The notes below the pieces were generated by a model that worked only from the letters and a program-made list of their open reading frames with translations, was not told where the DNA came from and made no database searches. The translations under genes were made by a program, and so were the position numbers. Shown here piece after piece: positions 1-43,235 of a stretch of 43,235 bases of DNA (its first letter is position 1; every line of letters begins with the position of its first letter). The DNA comes from a virus, in the IMG/VR virus record IMGVR_UViG_3300027782_000147, positions 1 through 43,235 of that record, one strand, 5' to 3'.

Positions 1-204
1 ACAGGTTTGAGTATAAACCCAGTGAGCAAGGATACTTGAATAAGCCTGTGTAGCACCATTTTCGTAATCCACTCCATAACCCGTAGATAGCACAGTCCCA
101 TACGCAGGGAACGAGACGCTGGGAAACGACACAATGCTTCCGAACCCATTACGGCTTCTGCCAGACGAGATGCCTGTGCCAATCCAATGTAGGTCAACCG
201 CCAT
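1..204 (-). CDS. N-terminal part of a small late structural protein, cut by the window edge
   Basis: This is an open minus-strand frame of 68 codons that begins with ATG at 204 and runs off the left edge without a stop. The start overlaps the stop of the upstream gene as TAATG, the junction used throughout the late operon. The visible protein is rich in Gly, Ser, Tyr and aromatic residues and starts MAVDLHWIGTG, as expected of a small beta-rich virion component. Its reading frame ends exactly on a codon boundary and continues in frame in the partial gene at 43107-43235 if the ends are joined, for 110 aa in total. I do not recognise a family. A head-tail or tail accessory role is inferred only from its place between the adaptor and the nozzle. 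Confidence 0.75.
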   Translation of the reverse strand, partial: MAVDLHWIGTGISSGRSRNGFGSIVSFPSVSFPAYGTVLSTGYGVDYENGATQAYSSILAHWVYTQTC

Positions 205-509
205 TAGCAGGTGGCGTAGGCGATATGAACAGGGGTAGAGGCGGTATCAGAAACACAACGCACGATGCCGTTGTAGTTGTCGAGGGAGATGCTTTCGCCA
301 GCCTTGACCTTCAGACCAACAGAACCAGTAGCGGCAAAGATGACGGTCAGAGTAGCCGTAGCGTGTTGATTCTGGATGATGACGCTAATACGCCTTTCGG
401 GGGTAACGGCAACCGCAAGGGCGGTAGAGGCAGATGTGCCAACTGTGACATCGGTGTGGTTAAAACCACGGAGGAAGGGGGAGGAGAATTGGATATTAGA
501 GGAGGACAT
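204..509 (-). CDS. Small virion-associated beta-rich protein (hypothetical)
   Basis: This 101-aa protein lies directly downstream of the head-tail adaptor gene and is coupled to it by a TAATG overlap at 509. After a Ser-rich start it alternates short hydrophobic strands with Gly, Thr and Asn turns (for example RISVIIQNQHATATLTVIF, then KAGESISLDNYNGIVRC), which predicts a small beta-sandwich. Short proteins with a central AGESI-LDN pattern next to head-completion genes are often small virion proteins such as decoration or tail-accessory proteins. That is family-level pattern recognition, not a confirmed match. No catalytic motif, membrane segment or signal peptide is present. Confidence 0.6.
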   Translation of the reverse strand: MSSSNIQFSSPFLRGFNHTDVTVGTSASTALAVAVTPERRISVIIQNQHATATLTVIFAATGSVGLKVKAGESISLDNYNGIVRCVSDTASTPVHIAYATC

Positions 510-1279
510 TATCTGTATGGATTAGTAAATTTGAGTTTAGGGGTCTGGTTCTGCTGTCTGACGACCTTGTCAATTTCTTCGTCAAGAACCTGTCTAGCCT
601 TAGCATCGACTGCAAGAGCCTCTTGGAACATAGATTCAGACACAAGCCAATTAGCACAAGAACCCCACACCATAAATTGAGCAAAGATATAAGGAATAGG
701 CTCCAGTTTCCACTTTGCAGGATGTGTAGTGGGACTTTCACCATCAGATGTAACCGCTAGGCAAGTATAGAAGTTAGCAGAATGAGGCTTACCAAGCACA
801 GGAGCATATGTACCTGTTCCAGAACCACTATCAAAGTAACACTGAGAGTTAGGATAATACACAGTATTTGCATCCCACAAATCTCCAGTAAGGGCTGGAA
901 CCTTTGTTCTATAGTAATACCAACCTTCAAGGATGGTAGTCTTTTCAAGCACAATACGCTGTTCTGTTCCAGTATCGTACAATTGATAGGTCATACCAAC
1001 AGCCCTGCTAGAAAGCAAGGGGTTCAGGTTAAAAACACCAAGAACCTCGCCACAATCAGTGGCTGGAATAAAGTATCCAACACCAGCGGCATCATACAGT
1101 GTAGTAAACTGTGCGACTCGACAAAGGTCTTGCCACTCTTGTCCTTCCCAAGCCTCTCTTAGGCGGGAATTACAAAAGTCTCGAAATTGACCAAATGTCT
1201 CTTTGCTAATGTTGTACCTATCGTTGCCGCTGACTTGCAGGGCTTCAAATAGGATTTGGGAAAAATTGGTAGTTCTCAT
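509..1279 (-). CDS. Head-tail adaptor / tail tubular protein A-like, with a carbohydrate-binding-like insert
   Basis: This 256-aa protein occupies the position of T7 gp11 (downstream of the major capsid gene, upstream of the nozzle). Its N-terminal half opens with a helical start (FSQILFEALQVSG) and an EAWEGQEWQDLCR helix, as expected of podovirus adaptors that cap the portal. A central stretch, about residues 132-190, has regularly spaced aromatic residues (VYYPNSQCYF, then FYTCLAVTSDGESP and AKWK) and resembles the small CBM5/12-type chitin-binding fold often inserted in phage tail proteins. The C-terminus returns to helix. The start ATG at 1279 overlaps the preceding stop as ATGA. The adaptor assignment rests on order and size; the carbohydrate-binding reading is weaker. 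Confidence 0.6.
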   Translation of the reverse strand: MRTTNFSQILFEALQVSGNDRYNISKETFGQFRDFCNSRLREAWEGQEWQDLCRVAQFTTLYDAAGVGYFIPATDCGEVLGVFNLNPLLSSRAVGMTYQLYDTGTEQRIVLEKTTILEGWYYYRTKVPALTGDLWDANTVYYPNSQCYFDSGSGTGTYAPVLGKPHSANFYTCLAVTSDGESPTTHPAKWKLEPIPYIFAQFMVWGSCANWLVSESMFQEALAVDAKARQVLDEEIDKVVRQQNQTPKLKFTNPYR

Positions 1280-1641
1280 ACTGCGAAGCCATCTGCACCG
1301 AATACAGTGCCTTGAACGACTGTCTTCTTGACATAATTACGAACAGCACACTGCTCGTTGTCACGAAGAAACTCCTTCATAAACTGCTTATCCTTCCAGC
1401 ATTCATAGCCCAGACGCTGGCCCCAGTAGTGGTACGCATCAGCGGGGATTTGTGCTACTTTCCTACCAAGACCAGCCACTTCTTTGGCTTCATTAAACCT
1501 ATCGAAGTGTCCGTGTTGAATCGATTCAGCCTTAGCAACTGACTCACGCATCCTCCAGCCGTTGATGAGTTCCCTCTCCATCTCTTTTTGAAGATGAGGA
1601 GGGATGACTTCAACCAACGACTGGACGATGTCGTCAGCCAT
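1276..1641 (-). CDS. Hypothetical protein between capsid and adaptor genes
   Basis: This 121-aa, mostly helical, charged protein is encoded six bases after the major capsid stop. The start chosen is the ATG at 1641; a TTG one codon upstream is also open. It has an N-terminal amphipathic helix (VQSLVEVIPPHLQKEMEREL) and aromatic residues in the middle (AYHYWGQRLGYECWK). It has no membrane segment or catalytic motif. Its position in the head-completion cluster suggests a virion or assembly role. I do not recognise the family, so no function is assigned. Confidence 0.65.
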   Translation of the reverse strand: MADDIVQSLVEVIPPHLQKEMERELINGWRMRESVAKAESIQHGHFDRFNEAKEVAGLGRKVAQIPADAYHYWGQRLGYECWKDKQFMKEFLRDNEQCAVRNYVKKTVVQGTVFGADGFAV

Positions 1642-1646
1642 CAACC

Positions 1647-2675
1647 TTAGGTAGTGAAGTCGAACTTAGCGAGGCCAAGAGGATTCTTGACGATGCAAGT
1701 AGCCACGGCTTCGATAAGACGAGCAGGGCCACCACCATTGTCAGTCAGTTCCTTGACCTGAGCGATATTGCCTCCGTAGCCAACGCCAACCAAGTCCATA
1801 TTCAGCAGGTAACCGCAGAAGTTGTTCTTGAGGAAGAGCGAGGTGTGGAGACGAATCGAGCCGAAGTCACCTTCAAACACATCGATACCAGAGATGTAGG
1901 AGTTCTGACCCTGTTCACGATTAAGGGTGCGGATAGCCTGCATCGGGGCAGTGCCTGAACCCTGCTTAGTCGTGTAAGTCAGGTTGGTGAACGCTTGCTT
2001 CAACTTGTAGCCAACGATACCATCGAATTCCTGCATACGACCAGTCTGGTTAAAGACGGAGGCAAGGATATCCTGAACAGCCGTTTCATCAAGAGCGGCA
2101 GTGCCAACAGTCGAGATAGAGGCAGTAGGAGTACGGAACGAAGAAGGAACAACAAGATATGAGTCACTTGTAAAGTCGTTCTTGACCCACGAGTCCAGAC
2201 CACGAGTAGCGTAGCCCTGCGAAGCACCATCGTCAGCCTTGGGAAGATTGGCAGAGCAAAGGGTCTTTTCAATCTTACGCTTAACAACTTCAATGCCCTT
2301 AGACACATTGTTGGCAAGTTCAGACTTCACACCAGCCACGACAGCAATGTCGAGTGTCAGCGGGGACACACGGACGGCTTCACGGAAAATCTGGATGTGG
2401 TTAGACATTTCATAGCGGTACTGAGTGCCGCCATCCTTGACATAGTTTTTAGTATCAGCAGTCGGGGAGACATCCGTACCATCGACAATGCCAGCCTGTT
2501 CAGCGGACACAGTTGGGAGGGAGTCAACCTGCCAGCGGAAGAGAGTATTTCCAGGTTTTGCAACCTTCGGGGCCATAGAGGTGAAGGGTGTGGACTTAGC
2601 GTCAATCATCGAGATGATGTCCGCAAGAGCCTCACGCTTACCGCTCACAATATTTCTTTCTGTTAGAGAAGCCAT
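1647..2675 (-). CDS. Major capsid protein, probably SU10/DUF5309-like HK97 fold
   Basis: This 342-aa protein directly follows the scaffold gene and precedes the head-tail connectors, the canonical place of the major capsid protein in podoviruses. The N-terminus (residues 1-110) has a helix with ADIISMIDAKSTPF, a loop rich in Gly/Asp and the segment YRYEMSNHIQIFREAVRVS. It is followed by a long helix (VKSELANNVSKGIEVVKRKIEKTL) that fits the spine helix of the HK97 fold and resembles the SU10-type capsid family (DUF5309). Length fits. It would form the icosahedral shell, co-assembling with the scaffold around the portal. The ATG at 2675 is the first start and has no Shine-Dalgarno sequence (the upstream bases are ATACTACT). 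Confidence 0.85.
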   Translation of the reverse strand: MASLTERNIVSGKREALADIISMIDAKSTPFTSMAPKVAKPGNTLFRWQVDSLPTVSAEQAGIVDGTDVSPTADTKNYVKDGGTQYRYEMSNHIQIFREAVRVSPLTLDIAVVAGVKSELANNVSKGIEVVKRKIEKTLCSANLPKADDGASQGYATRGLDSWVKNDFTSDSYLVVPSSFRTPTASISTVGTAALDETAVQDILASVFNQTGRMQEFDGIVGYKLKQAFTNLTYTTKQGSGTAPMQAIRTLNREQGQNSYISGIDVFEGDFGSIRLHTSLFLKNNFCGYLLNMDLVGVGYGGNIAQVKELTDNGGGPARLIEAVATCIVKNPLGLAKFDFTT

Positions 2676-2695
2676 AGTAGTATAATAATTAGGGT

Positions 2696-3682
2696 TTACA
2701 GGTAATCTTCTATCACTGAATTAAGGTCATCAACTTTTCCAGTCTTCTGGAAACGAGCCATTGCATTGCTTTTCTGAATGTCCTGTTTATTCATACTTGG
2801 CACTGAACCGCTTGAACGAGGGAATGTAGGAGCCTTCGGAATTGCCTTATTAGACTTAAGGTTGTTTTCCCGTGCTTTGACACCACGAATATAGTCGCCA
2901 ATCACCATCTTGTAATCAGGGAACTTCTTGATTTGTGGGAATGCGTTCAGGAACTTCTCGGCAATCTGCCGTTCAGAACTGGACTTATCCTTCCACCAAG
3001 GGTACTCCTTATTAGCAATAGGTTCGATACTGTCTCTGGCTTGAACATACTGGTATCGCTGAGGAAGGGACTCTTCAAGAGCCTTCATAGCATTAACCTT
3101 AATCTGCCTGATTTGGGCAGAGTCATAATATGTTTCAGTGCCGTCCTCGTTAGTCTGTGTAAATCCTTCTGCGTTAGTCTCAGCCCAATTTCTAACATTT
3201 CGTGCTTGGGCAATCTCTGCCTCGATTTCTACAACGGAATCCAGATTGGAATGAGGAACATCAGGAAGAATTGTACTCGGTCTAGGAGCACTCTGTTGAG
3301 CCTTCAGGTCATCGACTTCTTTCCGCAGGGCTTCCAGTTGCGTTTCCGCATCCTTACGCTTAGCAGTCAGTTTATCAATTCTCTTCTGTACTCCACGAGA
3401 GACATTTTCATCTTCATTATCCTCGGACTGTGAATGAACCTCTTCGCCATCCTCAGTATTGGTGTCCGTTTCTGGCTCACCTTCTGATTCTTGGTCTTCA
3501 GACTGATTACTGTCGGATTCGTCTGCTTCCGCTTGGGCGATAAGTGGGTCGTCTCCAAGTAGTTCTGCCAAGCGATTGTTTAAGTCTCTAGCAGTGCGAG
3601 CACCATTCTGCTCGTTTGAACTGTTTGCGTCTTGCGACTGGGATTCGTTCACTTCTCCCTGATTATTATTTTCTGTGGTCAT
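2696..3682 (-). CDS. Capsid scaffolding protein
   Basis: This 328-aa protein lies between the portal region and the capsid gene. Residues 1-95 are extremely acidic and Asn/Gln/Ser-rich. They are followed by a charged coiled coil (about 96-135, RIDKLTAKRKDAETQLEALR), a central helical region and a Lys-rich C-terminal part (SNKAIPKAPTFPRSSG, then MARFQKTGKVDDLNSVIEDYL). Acidic N-terminus, coiled coil and basic C-terminal helix form the usual architecture of podovirus scaffolds, whose C-terminus docks on the coat protein. The assignment comes from architecture and gene order. A 101-bp non-coding stretch with a dyad lies upstream. Confidence 0.8.
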   Translation of the reverse strand: MTTENNNQGEVNESQSQDANSSNEQNGARTARDLNNRLAELLGDDPLIAQAEADESDSNQSEDQESEGEPETDTNTEDGEEVHSQSEDNEDENVSRGVQKRIDKLTAKRKDAETQLEALRKEVDDLKAQQSAPRPSTILPDVPHSNLDSVVEIEAEIAQARNVRNWAETNAEGFTQTNEDGTETYYDSAQIRQIKVNAMKALEESLPQRYQYVQARDSIEPIANKEYPWWKDKSSSERQIAEKFLNAFPQIKKFPDYKMVIGDYIRGVKARENNLKSNKAIPKAPTFPRSSGSVPSMNKQDIQKSNAMARFQKTGKVDDLNSVIEDYL

Positions 3683-3750
3683 TAGATAAGGTCTAAAGTG
3701 CCTATTTTTAAGGCAGGGTTTTTGCAGACTCCCAGAAACTGTTGGGGTTA

Positions 3751-3779
3751 ATTTGACACTCTTTTTACAACTGTCAAAT
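3751..3779. promoter_or_regulatory. Perfect 8-bp inverted repeat containing TTGACA, upstream of scaffold/capsid genes
   Basis: ATTTGACA (3751-3758) and TGTCAAAT (3772-3779) are perfect inverted copies separated by 13 bases, inside the 3683-3783 gap. Read on the minus strand, the outer arm gives a consensus -35 (TTGACA) with a weak AAATTA 17 bases further on. It could be an internal late promoter with an operator dyad or simply a weak hairpin. A second small stem, GCCT/AGGC with a T-rich loop, sits at 3698-3712. Confidence 0.35.
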
Positions 3780-3783
3780 AAAT

Positions 3784-4029
3784 TTACGAGTTATTTATTC
3801 CGTTAGCATCAAGCCCTTTTTTACGCTCTTCAAGCAGTAGGGTTTTGATGTCTTTCCAAGCCTGTGCTCTTCCGCAAGCGTGGATACGCTGTTCACCAGA
3901 AACCTCAACTCCAGTAGCAACTGAAGATTCCGCTTCTGCGTTTATGTCAACAATATACAAAATATGCTCCCAAAGTTCATTTGGTTGCGTAAAACCAAAA
4001 ACAGACACCCTGTATTCAGATTCTTTCAT
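3784..4029 (-). CDS. Hypothetical small protein between portal and scaffold
   Basis: This 81-aa protein is coupled to the portal gene by a TAATG overlap at 4029. The N-terminal half predicts beta strands (EYRVSVFGF, LWEHILYIVDI). The C-terminal half is a helix with HACGRAQAWKDIKTLLLEER. Small proteins of this form occur between portal and scaffold genes in podoviruses but their role is unknown. No catalytic motif is seen. Confidence 0.6.
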   Translation of the reverse strand: MKESEYRVSVFGFTQPNELWEHILYIVDINAEAESSVATGVEVSGEQRIHACGRAQAWKDIKTLLLEERKKGLDANGINNS

Positions 4030-6248
4030 TAGTAACCGCCTCTCTGCTGACCTTGGTTAATCTGCTGAGTTTTAGCATTATTGAGATTAGCCTGAGACTG
4101 CTGAACCATTTCCTGCATCTTGTCAGCCATAGGAGACACGCCAATTCTACCAATTTGCTTGTTCTGCTGTTGCATTACAGACATCTGAAGATTCTTCTGG
4201 TAGTTCTGAAGGAGCATCTGGAAGATTTGGTCAGACTGAGCCGCCTGTTGAGCCTTAGGATTCTTCTGCATAATTTCCTGAAGGTACTGCATCTTGGTTT
4301 GAGCCGTGGGGTCATTTTCCACATAGTTGGCTTCGTTACCAAGCATCATCATTCCAATATCCGTCTGAACATCACGATACATCTTCTGAGAAGCAGTTTG
4401 TTGATTAATGACAAGTTCCTTAGCCGCATCAGGGCTAATAGCCTCAACAGCCTTCTGAACCAACTTAGAGCGGTCAATTACACCAGCAGAATCCAAAGGA
4501 ATAACAAACTGGCTGATGGCCTGAAGTTTTTCCATCACTAGGTCGCTATACAGGTTTCTGATGTCAAATCGTACTTCAAAGTCATACTGCTTAACAATGT
4601 CGTCAATTCCTTTTGGGATATCTACGCCAGCAATACGAGCCAGTTCTTCGCTGTCCATATACTGGAGGCAAAGTTGAAGCATCTGGGTATAGATTTCAGA
4701 CCAAGCAGTAAGCCAGTTGTCAACAGAAGATTGCTGAAGCATCTGAGCCAGCGGAGGCGGTGTCTCTAGGTGATTAAGCCCAAAGTAAGTAGCCGTGCTC
4801 TTTTCAACATTAGCAATTACAAACTCCGCAATAGTAGGAGTACCCTTGGGTGGCTCCATAAACTTGAAGTCATCAGGGCCAGTGACAGGGATTTGCATCG
4901 CTGGGCCAATTCTGCCAATACCACCAACACCCCTACGCTTAACCATAATAGGTGGTACTGTTTCGATTGCGGTTCTATCTCTGAGGGAGTCCTGCTGAGC
5001 CTTAAGTTCAGACTGGTCGGTTTGGAGAATGTCCGTGATTCCTCTGCTTTCATAAACTGCTTTTCTAATATGCTCTCTGCGAAGAACTACAAAAGGATAC
5101 TTTCCGTGAGCGTAACCAAGTTTGTCGTGCTTAAGGCAAACTTCTGTTCCAGCATTTGGAGAGAAGATTGTGTAATAAACACAGGGGTTTCCGTTCTCGT
5201 TCAATTGTCTGTAGTATGCATAACAGACTTCAATAAGGTTATTTGTTCTAAGGCGATAATCCTGATTAAGCCTATTGATTGGAACAACATTAGGGTCACG
5301 ATACCAAAAGAACTGTCCCTTCGTCTTAACAGCCTCTTCAATTCCTTCTTCACTCCATCCATCTGTGTTAATCATTGCACGAACCTCTACCTCTGTCATA
5401 TACACTCGTCTAAAGACAATTCTGGCTTTCTGAAGGTCAATTGTTTCAGGAGGGAAGGTAATCTCATCATATGGTTTAAGAGCCGTAACGACAGGAAGGT
5501 TCTTCATAATCGCTTCCTCAAAAATACTGGTAAATCCTTCTTCTCTAAGTTCTTTAACCATCCGTCTAATTTCTTTTTCCTCGTAGGTAGGAAGGGCAGA
5601 CTGAGCAACGGCAACGGCAAGTTCTTCCTGCTCTTTGTTCATTACCATAGACGGAAGAGAAGCCAACGGAGACTGCGGATTGTTAACTGCGGCCTGTTGA
5701 GCCATATTAACCAAATCCGTGATTGTAAACTTCTGCTCACGCATACCCATTTCCTGCTCCCAGCCAATGTGCATAACAGACCAACCATACTGATTTGTAT
5801 ACTGAGCAAGCAGTTCAGCATCTCTTCTCATTTCCTGCTTGTTTCTTCCAGCACCAACATACTCAAGAAGCGTTGACATCGCACCAGCAGACTGAGCGTC
5901 TTCAGAAGTTCTTCCAGAAACGCCAAGTTTGGCATTCTTAAGTGAGTTCATCCAAAGAGATACCTGTTCGTTAATGACTCTATCAATAAGTCTGACTCTT
6001 ACATCGGAAGAACCTTCCCACGGCAAAGCGGGGTCATCTTCGTCTCGGTTTTTGCTAAATTTTTTGCCGTCAGAAGTCTGACCATTCCATCTGCAAAATC
6101 TAAGGTCATCATTAAGGTTAAGTTCTGTGACATTAGCACCAAAAAGGTAAGAACGAGCCAACTCAGCGTGAAGAGCCTGAATATTTGGCTCTTTAGACGC
6201 ATAAAGCAGTTGGTCTGCTGTTTCATCGTTATAATTAGTAGATTGCAT
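4029..6248 (-). CDS. Portal (head-tail connector) protein
   Basis: This 739-aa protein forms the dodecameric DNA entry channel at one capsid vertex and docks the terminase. It follows the large terminase by a TAATG overlap at 6248. Typical portal features are seen: an N-terminal region with DPALPWEGSSDVRVRLIDRVINE (Asp/Pro-rich, then helix) near residues 75-97, a long helix with DQSELKAQQDSLRDRTAIETVPPIM near 410-435, and a Gln/Asn-rich coiled C-terminus (about 640-739) ending in QQRGGY. The size is closer to P22 gp1 (about 725 aa) than T7 gp8 (about 536 aa), mainly through the Gln-rich tail, which may form a barrel. Confidence 0.85.
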   Translation of the reverse strand: MQSTNYNDETADQLLYASKEPNIQALHAELARSYLFGANVTELNLNDDLRFCRWNGQTSDGKKFSKNRDEDDPALPWEGSSDVRVRLIDRVINEQVSLWMNSLKNAKLGVSGRTSEDAQSAGAMSTLLEYVGAGRNKQEMRRDAELLAQYTNQYGWSVMHIGWEQEMGMREQKFTITDLVNMAQQAAVNNPQSPLASLPSMVMNKEQEELAVAVAQSALPTYEEKEIRRMVKELREEGFTSIFEEAIMKNLPVVTALKPYDEITFPPETIDLQKARIVFRRVYMTEVEVRAMINTDGWSEEGIEEAVKTKGQFFWYRDPNVVPINRLNQDYRLRTNNLIEVCYAYYRQLNENGNPCVYYTIFSPNAGTEVCLKHDKLGYAHGKYPFVVLRREHIRKAVYESRGITDILQTDQSELKAQQDSLRDRTAIETVPPIMVKRRGVGGIGRIGPAMQIPVTGPDDFKFMEPPKGTPTIAEFVIANVEKSTATYFGLNHLETPPPLAQMLQQSSVDNWLTAWSEIYTQMLQLCLQYMDSEELARIAGVDIPKGIDDIVKQYDFEVRFDIRNLYSDLVMEKLQAISQFVIPLDSAGVIDRSKLVQKAVEAISPDAAKELVINQQTASQKMYRDVQTDIGMMMLGNEANYVENDPTAQTKMQYLQEIMQKNPKAQQAAQSDQIFQMLLQNYQKNLQMSVMQQQNKQIGRIGVSPMADKMQEMVQQSQANLNNAKTQQINQGQQRGGY

Positions 6249-7855
6249 TAGTATGAAAAGGGTTGATTCACTGGATTCTTAGAATGGTCAATATGAATAG
6301 GAGACATAACAACTAAATACCGCAAACAGTCAACAGGGTCTTTTGAAGCCCCTTTGTCTCCATCTGCGTTAGTCCACTCCTTAAGTGAATATATAAGGTT
6401 CTTGCAACTGTCTGTTACAAAAAGTTTTGGCTGGTTGAGCGGAGATATCGGCTGACAGATGTCATATGCAAGGAGGTCATTAATCATAGCAACCCCTTGT
6501 TCGATAGCCACACCAGCCGCAGGTGCAAAATACATTGGGTCATCGCCTGAGTCTAGTAGTTCAATGACTGATGTTCCTCCGTCACGACCAACCGCCTGTG
6601 TTGCACCTGCACGAGGGTCGATATACCTTTCCAATATCTCCTCTGACCCCTCTAGGGAACGGATAAGACGCTTGTAATCGTCAATACCCATACCAGCACC
6701 ATTACGCTGAGCCATACCCTCCTTGCCATCTGGTTTCTCACACGGCAAGGCCCATTCGCCATAACTGATGTCTGGGAACTCCCTGTAAATGTAGTAATTA
6801 CCATCAGTTCCAACCCGCATCCATAGCATAAACCAGTTTCTGGCTCCAGCGGGGTCGGTTACCATATAGTTAGTCCCCTCAGCGGGTACATCGCTATCTT
6901 TGATGATGTTATGCTCTCCAAATCTTGGAAACTGGTTACCTACAGTGTTATCTGCCCATCCGTAGGCTCTAATTTTCTTCTCATACAGGTTTTTGCCCTG
7001 CAAAGTCTTAATCAGTTCATCAAATGGGTTATAGGGGTTAAGTTGAGAGTGAAACCACATAACTCCCGCATTTCCACGATGGCTTTCAGCAGTATATGGC
7101 ATATGGCCCCTTGGAGCACCATTACAATGAACAACATTCTGGTCTAGGACAGTGGCAGGAAGCGTTTTTGTAAATTTAGAACCAGACACAAACTCCTTAA
7201 CGACTTGCGAGTATCCAGCAACAGGCGTGAAAGTGATTACCAGTTTTCCTCTTCGTGTAACCAGTCGATAGCGGAGGGTTTCGACCCAATCCATAGGCAC
7301 AAGTTCATCGCACCATACCAAATCACACTCGCCACCTTCAATGACATCTCGTTTCTGAGCATAATTCATAAACACGCACTGAGAACCATTAGGAAGAATG
7401 AAGGACTCTTCTGAAAATCCATTCTTTTGGCTGTATGCAATGTTTGTTACCTTGGTCTTTTTGCAATTTTTTAATTCTGGAGGCATATACTTCCAGACAA
7501 CATTTTGTTGCATTTGAATACTGGACTTTTGAGTCGTATGCAGACACCAAACCATTGATTTCTCCTTGTTGACTAGTGTTTGAATGACTCTTTTAGCCAT
7601 CCATTCAGTCTTACCAGCACGATTGCCGCCAAGAACAAGCAGTTCCTGTTTATCTTTAATGATTTTGTCAGCGTCTTTCCAATGGTCAGGTTCAAATCCG
7701 TGACGATAAGGGTCTACCTGTTCTGCAAGAATCTTGTCTTCTCTTAGTTCAAGAATTTGAGCCGTTTTTTCAATTCCAAAACGCTCAACCAGCATCTTGA
7801 TGTCTGGCATCTTGATGACTGGATGAGGCGTTGGCTTGAATTCAGAATCAATCAC
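6248..7855 (-). CDS. terL: Terminase large subunit (packaging ATPase-nuclease)
   Basis: This 535-aa protein pumps DNA into the procapsid and cuts the concatemer. Walker A is GGNRAGKT at residues 76-83 and Walker B with the catalytic Glu is DLVWCDE at 178-184. The nuclease domain has the expected acidic residues in VTDPAG (D334), YIDPRAG (D413) and DPVDCLRY (D506/D509). The length fits the family. The first codon is GTG at 7855, overlapping the previous stop as GTGA; an ATG at residue 16 is a possible alternative. The gene lies directly upstream of the portal. Confidence 0.93.
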   Translation of the reverse strand: MIDSEFKPTPHPVIKMPDIKMLVERFGIEKTAQILELREDKILAEQVDPYRHGFEPDHWKDADKIIKDKQELLVLGGNRAGKTEWMAKRVIQTLVNKEKSMVWCLHTTQKSSIQMQQNVVWKYMPPELKNCKKTKVTNIAYSQKNGFSEESFILPNGSQCVFMNYAQKRDVIEGGECDLVWCDELVPMDWVETLRYRLVTRRGKLVITFTPVAGYSQVVKEFVSGSKFTKTLPATVLDQNVVHCNGAPRGHMPYTAESHRGNAGVMWFHSQLNPYNPFDELIKTLQGKNLYEKKIRAYGWADNTVGNQFPRFGEHNIIKDSDVPAEGTNYMVTDPAGARNWFMLWMRVGTDGNYYIYREFPDISYGEWALPCEKPDGKEGMAQRNGAGMGIDDYKRLIRSLEGSEEILERYIDPRAGATQAVGRDGGTSVIELLDSGDDPMYFAPAAGVAIEQGVAMINDLLAYDICQPISPLNQPKLFVTDSCKNLIYSLKEWTNADGDKGASKDPVDCLRYLVVMSPIHIDHSKNPVNQPFSY

Positions 7856-9108
7856 TTCTTAGACTTTTTCTTTTCTTCAAGTTCTTTTACTTTGGCTTTA
7901 TATGCTTCGTGTGCTTCTGGTGTATTTAATCTAAGTTCATCACTAGCAGAAGCAACGCCTAGTTCAATTCTTCTAAGTCTTTGTCTTTCCAGTTCATCTG
8001 GATTAAATTGTTCTGGTTTTTCAGCAAATGCTTTTTCAAGTGATGCTTTATTTTTTGCATCCATTTCAGCAGTTTCCATCAAAGTATTGTATAGCAGTGG
8101 GATTCCAGCAAGGCCAGCATTAGCCGCACCATAACCCCAACGCTTTGCATTAGCAAGTGCTCCACCAAAAGGAGCAACTGCATTATATTCAAATGGGTTT
8201 AGTTCAGGATTAACACCTTTACGAAGTTCTTGTACAGTTCTTCCGTAAACATTGTTTCCACTACCACCAAGAAACTCAGGCCAAGTATCATAAGCGGCAG
8301 TACCTGCTTCCATAACAGCCTGTAATCCAGCACCGCTTTTAAACAAAGATTTTCCAATATTTGAAGCAGAGTTAAGAGGAATACCAGCATTTCCATACTG
8401 CATATTAAACAAAGCCCTTCCAGCCTTTTGGTAAGCATTAAATGGAAGCCCTTCTCTTGGTGCTGGCATATTAGCCGCAATTGCACGACCAGCAGAATTT
8501 TCATTTCCACCAGCAACAATATTAGGAATATCTTTTGCAGAAACAACAAAAGGTCTAGGAGTATGTGTTTCTGTCAGTCCAGTAAGACCAAGTGTTCTTT
8601 CTCCAGCAAGTGCTGGACGAACCATAGTAGGTCTAATTTCAAGTTTAGGCGTAAGTGCAGAGTCAGCATACTGACCAAGACCAAAAGGACGAAGCCATTT
8701 GCTTCTAGTAATGTCTTTTGCAAGAGCAAGTTGTTCAGCCTCAGCAACTGGAAGCCCTACCCCAGAAGTTGTAGCACCAGACACAACACCAGTCAAAGGT
8801 CTATTAAGGGTTACAGGTCTTGCCTTGTATCCAGCACCTGTTGCTTCAGTCATAGCACTTGCTTCTGCTTTAGCCGCTTGCTGAACTAACTCTAAATTGC
8901 TTTTAACAGATTTATTCCAAGCCATTCTTACTCCAGCACCTGCTGTAACCACACCTGCTCCTCCAAGCAAATAACCTCCCTTTCCTTCTTTAAATGAATC
9001 TTTTATAATATCAATTACAGAGGAATTATCTCTACCTTTCATCTTTTCCTTAGGTTGTCCTAGGGCATAAGGTGAAAAGATTTCGTCAAGGTCAATAGGT
9101 TCAGCCAT
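7852..9108 (-). CDS. Glycine-rich late protein of unknown function, possible ejected virion protein
   Basis: This 418-aa protein precedes the terminase gene and overlaps its start. It has a glycine/alanine-rich hydrophobic segment near residues 45-65 (YLLGGAGVVTAGAGVRMAW), a long low-complexity middle rich in Pro, Gly, Asn and Ala, a second hydrophobic stretch near 340-355 (GAANAGLAGIPLLYNTL) and a strongly charged helical C-terminus ending in KELEEKKKSKK. The layout resembles the 279-aa and 372-aa proteins at 25391-26230 and 24264-25382. Its bases are more A/T-rich than the neighbouring terminase gene. Virion cargo or a minor structural role is an inference; no family is recognised. Confidence 0.65.
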   Translation of the reverse strand: MAEPIDLDEIFSPYALGQPKEKMKGRDNSSVIDIIKDSFKEGKGGYLLGGAGVVTAGAGVRMAWNKSVKSNLELVQQAAKAEASAMTEATGAGYKARPVTLNRPLTGVVSGATTSGVGLPVAEAEQLALAKDITRSKWLRPFGLGQYADSALTPKLEIRPTMVRPALAGERTLGLTGLTETHTPRPFVVSAKDIPNIVAGGNENSAGRAIAANMPAPREGLPFNAYQKAGRALFNMQYGNAGIPLNSASNIGKSLFKSGAGLQAVMEAGTAAYDTWPEFLGGSGNNVYGRTVQELRKGVNPELNPFEYNAVAPFGGALANAKRWGYGAANAGLAGIPLLYNTLMETAEMDAKNKASLEKAFAEKPEQFNPDELERQRLRRIELGVASASDELRLNTPEAHEAYKAKVKELEEKKKSKK

Positions 9109-9109
9109 A

Positions 9110-9487
9110 TTAGTTTTTTCTTAGTCCAGTTCTCCAAGCGTGTTGAAGGTTTTCACTAGGTGTACACGCTTCAAGGTTAGAAACCGCATTGTTGTGCTTA
9201 TTGCCGTCAATGTGGTTAATTTGTAGGTTAGAGTTGGAATGTTCGTTCCAGTATATAAGTCCAAAAGTAATTGCAACAAGTTTATGTGCGTTTACATTAA
9301 ACCTAAACTTATTGTTGTGCAACTTAAACTGAAGATAGCCACTGTTGATGATAGTAGGCTTAACAAGCCGCTCAGGAAGCCTTCTGCCGTCACTTGTGGT
9401 CTTTGGGCAAGCCCTGAGCCGTCCAAGGCTTGAAATCTCGTACAAGCCCTTAAATTGCTCGATTGGTACTGGCTTCCATTCTTCCAT
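9110..9487 (-). CDS. HNH homing endonuclease with NUMOD4 domain
   Basis: This 125-aa protein has an N-terminal NUMOD4 DNA-recognition motif (WKPVPIEQFKGLYEISSLGRLR, residues 4-25) and an HNH nuclease core. H68 lies in NAHKLVAITF, the second motif is INHIDGNKHNN at 90-100 with N104, and SENLQHAWRTG ends the domain. Such free-standing enzymes cut DNA site-specifically and spread themselves among phages. It sits between tRNA-Thr (3' end 4 bases upstream) and the 418-aa gene (stop to start gap of 1 base), an insertion place typical for homing genes. All core HNH residues look intact. Confidence 0.9.
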   Translation of the reverse strand: MEEWKPVPIEQFKGLYEISSLGRLRACPKTTSDGRRLPERLVKPTIINSGYLQFKLHNNKFRFNVNAHKLVAITFGLIYWNEHSNSNLQINHIDGNKHNNAVSNLEACTPSENLQHAWRTGLRKN

Positions 9488-9491
9488 AAAG

Positions 9492-9566
9492 TGGGGCCGC
9501 AGGTCGGACTTGAACCGACAACCTACAGTTTACAAAACTGTTGCACAACCATTGTGCTACTGTGGC
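9492..9566 (-). tRNA. tRNA-Thr (anticodon UGU)
   Basis: The cloverleaf is complete on the minus strand. The acceptor stem is GCCACAG/CTGCGGC with one A-C mismatch at the fourth pair, the D stem is GCAC/GTGC, the anticodon stem ACAGT/ACTGT encloses TTTGTAA (anticodon TGT, reads ACA), the variable loop is AGGTT and the T arm is GTCGG-TTCAAGT-CCGAC. The discriminator base is C and the CCA tail is encoded (9492-9494). Its 5' end overlaps the end of a 39-codon gene by 10 bases. Confidence 0.9.
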
Positions 9567-9676
9567 GTGTATCTGTGCGTTGCAAAGCAACGCATCGCTT
9601 CAATTTTTTTAAGCCAGATAAAGTCTAGAGGGTCTGTGGACTCCTCTTCGTCTTCATCATTTGGCTCGGTTAGCAT
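9557..9676 (-). CDS. Acidic 39-aa mini-protein ending inside tRNA-Thr
   Basis: An ATG at 9676, overlapping the stop of the upstream 63-aa gene, opens 39 codons that end at a TAG whose bases are tRNA positions 8-10. The product begins MLTEPNDEDEEESTDPLDF, very acidic, and ends with a basic stretch. Half of the C-terminal codons lie in a perfect hairpin (9576-9594). The coding status is plausible because of the tight overlap and the acidic composition shared with other small genes here. It could equally be a chance frame in a tRNA leader. Confidence 0.4.
   Translation of the reverse strand: MLTEPNDEDEEESTDPLDFIWLKKIEAMRCFATHRYTPQ
9576..9594. other. Perfect 8-bp hairpin just upstream of tRNA-Thr
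   Basis: TGCGTTGC, AAA, GCAACGCA form a perfect stem with a 3-base loop. On the plus strand a T7 run follows 12 bases later (9604-9610), too far for a classic terminator. On the minus strand it lies 10 bases before the tRNA 5' end, where it could affect processing. Confidence 0.5.
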
Positions 9677-9861
9677 TTACAGGGCTTCTTCTTGCACTCT
9701 TTGCACTCTTTCTTCTTCGATTCGGACTTTTCGTGCTTCATACCTTCGCCTTCAGAACCATCATCGGCTGGCATTTTGGTATACTTAGGAATATCGAGAG
9801 CCTCGTGCATAGCATCGGGCTGTTTAAACTTAGACTTGTTAGGCTTGCTTGGCTTTTTCAT
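9670..9861 (-). CDS. Small basic protein with C-terminal cysteine cluster
   Basis: This 63-aa protein is read from the ATG at 9861 (MKKPSKPNKSKFK), which overlaps the upstream 161-aa gene by 23 bases. It is Lys-rich and ends in KKECKECKKKPCKC, four to five cysteines in CxxC-like spacing that could bind a metal or form disulfides. Function is unknown. The position upstream of the packaging genes and the overlapping starts show that it belongs to the same transcript. Confidence 0.6.
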   Translation of the reverse strand: MKKPSKPNKSKFKQPDAMHEALDIPKYTKMPADDGSEGEGMKHEKSESKKKECKECKKKPCKC

Positions 9862-10324
9862 AGGATTTAAATGCGGGTTTGCGAATGGTGTGGTTGTTAT
9901 TCTTGGTGTCAACTTCAACATACGAGTTCTTTGGAAGGGTTTTGTTGTTACGACAATTGACTAGAACCATAAACCCAGAGTCGTGTTCAACCATAACTGT
10001 GTTGAAGTTCTTGTAGCCATTTCTAACAACACGGCCTACCCACTTAGAGTTGTTTACCAACTTAACAAACTCTTCCTTGGACATAACACGACTTTCTTGC
10101 ATTGGAGGTTGAGTTTCAAGTTCTGTCTTAACTCTGAAGTACTCAGTCAGATACAAAACTCCAACATCCGTCCACCAGATGGTCTGAAGATGCTTAGGTT
10201 TCTTCGATTCTTCACGGAACCAGAGCCGCATACCCTCAAACTCGATGGCATCGTGGCGAACCGCCTTCAAATCGGACTTCAGCCAGCCGTTCTTCTCAAT
10301 CAGTTCGCTTTCTTTGATGTTCAT
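9839..10324 (-). CDS. Hypothetical protein at the head of the late operon
   Basis: This 161-aa protein is the first minus-strand gene below the 10.3-10.7 kb intergenic region. The N-terminal 60 residues are mixed helix and strand with several Trp and Tyr (MRLWFREESKK, IWWTDVGVLYL). The C-terminal half reads as a compact beta domain (WVGRVVRNGYKNFNTVMVEH, FMVLVNCRN). It is Lys/Asn-rich with pI on the basic side. I do not recognise a family; a regulator or DNA-associated protein is possible given its first place in the operon, but this is a guess. Confidence 0.65.
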   Translation of the reverse strand: MNIKESELIEKNGWLKSDLKAVRHDAIEFEGMRLWFREESKKPKHLQTIWWTDVGVLYLTEYFRVKTELETQPPMQESRVMSKEEFVKLVNNSKWVGRVVRNGYKNFNTVMVEHDSGFMVLVNCRNNKTLPKNSYVEVDTKNNNHTIRKPAFKSYEKAKQA

Positions 10325-10374
10325 ACCCCCAGATTACTCAATGAATACCTATGTCAACCCTATTGTATCGATAT

Positions 10375-10397
10375 ACTATTCTATGAGACTATTCTAT
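10375..10397. repeat. Tandem 10-bp direct repeat ACTATTCTAT
   Basis: Two exact copies (10375-10384 and 10388-10397) are separated by GAG, one helical turn plus 3 bases apart. They lie between the C-rich block and the start of the 161-aa gene, so they could be a protein-binding site controlling the late operon. Confidence 0.6.
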
Positions 10398-10400
10398 ATG

Positions 10401-10470
10401 TAGGAAATCCATAGCACCCCCCCCTAGGAAATCTGCTTCACCCCCCTAGGAAATAGATTTCCCCCTACCC
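10401..10470. repeat. Iteron-like C-rich repeat block matching the initiator gene
   Basis: Three copies of TAGGAAAT (starting 10401, 10425 and 10447) are interspersed with runs of 5-8 C. Read on the minus strand, 10470-10424 aligns with plus-strand 19351-19397 over about 47 bases with small gaps, and CCCTAGGAAATCTG at 10422-10435 is an exact inverted copy of 19341-19354. GGAAATAGATTTCC (10449-10462) is itself palindromic. This suggests recognition sites shared by the replication region and this locus. Confidence 0.7.
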
Positions 10471-10675
10471 AAAACACTAAACTAACAGATTCCGCTTGAC
10501 AGACATAACCAACAATCCCCCTAATAACCCCCTTCCTACACAGACTTATATGTCTTTTGCATATATAATGTGTGTGTTGTAATCCGTAGAAGAGGGGTGA
10601 GAAAAAGTGAGGAGAACCCCCGCCCCCCACTTGCGTGAGGAGCAGAGATTCTTTCTCACAATGCCGTGCCTGTAT

Positions 10676-10709
10676 CAACGCATCACTTACTGTCTAAGCA
10701 ACGCATCAC
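10676..10709. repeat. 11-bp direct repeat CAACGCATCAC
   Basis: Exact copies lie at 10676-10686 and 10699-10709, 23 bases apart, near the end of the 90-aa gene. A related CAACGCATC is seen at 9588-9596. They may be a second family of binding sites in the candidate origin region; chance is not excluded. Confidence 0.45.
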
Positions 10710-10738
10710 AATCAGGAGCAATGCCAATGCGATAACGC

Positions 10739-11011
10739 TCACTGACATTTCGCTTGGCGAATTGAACGCTTGGTACGCATCACATCAATCTTGGCGAGGA
10801 GCAGGTGAAGCCGTGCTTCGGTCACCGAGTCCTTAGCGTCATTGATTGCACGATACGCATCGGCCTTAGCCGCCACGAGTTCGTCTCGCATCGTGCGAAG
10901 CATTTTGCGTGCTTTGTAGTGAGCGTGATGAGCGATGCGGATTTGCTCGCATCGTTTTGCGAGCGTGGCCTTGGCTGGAACCGCCTTCACCATCTTGCCG
11001 TTGATGCTCAC
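10739..11011 (-). CDS. Small basic helical protein
   Basis: This 90-aa protein starts with GTG at 11011, overlapping the upstream stop as GTGA. It is almost entirely helical and Ala/Lys/Arg-rich (AKRCEQIRIAHHAHYKARKMLRTMR, AINDAKDSVTEARLHLLLAK), suggesting a DNA-binding or coiled-coil protein. It is second in the short operon from the promoter at 11520-11547. The base composition is clearly G/C-richer than the virion genes. No family is recognised. Confidence 0.6.
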   Translation of the reverse strand: MSINGKMVKAVPAKATLAKRCEQIRIAHHAHYKARKMLRTMRDELVAAKADAYRAINDAKDSVTEARLHLLLAKIDVMRTKRSIRQAKCQ

Positions 11012-11436
11012 TTGGAATCGGCCTTGATGTAAGGCGTGAGGATTGCGGCGGCGGTGACGATGTTGCGAACAGTCTTCATCTCGGCCAATGCGGCCTTGCG
11101 AACCTTGCTCACATTAATCTTCGGAGCCTTCGACTTTTTCTTAGCGGCGATAACGCTGGTCACGCCCTTGATGAGTTTGCCATCGCCTTCGGCCTTCGCC
11201 TGATTGGCGGCGGCCTTGATGGTCTTCAACAATTCGGGCAGAGTCTTGCCGATGTTGAGAACCCAAGCGAAGCACTCTTCGTCAGTGATTACCTTTTCGT
11301 TCAGGAGTCGTTCCTGTCCGACCTTGTGCGTCTTGCCGCCGACGAACTCAGCGAGAGGCGTGAGCGTCTCACCGAATTGTTTTGCAGTGAGCGTGGCCTT
11401 CGTGGCCTTGCTCTTACCGACAGTTTTCTTTTTCAT
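11008..11436 (-). CDS. Lysine/alanine-rich basic protein, first gene after promoter P1
   Basis: This 142-aa protein begins MKKKTVGKSKATKATLTAKQ and is rich in Lys and Ala throughout (IKAAANQAKAEG, VIAAKKKSKAPKIN). The central part has an acidic helix (LLNEKVITDEECFAWVLNIG). The composition resembles histone-like or nucleoid-associated phage proteins, but no specific domain is seen. It is the first gene behind the promoter at 11520-11547, with a leader of about 75 bases, and is followed by the 90-aa gene with a GTGA overlap. Confidence 0.6.
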   Translation of the reverse strand: MKKKTVGKSKATKATLTAKQFGETLTPLAEFVGGKTHKVGQERLLNEKVITDEECFAWVLNIGKTLPELLKTIKAAANQAKAEGDGKLIKGVTSVIAAKKKSKAPKINVSKVRKAALAEMKTVRNIVTAAAILTPYIKADSK

Positions 11437-11519
11437 ACTGGTTGATAACCATCACCGCACTTGTTGTTGGTTCGTGCGGGTACTCGCTCGTGCGTCAGTG
11501 CCGTAGCGGGTACACATTC

Positions 11520-11547
11520 ATTATATCCGAAACTATTTGCCGAGAAA
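11520..11547 (-). promoter_or_regulatory. Promoter P1 (TATAAT, 16-bp spacer, TTTCTC)
   Basis: On the minus strand TTTCTC (11547-11542) is followed after 16 bases by a perfect TATAAT (11525-11520) and then GAATGT. The same arrangement, spacing and flanks (TTCGG before and ATGT after the -10) occur at 17226-17253. It drives the 142-aa and 90-aa genes. The -35 hexamer differs from TTGACA, so a different sigma preference or an activator is possible. Confidence 0.75.
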
Positions 11548-11642
11548 GTGAAAGTGGGCAACAGGGTGTTTGATGTCCTGCTACCCACTGCTTGGTGCTC
11601 AGTAAAACCTGATGGCACGCAAGATTTTTGCCTTAATTGAAA

Positions 11643-11656
11643 CTCACTTGCGTGAG
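11643..11656 (-). terminator. Short hairpin, possible weak terminator
   Basis: CTCAC-TTGC-GTGAG forms a 5-bp stem with T-rich bases on both sides. On the minus strand it lies between the end of the 62-aa gene (11708) and promoter P1, where an upstream transcript would be expected to end. The stem is short. The motif CACTTGCGTGAG recurs at 10629-10640. Confidence 0.35.
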
Positions 11657-11707
11657 ATTTTAATGAGGGCGATTAACCAGAGCGTAACTACCACTACCTC
11701 TACTGCG

Positions 11708-11896
11708 TTAGGCATTCTTCTTATGATAGAGATACCTGCTACGCATATAGATGGACATACAAGGCTTGCAATACGATGACAGGTACTTGGTCACATTGCT
11801 AAGCACATAGAACGATTCGTTCTGCTTAGTCTTGCGACACATAGCACAGCATCTGTATCCAGCCCTATGTCGTGCCTTGCGAGGATAGATGCTCAC
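11708..11896 (-). CDS. Small zinc-ribbon-like protein
   Basis: This 62-aa protein is read from GTG at 11896, overlapping the preceding stop as GTGA. It carries two cysteine pairs, CCAMC near residues 16-20 and YCKPC near 42-46, separated by about 25 residues, plus an Arg/Tyr-rich basic C-terminus (MRSRYLYHKK). The pattern fits a small zinc ribbon, as in phage HNH-like or transcription-linked mini-proteins, but no HNH residues are present. Function is unknown. Confidence 0.6.
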   Translation of the reverse strand: MSIYPRKARHRAGYRCCAMCRKTKQNESFYVLSNVTKYLSSYCKPCMSIYMRSRYLYHKKNA

Positions 11897-12345
11897 GACT
11901 CGGTATTCTTGTGTGTGCTGAATGGCACACGCTTGGACAAACGCTCGATGACCTCTTTGACATCAGAGTCGTAACGCTTGTTCGTGGTATTAATCCAGCA
12001 CTTCTGGAAGTACGAATCCCACTGCGTCCTCGTCTTGTGAGAAACATTGGTGGTAAGTCCCCAATAAGTTACCACATCAGCGAGTGAGTGGCGGTAACCA
12101 TACTGAATACCATCAACAGTTTCCCAGTAGTGAGCGTGATGAGCCATCATATCGAGCAGTGCGATACGCCTCGCACACTCAATAAGTTTGACATCTGTCA
12201 TCTCACCATCGATGTCGTGTTGCAGACCCATCTGATAGAACACAAACGACTGAGCACGAGGCAACCAATGGAGCGAGCCATCGGCTTGCGTGTACTCAAT
12301 CAACTTGCGGTCGATACCTTCAGCGAATTCGAAGTCGAGGCTCAC
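11893..12345 (-). CDS. Hypothetical 150-aa protein
   Basis: Read from GTG at 12345 (GTGA overlap with the upstream stop), the protein is soluble, acidic at the N-terminus and His/Tyr-rich in the centre (DMMAHHAHYWETVDGIQYGYRH). Residues 75-110 read as helix followed by a Trp-containing segment. I do not recognise a family and see no catalytic signature. It is chained to its neighbours on both sides by GTGA overlaps, so it is co-translated in the middle minus-strand block. Confidence 0.6.
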   Translation of the reverse strand: MSLDFEFAEGIDRKLIEYTQADGSLHWLPRAQSFVFYQMGLQHDIDGEMTDVKLIECARRIALLDMMAHHAHYWETVDGIQYGYRHSLADVVTYWGLTTNVSHKTRTQWDSYFQKCWINTTNKRYDSDVKEVIERLSKRVPFSTHKNTES

Positions 12346-12542
12346 GAGTGTGTGTATCCGTCTGCTTCGATGCCGAAGACCATCTTCGCACCAGTGTTAG
12401 GGCCAGTGACAGCAATCAAAATGCATTGCTCTGCGGGGAGTTTGTGAATGGATGAGTAGTCTAATACCCAGCCACAATTCACCAACTTGATGAGTGCTTC
12501 CAACTGCTCGTTAGTGAGCGACACTGCGTTAATCGTAATCAT
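12342..12542 (-). CDS. Hypothetical 66-aa protein
   Basis: This small protein starts with ATG at 12542 and contains an N-terminal helix (LTNEQLEALIKLVNCGWVL) and a beta-like C-terminal half (CILIAVTGPNTGAKMVFGI). No known domain. A hairpin at 12553-12582 lies in its leader, directly behind the DUF932 gene. Confidence 0.5.
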   Translation of the reverse strand: MITINAVSLTNEQLEALIKLVNCGWVLDYSSIHKLPAEQCILIAVTGPNTGAKMVFGIEADGYTHS

Positions 12543-12552
12543 AGTGATAGGA

Positions 12553-12582
12553 GGGACTCACCACCTTGCGATGATGAGTCCC
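12553..12582. other. Hairpin between DUF932 gene and the 66-aa gene
   Basis: GGGACTCA (12553-12560) and TGAGTCCC (12575-12582) form a perfect 8-bp stem with a 14-base loop. No T-run follows on the minus strand, so a plain intrinsic terminator is unlikely. It may act as an attenuator or RNA-processing site shaping expression after the DUF932 gene. Confidence 0.5.
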
Positions 12583-12589
12583 AGCGTTA

Positions 12590-13531
12590 TCAGTTGCTAC
12601 GAACCTCGTCAGGAGAGGCGATGAGGTTTATGAACTCATCGTGACTCGTGGTGGCGTGGTGCAGTGCGTGGAGAACCTGAGACGAAGTGCGGTTCGTCAT
12701 CTCGTACTTCTGCTCGCTGAACTGATGCGTGAGCACCTGCGTGTGAGCGTTGTACAAGTTCCACAAATTACGGGCCTTGTCGGCATCGTAATTAGGAACA
12801 GACCACACATCGTGGACACGCTTGCGAACGGATGCACCAAGGTAACCTCGGTTCACCATATTCTCGATAGCGTTCCAACCCTGCTGTTGCGTGAGCGGGA
12901 TGTTGGCGAGGTTCTGCCAGACAGTGCGAAGCGAAGACCATTCGCTCATCGCTTGGATGACGACATCGTTGACGAACTCATAGTTCACATTGGAGGTGTG
13001 ACGCACAGAGAACATCATATCCTCACGGAAGGATGTCATACCATTCGTGCAGATGAGACGAAGAGCACCGACAGAAATCGAAGAGCGGCTAGTGCCGTCA
13101 AACGAGTTCTTAGCGGTGATTCGCAACGCAACGATATCACCCTTGCGAGTGATGTCTGCCTTCTCAGTGGCGAAGTCGAACTGCATATGAGTGCGAGCAC
13201 CACGGCGAGTCACGATGGACTGGAACGCAGTAGGCGACAGACCATTCTGTTCGAAGCCAGTGCGGATGGTGCGTTCGAACACATCGTTCTGAATGATGCC
13301 GTACTTATCGGAAGTCTTTCCGATGATGACACCATTGTCGCACCGCTGATTGCCCCAGCAATTCGCAGGAACGCCATTAGCCGTATAGAGCGGCACAGAG
13401 CGAACGGAATAGTTGTGGGCGTTGGAACCCGAAGTAACCTTCGGGCTGTTGGCGTGATGCATTTCTACTTCACGCTCGTATTGCTGACGGATTAGAGACA
13501 GGTCAGCGGCTGTCTGGATGCTGTGTAGCAT
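12590..13531 (-). CDS. DUF932-family protein (phage/plasmid-like)
   Basis: This 313-aa protein matches the DUF932 family found on phages and plasmids. The recognisable parts are an N-terminal segment setting up a response fold (DKYGIIQNDVFERTI), then MQFDFATEKADITRKGDIVALRITAKNSFDGT, and the most conserved stretch, ALRLICTNGM near residue 180. The C-terminal 120 residues are helical. The molecular function of the family is not established; it is often near recombination or replication genes. The leader (13532-13632) shows no clear promoter. The start ATG at 13531 follows ACATACT, without Shine-Dalgarno. Confidence 0.85.
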   Translation of the reverse strand: MLHSIQTAADLSLIRQQYEREVEMHHANSPKVTSGSNAHNYSVRSVPLYTANGVPANCWGNQRCDNGVIIGKTSDKYGIIQNDVFERTIRTGFEQNGLSPTAFQSIVTRRGARTHMQFDFATEKADITRKGDIVALRITAKNSFDGTSRSSISVGALRLICTNGMTSFREDMMFSVRHTSNVNYEFVNDVVIQAMSEWSSLRTVWQNLANIPLTQQQGWNAIENMVNRGYLGASVRKRVHDVWSVPNYDADKARNLWNLYNAHTQVLTHQFSEQKYEMTNRTSSQVLHALHHATTSHDEFINLIASPDEVRSN

Positions 13532-13632
13532 AGTATGTGTTTCGTTTTGGTTTATGTGCTACTTGGCGTTGGAACCTGACGCAATTCCTTCGCTTTTCGC
13601 ACAAAGTTTTGGACGGAATAAATTACTCTGGG

Positions 13633-13884
13633 TTAAAGAGTAATGTGGTTAAGGAGAGCGTCTACTTCGTGTTCGCTCTGGCAGTTGGCATTGATGACGC
13701 TCATCACCCTGCTGGATACACCAACATCAACCTTACGCCACGCTCGTGAAGCGGCGGCGATGTCGATGAAGATGTTTCCGCTACCGCTCAGTGATGCAGG
13801 AGGATAATCCTCACGCTGAATGGTTTCTGGAATCTCCAACATTGAGACGAGTTCAGCGAGACGCTTTGCAGATACCTTGGACAT
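13633..13884 (-). CDS. Hypothetical 83-aa protein
   Basis: Read from the ATG at 13884 (MSKVSAKRLAELVSM), one base after the stop of the 266-aa gene upstream. The N-terminus is a short helix, followed by a Pro/Ser/Gly-containing linker and a helical C-terminal half (AAASRAWRKVDVGVSSRVMSV). Nothing identifies a family. Spacing shows it is in the same transcript as the 266-aa acidic protein. Confidence 0.5.
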   Translation of the reverse strand: MSKVSAKRLAELVSMLEIPETIQREDYPPASLSGSGNIFIDIAAASRAWRKVDVGVSSRVMSVINANCQSEHEVDALLNHITL

Positions 13885-13885
13885 A

Positions 13886-14686
13886 TTACTTAGTCTCCTT
13901 GGTCTGTTCGTATGCGGAGGCGAGGAACTCACCGAGCACAATCTTGACGCAGTGACGAGTGTTCTCGTTATACCAATTGTCCCACTGCTCACCGAACTTG
14001 GCTGTCATCTGCTCACGGATGAGTACATCGAGTTTGATTTCGATTTCGTCATCGATGCAGTTGCGAGCGTTGGCGTTTTCAGTCTCACGAGCCTCAGACA
14101 GCGTGGACTTGAAGAGAGACTTGACTTCATCTTTGAGCATCTGCGTGAACCAATCACGCTTCAACTCGCTGATGACTTCATCGCTCAGGTCGCTACGCTT
14201 CATCACATCGTCATCAGACATCTGCTCCGACTGGAGCATCAGGTCATCGATATCGATATCATCGCTGGTGAGCAGACAGTTGTCGCTGACTACATCAGAC
14301 CAATCAATCTTGTCCACGACCTTGTCAGCGACCTTGTCCCAATCGATAGCCTCACGCAGTTCGTAGTCCCAATCTTTATTGCTGATGGCATCATCGAGTG
14401 CATCACTGATGCTGTCGGTGAAGTCGTGATTCTCAATCGCTTCACTTACAAGCGTATCGAAGTCGAACGACTCCTCAGTTGCTTCACGAACGATGGTCTG
14501 GAAGTGCTCATCGTGACTCTTCTTGCTCATACCAGCCAGCGAGATGCTGTCGGTCTTAAGCAAACCTTTGAGGTGATGAACATCCTGTTCCAATCCCATA
14601 ATACGCATCTCTAAGTCGAGAAGCGTGTGCTCTGCCTTGCTCGCTGGTAGGAACCAAGCGAGGAGTTTACCAATCATTTGTTTCAT
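13886..14686 (-). CDS. Large acidic protein with predicted coiled coil
   Basis: This 266-aa protein has an N-terminal hydrophobic helix (MIGKLLAWFLP, residues 4-14), a short coiled coil (LLDLEMRIMGLEQDVHHLKG) and then a long stretch rich in Asp, Glu and Ser with repeated short helices of the form AIENHDFTDSISDALDDAISN. Such highly acidic phage proteins sometimes mimic DNA or bind host nucleic-acid enzymes; this is only a compositional inference. It lies inside the unknown middle block between the DUF932 gene and a zinc-finger-like gene. No enzymatic motif is visible. Confidence 0.6.
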   Translation of the reverse strand: MKQMIGKLLAWFLPASKAEHTLLDLEMRIMGLEQDVHHLKGLLKTDSISLAGMSKKSHDEHFQTIVREATEESFDFDTLVSEAIENHDFTDSISDALDDAISNKDWDYELREAIDWDKVADKVVDKIDWSDVVSDNCLLTSDDIDIDDLMLQSEQMSDDDVMKRSDLSDEVISELKRDWFTQMLKDEVKSLFKSTLSEARETENANARNCIDDEIEIKLDVLIREQMTAKFGEQWDNWYNENTRHCVKIVLGEFLASAYEQTKETK

Positions 14687-14696
14687 ATGCGTTGTG

Positions 14697-14891
14697 TTAT
14701 TTGTTTCGTTTCGTTTCGGTTTGCTCGTTCAGCGTTACTACCCTGTTAGGTTGGGCGGGGTTCACGCTGTCGGAGTTTTTGGTTTCCTCAGTTGCCTGAG
14801 AAAGAAAAGTGGAAAGAAGAACTTCGTGTTCTTCCTCCCACTGAGACAGACGAGATTTATTCGTCTGGGTTGATAGGCTCTTCCGCTTCAT
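14697..14891 (-). CDS. Possible 64-aa acidic/polar protein
   Basis: An ATG at 14891 opens MKRKSLSTQTNKSRLSQWEE and the frame runs to 14697, 10 bases before the next start. It overlaps the end of the better supported 59-aa gene by 35 bases in another frame, and it contains the hairpin at 14816-14834. The composition (Glu, Thr, Asn, Gln) is unremarkable. Coding is uncertain; the alternative is an untranslated spacer. Confidence 0.35.
   Translation of the reverse strand: MKRKSLSTQTNKSRLSQWEEEHEVLLSTFLSQATEETKNSDSVNPAQPNRVVTLNEQTETKRNK
14816..14834 (-). terminator. 7-bp hairpin followed by T-rich bases on the minus strand
   Basis: GAAGAAC-TTCGT-GTTCTTC is a perfect 7-bp stem with a 5-base loop. 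On the minus strand it is followed by TTTCCACTTTTCTTTC, so a weak intrinsic terminator after the 59-aa gene is possible. Confidence 0.4.
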
Positions 14892-15036
14892 ATGCAGTGA
14901 AGATGTCGGGTCGATATAGACGCAACTTTTTCTCCTTACAGTCTTCGCAGACTTTGCAGAGAGGGATTCCGTATCCATCAGTTAGCCAATACCAATGCTT
15001 ATGGCTTTCGCAGGAGCACTGATTAGGATTGCTCAT
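14857..15036 (-). CDS. Small zinc-finger-like phage protein
   Basis: A 59-aa protein read from ATG at 15036, overlapping the stop of the 85-aa gene as ATGA. It has CSCE at residues 7-10 and CKVCEDCK at 27-34, so four or five cysteines are placed for one zinc site. It then has KKLRLYRPDIFTAYEAEEP and ends in PDE. The C-terminal RPDIF-Y-EPI pattern is familiar from small phage zinc proteins of unknown role. The gene is short but the motif makes it convincing. Confidence 0.7.
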   Translation of the reverse strand: MSNPNQCSCESHKHWYWLTDGYGIPLCKVCEDCKEKKLRLYRPDIFTAYEAEEPINPDE

Positions 15037-15290
15037 CGTTTAAGCCCGAAGTTTTTGCCGAGTGCATACTCGGCAGTCCTCACATACTCACCGCCAAGTT
15101 TGTTGGCGATGGTACGGAGTTCTTCGACTCGAAACTTTACATTGCTGTAAATGATATCGAGTTGCTTATCGCTGTGCTCGTTGCGAATAGGATGGTGGTC
15201 ATCGAGCCAAGTTGATTGGTGATTGAGCCACTTATCTTCCGCATCGAGGAACTCGCTTAAAGCACGATGGAATTCAGCATCAGTACTCAC
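15033..15290 (-). CDS. Hypothetical helical 85-aa protein
   Basis: Read from GTG at 15290 (GTGA overlap with the upstream stop). Helical, acidic in the N-terminal half (EFLDAEDKWLNHQSTWLDDHH) and basic at the C-terminus (YALGKNFGLKR). No recognised domain. It is chained by overlaps to the 135-aa gene before it and the 59-aa zinc protein after it. Confidence 0.55.
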   Translation of the reverse strand: MSTDAEFHRALSEFLDAEDKWLNHQSTWLDDHHPIRNEHSDKQLDIIYSNVKFRVEELRTIANKLGGEYVRTAEYALGKNFGLKR

Positions 15291-15694
15291 GAGCGGACTC
15301 CTTTCTTGATTGCATCAGAGAGAGCAGACCTAACGAATTCATTAACAGACATAGAGTTGCTCTTCGCAAACTCTCTGCACTGTGTGTAGAATTCAAAGTC
15401 TTTCTCAATCCAAGGGCTACCGCACCACATCACTTGTATGTGCGTAGGTCTTCCAAGCGATGTGGAGTGTGCTCGAAGTGCTCTCTGATAATTATGCAGT
15501 TTTGCTCGATTAGCATTTCTGTAATCGGCAGTATACTTAACCCTGCGAGAGAGTCGTTCCTGCATAATCAGTTTGCACTTATCGCACTCACACTTGCTAA
15601 CTCGGTGAACGATATCGCCATCAGTCCAATATCGCTTAGTGGGGTTAGCAACAACCGCTTCGTATGCCTGAGGGAACAACCTTTCGTGTTTCAC
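15287..15694 (-). CDS. Hypothetical protein with CxCxxC cluster and ribbon-helix-helix-like C-terminus
   Basis: This 135-aa protein starts with GTG at 15694, overlapping the gp88-type gene stop. Near residues 34-40 it has CECDKCK, a possible metal site, followed by a basic Tyr/Arg/Asn-rich helix (KYTADYRNANRAKLHNYQRALRA). The last 30 residues (SMSVNEFVRSALSDAIKK) read like the helix pair of a ribbon-helix-helix DNA-binding domain. A regulator is therefore plausible, at modest confidence. Confidence 0.5.
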   Translation of the reverse strand: MKHERLFPQAYEAVVANPTKRYWTDGDIVHRVSKCECDKCKLIMQERLSRRVKYTADYRNANRAKLHNYQRALRAHSTSLGRPTHIQVMWCGSPWIEKDFEFYTQCREFAKSNSMSVNEFVRSALSDAIKKGVRS

Positions 15695-16470
15695 GACACG
15701 GCTCCTTTCTGGATGAACGAATTGCTTCGTCCTTCTTTTCCAGCGGCTTTGCCTTTCGCACGGAGTCCGATGATGCGACCATACTTGTTCGGGTCTTTCT
15801 GGTCGAGGAAACGCAGGTCGTGCGTATCTCCATCAACAACAGTGTATCCCCAATGATGGTCGGGCAGTTTATCGCCACGCTTCACATCGAACACGACAGC
15901 AACATTGACTCCGTTATCGAGACACCAGATTGCGTTCTTAGCATCACCGCCACCATACGAATAGGTGAGATGATAGTTGAGAGGCAGTCTGCCCATCGTC
16001 CAATCGACAATGCGTTGGAAGTCCTTACTGTAGTCGTAGAATTGCACATCAGGATGACGATACATAATCGTTTCCATATCTGAGTTCCAGATATCTGATG
16101 TGCCGTTGATACGAACGCACGGCTTCAACTTACGCTTCAATCGCTTCGTGTTGCGATAGCAGAGGTTCTCGTGATTAAGAATCTCTCGGTCAACCTTCGC
16201 CCAGAAAGTATCTGGGTACATATGCATCCACTTCGTCTTGTGAACACGAGCCGCATTAATCTTCGGAAAGATTCCTGCGAGGCCAGCGAACACGAGACAG
16301 TCTTCACGACATTCTTTCGTGGCGTGTTTGCACACATTAACAACACCCGACATATCGGATGATGCGAGGTATAGGATAGCAGTGCTGTATCCAAGATGAT
16401 TGCCCTTCTTCGTCTTTGCGTTGTCGAAGTTGAACAATTGTTTGGTCTTCTTCCAATCTGTGTTGTCCAT
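15691..16470 (-). CDS. gp88-family phage protein (Gp88 domain)
   Basis: This 259-aa protein, read from the ATG at 16470 (MDNTDWKKTKQLFNFDNAKT), follows the conserved layout of the gp88 domain known from actinobacteriophages and other phages. It has a segment with TAILYLASSDMSGVVNVCKHATKECREDC (three conserved cysteines C47, C54, C58), then NGTSDIWN near residue 124, then FYDYSK, NYHLTYS, NVAVVFDV, TVVDGDTHDLRFLD and GLRAKG. All blocks are present in order, so the protein looks intact. The biochemical function of the family is not established; the cysteines suggest a metal centre. It lies 33 bases below a strong terminator. Confidence 0.85.
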   Translation of the reverse strand: MDNTDWKKTKQLFNFDNAKTKKGNHLGYSTAILYLASSDMSGVVNVCKHATKECREDCLVFAGLAGIFPKINAARVHKTKWMHMYPDTFWAKVDREILNHENLCYRNTKRLKRKLKPCVRINGTSDIWNSDMETIMYRHPDVQFYDYSKDFQRIVDWTMGRLPLNYHLTYSYGGGDAKNAIWCLDNGVNVAVVFDVKRGDKLPDHHWGYTVVDGDTHDLRFLDQKDPNKYGRIIGLRAKGKAAGKEGRSNSFIQKGAVS

Positions 16471-16502
16471 ATATGGTATGTGTTTGGGAGGAAATAAAAG
16501 CA

Positions 16503-16534
16503 GAGAGGAGAAGCGATTGCTCGCCTCTCCTCTC
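16503..16534 (-). terminator. Strong intrinsic terminator in the middle block
   Basis: A 14-bp stem (9 bp, one A-C mismatch, 4 bp; arms GAGAGGAGA and TCTCCTCTC) with a TTGC loop is followed on the minus strand by TGCTTTTATTTCC. It lies between the 174-aa gene (stop 16559) and the gp88-type gene (start 16470), so it should end or attenuate transcripts from promoter P2. Confidence 0.75.
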
Positions 16535-16558
16535 CACAGTCGGTGGTGCTGGTTCGTG

Positions 16559-17083
16559 TTAAGCGTCCAGAGCGATGTTCTCTTCGCCACCCTTCGTCTC
16601 GTTATACTTCTTGATGGCGGCTTCGTATGCAGACAAGCGAGCCTTGGCATCAGCGATGTCCTGCTCCTGAGCGACCATATTCTTCCAGTAGCGTTCGCCA
16701 TTTTCGAAGGAAGCGTAGACCTCCTTGGTGTTTTCAGCGATGACCGCTTCGGCATCCTTGCCGATGCCGTTCTCGTTGGCGAACATCCGTGCGGTGAAAC
16801 CTTTCAGCCCAGTGCTGAGGATTTCGAAGCCGAGCAACTGCACGAACTTGTATGCAGTGATGGAGTGGCGATAGCACCAGCCGCTCTCATCTTTTTCGGT
16901 GATGTAGATGAACGGCTGACCGCCAGACCGCAGGATAGCGTGGAACGCTTTGAGGAACTTGCCTTCGCCTTCGTACTTGTCTTCGCCCATAATCGGAGCG
17001 GAGTAGTGGAAGGGGTGGAAGGTGAACACTTCCACGCACTGAATCTTCGCCATCAGAACCATCAGGTTAGTTGAGGTTTCCAT
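16559..17083 (-). CDS. Hypothetical 174-aa protein, first gene after promoter P2
   Basis: Read from the ATG at 17083 (METSTNLMVLMAKIQCVEVF). The N-terminal part predicts mixed beta-alpha (FTFHPFHYSAPI, LRSGGQPFIYITEKDES), the middle a helix (AYKFVQLLGFEIL) and the C-terminal 50 residues a charged coiled coil (VAQEQDIADAKARLSAYEAAI). The composition is G/C-rich and the protein is acidic at its end. A roughly 140-base leader with a hairpin (17166-17184) separates it from promoter P2, and a strong terminator follows. This arrangement suggests a single-gene, highly expressed early unit. No family is recognised. Confidence 0.65.
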   Translation of the reverse strand: METSTNLMVLMAKIQCVEVFTFHPFHYSAPIMGEDKYEGEGKFLKAFHAILRSGGQPFIYITEKDESGWCYRHSITAYKFVQLLGFEILSTGLKGFTARMFANENGIGKDAEAVIAENTKEVYASFENGERYWKNMVAQEQDIADAKARLSAYEAAIKKYNETKGGEENIALDA

Positions 17084-17165
17084 ATCGTATATCGCTTTCG
17101 ATTTAGTCTGCACCTTCCACTCACTCGTTTTATTTTGGGTTAACGAATGGAGCAGATGTTTCGGT

Positions 17166-17184
17166 GAGTGCCGTAGTGGCACTC
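17166..17184 (-). promoter_or_regulatory. Leader hairpin between promoter P2 and the 174-aa gene
   Basis: GAGTGCC-GTAGT-GGCACTC is a perfect 7-bp stem with a 5-base loop in the 5' leader of the P2 transcript. The bases AGTGCCGTAG occur again in the P1 leader (11497-11506) but without the pairing arm. It could stabilise the mRNA or control its translation. Confidence 0.5.
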
Positions 17185-17225
17185 GATACCCGAATCAGTG
17201 TGACCGCCTCTACTTGCTTACATCC

Positions 17226-17253
17226 ATTATACCCGAAGACCTGTGGCGAGAAA
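17226..17253 (-). promoter_or_regulatory. Promoter P2 (TATAAT, 16-bp spacer, TTTCTC)
   Basis: TTTCTC (17253-17248), a 16-base spacer and TATAAT (17231-17226) lie on the minus strand, in the same arrangement as at 11520-11547. Shared bases include TTTCTCG, TTCGG just before the -10 and ATG-ATGT just after it. It fires into the 174-aa gene. Confidence 0.75.
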
Positions 17254-17363
17254 TGAAAATCGTGGAGCCACGAGCCAATCCGACCTCAAACCTTCCTCCT
17301 GTTACCCTGTTAAGACCTAACCTTATAAGATTTTTGCTAAAATTGTTTTGGGACAAAATTGCC

Positions 17364-17819
17364 TTACTTTGAATCTGGAATGTCAATAATCTCGCCTGAA
17401 ATCATTTTATTAATATCTTCGTGCTTGATTCTAAGGCGATGCTCAGTAACTACTACAGGCTGGTCATTGAGGGTCTGTACTTTGTCGATGAGAATCGCTA
17501 GTGCCAATGGCATCTGGCTGATAGGCAGTTTATCAATCTCAGTATCAAGCCTGAGAGCACCCTTCATAATGATAGACTTAAACAGGTCAGAAGTCTTGGC
17601 CTTGTAAGTCTTCAGGTCTAGGGACTCCTGACTGCCCATATCTTGGCGTACAGCGACCACAGTATGACTAGAAACCTCAACTTTCTCCTCGATTTCCTTC
17701 TGAGTATGGCCCTGTTCGGTCATCCACACAATTTCTTCCTTCTTTTTAGCGTCAAGTTTTTCAAGAGTTGTTGATTTCTTATCATTCTTGACTCTTTCAT
17801 ATTTGGATTCAGATTCCAT
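17364..17819 (-). CDS. HTH protein, candidate small terminase subunit or regulator
   Basis: This 151-aa protein is read from the ATG at 17819. A basic N-terminus is followed by a helix-turn-helix (about residues 23-52: KKKEEIVWMTEQGHTQKEIEEKVEVS then HTVVAVRQD), then a helical domain with ALRLDTEIDKLPISQMPLALAILIDKVQTL and a beta-like tail (VVVTEHRLRIKHEDI) ending IIDIPDSK. HTH plus helical oligomerisation plus beta tail fits small terminase subunits, and no other candidate was seen. It lies far from terL and next to the divergent replication operon, so a transcription regulator is also possible. Confidence 0.55.
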   Translation of the reverse strand: MESESKYERVKNDKKSTTLEKLDAKKKEEIVWMTEQGHTQKEIEEKVEVSSHTVVAVRQDMGSQESLDLKTYKAKTSDLFKSIIMKGALRLDTEIDKLPISQMPLALAILIDKVQTLNDQPVVVTEHRLRIKHEDINKMISGEIIDIPDSK

Positions 17820-17835
17820 ACAAAACAACGCTATT

Positions 17836-18282
17836 ATGAATTTGCCTACAAGTCAATGTTGGTTAGTTATGCCCATCGAGCCGCCCAAGAGCACCCATCA
17901 GGCTAATTTGAGGGTTCTTAGGTCTAAAAGCGGCAAAATGTTTGTCGGAAAAATGAAAAACAACAAAGTATCCGCTTGGGTAGACCTTGCTAGGCCGTAT
18001 ATGGTGGCTGGGAAGCCCGATAAGCCCTGCGAAGGGCCAATCAGGGTCTACATTAGGCTTTACTATAGCCCCCCAAAGTACCTTTTACCAAAAATTAGCA
18101 AGTGTAAAACACTTGTAAAAACCACCAAACCAGATGTGGACAATGTTGTCAAGGTCATTCTGGATGAATTTACCAAAATCGGATACTGGCTTGACGATGC
18201 CCAAATCTGGAGCATACAGATTGAGAAGTACTGGAGCACGGAGCCATCTGTGCAAATGTACTACGACCAAAACAACCAATGA
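17836..18282 (+). CDS. rusA: RusA-like Holliday junction resolvase
   Basis: This 148-aa protein resolves four-way DNA junctions during replication and packaging. The catalytic acidic motif KPDVDNVVKVILDEF puts D100 and D102 in place, and YWLDDAQIWSIQIEKYW gives D120/D121, the RusA signature. The length fits. The start is ATG at 17836 (MNLPTSQCW); an upstream non-ATG start would run into the divergent HTH gene. It is the first gene of the plus-strand operon, only 16 bases from the divergent HTH start, so its promoter must lie inside that gene. Confidence 0.88.
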   Translation: MNLPTSQCWLVMPIEPPKSTHQANLRVLRSKSGKMFVGKMKNNKVSAWVDLARPYMVAGKPDKPCEGPIRVYIRLYYSPPKYLLPKISKCKTLVKTTKPDVDNVVKVILDEFTKIGYWLDDAQIWSIQIEKYWSTEPSVQMYYDQNNQ

Positions 18283-19061
18283 AAACAACGCTAGTCAGCA
18301 CTATGTCGGAGAGCGAATACCGCTCTCTTCCCGCCCTGAATGCTTCCCGCTTCAAGGCGTTCTTCCGCTCACCCTATCACTTCCGTAACCAGAAGGAGGT
18401 TGAGACAACCGAGGCTATGAGGATTGGCACTGCCATCCACACGGCTATGCTCCAGCCTGAGGATTACCTCAAGACTATTGCCTACTTCCCTGATGTGGAC
18501 GGACGCACCAAGGAGGGTAAGGCCATCAAGCAAGCCTTTGAGGAGGGTGCTATCGGCAAGACCATCCTGAAGGCTGACTCTGAGGCAGTAGTGCTTCGGG
18601 CCATCAAGGCTATCAATCAGAACTCTGACTGGCAGAGGATGGCGGCTCAGGTTTCTATCCGTAAAGAGTTAGTCCTGCTTGGCAAGTTGGCTGGCATCGA
18701 CTGTAAGGCTCGCCTCGATATCATTGATGTCGAAAACGGAATCATCAGGGACATCAAATCGTGTGACGATGTATCTGGAACTAAGTTTAAGTACACAGTG
18801 AAAGACAGGATGTACTGGGTACAGGCCGCTTTCTACTGTCTGCTGGCTGAAGAATGCTATGGCAAGCCGTTCAGTTTTGAGTTTATCGCTGTTGAAACCT
18901 CTGAGCCTAGCACTTGTGCTTTCTGGCAGGTTTCTCCTGAAGAACTGGTTAAGTGGAAGAATGCCGTTCTTTTGCGTCTGTTTGACTATGTGGATTGCAA
19001 TCATTCCGACTTCTGGGAAGGCCCACAGGGTGGAATTCTTGAAGACTTAAACATCGTATGA
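18279..19061 (+). CDS. RecE-like PD-(D/E)XK exonuclease
   Basis: This 260-aa protein is the nuclease partner of a phage recombination pair. It belongs to the RecE/exonuclease VIII-like family: GTAIHTAML with H54, ARLDIID with D147, IIRDIKS with D158 and K160, and YWVQAAFYC with Q182 are all in order and spacing. It degrades one DNA strand to expose tails for the ERF annealing protein encoded 1.6 kb downstream. It starts with ATG at 18279 (ATGA overlap with rusA) and overlaps the initiator gene the same way. Confidence 0.88.
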   Translation: MKTTLVSTMSESEYRSLPALNASRFKAFFRSPYHFRNQKEVETTEAMRIGTAIHTAMLQPEDYLKTIAYFPDVDGRTKEGKAIKQAFEEGAIGKTILKADSEAVVLRAIKAINQNSDWQRMAAQVSIRKELVLLGKLAGIDCKARLDIIDVENGIIRDIKSCDDVSGTKFKYTVKDRMYWVQAAFYCLLAEECYGKPFSFEFIAVETSEPSTCAFWQVSPEELVKWKNAVLLRLFDYVDCNHSDFWEGPQGGILEDLNIV

Positions 19062-19687
19062 GTAAGCCATCATTTACTGGTGTCTGGATTCCTGTAGAGG
19101 TCTTCCAGATGGAAACCCTTACCATCACCGAGAAGGTGGTGTACGGAATCGTAAACGCCCTCGACAATGAAGAAGGCTGTTTCGCCTCCAATGGCTACCT
19201 TGCACAGACCCTGCAACTGAGCGACAGACAGGTCAAGAATGTCCTCAAAACGCTTATCGACTACCAGTTGGTAGTCCGCATCGAAGTGAACGGCAAACGC
19301 ATCCTACGGACAGTGGAGAAGCAAGCCTTGGTGGGTGCTACAGATTTCCTAGGGAGGGGGAAACCTATTTCCCGCAGGGGGGGAAGTAGACTTCCTACAG
19401 ATAGAACAGTAGATAAAAAAGAGGATAAACCTACCCTAACCCTTCCTTACGGAGACGCATTCAAAGTGTCTTGGCACAAATGGAAAGATTATCGAAAGCA
19501 AATCAAGAAGCCTTTGTCTGAGATGACGCAACAAGAGCAGTTGACAATGCTTGGCTCTTGGGCAAACGAAACAAACGCAATTGATTCAATCAACAAAAGC
19601 ATTGCTTTCGGCTGGCAGGGTCTTTTTGTAGTAACTGCCAACAAAACCAAAACGCTAACCAACAACGACCACGCCAATGGCTTCTAA
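19058..19687 (+). CDS. Winged-helix replication initiator (replisome organiser type)
   Basis: This 209-aa protein has an N-terminal helix-turn-helix (about residues 20-75: LTITEKVVYGIVNALDNEEG, then NGYLAQTLQLSDRQVKNVLKTLI), a Gly/Arg-rich linker (near residues 95-125) and a helical C-terminal part (WHKWKDYRKQIKKPLSEMTQ). This organisation and the position directly before a DnaC-like loader fit phage initiators such as lambda O or the DnaD-type organisers of Firmicutes phages, which bind repeats inside their own gene. The linker is encoded by a G-rich repeat stretch (19341-19400), which is the likely origin. The start is the ATGA overlap at 19058. Confidence 0.8.
   Translation: MSKPSFTGVWIPVEVFQMETLTITEKVVYGIVNALDNEEGCFASNGYLAQTLQLSDRQVKNVLKTLIDYQLVVRIEVNGKRILRTVEKQALVGATDFLGRGKPISRRGGSRLPTDRTVDKKEDKPTLTLPYGDAFKVSWHKWKDYRKQIKKPLSEMTQQEQLTMLGSWANETNAIDSINKSIAFGWQGLFVVTANKTKTLTNNDHANGF
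19341..19400 (+). repeat. G-rich initiator-gene repeat block, candidate origin
   Basis: Within the initiator gene, TTTCC units alternate with runs of 5-7 G; CAGATTTCCTAGGG at 19341-19354 is an exact inverted copy of 10422-10435. The following 47 bases match the intergenic block at 10424-10470 (inverted) with only small gaps. Repeats inside an initiator gene are a classic place for a phage origin. Confidence 0.7.
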
Positions 19688-20363
19688 GTGCATTCACTGT
19701 AAGGCTGACGCAGTCCCTGTCTGGGACTCAACAAGTCAAAAGTTTAAACCGTTTATCGCAGTGTGCCTTGACTGCTTCCCTCACAAGGAACATCACGAGT
19801 ATCCGTACTACTACAAGGATGTCTTCAACAAGCACAACTGGTGCTTCAAGTCGATGCATCCTTCCACTCCTCTGGCGTTCCACGATACCATCGAAAGCAA
19901 ACTTGCACAGCAGATGCAGGTGGCGTTGCAGGAGTACACACCAGAGCAGAGCGTCCTGCTTCACGGTGTCACTGGCACAGGCAAGACACGGTGTGCGTGG
20001 GCGATGTACAACAAGGCGTGGCTACACTTCTACCCGAAGCATAGCATCTTCCTGACGATGCGTAAACTGGAGTCTGAAATCGAGAAGGGCTTTGCCAACC
20101 AGAACCACGGTGATGTCATCGAGCGTCTGACTTCTTGCTCCCTGCTGGTCATTGACGATTTAGGAAAAGAACGCTTGACCCAACGAATGGAGAGCGATTT
20201 ATTCTCTATCATTGACGAGCGAACATCCAATAAACGCCCGACCATTATCACAACCAACTACAACGGAAGCGGACTATCCGACAGATTCTCAAACGGAGAG
20301 ACAGGCTCTGCAATCATTCGCAGACTTAAGGACTACTTCCGAATCTACGGAGCCGCTCAGTAA
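19677..20363 (+). CDS. DnaC-like helicase loader (AAA+ ATPase)
   Basis: This 228-aa protein would load the host replicative helicase onto the origin, working with the initiator encoded just before it (overlap of 11 bases). N-terminal cysteines C5, C8, C30 and C33 suggest a zinc ribbon, unusual enough to be a partner-binding tag. Walker A is GVTGTGKT at 97-104, Walker B is LLVIDD at 156-161, sensor 1 is TTN at 192-194 and the arginine finger pair lies in IIRRL near 215-216. The length is close to E. coli DnaC. No phage helicase or primase was found, consistent with host replisome recruitment. Confidence 0.88.
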   Translation: MASKCIHCKADAVPVWDSTSQKFKPFIAVCLDCFPHKEHHEYPYYYKDVFNKHNWCFKSMHPSTPLAFHDTIESKLAQQMQVALQEYTPEQSVLLHGVTGTGKTRCAWAMYNKAWLHFYPKHSIFLTMRKLESEIEKGFANQNHGDVIERLTSCSLLVIDDLGKERLTQRMESDLFSIIDERTSNKRPTIITTNYNGSGLSDRFSNGETGSAIIRRLKDYFRIYGAAQ

Positions 20364-20379
20364 TTTCCCACCCAAACAT

Positions 20380-20595
20380 ATGGAAACCCAAAATACCGAA
20401 ACGGCCTCTATCATTGAGGTCAATAACGCACGGAAGTACATCGTACTCCCAGATGGTCGAATGGCACGATTGCTGAAGCCTGTAAAGGTTAAGCACTACC
20501 TGTACTATTCGTTCATCAACGACCAAGGCAATGCTGTTCGAATCAATGCATCCAATAGCCGAAAGGTTAACGATGAAGTGGTTAGCAAGAAGTAA
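20380..20595 (+). CDS. Hypothetical 71-aa protein between loader and ERF genes
   Basis: Read from ATG at 20380 (METQNTETASIIEVNNARKY). The sequence predicts a small beta-rich fold (KYIVLPDGRMARLLKPVKVKH then YYSFINDQGNAVRI) and a basic end. No family is recognised. It lies 16 bases after the loader stop and 22 bases before the ERF start, so it is part of the replication transcript. Confidence 0.6.
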   Translation: METQNTETASIIEVNNARKYIVLPDGRMARLLKPVKVKHYLYYSFINDQGNAVRINASNSRKVNDEVVSKK

Positions 20596-20617
20596 CGAAC
20601 TCTGGAAACGAATCGAT

Positions 20618-21343
20618 ATGCAAAACGATACGCTACCTAAGCCAAACCTGTCTGAGTTGTACATCGCCCTAGGCAATGTGCATTCTGAGACGAAAGACAT
20701 TGTTGCGGATGATTTTAATCCGCATTTTAAATCGAAATTCGCCAGCCTATCGGCTCACTTGTCTTATCTTAAGCCCCTGTTCCACAAGCACGGTCTTACG
20801 GTGATTCAACTGCCGACCTCCGAGTTCCACGACAATGGCATTGGCATTAAGACCATTATTGCCCACAAGAACGGCACGAGCATCGAATCCTCCTGCATCG
20901 TTCCTGTAGGTGAACAGGCTACTGGTCAACAGGCTGGTGCTATCCTGACCTACCTGAGACGCTATTGTCTGGCTTCCATCGGGGGTCTGGCTACCACGGA
21001 TGATGACTGTGAAGCAGACCGAGTGGTTAAGACTTCCTCCGCTCCTGTGGCTGTAAAGAAGTCGGCTCCTATTGCTACCTTTGTTGCACCCCACACTGGT
21101 AGCGTTGGAATCGATTTCGAACTCGCTGTTCCGTTCGGCAAGAACAAGGGTACTTCTCTGTCTGCCCTTCCTGATAGCGACCTCGACTACTGGGCTAACA
21201 AGTGGGAGCCTAAGCCGTGGGAAAAGACTGGTAAGGTCGGTGCTAAAGACCAGTCCCTCAAGAAATCTGCACAGGCTCTCTGGGCTTTGAAGCAGAATGG
21301 TGTAGACTCTGAACCCGAATCCCAAGACGAAGTTCCGTTCTAA
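20618..21343 (+). CDS. erf: ERF-family single-strand annealing protein with extra C-terminal domain
   Basis: This 241-aa protein (start ATG 20618; an ATG at 20573 overlapping the previous gene is an alternative) anneals complementary single strands made by the RecE-like nuclease. The ERF signature is GAILTYLRRYCLASIGGL with DDD following, residues 107-130. After a Pro/Ala linker (about 135-165), residues 168-225 (AVPFGKNKGTSLSALPDSDLDYWANKW) resemble a DUF3820-type domain. The protein ends in ESQDEVPF, an acidic tip like that of SSB proteins, suggesting it recruits the same partners. ERF core is confident, the two additions less so. Confidence 0.85.
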   Translation: MQNDTLPKPNLSELYIALGNVHSETKDIVADDFNPHFKSKFASLSAHLSYLKPLFHKHGLTVIQLPTSEFHDNGIGIKTIIAHKNGTSIESSCIVPVGEQATGQQAGAILTYLRRYCLASIGGLATTDDDCEADRVVKTSSAPVAVKKSAPIATFVAPHTGSVGIDFELAVPFGKNKGTSLSALPDSDLDYWANKWEPKPWEKTGKVGAKDQSLKKSAQALWALKQNGVDSEPESQDEVPF

Positions 21344-21350
21344 CCAATCT

Positions 21351-21422
21351 GTCCCTGTAGTTCAATGGATAGAACATTCGCCTTCTAAGCGAATTATCTA
21401 GGTTCGATTCCTAGCAGGGACA
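21351..21422 (+). tRNA. tRNA-Arg (anticodon UCU)
   Basis: All arms pair. The acceptor stem is GTCCCTG/CAGGGAC, the D stem GTTC/GAAC, the anticodon stem TTCGC/GCGAA with loop CTTCTAA (anticodon TCT, reads AGA), and the T stem CTAGG/CCTAG with TTCGATT. The 3' CCA is not encoded. It sits between erf and the lysozyme-like gene in the plus operon. Confidence 0.93.
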
Positions 21423-21431
21423 TTTTACCAA

Positions 21432-21848
21432 ATGAAATACGCACTACTCCTAGCCCTGTGCATCCAAGCACAGGCAATGGAAATCACGGACGACTTTTTG
21501 GATAAATTAGCCGTCATCGAGTCTGGCACTCATTGCACTGCCATCTCAGACAAAGGTCAGGCTCTTGGAGCCTACCAACTGCATCGCTCCGCTTGGGAAG
21601 ATGCTTGTAAGCGTAACCTAGCCAACTGGCCTTACGACAAGTCTAACGCATTCAATTACCCAATTGCACGGCAGGTAGCCCAATGGCATTGCGAATGGAT
21701 TGTAAAGACTCTTCAATCCAATGGTATCAAGCCTACTCCTATCCGTGTCTATATGTGCTATTGTATGGGTGTTCGTGGAGCCTTAAGGCACAAATTGAAC
21801 ACAGACCTAGATTACCCTGCACTTAATCGTGCCAGAGGCATCCTGTGA
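21432..21848 (+). CDS. Secreted lysozyme-like / lytic transglycosylase
   Basis: This 138-aa protein has a typical signal peptide (residues 1-15, MKYALLLALCIQAQA, cleavage after Ala) and then the lysozyme-like fold: FLDKLAVIESG with the catalytic Glu at 30, KGQALGAYQLHRSAW at 41-55 and the later YMCYCMGVRGALRH. These are the three family motifs of goose-type/SLT-like enzymes, which cut the peptidoglycan backbone. With the signal peptide it would be exported by the host Sec system and act from the periplasm, so it could serve as the endolysin. It is the only muralytic gene seen, and it lies in the plus operon rather than with the holin. Confidence 0.82.
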   Translation: MKYALLLALCIQAQAMEITDDFLDKLAVIESGTHCTAISDKGQALGAYQLHRSAWEDACKRNLANWPYDKSNAFNYPIARQVAQWHCEWIVKTLQSNGIKPTPIRVYMCYCMGVRGALRHKLNTDLDYPALNRARGIL

Positions 21849-22030
21849 GCACCAAGAAACGCAAGCGTACTTGGAAGCGACCAGCCCACGGAGGAGGTCA
21901 TCTTGTGGCTGGGTTAAAGAATCAGACAATAGCAGAGTTTGTCGCAACTCAGCAATACTCGATTAATGCCAAGGCTCGATGGGCTTATCTTTTCTCATTG
22001 AACAAATATGAATCACACGAAGCAAAATAG
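21845..22030 (+). CDS. Small basic protein, unknown
   Basis: A 61-aa protein read from GTG at 21845 (GTGA overlap with the lysozyme stop). It is very basic at the N-terminus (STKKRKRTWKRPAHGGGH) and helical after that (QTIAEFVATQQYSINAKARW). DNA or RNA binding is possible from charge only. It overlaps the next small gene by 23 bases. Confidence 0.55.
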   Translation: MSTKKRKRTWKRPAHGGGHLVAGLKNQTIAEFVATQQYSINAKARWAYLFSLNKYESHEAK

Positions 22031-22175
22031 TCTTAAGGCTTGTGCCTTGATGCTTGGAATCAGTGTTGAAGAACTAATTGATGCACTCAAAAGAGCCTCT
22101 AAAGAGAAACCAATTAAAACCACTAGTGGTTACACTCTAGAACTTCCAGATGACTCCCAAGACAGTAAAGTATGA
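22008..22175 (+). CDS. Small HTH-like protein, 55 aa
   Basis: Read from ATG at 22008. The centre ACALMLGISVEELIDALKRAS looks like a helix-turn-helix or a small helical bundle; the C-terminus is acidic (ELPDDSQDS). It overlaps its neighbours on both sides (22008-22030 and 22150-22175), typical of the tight packing here. Function unknown. Confidence 0.5.
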   Translation: MNHTKQNSLKACALMLGISVEELIDALKRASKEKPIKTTSGYTLELPDDSQDSKV

Positions 22176-22311
22176 GCAGATGGTTCAAGCGATGCTGTAT
22201 CTTACCAACGAGGTCGCTGACCTAAGGTACAAACTTTTACAGCACGAAACCGATAAACCTCAGGAGCCTGAAAAACCCTTATGTCCCAAAAAAACAAAAG
22301 CAAAAAAATAA
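22150..22311 (+). CDS. Small charged coiled-coil protein, 53 aa
   Basis: Read from ATG at 22150. The first 35 residues form an amphipathic helix (QMVQAMLYLTNEVADLRYKL), the rest is Lys/Pro/Glu-rich and ends in KTKAKK. It overlaps the metallophosphoesterase start by 31 bases, so translation of the two genes may be coupled. No family is recognised. Confidence 0.45.
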   Translation: MTPKTVKYEQMVQAMLYLTNEVADLRYKLLQHETDKPQEPEKPLCPKKTKAKK

Positions 22312-23036
22312 AGTTCGTTGCCGTTGGTGATAACCACGGAGATATGGTGGATACCGAAGCCGCAAAACAACTGTTTGATTTCATTCAGGATTACCAGCCT
22401 GACGAGGTAATTCACTTGGGAGACTGCTTTGATTTTCGCAGTCTCAGGTCTGGAGCCAGTGGCAAAGAAGAAGCCGAATCCTTGCACGATGATGTCGAAG
22501 CGGGATTACAATTCATCAACGAACTTAAACCTACAGTTTTTCACTATGGAAACCACGAAGACCGAATTAGCCACTTCATTCACTCATCGACTAATGGAAT
22601 CGTTAAGGACTTTTGCCAAGACCTTGATGATGAGATTGTCTCCAATCTTAAGAAGGTTGGGTGTAGAAAAATCTACCCCTATCACGCTGAGGAGGGGGTT
22701 CACACCTTGGGTCTTGTCCGAACAGTACACGGCTACACTTGTGGAATCAGAGCAGTTGAAGAACACGCAATCCACTACGGACTTGAGGAAGGGGCAGTGC
22801 TTATGGGACACATCCATTCCATTCAGCAGACTAATGCAAAGCGATACCGAGGTACTGTTGGTTTTTCGGGAGGGTGTCTCTGTAAGAAGCGTGAGATGCG
22901 TTATGCGAAAAATCGACTGGCAACTTCTAAGTGGGGTACTGGATGGATGTACGGATTTGTACACAATAAAAACTGGAAGGTTTGGCAAGCACATCGAGTC
23001 GGAGAAAAGTTCATCTTCAGCCACCACCAAGAATGA
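22281..23036 (+). CDS. Calcineurin-like metallophosphoesterase
   Basis: This 251-aa protein has all five metal-binding motifs of the family in order: VGDNHGD (D17, H19), GDCFDF (D48), GNHE (N91, H92), VHG (H150) and GHIH (H177, H179). It would hydrolyse phosphoesters with two divalent metals. Phage members may act as nucleic-acid or nucleotide phosphatases, or be a counter to host phosphate-based defence; the substrate cannot be read from the sequence. It overlaps the gene before and, as ATGA, the HTH gene after it. Confidence 0.85.
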   Translation: MSQKNKSKKIKFVAVGDNHGDMVDTEAAKQLFDFIQDYQPDEVIHLGDCFDFRSLRSGASGKEEAESLHDDVEAGLQFINELKPTVFHYGNHEDRISHFIHSSTNGIVKDFCQDLDDEIVSNLKKVGCRKIYPYHAEEGVHTLGLVRTVHGYTCGIRAVEEHAIHYGLEEGAVLMGHIHSIQQTNAKRYRGTVGFSGGCLCKKREMRYAKNRLATSKWGTGWMYGFVHNKNWKVWQAHRVGEKFIFSHHQE

Positions 23037-23314
23037 AGAACACGATTCAATTCCTGAACGAACTGGCGAGCGACAACACGAGGTACAAACGAGTGTCGGA
23101 GGAATCTATTCCATCCCAGTACTATACATCCAGAGACATTGCGAAAAAGTTCGGAATGAACCACAGGGTCTGCCAAAGAAAACTAAGCGAGTACCTTCTA
23201 GAAGAAAAACTGGAAGTAATCTGGGCAAGAAGAAGGGTAAGCGTGGTAGCCGTTCGTAAGATGCCCTGCTACAAGTTCAAAAAGAAATCCTATGAGAAAA
23301 GTTTCAAAGGCTGA
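23033..23314 (+). CDS. Small HTH DNA-binding protein
   Basis: This 93-aa protein, read from ATG at 23033 (ATGA overlap with the metallophosphoesterase), has a clear helix-turn-helix pattern at about residues 29-56 (YTSRDIAKKFGMNHRVCQRKL) followed by a basic strand (VIWARRRVSVVAVRK). It ends in a Lys-rich tail. It may regulate phage or host genes. The product overlaps the next gene by 23 bases. Confidence 0.6.
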   Translation: MKNTIQFLNELASDNTRYKRVSEESIPSQYYTSRDIAKKFGMNHRVCQRKLSEYLLEEKLEVIWARRRVSVVAVRKMPCYKFKKKSYEKSFKG

Positions 23315-23609
23315 CCTTAAGGAAAACTCTGAACGCTACAAGGGTTGCACCTTCCTAGAGCCTCGTGAGTGGCTTGATGGTGCAATCCTTGGTAAATGCG
23401 TTATGACTGGGGGAATCATCTATGACTACGAACTAGTCATCAAGGTGTTTATGGAGAAGGATGGACTAACCTATGACCAAGCGGAATCTATGGTTGTATT
23501 CAATATGGAGAAGTCCATAAAGTCTATGCCAGACCCTAAGCCTATCCTTCAGGATGACAAACTGACTGACGAGGACTGCCTTACAGAGCCAGATTTTGAC
23601 TGGGACTAA
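23292..23609 (+). CDS. Conserved phage hypothetical (AI-G / YDYE type)
   Basis: This 105-aa protein contains EWLDGAILGKCVMTGGIIYD, then YELVIKVFMEKDGLTYDQAESMVVFNME, a pattern seen in a frequent family of small phage proteins of unknown function (a repeating 'dAIvG ... Ydy ... G.t.deA.e...yN' core). The C-terminus is acidic and ends in DFDWD. It closes the plus-strand operon. Confidence 0.6.
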   Translation: MRKVSKADLKENSERYKGCTFLEPREWLDGAILGKCVMTGGIIYDYELVIKVFMEKDGLTYDQAESMVVFNMEKSIKSMPDPKPILQDDKLTDEDCLTEPDFDWD

Positions 23610-23659
23610 CGGCTACTGCATCCTATGTAGGCGTAGGACGCATTACCAGTTCTTACATT

Positions 23660-23728
23660 AGCCCCAAATGGCACAACGCTACCACGCCCCCAACCTTTGT
23701 AAGCGTGTGGAAGATGCCAAGCGGGGCT
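23660..23728. terminator. Nested hairpin structure between convergent operons
   Basis: Three inverted repeat pairs nest symmetrically: AGCCCC (23660-23665) with GGGGCT (23723-23728), GGCA (23670-23673) with TGCC (23715-23718), and CACGC (23683-23687) with GCGTG (23703-23707). The element fills the 125-base gap between the plus operon (ends 23609) and the minus spanin gene (ends 23735). A bidirectional terminator is the simplest reading; a stable structured RNA is also possible. It is not a tRNA. Confidence 0.5.
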
Positions 23729-23734
23729 GATTTG

Positions 23735-24319
23735 TCAAGCCAGATATAGGAGCAGTCCACCGAGTAGCGTGGAGATTCCAATCAAGATAAACCCAGCCTT
23801 CTTAAATGGTGTAAATGCTTCTACCAGAACTCCAACTACACATAAGAATAAAAACGCAGAAGACGCTTGGTAAAGCATTGTTGTCTTTCGTTCTTGTTTT
23901 ACTTTCAGTTCTGCTTGTTCTCGCAGTGCGACTGCTTCACTCAGTTTCTGGTTTTGTTCCTCCACTACTGCCCATAGCCTGTTTGTTTCAGCATCTACTT
24001 TTGCGGCCTTGACCTTGTCAGCCTCAACAGCCTTCTGGTCTTTGTCACGAATGATACGCTCAAACTCTTTAACCTTTTCTACGGAAGGCTTAGCAACACC
24101 ACTTAGTCTCGTGACTTGCCCTTCAACAATTTCTCTAGGGATGCCAATAGGGATGGTAGGAGCGACAGCAGTGAGAGCAGAAGCAGACTCAGAGACGATT
24201 TGCTCGACCTTGTCGATGTACGCATCCTTTTGACCATTGTTGGAAACAACGACAGGAGGCTTATTATCTACCGAGGTACATCCTGCGAGTAGCGTTAATA
24301 GAATCAGCGTTTTCTTCAT
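23735..24319 (-). CDS. Lipoprotein with C-terminal membrane segments, candidate unimolecular spanin
   Basis: Read from the ATG at 24319, the protein (194 aa) begins MKKTLILLTLLAGC, a lipobox with lipidated C14. A central coiled coil (about residues 65-145, KDQKAVEADKVKAAKVDAETNRL and KLSEAVALREQAELKV) leads to two hydrophobic stretches at the C-terminus (AFLFLCVVGVLVEAF and AGFILIGISTLLGGLLLYL). Lipid anchor outside and membrane anchor inside is the layout of unimolecular spanins such as T1 gp11, which fuse inner and outer membrane at the last lysis step. Two C-terminal segments instead of one is unusual. It overlaps the 372-aa gene by 56 bases. Confidence 0.65.
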   Translation of the reverse strand: MKKTLILLTLLAGCTSVDNKPPVVVSNNGQKDAYIDKVEQIVSESASALTAVAPTIPIGIPREIVEGQVTRLSGVAKPSVEKVKEFERIIRDKDQKAVEADKVKAAKVDAETNRLWAVVEEQNQKLSEAVALREQAELKVKQERKTTMLYQASSAFLFLCVVGVLVEAFTPFKKAGFILIGISTLLGGLLLYLA

Positions 24320-25382
24320 AATATCTTTGCTTAGCAATTGTTTCGAGTACTCGTCTGTCATCTTCAGCCTTTCTTGCGGCTAACATTTCCTTGTATGCGT
24401 AAGACCCATATTCAGACTCAGGAGCAATTCTTCCAATCGGCCCCATAGTTGCTGTAACAAGAGCGTCTACTGGGCCTTCCCTAAGAGCGTGATTAAGAAG
24501 AAGAGCACCGCCAGCAATCTTGCCAGCCTTGCCAAGACCATCTACGACATAATTATTTACATAACCCCTAAACTTAGGGTTATTCATATACTCATTTGGA
24601 AAATCAGCAGGAGTATAAACTCTACTTGGTTCTCTAGGAGCACCAGAACGATAATCACTAGCGTAAGGAATGGCACTGCCTAACTGTGTTCTGCTTTCAA
24701 TGTATTTGTTGTAAGGCTCTCCAACTAGTTGAAATCCTCTTTCATTTTGAGACGCAAGATAGGACGCTTTTTCAGCAAGTGTGGTTGGAGTGTATCTTAC
24801 AGCAGGTCTTGTAAGTGTAGGACTTGCGTCAATACTATTAAGATAACCAGCCTCACGCATTTGGTTAAATTTTAATTCTCCATCTTCAACCCAATCAGGA
24901 TACACAAGATTTGGACTTCTTGAAACTTGGTTTTGAAAACCTTTGCCCCAACTTTCAGGCCAATCAACCATTCCATATACTCGTCTGTAGTCTGATGCGT
25001 GACTAGGAATCGTTCCGTGTGGTTCACCTGTCACTGGGCTAAGAGTCATATAACGCCTAGGGTCTGTGGCTTTATTTTTTAAGTCCCAATTATAAGGTTC
25101 TCTATTTTCAAGAGCAATCATTGGGCCAGCAGGAGTATTTCCTCCTCCAAAATAGTTTTTGATAATTTCTAAGATGTTTGGCTTTCTTGAATTACTAGGA
25201 GTAATGTCTTCTCCAATAGGTGGAAGACTATCTTGATATGCTTGTCTTCGCATTGCTTGTTCTTCACGAGCAAGACGAATTCTTCGTCCATCTTCTCTGG
25301 CAAGTTTGTTAACATATTCTTGATGTGATTTAAGTTCTTCGGGAGTCCAAGTTCCATCCCAAGGCGGTAGGTTATCAGGCAT
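24264..25382 (-). CDS. Glycine/proline-rich late protein of unknown function
   Basis: This 372-aa protein follows the 279-aa gene by 8 bases. It has a charged helical start (HQEYVNKLAREDGRRIRLAREE), a long Pro/Asn/Tyr-rich low-complexity middle, a glycine/alanine hydrophobic segment near residues 290-320 (GLGKAGKIAGGALLLNHAL) and a Arg/Lys-rich helical end (MLAARKAEDDRRVLETIAKQRYY). This layout recurs in the 418-aa protein at 7852-9108 and the 279-aa protein at 25391-26230. A short PTLTRPAV also recalls PTMVRPAL of the 418-aa protein. A membrane-interacting virion protein is the inference; no family recognised. Confidence 0.6.
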   Translation of the reverse strand: MPDNLPPWDGTWTPEELKSHQEYVNKLAREDGRRIRLAREEQAMRRQAYQDSLPPIGEDITPSNSRKPNILEIIKNYFGGGNTPAGPMIALENREPYNWDLKNKATDPRRYMTLSPVTGEPHGTIPSHASDYRRVYGMVDWPESWGKGFQNQVSRSPNLVYPDWVEDGELKFNQMREAGYLNSIDASPTLTRPAVRYTPTTLAEKASYLASQNERGFQLVGEPYNKYIESRTQLGSAIPYASDYRSGAPREPSRVYTPADFPNEYMNNPKFRGYVNNYVVDGLGKAGKIAGGALLLNHALREGPVDALVTATMGPIGRIAPESEYGSYAYKEMLAARKAEDDRRVLETIAKQRYYEENADSINATRRMYLGR

Positions 25383-25390
25383 AGTATTAG

Positions 25391-26230
25391 TTATTTAGTT
25401 TGTTTTAAAAATTCATCGTTACGCTCTTTAAGCCTTCTGTACATTTCTGTACTGGATGCTTCCATTTGACCAAGTCCACGATTAGGTCTGTTTTTTCCAG
25501 TTCCAGAATATGCGTTACCAAGCGTAATTGCATTTAGGATAGATTTCCCAGCACCAATTCCAAAGAATTTTGCAATCTGTTCGGCAGACGGTTCCATAGG
25601 CCCAGAATATCCTTCTTGTCTTGTTTTTAGGTATTTGCTATATTCGTCTGCTGTAAATTCAGGTGCTTCAAGAAGAAATGAACTTATTCCACCAGCCTTT
25701 GTTACAACAGGGCCAACCGCATCAGAAATTAAACCTCCTGCAATACGAGCCTCTACTCCAGCATTTCTAAGAGTAGTTGAAATTGGTGTTTGAGTAATAG
25801 GTTTAAGCCTATCGTAAAGAACTTTTCCAGTTCTGGTATCATCAATCTTAATTCCAGCCCTGTTTGCTGGGTTTATTGAAGACCACAATGAAGGATTAGG
25901 ATTGGGTGTAAGCCTAGGATACTGACCACTACGCATAGCATTTTCGCCTAATGGAAACGCACCTTCCTTTGTAAGGTATCTGTTTAAGCCCAAATCTCCA
26001 TACAAAGGATTGTTGCTTGGGTTTAACCTAGACATATCTGCGGTTATTCTATACGGAGCACCACCTGTAGCCCATTCAGCACCCCTTAAAAAATAAGCCT
26101 CTGTTCCATATTTTTCAGTTCCAGCAATAGCACCACGAACCAAAAAATCATCTACAGCAGGAGTACCTACACGCCTGTAAAACAGGTTTGGGTCTTCCGC
26201 TAAGTTAAAGTGATTTAAATTAATCCCCAT
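25391..26230 (-). CDS. Glycine-rich late protein of unknown function
   Basis: The start taken is ATG 26230 (MGINLNHFNLAEDPNLFYRR), 11 bases inside the end of the holin gene; longer frames upstream use the holin codons. The 279-aa protein has a Pro/Asn/Gly-rich N-terminal two-thirds, a hydrophobic glycine-rich piece near residues 160-185 (EARIAGGLISDAVGPVVTKAG), and a charged helical end (TEMYRRLKERNDEFLKQ). It shares layout with the 372-aa and 418-aa proteins. Function unknown; A/T-rich bases set it apart from the replication genes. Confidence 0.6.
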   Translation of the reverse strand: MGINLNHFNLAEDPNLFYRRVGTPAVDDFLVRGAIAGTEKYGTEAYFLRGAEWATGGAPYRITADMSRLNPSNNPLYGDLGLNRYLTKEGAFPLGENAMRSGQYPRLTPNPNPSLWSSINPANRAGIKIDDTRTGKVLYDRLKPITQTPISTTLRNAGVEARIAGGLISDAVGPVVTKAGGISSFLLEAPEFTADEYSKYLKTRQEGYSGPMEPSAEQIAKFFGIGAGKSILNAITLGNAYSGTGKNRPNRGLGQMEASSTEMYRRLKERNDEFLKQTK

Positions 26231-26531
26231 ATTGTTGGGCTTTTTGTAAAAATTTAGTACGCACCCAGTTAAATAATTCTGGGGCAATAGAACCTGAAAT
26301 TGAACATAGTACACTCTTATAGAATGGGTCAATAGAAGTTTGATGTAGGGCAAAATAGCAAATTACCCCCACAATAGCCCCTGCCATAATCATCCTGAAC
26401 CAGCGGGTCGTGTTATACTTCTCGTCAGTCAGGATAAGCCTAGCCAGCATACCCGCCCCTCCAAGAATGGCAAACAGCCACCCTGTCTTCTTGAACTCGT
26501 CAAGAAGGTCTTGGAGTGTGGGGTCGCTCAT
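26220..26531 (-). CDS. Holin (LydA-type, three membrane segments)
   Basis: This 103-aa protein has three hydrophobic stretches (residues about 17-33 LFAILGGAGMLARL, 47-62 MIMAGAIVGVICYFAL, 74-90 VLCSISGSIAPELFNW), a charged N-terminal helix and a basic C-terminus. Size and topology fit holin superfamily III, LydA type, which form lesions in the inner membrane that release or activate the muralytic enzyme. It is directly downstream of the giant virion gene (ATGA overlap) and upstream of the glycine-rich gene pair and the spanin candidate, so it belongs to a split lysis set. Confidence 0.75.
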   Translation of the reverse strand: MSDPTLQDLLDEFKKTGWLFAILGGAGMLARLILTDEKYNTTRWFRMIMAGAIVGVICYFALHQTSIDPFYKSVLCSISGSIAPELFNWVRTKFLQKAQQYGD

Positions 26532-29500
26532 CGTTTAGTTCTCTCCTCTCTGAGGACAGCGTCAACCGCCTCCTGTTCTCTGCGGAACTGGCCTACATAG
26601 CCAGATGCAGGATTAAACAACCTGAACACGGAGATACCTTTCTCGTCTCTCAGACGCACCATAAGGTAGTTTAGTTTGTTTCTGATGGTAGCCCACTCAC
26701 TATACACTTCTCCAGCCTTGGAGGGCAGTCTGGATTCGATTCTCCAACTAGAGGCATCAGCGACAGCCTGTGTTTCAGGAGCAGTAGGCTTATTGTCAGC
26801 GGTATTGACGGCGGCTTGAACATTTTCAGCACCAGCAGTAGTATCAGTAGGAACTTCAGGAGCCTCGGCTTTAGGCTTAAGTTCCCAGACTGTATGACCG
26901 CTGGAGTTTATGAATCTAGTGTGCGTTTCGTTAAGTGCTCCTTCCCTTGTCGGAGTAATCAAAACAAAATCGGTATCAACACTTCCGTTGTCCCTGACAA
27001 ATTGAACATACTGATTCTCACCATAGTTTTCACCATTGTAACTGAGTTCCGAAAGGATGTTACGCATTTCTTCAGAGTAGTGGGGAGAACCCTTATTCTG
27101 TTCGTACAATTTAAGGACTGTTTCAGAAAATTGAGGGGCGTATTTAAGCGACTTAAGAATACCGCCTGTTTTATCGGCTGGCATTGGTACATTGCCAACC
27201 TTCCAAGGCGTGTTGCCCTGACCTCCAGTAACTTGATTGGCGGCAATACGAACTCCCTTGATGTCATCTTCGTAGAATCTGACAAGAACCTGAGCCTGAG
27301 TTACATTCTCAACAATGCCCATTTGAACAGTCGGAATCTCAAGAACCTGAACACCATCAGCATTCTTAACCTTTTCTCCAGCAAAGAACACTTCATAGTG
27401 GTCATCGCCATTACGCTTAATGATGTATCTGCCATCATTGGATTCACGGAACGAGCCAGACTCTGGCTTGCTCCAATCCAAATTTGAGAACGCAAGGCCA
27501 TCATTGAGCGACAGCAGGTGGTGGAGAGCAAACTGTCTATCGGTAATGAACGCAGACACGCCCTGTTTCTTAAATTTCTGAATAGAGGACTCAACCGCAA
27601 GTGTTGTGGACAGAAGTTTTTCAACTCTGGCATACTCGTAGTCAGCGTTTTTGGAAAAATCACCTCCGTGCTCTACCTTATCCATCTGTTCAGGGAACCA
27701 CATAGGCTTGTTGGCTCTACGCTCGTGTGCTTCCTTTTGGTACTGTGCCATACCCTGCCTGTTCTCAAGCATCAGTTTGTTAACAGTACTAGTCTGAAGG
27801 TTCATACGATAGAACAAAGGCATTTCTTCGTACTTCTTTTTAATGTATGTCTGACCACCGCTATCAAACATAGAACTAGTAGACTCAGTATGCAGTTCCT
27901 GCTCCCAGATGGCTTTGAATCCATCCATCTTAACAAGGCTGTCGATAGGCATACCAAAGTGTTCGCCCTGACCTGTAAGGAAAGGCTGACGCTTATTTCC
28001 TTTAAGCATAGGCTTGTCCTTTCCAGTTGCAGTCACTTCTCCTGTCTTCCAGTTGTAAGGATTTGTAGTGCTACTAGGTTTAACAAATGCAAGACCATTG
28101 GAATCACGAATCAAATACATTGCATTCTCGATAACTTCCTTGTCTCTCAGAGCCAACTCAACCTGTTCAGGGGTTCTGGAGTTTCTGAATGATTCAAACT
28201 CAACATCGTTAAGACCTCTGAGTTTCTTGAACGCTTCAATTCTTACGGACGGAGAGCCTAGGATTGTTTGAAGAGCCTCGTAGGCATAAGAGCGAATGAA
28301 TCGCTCACGCTCCGTAGAACTCTTGAACTTATCTCTGATGCCAGCAGACAGTTCCATCTGTCTTTCAAGTTTGTCTGGAGCAATCTTGGCGGTCTTGTCC
28401 AAAAACAGAGGGTCTTTCTGTATTTCTGGGTGGAACAACTGAAGTAGCAGTGCGTGTTCAGCCGTAAGACTGGCATCAGGATTATTCTCGTGATAAGACT
28501 TAATCTGTTCGGCTCTGTACATATAGTCGGCAAGGTAAATGCTTCTTGCGGACAATCTCTTACGCTCGTTTGAGGCGACTTCGTTTTCTGTGCTACCTCT
28601 AAGGCTACGGAATGTTTCACCAATTGCAGACTCACCTGCGTGAGGGCCATAGGTGTCGGTGGTTACAGACCAGTCAAAAGAATGGATAGGCCCAAAGAAA
28701 TCCCAAGACAGCGAGGGGAACATAAAGAACCATCTCTGTGTTTCAGGGTGGGCTGGGTCGATTCTTCTCTCAATGTCACCAAGGCCAAGTTGATTGGCTC
28801 TGTCCCTGTATTTTTCAAACAGTATGTCTGCTTCTGCCTGTGCTTCGGCTCTCCACTGTTGCATCTGGGTTGCATTTTGTTTCTCGTTTTCAAGAACTCT
28901 TTCTCTAACTTTCTGTGCAATCTTACGCTCTGCAACGATGCGTTTAAACTCTTCAGTGTGAGCATCAGGAAGTGCGTTGGGGTCTTCAACGGAATCAATG
29001 GCGTTTTGGATTCTCTTCTCAAGAGCAAGACGCTTTGCTTCAAGTTTGCGTACAATAGATACAATCTCCTGTGCTCTCTTGGACTTTTCAATGCCTTCAA
29101 TCTTGTCAACAGAAGTGAGGTTAAGGCTTCCATCAGGAAGTCTAAACTGAGTTCCAAAAGCCTGACTGATGTTGGTAAGACTGTCTAACTCCGTGAAGTG
29201 TTCGGCAAGCGACCTGTTTGTTTCTCTGAGTCTTGCTTCAGAACCCTTTAAGATTCTTCCATAAGTTCCAAGAGTCTCAAGGTCATACTTTTCTTCGATG
29301 GCTCTAACGGCTTCGTCTTTGTCGTAATAATTATCCTTGAACTTCTGCATTACGCTTTCAACAAATGCCTGATTTTCAGGCTGTTGCATCCAAGTGATTA
29401 CTTTTGCTTCACTGAATTTACCAAGTTTCTTCAGCCTATCAATTTCCTTGCTGTACTTTTTCTCAGTATTTACATCGGCATTGATGTGCTCAAAGCCCAT

Positions 29501-32500
29501 ATCAAGGACTCCCTGAAGGGCCAGAGAGTCCTTGTTGGTTGCAGTGTGCCATCTGTCTCTGATGTATGTGATGCCTTCTTCAAACGCTTTCTTGTACTGC
29601 TCCTTTGAAACAAAGGTCTTAGAGCCGTCACCAAGAACACCGAACTCGTCTGGCATATATGAGGGCTTAGTCTTAGGGTGAAGACCAAGTTTCTTCAGCG
29701 ACTGTACATTGAAATTGGTGTTTCCAACTCCAAGTTTAGAAGACTCTGTTCCATCCAAGTATTCTTGCTCGGTAATTTCACGCACAAACTTATCGCTAAG
29801 TTTATGACCCTTGGCGGCGGCATACTGTTTGGCTAGAAATTCAATCTGGTATTCGGCTCTTTCCTTAATCTGGCTATTGCCGTCAATGAGTCCACGGATT
29901 TCATCGTAGGTTCTTCTGAACTCCACTTGCTTCTGCTTGGACTGTGCAATCTGTGCTCTGATTCTCTGTACAAAAGCCAACTTAGATTCAGTCGGGTCTT
30001 GAGCCATCAGGTGCTGGTCGGCCTTTCCGTCTTCCTTGAGATAAGAATACTCGGTCATCCAAGCATCCTTCTCGGCAAGGGACATCAGTTCCATCCGTTC
30101 AAGTGCGTTGTAGTGTCTAAGTTGATGCTCAAGGACAAGCACCTTGTCTCCGTGATATCTTGTACCCTTCTGAGCGGCATCCAAATCCCTCTCAATAGTC
30201 TTGATTGTATCAAGAGCGGTAAGAGGGGGCTGTTTGTTACGCTTCTGTTCTACATTAAGTTCCTGTGTACGCTTAGTGATGTATCGTTTCCACTTGGATT
30301 CTCCGTCACGGACTTCTGTTTCAAGAGCCTTAATCTTTGCGATGTTTCCATTGGGGCCATCGGAAAGAATCGTATCAATAAGTTTCTGCTCTGCTCTTGT
30401 TCTGGCTTTAATTCTTTGCTCAAAGTCTTTGTAAAGACCTTCAAGGTAGTTTTCAAATCCAACATTAGGAGACTGACCAGACTTAAGTTCCTGAAGAGCC
30501 TTTGTTCTCTTTTGAATTGTATTGATTCCCTGAGCGTCAGGGGGGAACACAAAGTTATACTTTCCATCAATCTGAAAGATGGTTCCTGTGTCAGAGTACT
30601 GAATGTTCTGAAGTTTTGTTAACTGCTCACGGAGGTGTACAGTTTCTGCAAGGTCAAGCGGCCTCTTCTTTCCAGTGTCTTCGTAAACAATCTTCGTAAC
30701 AGTCTCATACACAGGCTTTCCCTTACCATAACCACCTTTAACATTCTTAATCTGTTTAACCTTCTTTTCTTTTCTGACAGTAATAGGAGCACCTTCGGCA
30801 AGAATTTTTTTGAGAGTTTCAATCTCAGCCTTAACTGTTGTTGTTTTTCCAGAAGGGCCAAAGCGTGTTCTTCCAGAATCAACGCTTCTTCCATTATTAT
30901 CTAGGGTCATCTCAGGAAGAATCTTAAATCCAGCCCACGCTCCATTCTTATTCAGTACGGACTGAACATCAGTGCCTTCATCAATACGCTGAATAGCAAC
31001 ATATGTATCGCCCTTTGAACGCAGTTCCCAGTTATCAAAGTTGTCTGGAATCTTCTCACCTTTTTCATCAAGAAGGCTTCTAAGAATAAAGTCTTTCTTT
31101 GGGCCTTCTACTTCATAGTGTCCAGAGAACAGTCCAAGTTTAGTTGCAGAATCATTTACACGCTTTGTGGCCTGTCTAAGAAAATTCTTTCTGGCCTTAT
31201 CAACATTGCTATCGCTTCCTTCCTTCAGGAATCTGTCAGAAAGAATAATATTTCCTTTGTTGTCGTACATTTCAATGTACTTCCATTTCATCGATTCAGC
31301 AGTAGACAGTTCTTTATGATTAGGAAGACGCTCAATTACAGTATAGTCTGAACCTTCAAGTCTCCATAGATGAGTACCAACAACATAGTTGTCTTTACCC
31401 TCAAAAAGTTTACCTGCGTGGCTTTGAATTGCCCAATTAGAACCATAGTATCCTTTTTCTTCAAGACCCTTAAGAGCCTCAACATACTGCTCGACTATAG
31501 TACGCTGAATATCAAATACCTTTCCGTGTGTTTGCTCGCTGTAAAGTGCATACAATTCAACAGAACGCTTGATTGCATCTGGTGTCCCAAGTTGAAGAAG
31601 ACCCTTAGAGGATTCATCATAAAGGTGAGCACGAACCCATTCAATTACATTAGCATCACTTCCATTGATGTTGTAGGCAGTAAGGATATCATCCAGTCTG
31701 GAACTTGATTCCTGTGTCCAAAGATTGTCAATCTTGTGCTGAAATTCCTGAAGTCTTGCGTGAGCAATTTCAGACTCCCTGTCAAAGAATGTATCACTAA
31801 TTACTCCCTTAGGATTAACAGGTTGTGTTCTTTGGTAATTGTTAAGTTCATTAAGTGCAAGGTATTGTGCTCCAGTAAGGTTGTCTTTTCTTAGTGACTC
31901 AACGACAAGCGTTCTGGTTTTTTCAACAAACAGTTCCTTAAGTTTCTTGTAATTGATAGGAGAGTAATCGATGCCATCGTTTACCTTGTTTCTCATAACC
32001 TGTTTATCAACAAGCATCAAAAGACTTTGATGTCTCTTATCGATTGCATCAAAGAAACCAGACCATCCTCCGTGCTGAGCAAAAATATGTTCATTGATTA
32101 GGGTAAACATATTTCTTCCCTCCTCAGTTTTCATAAACTTCAGTTCTGATTCTTTACCACCACGCATAACCTCCATCCACTTAGGGTACATCTGCATTGC
32201 CTTATACTCCACTTCCGTCATTTCAGCGGCGTGAGCAAGCATAGGAACCCCAGATTCAAGAAGTGTTCTTGCATTGATTCCATACTTATAGGATTGCTCA
32301 AGGAACAGGCTTCCGTTCATAATGGCGTTGCCTACACTAGTAAGGTTATATCCTCTCAAGGACATTTCGGCAACCTTATCCAAGATAGCATTCGGGGCGA
32401 ACTTAAACTTCTCTCTGAGTTTTGCCTTAACAAACGGAAGCAAAGCCTGAACTCCACGCTCGTGCATTTCTTCTGGAGTTAAATCTAGTTTCTTTAGGTT

Positions 32501-35500
32501 ATCTACAGTCCTCTGAATGCGAACCTTTTCTTCCTCAATGATTCTGTGGATATCCTTTTCAGAAATCTTTCGTGTATTAGGAACAACATTTCCATTCTTA
32601 TCTACAACATAATCAAGGAATGCTCTGCTGTATCCTTTTTGCTTAAGAACCTTTTCAAACTTTTCGTGAACGCTTTTTGCAGGAGAGAAACTAAATTTCT
32701 CAGTCATTGACTGCTTGCTTACATTTTCAATAAACCGCTTGTTATCATACACAGCAACGGCAGAGTATTCATTTCCATTCAACTCATTCAGGGCAAGATA
32801 CTCAACAGAATGAATTCCTAGGTTGTTAAAGAAATCGATATTGTCTCTTGTGAACAGCCAGTTATCCATACTGTTGCCTTCAGTATGAAGGATATTTTCT
32901 GGTTCTCTAGAATACAGTTCTCTAAATGTAGTGCCTTCTTCGTCTCTAAGTTTAAGGATGTCATTAAGAACTTGTTCAACATTCTTAGATGTAATCTGAG
33001 AAACACGCTCAGCCACAGTATTGATTGCCGTCTTATAGTCAGCGTTATGGGGAATCTGACTGACATCTAGGTGACTCTGTGTGTCAATGTATCCAGTAAC
33101 AAGACGCTTATCGGCAACAATGCCAGCCTCGTATCCGTCAGGTGTATAGTGATTCCACCCGCTTTGCGTGGAATACTGAGAGCCTCTGAGGGTAGGAATA
33201 GCAATGTCAAACATACGACCAAGACCATCATCGACAAAGTCATAGACAGAAGGCTCAGTCGTAATCTTGTATCTTTCAGCGTTAGCCTTTCTTAGGTCAT
33301 AAACAGCAAGCACTTCTCCATCTTTGTTTCTGTATACAGTGTTCTTAAGGATACGCTCAGCACTCGCAGGAATAAATACGCCCTCGTGGTCACGACCACC
33401 CTTTGCAGGAGAGAAGTTAAACTGAGAGCGGACATAGGCATTGTCGTGGTCGTATCTGAAACCTTCACCATCAAGAGCACGGAGCGTACCAATACGGCTG
33501 ATGTTAAAATCAGTCATAACAGTAGGAATAGATACTTTCTTATCTGTGTTTCTTCTCTGGAACTTGAGAGGATAATTTCCTTCGGAGCGGTCAATCATCT
33601 TCATACCACCCTGAAGCATTTCCTTGGTCGGATGAAATCCAATCACAGCGTTAACAATGTCACGCATATGTGCGGCCTCACGAATGGATGTCGTATTGCT
33701 CTGGAACATCTTAGCACCAGCCTCGGCTTTTTCTCCGTTGCTGTAATTGCTCAGCAAAGCCTTTGCGGCTTCCACAAGATTTTCCTTAGTTCCAAACAGT
33801 CTTCTTACCATCTTGTAATCAACGCCCTTCTCGTCTAACTTGTTCCAAGAGTGGTCAACTCTTGTCATAAAGGCATCCATATCGATAGCCTTAACAAGTA
33901 ACTGGGCATCACCCATTTTGTACTTCTGAATGCCAGCATCGTTGACTTCGCCTACTTTCTTTCTCTGGAAATACAGGTTAATTTCAACAGGGATAAATGT
34001 GCTATGTCTAGTCTTGAATCCACGCTCTCTAGCACCGCTTTCTTTTTCTCTGCTCTTTGTGAGAATAGGAGCCTGTAGGGTGTTGCTGATAGAGCCAAGC
34101 ATACCCTGTCTGGAGCGTTCAATGACAGTATTAAGTTGAGCAAAACGCTTAACAGTATTCTCAGGAAGATACTTAGCCAGAACCTTTAGTTCATAGTCAG
34201 TAGCCTTTCCTGTAATCTTAATTCTAGGATTACCCTGCCAGTTGCTTTTCCAGAATCCCTCATCGTCCTTCTCCATCTTGTCGTAGCCGACATTGTCCTC
34301 GACATCGACTTCCTGAACTTCGCCTTTCTTGCCTCTTAGGTTCTTAATGTCTGCTTGTTCAAGCGTGGAATCTACTTCCTCATTAAACACCTGCTTCATC
34401 TTCTTTCTGACTGTGGCCCAATGGTCATCGTCAGATTTAGATGTCGGCATTGCAACAGTCTCTTCCTTATCAAAATGTGTGATTCTCTTGTCCTTAGGAA
34501 CAGTCTTCTTCTTCTTTGGCTTTGCAGGAGAGAAGGTGTACTCAGGGGTAGGCGAGTTGCCTTGATGGAATGCAAATGTAAGACCACGCTTATCTGAAGG
34601 AGCCTTAGATAGTTCGTCAACAATGCCAAACAAAGCCTTTGTCTGAGAACCAGCCAACACTTCGTCAGAAAGAATCTCGGCCTTAGTGCCACCTTCCTTA
34701 TTAAACAAGTGCTCAAGTTCGCTGGCAAAAGCAACACCAGTGTCAGAATGGACAACAGGGTTCTTCTTCCAGCCCTTATATCTGTCGCCGCCAACTTCCT
34801 TAACATAGTGACGCATCAGTTTATCAAGCATCGGAATTCTAATTCTCTGCTTGGTGTTCTGCTCGATGAAGAAATTGTCAGGGTTAGTACCCCACTTAAA
34901 GTTAGCACCAGCGGAAGTAAGGTCTTTGTACATAATGTCCCTGTACACATCTTTGCCCCACTCAATGCTGTTTCTAATCAGGCCAAGGTCACCTCCATTA
35001 AGTAGGTAATCAATTGGCTTCTCTTCGATAAATCTATTCCAGTAAGATGTCAGGAACTCTTCATACGCAGTTCTAAGCGTAGTAGGCTTTTCACCTCTCT
35101 TAAGTTGCTCAATAGAATGATTAAAGTCCTGATGGATTGCCTCCATAGCCGCAGGATTTGTGTCCTTAAGAGAGCCTTCAAGTTTTAGGTAAGAATCTCT
35201 GAACGCTTCAACAAGCCTGACAGCCTCATCCTTAGGCATTCTGTAAAGAGCACCAGCACTGTCTTCAGTTCCAATCAAAGCCTCAACAGCCGCCTTCTTA
35301 AAAGGCTGTGCGTATCTGTCGTTAAGCAAAACTGTGTGGAGCAGTTCTTCGCTAAGTGCAGACTTAGCGGCCCTATCAACATTGATGATAGTTACATTTT
35401 CTCCGTTAACAGTATGGTGAAATGACACACCACCAAAGTTAGGGTCATTAAGAAGTTCCGTATACCTAGCCCATTCAGGACTAAGGGCCATCTTCTTGAT

Positions 35501-37063
35501 TCGTTTCTCGGTCAGGTACAGCCTACGCTCATTACGCTGAAGTCTTTCAGCCGCACCAACCTGAGCCATCGTAGACAACTTAGCCTTAGTGCCTCCATCT
35601 CTTTCGACAATCTGAAGCAGTCTAGCAAGACCTTCCTGATTGTGGTATTCAAAATGTTGGGTAGCCCAAAGGAAATTCTTTACAACATCCTGAACCGCAT
35701 TGCCGCCAGACACTGCTCCGTGGGCAACACCAATCTGGTGGAATGCACCACCAAGCACAAAGCCAGTACCAAGGCCGTTGTAGAAGCCGTCTTCACCACC
35801 CATAACAAGGCCAAACGCACCACCATACATAGCCGAATGTAGAGAGGTTTTAGCAGTAGCAGTACCCCATTCAAGCATTGGAGAGCCAGTAACAGACCAA
35901 GTTCTGGCAAGATTTGCTACAACAGGATTAGCAGATTCAGCCGCAATACGCTCAGAAATCTTGAGGCCAGCAATCTTTGATTCCTGACTAGCAAGTTCAA
36001 ATCCAAGTTCAGCAGTCTTAGCCGCAACTTCAGTCATCTTAGCCGCACCCCAAGTAAGCGTAGTAAAACCCCAAGCAGGGATTCTAAGATTATTAGCACC
36101 AACTCCTTCAGCCGCACCACGCACAAGGTTATCCTTATACATAGCCTGACCACCACCCTTAATACTGGCATCAATTCCTGTCAGATTCTTGAAAGACTCT
36201 ACCAACTTCTCTTCAGTTCTTTCAACAAGTCCAGCAAGAGCACCAGCCTTTTCTCCTATTTTACCAGCAAGAGTAGACGCTTTCTTTGTCGAAAATACAC
36301 TGGCTTTAGTAAGTTGCTCGTTCAACTGAAGGATGCCAGCCGCACCACGCATACCCTTGGCAATAGTAGCCTCGATGCCAAGTTCAGGCAAAAGCCAAGA
36401 AGGGTCAGCAACATACGAAATAGCCTGAACAACCGCAGGGTTAGTCAGGTCAATATCCATACCGCCAATGTTAATCTGATGAGGAACAATGATGCCATCA
36501 CGCTCATCGTTTGCAATCATCTTATTTGTCTCAATAGACTGCTTTAGATTCCAGTAATATTCTTGGTCAGAAGAATGAGAATCATACAGCATCTTGTGAA
36601 GCCAAGAGTCTTCATCGTACTTGGCTTGCTCATACATATACATCCAGTTCTTTGTGCCAAGAGCCGCACCTTCAACAACAGAACCAAGTACCTTTGGAAC
36701 CTTAAGCGTAGCAACATCCTTAGTCAGTTCCCAAGCACCATTGGCAAGCGTACTAGCAGTATGTTCCATTGCACCAGAGATGCTATCCCAAGCACTTACT
36801 TCCTGCTTTGCTCTCCAAGCCCTAAGAGCCATTGCCTCATCAAATGTAGGCACATATCCGTGTGCCTGATACCTAGCCATCATTTCAGCAACATATTGAC
36901 CCTTCTCATCTGGGGTCATCTCATCCTTGATAGCCGCTGTAGCAGGGCCGTCTAGAGGTTGATTGATATCAGCAATATCTTCCTCATTAGGAGTCTTAAC
37001 ATTTCCACTGCGAACAGCACTGTTATATGCTTCTTCGCTAGAGTATACAATTTCTTTAGGCAT
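26528..37063 (-). CDS. Giant internal virion protein (T7 gp16-like position), possible polyvalent protein
   Basis: One uninterrupted 3511-aa frame fills 24 percent of the genome and follows the gp14-like and gp15-like core proteins, so it is the gp16-type ejection protein by position. The N-terminal 450 residues end in a glycine-rich hydrophobic stretch (about 405-450: YGGAFGLVMGGEDGF). Residues 565-680 look like an inactivated zincin, EELLH at 572-576 where HExxH would stand. FSPAK occurs three times, at 844-848, 1217-1221 and 1459-1463, encoded by one identical 14-base string each time. The segment 1217-1458 has VYRNKDGEVLAVYD and AVAVYDNKRF framing, as in polyvalent-protein effector domains. 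About 2100-2700 is highly charged coiled coil. No RNA polymerase motif was found. Confidence 0.75.
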   Translation of the reverse strand: MPKEIVYSSEEAYNSAVRSGNVKTPNEEDIADINQPLDGPATAAIKDEMTPDEKGQYVAEMMARYQAHGYVPTFDEAMALRAWRAKQEVSAWDSISGAMEHTASTLANGAWELTKDVATLKVPKVLGSVVEGAALGTKNWMYMYEQAKYDEDSWLHKMLYDSHSSDQEYYWNLKQSIETNKMIANDERDGIIVPHQINIGGMDIDLTNPAVVQAISYVADPSWLLPELGIEATIAKGMRGAAGILQLNEQLTKASVFSTKKASTLAGKIGEKAGALAGLVERTEEKLVESFKNLTGIDASIKGGGQAMYKDNLVRGAAEGVGANNLRIPAWGFTTLTWGAAKMTEVAAKTAELGFELASQESKIAGLKISERIAAESANPVVANLARTWSVTGSPMLEWGTATAKTSLHSAMYGGAFGLVMGGEDGFYNGLGTGFVLGGAFHQIGVAHGAVSGGNAVQDVVKNFLWATQHFEYHNQEGLARLLQIVERDGGTKAKLSTMAQVGAAERLQRNERRLYLTEKRIKKMALSPEWARYTELLNDPNFGGVSFHHTVNGENVTIINVDRAAKSALSEELLHTVLLNDRYAQPFKKAAVEALIGTEDSAGALYRMPKDEAVRLVEAFRDSYLKLEGSLKDTNPAAMEAIHQDFNHSIEQLKRGEKPTTLRTAYEEFLTSYWNRFIEEKPIDYLLNGGDLGLIRNSIEWGKDVYRDIMYKDLTSAGANFKWGTNPDNFFIEQNTKQRIRIPMLDKLMRHYVKEVGGDRYKGWKKNPVVHSDTGVAFASELEHLFNKEGGTKAEILSDEVLAGSQTKALFGIVDELSKAPSDKRGLTFAFHQGNSPTPEYTFSPAKPKKKKTVPKDKRITHFDKEETVAMPTSKSDDDHWATVRKKMKQVFNEEVDSTLEQADIKNLRGKKGEVQEVDVEDNVGYDKMEKDDEGFWKSNWQGNPRIKITGKATDYELKVLAKYLPENTVKRFAQLNTVIERSRQGMLGSISNTLQAPILTKSREKESGARERGFKTRHSTFIPVEINLYFQRKKVGEVNDAGIQKYKMGDAQLLVKAIDMDAFMTRVDHSWNKLDEKGVDYKMVRRLFGTKENLVEAAKALLSNYSNGEKAEAGAKMFQSNTTSIREAAHMRDIVNAVIGFHPTKEMLQGGMKMIDRSEGNYPLKFQRRNTDKKVSIPTVMTDFNISRIGTLRALDGEGFRYDHDNAYVRSQFNFSPAKGGRDHEGVFIPASAERILKNTVYRNKDGEVLAVYDLRKANAERYKITTEPSVYDFVDDGLGRMFDIAIPTLRGSQYSTQSGWNHYTPDGYEAGIVADKRLVTGYIDTQSHLDVSQIPHNADYKTAINTVAERVSQITSKNVEQVLNDILKLRDEEGTTFRELYSREPENILHTEGNSMDNWLFTRDNIDFFNNLGIHSVEYLALNELNGNEYSAVAVYDNKRFIENVSKQSMTEKFSFSPAKSVHEKFEKVLKQKGYSRAFLDYVVDKNGNVVPNTRKISEKDIHRIIEEEKVRIQRTVDNLKKLDLTPEEMHERGVQALLPFVKAKLREKFKFAPNAILDKVAEMSLRGYNLTSVGNAIMNGSLFLEQSYKYGINARTLLESGVPMLAHAAEMTEVEYKAMQMYPKWMEVMRGGKESELKFMKTEEGRNMFTLINEHIFAQHGGWSGFFDAIDKRHQSLLMLVDKQVMRNKVNDGIDYSPINYKKLKELFVEKTRTLVVESLRKDNLTGAQYLALNELNNYQRTQPVNPKGVISDTFFDRESEIAHARLQEFQHKIDNLWTQESSSRLDDILTAYNINGSDANVIEWVRAHLYDESSKGLLQLGTPDAIKRSVELYALYSEQTHGKVFDIQRTIVEQYVEALKGLEEKGYYGSNWAIQSHAGKLFEGKDNYVVGTHLWRLEGSDYTVIERLPNHKELSTAESMKWKYIEMYDNKGNIILSDRFLKEGSDSNVDKARKNFLRQATKRVNDSATKLGLFSGHYEVEGPKKDFILRSLLDEKGEKIPDNFDNWELRSKGDTYVAIQRIDEGTDVQSVLNKNGAWAGFKILPEMTLDNNGRSVDSGRTRFGPSGKTTTVKAEIETLKKILAEGAPITVRKEKKVKQIKNVKGGYGKGKPVYETVTKIVYEDTGKKRPLDLAETVHLREQLTKLQNIQYSDTGTIFQIDGKYNFVFPPDAQGINTIQKRTKALQELKSGQSPNVGFENYLEGLYKDFEQRIKARTRAEQKLIDTILSDGPNGNIAKIKALETEVRDGESKWKRYITKRTQELNVEQKRNKQPPLTALDTIKTIERDLDAAQKGTRYHGDKVLVLEHQLRHYNALERMELMSLAEKDAWMTEYSYLKEDGKADQHLMAQDPTESKLAFVQRIRAQIAQSKQKQVEFRRTYDEIRGLIDGNSQIKERAEYQIEFLAKQYAAAKGHKLSDKFVREITEQEYLDGTESSKLGVGNTNFNVQSLKKLGLHPKTKPSYMPDEFGVLGDGSKTFVSKEQYKKAFEEGITYIRDRWHTATNKDSLALQGVLDMGFEHINADVNTEKKYSKEIDRLKKLGKFSEAKVITWMQQPENQAFVESVMQKFKDNYYDKDEAVRAIEEKYDLETLGTYGRILKGSEARLRETNRSLAEHFTELDSLTNISQAFGTQFRLPDGSLNLTSVDKIEGIEKSKRAQEIVSIVRKLEAKRLALEKRIQNAIDSVEDPNALPDAHTEEFKRIVAERKIAQKVRERVLENEKQNATQMQQWRAEAQAEADILFEKYRDRANQLGLGDIERRIDPAHPETQRWFFMFPSLSWDFFGPIHSFDWSVTTDTYGPHAGESAIGETFRSLRGSTENEVASNERKRLSARSIYLADYMYRAEQIKSYHENNPDASLTAEHALLLQLFHPEIQKDPLFLDKTAKIAPDKLERQMELSAGIRDKFKSSTERERFIRSYAYEALQTILGSPSVRIEAFKKLRGLNDVEFESFRNSRTPEQVELALRDKEVIENAMYLIRDSNGLAFVKPSSTTNPYNWKTGEVTATGKDKPMLKGNKRQPFLTGQGEHFGMPIDSLVKMDGFKAIWEQELHTESTSSMFDSGGQTYIKKKYEEMPLFYRMNLQTSTVNKLMLENRQGMAQYQKEAHERRANKPMWFPEQMDKVEHGGDFSKNADYEYARVEKLLSTTLAVESSIQKFKKQGVSAFITDRQFALHHLLSLNDGLAFSNLDWSKPESGSFRESNDGRYIIKRNGDDHYEVFFAGEKVKNADGVQVLEIPTVQMGIVENVTQAQVLVRFYEDDIKGVRIAANQVTGGQGNTPWKVGNVPMPADKTGGILKSLKYAPQFSETVLKLYEQNKGSPHYSEEMRNILSELSYNGENYGENQYVQFVRDNGSVDTDFVLITPTREGALNETHTRFINSSGHTVWELKPKAEAPEVPTDTTAGAENVQAAVNTADNKPTAPETQAVADASSWRIESRLPSKAGEVYSEWATIRNKLNYLMVRLRDEKGISVFRLFNPASGYVGQFRREQEAVDAVLREERTKR
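32676..32689 (-). repeat. FSPAK codon repeat, copy 3
   Basis: The coding-strand string TTCTCTCCTGCAAA encodes FSPAK at residues 1459-1463 of the giant virion protein. Three exact copies share the same bases (also 33402-33415 and 34521-34534). Confidence 0.9.
33402..33415 (-). repeat. FSPAK codon repeat, copy 2
   Basis: The same 14-base string as at 32676-32689, here encoding residues 1217-1221, preceded by SQFN and followed by GGRDHEG. The codons for all five residues are identical, although each could vary silently. Confidence 0.9.
34521..34534 (-). repeat. FSPAK codon repeat, copy 1
   Basis: The same 14-base string as the other two copies, encoding residues 844-848, with PEYT before and PKKKK after it. 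Confidence 0.9.
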
Positions 37064-39030
37064 TACTTTTTAGGTGCAAACTTGGATTCAGCCTCATCGA
37101 GCAACTTGCGAAGTGCCGTTCTGTCGATATTGGACTTAGGACTAGATACTGCAAACCCAGCCTCTGCAAGTCTTCTTGAGGAACCTTCAACAACAATTTC
37201 CCTAAAGTTCTCGATAATCTTCTTAGCCAATTCAGGGTTAGCCTTAAGCCATAGTCCTTGGTCGGCAACAATAGCCGCAAGTCTTGCATTATCCTTATCT
37301 GTTTCCTGACCCTTAGCGATGAAGTATACTCTCATAGTCTCAGCCGTCAGTCTAAGATTTTCATATTCTGCATTCCACTGAGGAGAAAGAACCTTCTTAG
37401 CAAAACCTTCATTGGTAAGTTTAATCATTCCGTCAGCCACACGAGTAACCTTTGGAATATCAATCATTGCTTGAGAAAGAGGCTCCTTATCCTTTTCCAT
37501 ATCTCCACGGAACTGTCTATAACCACCCTTAAACTGCACCTTAACTCCAGCACCAATGTCCTTAGGCTGGTTAAACTGTCTAAGCCAGCCATCAAATTGC
37601 ACAAGTTTAGCGTGACCAACTGTTTCGTCAGCCGCAACGCCACCATCAATATCAACACCATTAGAAAGTGCATTAAGTTGAGACTCAGTATAAGGCTTTG
37701 TGCCAAATACATAAACACGCTGTCCGTTAGGAAGCGTCATAGACGGAACGCTCTTGTCTCCAATTAGCGTATCAAGTTGATTTCTAGAAAACGGAACCTG
37801 CTTTCCTCTTGCTCTAAACTTTTCAGCCATAGTCTCATACTTTGCATCCCAGATTTCTCTTTCATTAAGTTTAATCTCAGTTGTAACCTTGTTTTCATTA
37901 GTGTAACCACCCTCACTGCCTTCAACTAGAGCAAACTTGTTAATTCCTGTAGCAACAGGAGGAGTTAATGTATGTCCATCACGCTTCAATACAGCCTGAA
38001 TAGAAGGCTTTGATGCAAGTTTCTGAGACGCCGCCCAAGTCTCTTCATTGACATTAATATCAACATTAAAACCGCCTGTTTCTTTGTTGGTAAAGAAAAG
38101 ACGCTTAGCCGCATCAGGATTAACGCCAGCCTTAAGACTGGCTCTATACATACCTTCAATAAATCTTTGAGCGTCTGTTCTTAGAACTCCATCTTCGTCT
38201 TTAATTCTTTCTCCAGCCTGAGATGTAAGAGGAAGAGTTGGGTCAAATTTAGCGTCTCTTGAATAAATTCTTCCAACAACCTGTTCTGGTTTTGCCTTAA
38301 GACCTTCAATAAGGGCATCATACTGTTGCTGTGATACAATGTCCTCTGGCTTAACTCCAAGGGCCGTAGCGGCCTCAGCAACAGGGCCATTCCACTCTTC
38401 ACCAGTAGCCTGATTATAGAATGTGCCAGTCTTTACTTCTTCTTTCTTAGTAAATGTATGCCTAACAATAGGGTCAATTTCAGTATTAATTACCTCAAGT
38501 TTAGCATCTTGAATAGCCGCCTCATCTCTGGCCTTCTTAATTTCCCAGAAATTCCTTTCCTTAGCCATACGATTGGCTTCTTCTTGAAGTACAAACTGCT
38601 TCTTTTGTAGGTTAAGATTTTCAGTCTTATACGACTCATCAAACGCAATTCTGGCATCAGCCTGAACACGCTGATGATTTGCCATAAACCCTCTTAGGTC
38701 AGAGGTAGATAATCCATCCCAGCCATCTTCAGAGTTAATAGCCTTAGTGGCAATCTGACTGATATGGTCAGGAGCATCAGCCTTAACTACATTTTTAGGA
38801 GCATCTTCAGTAGGGTCTTGAACAATATACTTTCCAGCAATTGCTTTAACCTGAGTCTTTAGAAACTCTCTTTCTTGCTGAGTTTGACCATAACTTTCAA
38901 TTGCACTCCCAAGACCTTTTCCAAGGTCTGAAATGCCTTGCTGAAGAGAATTAGCAATACCAGCAGTGTACGGCAGGATATTGATTTGAGGAACCTGCTC
39001 CCCTTTATATTGAGCAAATGGGCTAGGCAT
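37063..39030 (-). CDS. Internal core protein (T7 gp15-like position)
   Basis: This 655-aa protein sits between the gp14-like and the giant gene and starts with a conserved-looking MPSPFAQYKGEQVPQINILPYTAG. The first 160 residues are helical with an amphipathic coiled region (KALNLQKKQFVLQEEANRMAKERNFWEIKKARDEAAIQDAKLE style); the rest is a mix of Gly/Asn turns and helices. Length and place match core proteins that stack inside the capsid and enter the cell envelope with the DNA. No transglycosylase or other catalytic motif is apparent. The TAATG overlap couples it with the giant protein. Confidence 0.7.
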   Translation of the reverse strand: MPSPFAQYKGEQVPQINILPYTAGIANSLQQGISDLGKGLGSAIESYGQTQQEREFLKTQVKAIAGKYIVQDPTEDAPKNVVKADAPDHISQIATKAINSEDGWDGLSTSDLRGFMANHQRVQADARIAFDESYKTENLNLQKKQFVLQEEANRMAKERNFWEIKKARDEAAIQDAKLEVINTEIDPIVRHTFTKKEEVKTGTFYNQATGEEWNGPVAEAATALGVKPEDIVSQQQYDALIEGLKAKPEQVVGRIYSRDAKFDPTLPLTSQAGERIKDEDGVLRTDAQRFIEGMYRASLKAGVNPDAAKRLFFTNKETGGFNVDINVNEETWAASQKLASKPSIQAVLKRDGHTLTPPVATGINKFALVEGSEGGYTNENKVTTEIKLNEREIWDAKYETMAEKFRARGKQVPFSRNQLDTLIGDKSVPSMTLPNGQRVYVFGTKPYTESQLNALSNGVDIDGGVAADETVGHAKLVQFDGWLRQFNQPKDIGAGVKVQFKGGYRQFRGDMEKDKEPLSQAMIDIPKVTRVADGMIKLTNEGFAKKVLSPQWNAEYENLRLTAETMRVYFIAKGQETDKDNARLAAIVADQGLWLKANPELAKKIIENFREIVVEGSSRRLAEAGFAVSSPKSNIDRTALRKLLDEAESKFAPKK

Positions 39031-39031
39031 A

Positions 39032-39901
39032 TTATGCTTGTTTTCCGTAGTTGGTTACATTGCCAAACATAGAGCCACCACCCTTGCCAAATCCACCAAT
39101 CATACTTCCAGCGGCACTCATAGCACCACCCCACATAGCCGCATTATTCTGAGCAGTAGCAACATTTGCTTGCATCTGACCATTGTAGTTATTGGCGTAA
39201 ATATTCTGAGCCATCTGGTCTTGTGGGTTAATGTATGTCGGGCCAAGGCTCTGGTTCATTCCCATAGCATTAGCGGCAATACCTGTAGGGCTAAAGCCCT
39301 GCATCATACCCTGCATCATTGGAGCACCATACTGGTTATACCCAGCAGAAGCAATGTTTTGGTCAGATGCAAGAACAGCACCAGCAAAAGTTCTGGCTCT
39401 ATCTTCACGCATATTTCCAAGTTGGTAGTTATTCATAACTTCCTGAGCAACAGCCTGATTGCCTGTAAGTCCCCTAGCCGCCATAGCCTCACGAGCAGAC
39501 TGTTGAGCATACTTGTTCATTTCACCAGTAAGCCCTCTACCAGCACTAAGGTCATTCATTGCAGATGCTCTAAGAGTATTCTGAATTTCAGCACCACCAC
39601 CAAGGGAAGCCTCGTATGCTTTTCTAGAACCCTGACCAAGCGGAGTCATAGCGTTGTTGCCCATCTCTGTAGCATACTGACCTGCCAACTTAGAGAATGG
39701 AGTCATAACCTCGCCATAGAATGTCTGAAGGTTATTAGACTGACCACGCATCTGCTCCAACTGCAACTGTTGCCACTGTGGAACAAGTTTCCGCTCGGCA
39801 TCCAGCATCGCAGGAGCCATATCGATTTGTGCTCGCATTGTATCCATCGACTCCTTGTAGTAGTCCCTAGGAGGTGGTGCTTGAACTTTAGTAGAACCCA
39901 T
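39032..39901 (-). CDS. Internal core protein (T7 gp14-like position)
   Basis: This 289-aa protein is rich in Ala, Gly, Met, Gln and Asn, as expected of a gp14-type protein that enters the outer membrane on ejection. It is helical (ERKLVPQWQQLQLEQMRGQ, then AMAARGLTGNQAVAQEVMN), has a low-complexity Met/Asn/Gln middle and a C-terminal hydrophobic glycine-rich stretch (WGGAMSAAGSMIGGFGKGGG, about 254-273). It follows a 138-aa gene and precedes the gp15-like protein. Identity by composition, size and order, not by sequence match. Confidence 0.7.
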   Translation of the reverse strand: MGSTKVQAPPPRDYYKESMDTMRAQIDMAPAMLDAERKLVPQWQQLQLEQMRGQSNNLQTFYGEVMTPFSKLAGQYATEMGNNAMTPLGQGSRKAYEASLGGGAEIQNTLRASAMNDLSAGRGLTGEMNKYAQQSAREAMAARGLTGNQAVAQEVMNNYQLGNMREDRARTFAGAVLASDQNIASAGYNQYGAPMMQGMMQGFSPTGIAANAMGMNQSLGPTYINPQDQMAQNIYANNYNGQMQANVATAQNNAAMWGGAMSAAGSMIGGFGKGGGSMFGNVTNYGKQA

Positions 39902-40317
39902 TAGTTTTTAAGATTTATAGTATGAGGTTTTGAGAGTTTAATTATCTTGTCACCCTTCTGACACCACAATTGACAACTGGGGTCAGTTTCTATCAGGGGA
40001 AATTTTAGGCAAATATTGGTACAGATTTTACTTCTGGCAAGTGCATTATCTACTAATGCATCCATTATGAAGTAGTCAGTAGGGGATTCTTTATGTCCGC
40101 ATCGTCCTAGCACCTGTGCCAGTGTTGGCGTTTCGTTAAACTTACCTACAGGGTAGATTACCACTACCCCATCAACCTTACAGTTTTCAGTATTTGTAAA
40201 TAGGAAACCATTCTTATCTGCCCACTTCAACCATTCTTCCAGATGTATGATGTCAAAACAAACTCGTTTACCAAAATTTCTTTTGGCTTTTACGAAACTT
40301 GTAAGACCTTCAAGCAT
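39901..40317 (-). CDS. Hypothetical protein between fibre and core genes
   Basis: This 138-aa soluble protein has a helical start (FVKAKRNFGKRVCFDIIHLEEWLKW), then strands (VDGVVVIYPVGKF) and a helix (YFIMDALVDNALARSKICTN). Place and alpha-beta order recall T7 gp13, a small acetyltransferase-fold internal protein, but no acetyl-CoA binding pyrophosphate loop (Q/RxxGxG/A) is visible. Six cysteines are spread through the chain. Coupled by TAATG overlaps on both sides. Confidence 0.55.
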   Translation of the reverse strand: MLEGLTSFVKAKRNFGKRVCFDIIHLEEWLKWADKNGFLFTNTENCKVDGVVVIYPVGKFNETPTLAQVLGRCGHKESPTDYFIMDALVDNALARSKICTNICLKFPLIETDPSCQLWCQKGDKIIKLSKPHTINLKN

Positions 40318-41312
40318 TAGGCAGTCTTGTATTTAGTAATGCAGTATCTTCCATAACCACCACCATTAATGTTTCCAGTTCCACCAAGACCAGTAACAAT
40401 GGCTTTAGATGTAAATGCTGTTCCAGCAGGGATTATAAGAGTACTATACGCATAAGAAAAAGTGTTTTCATAGCCTAAATAAACATAGAGTGTCTCAATG
40501 TCGTCCCCTTGAATATAAGTAGAAGGAGCAATATAAATTGTAGGTTTCGCTCCTGCTCCAGCATCACCATTTTTGACACCAAAATTAACAACCCAGATTT
40601 CGTCAGACGGTTTTGTGTATACAGACCAAAGACCTGTTGAGGAATTATAACCTCCATTAACAACTTCATACATACCGTAAACAGGCGTACCGTTATATTG
40701 GATAGCACCTGTGATATTTACAGTACCATCAAATGTTGCAGAGCCGCTTGTAACACCATTAATCCAAGCAGAGCCGCTGTATACCTCAAGGGCGTTAGAA
40801 GTAGTATTAAAACGCAGTTGACCAGCAACAGGGCTGGCAGGGCGTTCAGCCGTAGTACCTGTGGCAATCTTGATTGCACTTGTACCACCCACGCCAGCGG
40901 TGAATGTAGCGTTTCCTGTAAAAGTAGATGTACCTGTTACGGCAAGCGTACCGCCAATAGTCTCGTTTCCAACGATGTTGCTACTGTCAGCCTCAAAAGC
41001 ACCAGCCACATCGAACTTCATAGTAGCCGCAGGGGTCACAACGATGTCAACGCCAGCACCGCCAGTAATGGCAGATGTAGTGACAGGAAGGTTGCTATTA
41101 AGAACATCGCTGACCGTGGGCTTACGGAGAGCCGTAGCAGAGAGGTCGTAGAGCAACACGGAATCGGTAGCGGCAACCGTGTTGGCGGTCATTGCACCTT
41201 GGTCAAGGATAGCCCCAGCAAGCAGGGTAGAAGAGTCAACTAACTGGTTAAGACGAGCACCAGTAACCTGTTCTCCGTTTGTAAAAGTTTCGCCTTTAGA
41301 AATTTGTGGCAT
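40317..41312 (-). CDS. Tail fibre-like protein
   Basis: This 331-aa protein contains a 60-residue start (ETFTNGEQVTGARLNQLVDSS), then Thr/Ser/Gly-rich repeats (TIGGTLAVTGTSTFTGNATF) and ATGTTAERPASPVAGQLRFN, then EVYSGSAW, near residues 150-185, a signature of many phage tail fibre and spike stalks. The rest is beta-rich. Such proteins trimerise and recognise the cell surface. A longer receptor-binding gene was not found, so this may be the main adhesin. It follows the nozzle gene by 2 bases. Confidence 0.75.
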   Translation of the reverse strand: MPQISKGETFTNGEQVTGARLNQLVDSSTLLAGAILDQGAMTANTVAATDSVLLYDLSATALRKPTVSDVLNSNLPVTTSAITGGAGVDIVVTPAATMKFDVAGAFEADSSNIVGNETIGGTLAVTGTSTFTGNATFTAGVGGTSAIKIATGTTAERPASPVAGQLRFNTTSNALEVYSGSAWINGVTSGSATFDGTVNITGAIQYNGTPVYGMYEVVNGGYNSSTGLWSVYTKPSDEIWVVNFGVKNGDAGAGAKPTIYIAPSTYIQGDDIETLYVYLGYENTFSYAYSTLIIPAGTAFTSKAIVTGLGGTGNINGGGYGRYCITKYKTA

Positions 41313-41314
41313 AG

Positions 41315-42928
41315 TTATGTTTTAGATGTGTTTTTCTTCTTCTTAATTGAAGCAAAAATATTTACAGACCTGATAGATGGTCTAAGATTAAGCGTTTGAT
41401 ATTCAAACTGAATGCTTGTACCAGCCTTTCTGATTGGCACTCGTCTAGCAGAGTCTTCAGTGAATTCAGAACCAAAACTGTCAATATCAGTAAGTGTGTC
41501 TGGATTATAAGATTCTGCAACTGTTTTAATTTGTGAACCAGCATCACATACAATTTCTGTTTCTACAGTGCTGTATCGTTTTTCAGTAATTGTCTGAAAC
41601 GAATACTTTCTGGTTTTAAGAATACCTAAAATTGGATTGTGTACAAATGTAGGCGTAAGCGGAAGAGTCAGAGGCAGGTAAAATGGAATCAAAGCATTAC
41701 CTGTAGATGCTCCATATTCATCCCAATCTAATTCTTCCATCAAGAATACGCCTTGGTCGGTGTCTACGCCATACATTCGTCTCTGGTTTCCTTTCTTAGC
41801 CACTACAAAATCAAAGATATCAAATCCAGCAGGGTATGTGTCTACAGACTCCCACTGCTTTAAGATAAAGTTGTACACAAGAATAACATTATTGTCAACA
41901 GAGCCGTCAATTGGGACAGCAAGATAATATCTGTTATTCCAATATGTGGCTGTAGCACGATATGCGTATGTTCTATTAATACGCTGAATCACATCGTCAA
42001 CAGGGGCTGAAATAGGGTCAGCCATAGTAAGCAACTTCATCGACTCAGCAGAGGCTGGCTGAGGCTGGAGAAAGTACACACCATTGTCTGACAGGAAGAA
42101 AACGCCACCACCAGCCTGTACAACAGATTTTCTAGCAGAACATCCAATGTCTGTAGCAAGCGTTCTAACATAAGAGTCAGTAGCAAGACCATCACCAGTA
42201 GAGTATCTGTTAGAACCTACACCAATGTAGAAAATACTGTTACGCATAAACACCAAGAACTCATTTAAAGTCCAAGGAGATACGCCTACAATCTGGTCAT
42301 TAGTTCCGTTGTTTATTGTGAAAGCATCAACAGCATCCCACTTCTCGTAATCCAAGTAATTGCTTACTGAAATTGTGTCGTAATTTCTAAGCGTATTAGT
42401 TTCAGCGTGATGCTTACCAAGCGAAATCAATCTATTTGCATAATATAACAAACCAGATGAATTTATAAATTCGTGACCTAGGGTAGGACTATTAGGCAAT
42501 GCAATTATGGTGACATTCAAATCCCACATTAAAGGACGCTTACTGAAACCTCTAGTAATAAAGACTTTATCAAGAGCAGTTACAACATCACACCCATCCT
42601 GTGTTGTAATTGTTTCTCCAGCAGGAAAAGAAATCTTTGAGGACAGGATTTCTGTTTCTGGATTGTATGTATACAAGCCATCTGTAGTAACGCAAATAAT
42701 GACCTCTTGGCCTCCTGTCGTAATATAAGTACCAACGCCATAAAGCACTTTACCAATAAGAGCACCAAGTGTCTTCCGTTGCATACCCTTACGAACTGTA
42801 GCAACACCTCTATCTAGTCTAAAATTCTGAGACTTAGAAACCATACCAGCAGGTAGAGCACTAGCATTATCACGGCTATTTAAGCCAAGAAATGCAATGT
42901 CTCCGTCCTTCTGGTATTCAATAGGCAT
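41315..42928 (-). CDS. Tail nozzle / tail tubular protein B-like beta-propeller protein
   Basis: This 537-aa protein follows small structural genes in the same order as T7 gp12 relative to gp11, and is beta-rich throughout with repeated strand-turn units (VLYGVGTYITTGGQEVIICV, then TDGLYTYNPETEILSS, and GVYFLQPQP). Beta-propeller blades alternating with WE-D-TYPAGFDIFDF-type loops are typical of podovirus nozzle proteins. These form the tail tip that contacts the fibre and the host. The fibre gene follows directly. No enzymatic motif was seen. Confidence 0.7.
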   Translation of the reverse strand: MPIEYQKDGDIAFLGLNSRDNASALPAGMVSKSQNFRLDRGVATVRKGMQRKTLGALIGKVLYGVGTYITTGGQEVIICVTTDGLYTYNPETEILSSKISFPAGETITTQDGCDVVTALDKVFITRGFSKRPLMWDLNVTIIALPNSPTLGHEFINSSGLLYYANRLISLGKHHAETNTLRNYDTISVSNYLDYEKWDAVDAFTINNGTNDQIVGVSPWTLNEFLVFMRNSIFYIGVGSNRYSTGDGLATDSYVRTLATDIGCSARKSVVQAGGGVFFLSDNGVYFLQPQPASAESMKLLTMADPISAPVDDVIQRINRTYAYRATATYWNNRYYLAVPIDGSVDNNVILVYNFILKQWESVDTYPAGFDIFDFVVAKKGNQRRMYGVDTDQGVFLMEELDWDEYGASTGNALIPFYLPLTLPLTPTFVHNPILGILKTRKYSFQTITEKRYSTVETEIVCDAGSQIKTVAESYNPDTLTDIDSFGSEFTEDSARRVPIRKAGTSIQFEYQTLNLRPSIRSVNIFASIKKKKNTSKT

Positions 42929-43035
42929 TACTGCGAAAAGATAGACAGATACACGGCCTTAATCTTTTCAGACCAGCGAGTGCCGACATAAACGCCACCG
43001 AGGAAGGTGACAGTAATGAGGATAATTGTAATCAT
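42928..43035 (-). CDS. 35-aa membrane mini-protein
   Basis: ATG at 43035 opens 35 codons that end with TAA at 42928 overlapping the nozzle start as TAATG. Residues 1-17 (MITIILITVTFLGGVYV) form one membrane helix, followed by GTRWSEKIKAVYL. The short hydrophobic protein with a coupled stop fits the operon pattern. Coding is likely but not proven; its role is unknown. Confidence 0.55.
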   Translation of the reverse strand: MITIILITVTFLGGVYVGTRWSEKIKAVYLSIFSQ

Positions 43036-43106
43036 AATTTTAAATGGACGGCTTTGTCTTGGATGACCTAGACACGGTTTGTTATGAACGCCCCAAGCCG
43101 ATAAAG

Positions 43107-43235
43107 TTAGTTTGTTGTGATAGTCCAGCCTTTAGAAATAAGGCTTAGGCGTGATGCGTTAGTTGGGCTAACGGCTTGGTTTGTTCCTCCTTGGATTTGA
43201 AGAACACAATTAGTTTTGCCCGTTCCATCAAGATA
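43107..43235 (-). CDS. C-terminal part of the small structural protein cut by the window edge
   Basis: An open minus-strand frame enters at 43235 and stops with TAA at 43107 after 42 residues. It reads VLQIQGGTNQAVSPTNASRL followed by ending ISKGWTITTN. Such an Asn/Thr/Ser-rich beta-type end, with GWTITTN, is common in phage virion proteins. It joins in frame with the left-edge gene 1-204, so the two together are the 110-aa product. The 71 bases to the next start show no feature I could support. Confidence 0.75.
   Translation of the reverse strand, partial: YLDGTGKTNCVLQIQGGTNQAVSPTNASRLSLISKGWTITTN

Follow-up and report, generated by a model that had tools for sequence, protein, structure and literature searches.

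Two origin-like modules in opposite orientation, one within a lambda-O-like initiator gene and one at the head of the late operon, in a clade of uncultured phages

The Bacillus phage SPP1 carries two origins, one in gene 38 and the other in an intergenic region at a distance of about 12-13 kb; each consists of direct repeats and an AT-rich element, and gp38 binds both (PMC6316719, PMC3485210). The second SPP1 origin is thought to stall forks and to trigger the switch to concatemer synthesis, with an exonuclease, an annealing protein and a resolvase (PMC6316719, PMC3485210). In the Rep proteins of pSK41-type RepA_N staphylococcal plasmids and of pPR9, the segment encoded by the origin is the linker (PMC5703833). 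Here we describe a phage locus that shares features with each of these systems.

The window, i.e., the whole stretch of DNA that was analyzed, has 43,235 bases and comes from an uncultured phage. By its large terminase, the closest isolate is Phage C75C1 (30% identity), and a host search against bacterial genomes gave two weak Clostridia matches only. The minus strand carries head and packaging genes (portal, terminase, SU10-type capsid) plus a 3511-aa protein, which takes up about one quarter of the genome (26528-37063, minus strand) and has no Pfam or PHROG match. The plus strand carries a replication-recombination operon, in the order RusA resolvase, exonuclease VIII-like nuclease, O-like initiator, DnaC-like loader and Erf-like annealing protein. 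Among known RNA elements, the window has two tRNAs only, and none is found at the second module described below. The relevant genes are the following:

9110-9487, minus strand: HNH endonuclease (PHROG 59, E 7.7e-34), encoded between the first late gene and the terminase
9492-9566, minus strand: tRNA Thr(TGT), in the late operon
9839-10324, minus strand: first gene of the late operon, 161 aa, no PHROG or Pfam family match; syntenic marker for the intergenic site in relatives
17788-18282, plus strand: RusA-like Holliday junction resolvase (PHROG 140, E 2.3e-26)
18279-19061, plus strand: exonuclease VIII-like nuclease (PHROG 412, E 9.1e-45)
19058-19687, plus strand: lambda-O-like replication initiator gene, 209 aa (PHROG 678 'replication initiation O-like', E 3.6e-15; Pfam HTH_36, E 1.1e-7; AlphaFold2 model)
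19677-20363, plus strand: DnaC-like helicase loader, adjoining the initiator (PHROG 50, E 8.8e-29; Pfam IstB_IS21, 2.5e-12)
20531-21343, plus strand: Erf-like single-strand annealing protein (PHROG 2324, E 3.3e-27)
21350-21423, plus strand: tRNA Arg(TCT), in the early operon

The original prediction, which was made from the window alone, described a winged-helix initiator whose gene contains a repeat block, translated as a Gly/Arg-rich linker, with an inverted copy in an intergenic region. The protein is indeed a winged-helix, O-like initiator according to PHROG, Pfam and the AlphaFold2 model, which places an N-terminal winged helix at about residues 13-97, a disordered linker at 94-124 and a helical C-terminal domain at 133-183. 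The origin module in the gene encodes about residues 92-124, most of which are disordered in the model, and the reading of the array as a translatable Gly/Arg-rich linker is likewise upheld. A Foldseek search with this model gave weak matches to the N-terminal domains of plasmid initiators (5kbj, 4pt7, 4pql); the best match is a Rep-DNA complex (E 3.5e-3), with a weak structural score.

The predicted 14-mer, CAGATTTCCTAGGG, is present exactly at 19341-19354 (plus strand) and 10422-10435 (minus strand), and no inverted repeat in the window ranks above this same pair of modules (34 nt, 82% ungapped), which lie about 8.9 kb apart in opposite orientation. The repeat pair is real; however, its proposed extent of about 47 bases was too short, since the gapped match of the two modules covers about 67-70 bp (local score 54, compared to a mean of 25.8 and a maximum of 36 in 200 Markov-resampled, dinucleotide-based windows). 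The location was also right, with slightly shifted coordinates: the arrays occupy 19336-19395 (plus strand) and 10462-10403 (minus strand). A profile trained on relatives, from which the window and its near-copies L001 and L002 were left out, detected exactly two modules in the window and no third (19339-19434, plus strand, E 9.8e-25; 10459-10359, minus strand, E 2e-19). Beyond the arrays, the homology of the pair runs on into AT-rich sequence, which flanks both arrays on the same side. The intergenic copy, which had been proposed as a binding block for the initiator, can thus be read as such a block and as more than that, namely, a whole module of iterons plus an unwinding element. The components of the in-gene module are:

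19336-19395, plus strand: iteron array of three units with 23-bp spacing, with dyad covariation
19336-19349, plus strand: dyad 1, left half degenerate
19359-19372, plus strand: dyad 2, GGAAACCTATTTCC
19382-19395, plus strand: dyad 3, GGAAGTAGACTTCC
19396-19434, plus strand: AT-rich element of 12-mer repeats (in relatives, ATAGAAAAGAAG/ATAAAAAAGAGG/ATAAAGATACAG)

The dyads have the form GGAA(N4-6)TTCC, with G-tracts between them. Their right half-sites, at 19345, 19368 and 19391, are 23 bp apart and therefore fall into three different reading frames; thus, the three iteron copies are not explained by a repeated peptide. In 70 in-gene arrays (45 of them distinct) the architecture is constant, whereas the half-sites vary (TTCC, TGCGG/CCGCA, GGCAA/TTGCC, AGCCG/CGGCT, GTGAA/TTCAC), and in the unit adjoining the AT element, changes on both sides are seen in each of the six dyad pairs. 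The dyad covariation score is 0.427, compared to 0.188 +/- 0.026 for shuffled controls (0/500 reach the observed value) and to at most 0.184 for slid controls; covariation scores are inflated by relatedness, which the slid controls preserve. Among 13 distinct window-type genes, synonymous differences amount to 8% for the iterons and to 11% for the AT element, versus 26% before and 34% after the module, i.e., synonymous change over the module is down 3-4 fold compared to the rest of the initiator gene. The synonymous deficit, the covariation and the frame layout all bear out the suggestion that a DNA function constrains this protein-coding sequence, and the in-gene copy shows clearly how the evolution of a DNA site can write a protein linker; here the dyads drift symmetrically and stay translatable.

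The 12-mers of the AT element are clearest in relatives (ATAGAAAAGAAG and ATAAAAAAGAGG in the gene). In the window this element is among the top 1-2% least stable 50-bp segments; among eight relatives, six have it within the top 0.5% of instability, and the remaining two have it at 2% and 6%. In at least one spacer of the in-gene arrays of L099, L130-L133, L136 and L146 the G-tract is replaced by a C-tract, so that the tract can flip strand. A G-quadruplex was considered as a common feature and rejected, because the change of the spacer tract from G to C in L130-L133, L099 and L146 means that strand-specific G-runs are not required.

The second module lies in the intergenic region before the late operon, on the minus strand:

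10403-10462, minus strand: second iteron array, inverted; dyads 10462-10449, 10440-10427 and 10416-10403, with spacing of 22 and 24 bp
10359-10402, minus strand: second AT-rich, unwinding-type element with ATAGAATAG... repeats, on the same side of the array as in the gene, with conserved columns
10352-10357, minus strand: TTGACA, the -35-like box of the late operon; it immediately follows the unwinding element and is kept by every aligned relative
10609-10652, minus strand: terminator-like stem-loop between the upstream leftward genes and the second module, best stem 18 pairs

Intergenic dyads 2 and 3 are less perfect than the best in-gene dyads, and the spacing of 22/24 differs from the 23 bp found in the gene. 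Within the AT element of this module, the window segment 10359-10408 (50 bp) belongs to the least stable 0.05% of the window, and in eight relatives the element is within the top 0.01-0.35%; the 12-mers in the intergenic copy of one relative are ATAGAATAGTGG and ATAGAAAAGAGG. An alignment of 11 genomes shows conservation of iterons, AT element and TTGACA, whereas sequence farther upstream is not conserved. Four overlapping terminator-like sites were found upstream of the module, versus 0.4 expected. No -10 box reaching the consensus threshold was found for the TTGACA, and a DNA search of isolated phages with the intergenic module gave no match.

Viral contigs are partial; therefore, absence of the second module was scored only where the syntenic late gene is present, and the tree counts refer to rows with contigs that reach the site. 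Both modules are found in every member of the window's clade whose contig covers both places, i.e., in 11 loci and the window (L001, L002, L005/L006, L009, L015, L018, L020, L022, L128/L129 and L134), and partial copies stand at the contig ends of L011, L132 and L133. In the initiator tree all 12 covered two-module rows fall into one supported clade (99/99), and none of the 11 rows that lack the second module falls inside it. Place and orientation are conserved across relatives with initiators down to about 51% identical to that of the window. In the sister lineages L024/25, L082, L083, L085, L087, L095, L098, L100, L101, L136 and L139 no second array was found beside the homologous late gene, which is preceded by tRNA genes (one to ten) and, in most, by TTGACA; their in-gene origin is kept, with half-sites changed on both sides together. 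The second module was either gained once, or lost outside the clade (the tree is midpoint-rooted), and its absence from the sister lineages indicates that it is not essential to this type of replication.

The first late gene (161 aa) is itself conserved and present in both the window clade and the sister lineages; in L159-L166, L042 and L044, one to ten tRNA genes lie directly upstream of it, at the site that the second origin module occupies in the window clade. It should be noted that the 88,287-base record IMGVR_UViG_3300010970_000150 (L002 and L087) contains two related but different phage genomes, one with its initiator, of the window type, near 28 kb and the other with a TGTA-type initiator near 72 kb; the assembly is likely to be chimeric or joined.

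In window-type genomes both arrays are of the TTCC type, and in the L020/L022/L128-L134 group both have CAC-ended half-sites (TTGCAC, TTCAC, TTACAC). These shared half-site types, although they represent few independent changes, agree with one protein reading both arrays, and the original proposal of one initiator for both sites appears plausible on this comparative basis.

We consider it probable (about 0.74) that the phage has two origin modules served by one O-like initiator, i.e., a lambda-O-type origin within the gene and a second origin resembling oriR of SPP1. The origin-like anatomy of both modules is well supported by the sequence comparisons; initiator binding, melting, firing order, fork stalling and a theta-to-sigma switch are inferred. 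The in-gene module would be the primary origin, at which initiator dimers would bind the three 23-bp dyad iterons; on the model of lambda and SPP1, the AT-rich 12-mers next to them would be melted by the bound initiator, after which the DnaC-like loader would bring the host helicase. The inverted second module might fire later and send a fork leftward along the late operon; alternatively, it might act as an initiator-bound barrier that stalls theta forks and leads to recombination-dependent concatemer replication, which would use the exonuclease, annealing protein and RusA resolvase that the phage encodes. The AT elements point apart, along the early operon in the in-gene module and along the late operon in the intergenic module; should forks depart from the AT side, replication from each origin would be co-directional with its own operon. 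Cumulative GC skew, suggested earlier as an origin map, follows gene direction with no switch at either module; it maps no origin, was dropped and lends the two origins no independent support.

A fuller version of the two-origin model is tentative, and we hold it to be a possibility rather than the expected outcome. According to it, the clade gained a second complete origin, or was the only one to retain it, with the early terminator on one side and the late promoter on the other; the origins point apart, each along its own operon, so that late forks would run with late transcription, and initiator melting directly upstream of the -35 box would tie late replication to late transcription. The clade with a second origin and its sisters without one, compared at a single syntenic site, amount to a natural experiment on the contribution of a second origin, including its effects on the theta-to-sigma switch, late timing and the packaging substrate.

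The main rival, which we consider unlikely, is that the intergenic copy is mainly an operator: bound initiator would activate or repress the late promoter and couple the initiator level to the late genes, and the AT element would be a promoter-proximal melting sequence. The module does end directly at the conserved TTGACA before the first late gene, after a terminator; however, the sister lineages keep this gene, and mostly the TTGACA too, with no array at all, and an operator would not need the 12-mer AT element, which is present in the coding copy as well. Given the same observation on the sisters, the earlier suggestion of control over late transcription is not supported in the form that the intergenic copy would be needed for it. 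Such control is possible, but the data can be explained with no appeal to it; proximity to the -35 box would allow a combined origin/operator role.

Two other readings are less likely than the operator. In iteron plasmids, a second locus with initiator sites can reduce the amount of free initiator, and the intergenic copy could similarly be a titration or incompatibility site that soaks up initiator or handcuffs the in-gene origin, limiting initiation. This is improbable: the inverted layout would allow looping over 8.9 kb, but the conserved unwinding element beside the iterons would be left unexplained. Slightly less probable still is a packaging or end-processing site (pac/cos-like) before the packaging genes, whose likeness to an origin would come from its being marked by the initiator or a related protein. 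The copy does stand upstream of the operon with the HNH endonuclease, large terminase and portal genes; against this, it matches the initiator's own in-gene array, AT element included, not all relatives whose operon begins in the same way have it, and neither a cos-type end nor a terminase site was seen. A chance resemblance between G-rich sequences, or a neutral duplication of recent date, can be dismissed, even though G-tracts inflate matches and a single genome would have left room for chance, because the score of 54 exceeds the maximum of 36 in 200 resampled controls and place and orientation are conserved across relatives.

Returning to the two-origin reading, the locus can be set beside described systems. 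Satellite phage P4 has initiator-binding repeats at two separated places (ori and crr), as is proposed for the window, whereas its alpha protein is a primase-helicase and, unlike the window's initiator, is not known to be O-like. The pSK41-type and pPR9 hybrid Rep proteins are similar in having a winged-helix or HTH_36 (PF13730) N-terminal domain, with Rep boxes central in the rep gene; however, these are plasmids, no second origin is described for them in that work (PMC5703833), and the structural score is weak. The in-gene module resembles lambda ori within gene O: a winged-helix, O-like initiator is encoded by a gene with several dyad iterons and an AT-rich unwinding tract in its middle, and the helicase loader gene adjoins it. 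Lambda differs in having four iterons of 18 bp and, used as a negative control, gave no second module (score 25, within the shuffled range).

The plan as a whole is closest to SPP1 oriL/oriR and gp38 (G38P), which we compared by published descriptions. In the collection searched, which lacked SPP1 itself, no SPP1 relative was found by sequence, and there was no SPP1 match among phages with the window's initiator. In both phages one origin lies in the initiator gene and a distant second module of repeats plus AT element is intergenic, in or at the late region; the genome size is similar, and loader, exonuclease, annealing protein and resolvase are phage-encoded. Unlike SPP1, the window has inverted copies about 8.9 kb apart (versus 12-13 kb), an initiator that matches lambda-O-type families, iterons that are 23-bp dyads with drifting half-sites, and a second copy at the head of the late operon. 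SPP1 is the well-studied phage with a distant second copy of its in-gene origin and, as far as could be found, the clade described here is an undescribed lineage with an SPP1-like plan.

Follow-up and report, generated by a model that had tools for sequence, protein, structure and literature searches.

Organization of the ERF Gene and Its Neighbourhood

The stretch of DNA analysed here (the window) is an IMG/VR virus record of 43,235 bases, which carries an ERF-type gene at positions 20618–21343 of the plus strand. Its translation has no internal stops, comprises 241 aa, contains VPFGKNKGTSLSALPDSDL and presents ESQDEVPF at the C-terminus, encoded by the codons at 21317–21340 and followed by the stop codon at 21341–21343. 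A longer ORF starting at 20531 would be possible for this gene, and the start at 20618 was favoured because the N-termini of its relatives are conserved (MQDDT, MEDTT). The features of the gene and of the cluster preceding it are the following:

17842–18282, plus strand: RusA-like Holliday junction resolvase (phrog_140, E 2.6e-26), in the same operon-like cluster
18279–19061, plus strand: ExoVIII-like exonuclease, a candidate phage partner (phrog_412, E 9.1e-45)
19058–19687, plus strand: O-like replication initiation protein (phrog_678, E 3.6e-15)
19677–20363, plus strand: DnaC-like helicase loader (phrog_50, E 8.8e-29)
20618–21343, plus strand: whole gene, consisting of ERF, linker, DUF3820/ExoX-C-like module and SSB-like tip (241 aa plus stop)
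20660–21037, plus strand: ERF annealing core, aa 15–140 (PF04404, phrog_2324, fold match to Gp77 9y6u/RAD52)
21002–21106, plus strand: disordered linker, aa 129–163 (pLDDT under 50; hypervariable and gapped in the A1 alignment)
21122–21301, plus strand: folded module, aa 169–228 (VPFGKNKG...YWANKWEPKPWEKTGKVGAKD...LKKSAQALW), from profiles and a model of the module alone
21317–21340, plus strand: SSB-like acidic tip ESQDEVPF, aa 234–241, conserved in relatives and disordered in the model (aa 229–241, pLDDT under 50)

The ERF gene is placed downstream of the RusA-like, ExoVIII-like, O-like and DnaC-like genes, in this order, and the presence of the DnaC-like and the other upstream genes ahead of ERF suggests that the phage loads a host helicase. 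Among the 40 other window ORFs scanned against PHROGs, which make up part of the window's ORFs, neither a DNA polymerase nor an SSB was found. A single ORF at 26528–37063 of the minus strand, which takes up a quarter of the record, encodes a product of 3511 aa. Two tRNA genes were also observed, a tRNA-Arg (anticodon tct) at 21350–21423 of the plus strand, starting 7 bases beyond the ERF stop codon, and a tRNA-Thr (tgt) at 9492–9566 of the minus strand. On the 3′ side of the annealing gene, a metallo-phosphoesterase gene (phrog_221) is found at 22281–23036 of the plus strand, and such a gene also lies downstream in 50/59 ERF and 15/21 Rad52 loci related to that of the window.

The Annealing Core and the C-Terminal Module

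The ERF core that the original prediction had assigned to this gene was borne out by PF04404, which matched the window protein with an E value of 3.1e-15 and 56.9 bits, above the curated cut-off of 25, and phrog_2324 was matched with an E value of 2.5e-27. The AlphaFold2 model of the full protein presented an ERF/Rad52-like fold up to about residue 122, disorder at 129–163, a folded C-terminal module and again disorder at 229–241. A Foldseek search with this model, which is of moderate quality (pLDDT 71), revealed a Rad52-like annealing fold, the best match being Gp77 (9y6u; E 3.4e-5), which we take to be an ERF-type protein, followed in the ranking by RAD52 entries (E 0.009–0.1). Judged by its sequence, the window protein is a putative ssDNA annealing protein of ERF type.

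When modelled alone, the C-terminal module reached a mean pLDDT of 85.9, with helices at aa 186–195 and 209–228. The fold search of this module against the PDB returned nothing credible (best E only 4.6), and the sequence search against the PDB gave no credible match. The same prediction had described it as DUF3820-like, a label that stood by way of relatives and not by the window protein alone, whose match to PF12843 (QSregVF_b) remained below the cut-off of 22 (14.3 bits, E 0.037), so that the module is here named DUF3820-like rather than a member of the family. The relative L207 exceeded this cut-off (24.9 bits, E 1.9e-5), and the comparison of its module variant with that of the window by hhalign gave an E value of 1.5e-19. 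Like PF12843, the window module presents the signature PFGK-x-KG, with L and LP after it; unlike DUF3820/QSregVF_b, modules of the window type have extra conserved YWANKWEPKPWEKTGKV positions. Three sequence variants of the module were recognized, A (that of the window), B and C, and their profiles, with the tip included, were related with E values of 1.5e-19 (A versus C) and 1.2e-27 (A versus B), while identity between the most distant members was as low as 27–30%.

When two module profiles were run against 84,980 genomes of bacteria and archaea, no relative was confirmed, and variants A and C had no match in the named phage collection. Only the divergent modules of loci L349 and L348 matched there, hitting the C-terminus of proteins annotated as exonucleases (ExoX-like), and hypothetical proteins. 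In the one such exonuclease that was read, that of PaMx11, the module is present, the chain ends just past it and the tip is absent, which indicates that module and tip are separable. A third kind of protein with a DUF3820-like module and no tip (phrog_19042) is encoded at 3377–4171 of L348, adjoining an exonuclease gene, and may represent another class of annealing proteins. Our literature search yielded no study of what DUF3820 (QSregVF) does.

Conservation of the Acidic Tip

The scan with the whole window protein yielded 49 viral loci, and in all 49 of their proteins the C-terminus is an acidic stretch closed by P-F or P-Y. Moreover, three scans were performed with module profiles in which the tip was outside the search patterns, yielding 59, 46 and 80 loci. 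These were pooled with the Rad52 loci described below and eight distant ERF loci, amounting to 222 proteins, which were reduced at 93% identity within each core class to a non-redundant set of 99 (67 ERF, 31 Rad52 and 1 other), all from viral contigs; besides the near-copies more than 93% identical within one core class, the fragments lacking the N-terminal domain (L093, L347, L395 and L425, all ending in PF) were dropped. In this set, the P-F/Y terminus was present in 98/99 module proteins, while D or E at position –5 and P at position –2 were present in all 99. The entropy was 0.41, 0 and 0.41 bits at positions –1, –2 and –5, respectively, versus 2.8–3.6 bits at positions –6 to –12, and the consensus of the tip was D-[DE]-[VI]-P-[FY], with V at position –3 in 72 of the 99 proteins. 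Proline and valine were each specified in the tip by all four of their codons, indicating that the constraint acts on the protein level. The weakest tips among the relatives were EQDPY, EDGPF, EEEPY and ESNPF, and the sole exception was the L348 protein, which ends in DGLPE and carries another N-terminal domain (phrog_19042). In two proteins the tip was doubled (DDVPFDTNPF in L362 and DDVPFDDKPF in L379).

Several controls were used to evaluate these frequencies. Among the remaining ORFs of 90 aa or more on the relatives' loci, the P-F/Y end was found in 2/1348, both with a near-terminal acidic residue, and among 45 selected ORFs of the window it was found only in the ERF protein. A tip occurring at chance frequency is ruled out by these ORF controls. 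As for ERF proteins devoid of the module, a scan led by the ERF of phage Pq0 gave 78 complete ones, of which one had the tip. Similarly, a scan restricted to the ERF core (residues 1–140, module and tip left out) gave 80 loci, three of them already included in the Pq0-led scan; the tip was present in all 14 module-bearing loci, and among the loci without the module only L209 (EDNVPY) fitted the motif, L218 (NIPF) being close. The tip was also considered as a general property of ERF proteins, which was rejected on the basis of the single case among the 78 module-less proteins and of L209 being the only one outside the 14 module loci.

Thus acidic residues and a Pro-aromatic end are found behind a variable disordered linker, as in an SSB-type tip, and the prediction of such a tip after the ERF core and the module was upheld by ESQDEVPF and by 98/99 relatives. 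That prediction had been made to depend on conservation in close homologs, which was verified in the 49/49 loci as well as in the non-redundant set.

Exchange of the Module and Tip between Annealing Cores

The same module and tip were found behind a different annealing core, Rad52_Rad22 (PF04098), in L048 (E 1.3e-14) and L049. The scan with the Rad52 core only yielded 35 loci, 34 of which include the C-terminus, and module and tip were present in 34/34. The sharing of a module and tip unit by ERF and Rad52-type proteins goes beyond what had been claimed in the original prediction. In fact, each of the variants A, B and C is present on both ERF and Rad52 cores, and the module tree (98 rows, 77 columns, long branches flagged) needed three ERF/Rad52 changes, three being forced by the starred branches.

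Pairwise identities were compared for those proteins in which the start motif of the core was found (21/31 Rad52 and 55/67 ERF). Among the 151 pairs with Rad52 cores at least 75% identical, the modules were under 50% identical in 62; for example, the cores of L309 and L358 have an identity of 0.89 and their modules of 0.41. Conversely, among the 311 pairs with ERF cores under 50% identical, the modules were at least 65% identical in 82. This discordance indicates that core and module recombine, with the break presumably placed in the linker, and the tip is carried along with the module from one core to another. Moreover, O-like and DnaC-like genes precede the annealing gene in most loci of both core types (counts given below), ERF was absent from 11/11 Rad52-bearing records and Rad52 was absent from 30/30 ERF-bearing records, which indicates that the annealing core has been replaced in its gene slot with the cassette retained.

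SSB Genes in Relatives and Named Phages

No match to PF00436 was found in the window at E values up to 10, and no OB-fold SSB domain was recognized in the window protein, so that its tip is SSB-like and the protein itself is no SSB. Among 43 module records of at least 40 kb, none had PF00436 over the cut-off, one presenting a sub-threshold stretch with a stop, and neither PF10991 nor PF05037 was found in these 43 records and the window (44 in all), these being profile searches that could miss a more divergent SSB. The PF00436 SSB was thus present in 0/44 module records versus 5/22 records with a tipless ERF (Fisher p 0.003). Since 17 of these 22 are also devoid of it, SSB absence alone does not explain the tip; moreover, the L349 record has an SSB gene and its ERF is nevertheless tip-bearing, indicating that the tip is not merely an SSB substitute. 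For both reasons, the tip as a simple marker of SSB loss was not upheld.

Among the named phages read, a tipless ERF or recombinase was found together with an SSB that is separate from it and bears the motif at its end in Klebsiella phage KMI8, Escherichia phage KW1E, Pseudoalteromonas phages Pq0 and BS5, and Streptococcus phage Javan645. The SSB of Vibrio phage BT-1011 presents the motif followed by an extension, and the SSB-like neighbour of ERF in LP.2 ends in PDW. A tipless ERF was also observed in A500, Bongo, PP, Acinetobacter and Riemerella phages, elemoA and Barc2635. Among annotated terminases, that of Phage C75C1 is the nearest (30% identity); in this phage (L435), a core-only ERF of 144 residues adjoins an annotated SSB of 72 aa ending in KEEAPF, an arrangement at 14907–15559 that is a split version of ERF plus tip. 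In Firmicutes phages, erf adjoins ssb in almost 80% of cases (PMC8093625).

Proposed Role of the Tip

The nine-residue tip of E. coli SSB is the site through which more than 17 partners are recruited, its final Pro-Phe filling a pocket in RecO (PMC7913777). We propose, giving it an even chance, that the window protein is an annealing protein whose module-linker-tip cassette presents the docking code normally found on SSB. The ERF core would coat and anneal the ssDNA produced by the ExoVIII-like nuclease, and the tips, being flexibly tethered, would reach host proteins at the pockets that bind the SSB tip, the candidate proteins being PriA, RecO, RecQ, exonuclease I, DnaG and the clamp-loader chi subunit; the annealed DNA would then be handed to the host restart and replication machinery with no phage SSB involved. 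The docking of the tip, the host identity of its partners and the hand-over are inferred. This reading is favoured by the frequency of P-F/Y ends in module proteins versus other ORFs (98/99 versus 2/1348), by the likeness to DDDIPF, by the disorder of the tip in the model, by the exchange of the cassette between cores, by the lack of a recognisable SSB gene and by the tips on separate SSBs of other phages. Against it stand the predominance of V at position –3 (72/99) versus the I, L and M of the SSB tips read here, the coexistence of SSB gene and tip in L349 and the 17/22 tipless-ERF records without PF00436 SSB, and also the conserved ExoVIII-like, O-like and DnaC-like neighbours, which are equally possible partners. 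More tentatively, and at somewhat below an even chance, a portable host-docking cassette may travel between ERF and Rad52 cores, the SSB code having moved onto the annealer and turned it into an SSB-like recruitment hub.

These neighbours give weight to another explanation, in which the tip docks a phage-encoded partner from the same cluster, namely the exonuclease (ExoVIII-like), the initiator (O-like) or the loader (DnaC-like). Among the non-redundant loci that extend far enough upstream, an O-like gene precedes the annealing gene in 37/38 ERF and 20/21 Rad52 loci, a DnaC-like gene in 37/38 and 16/21, and an ExoVIII-like gene in 28/38 and 11/21, the loci being possibly cut there. We regard a phage partner as unlikely, since L349 retains the tip in another gene context, with a phrog_69 exonuclease and no match to the O-like and DnaC-like window genes, the motif corresponds to the general SSB code and not to one specific to the lineage, and the folded module would be a more natural dock for a nuclease.

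The acidic character of the tip and its flexible tethering in the model would also suit self-regulation, in which it would fold back onto the basic surface by which the core binds DNA and, as a competitor of ssDNA, restrict binding until annealing takes place; SSB tails can inhibit DNA binding (PMC9917605). A near-invariant Pro plus aromatic end would not be needed for charge alone, and the identical type of tip is found on two annealing cores of different families, which makes self-regulation decidedly unlikely. The tip might also be a decoy that blocks host SSB-dependent nucleases or repair proteins, shielding the phage DNA ends. Competition for the same pockets would be expected of the motif, and phages do protect DNA ends with other genes, for instance one annotated as Mu Gam-like next to the ERF of A500; however, in a fusion to an annealing protein the tip is located on DNA and is not free in the cell, and we consider a decoy improbable. 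Finally, that the tip is a functionless by-product of common ancestry is disfavoured as highly improbable, for although a single broad group of phages, or phages recombining with it, is the source of all the sequences, the linker next to the tip is hypervariable in both length and sequence, synonymous changes are tolerated in the tip and the module itself diverges to 27–30% identity between its most distant members.

The proposed SSB-type docking is relevant to the question of how strand annealing could be linked to the replication machinery of the host in phages that have neither an SSB nor a polymerase of their own. RecT and Sak4 have been described as reading the host SSB tip, and the annealing protein described here would wear the tip. 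If this is true, it would compete with host SSB for the same pockets, and the docking cassette could be useful for recombineering of laboratory strains; the natural ERF/Rad52 swaps with the cassette kept are ready-made experiments.

Comparison with Known Systems

The literature searched, mostly that outside subscription papers, showed neither an SSB-like tip on an ERF or Rad52 protein nor a module-tip cassette capable of exchange; the parts are of known kinds, and their combination and exchange between cores look new. The window core belongs with the ERF superfamily (PF04404, phrog_2324/155), whose curated cut-off it exceeds, and unlike it the named-phage ERFs that were read (KMI8, Pq0, LP.2, A500, Bongo, BS5 and others) carry neither module nor tip. 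As for the Rad52_Rad22 phage proteins (PF04098, phrog_1097), relatives in the same slot share the cassette, the window core itself being an ERF. The T7 gp2.5 protein is an annealing-capable ssDNA-binding OB-fold SSB with an acidic tail ending in Phe; unlike it, the window protein is of ERF type and has an extra module.

The likeness to E. coli SSB (MDFDDDIPF) lies in the disordered linker, the acidic stretch and the Pro-Phe at the extreme C-terminus, where the window tip matches DDDIPF, and, as in bacterial SSB tips, the Asp at –5 and the Pro-Phe at –2/–1 are nearly invariant. Unlike in bacterial SSBs, the tip is borne by an ERF/Rad52-type annealing protein and not by an OB-fold SSB, a folded module is placed between the linker of the core and the tip, and position –3 is mostly Val, the SSB tips read here having I, L or M.

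The C-terminal domain of lambda Red-beta is described as a bundle of three helices, which binds lambda exonuclease and perhaps SSB as well (PMC9512822). The window protein similarly has a C-terminal domain, a candidate interaction domain, behind its annealing core; unlike that of Red-beta, its module has no PDB fold match, and the protein carries an SSB tip instead of reading it. RecT proteins are reported to rely on an SSB tip (PMC10711431), and the HK620 pair of Sak4 and SSB to require the last six residues of the SSB, NDYPPF (PMC5928155). The tip in HK620 is thus located on a separate SSB, whereas in the window it is located on the annealing protein.
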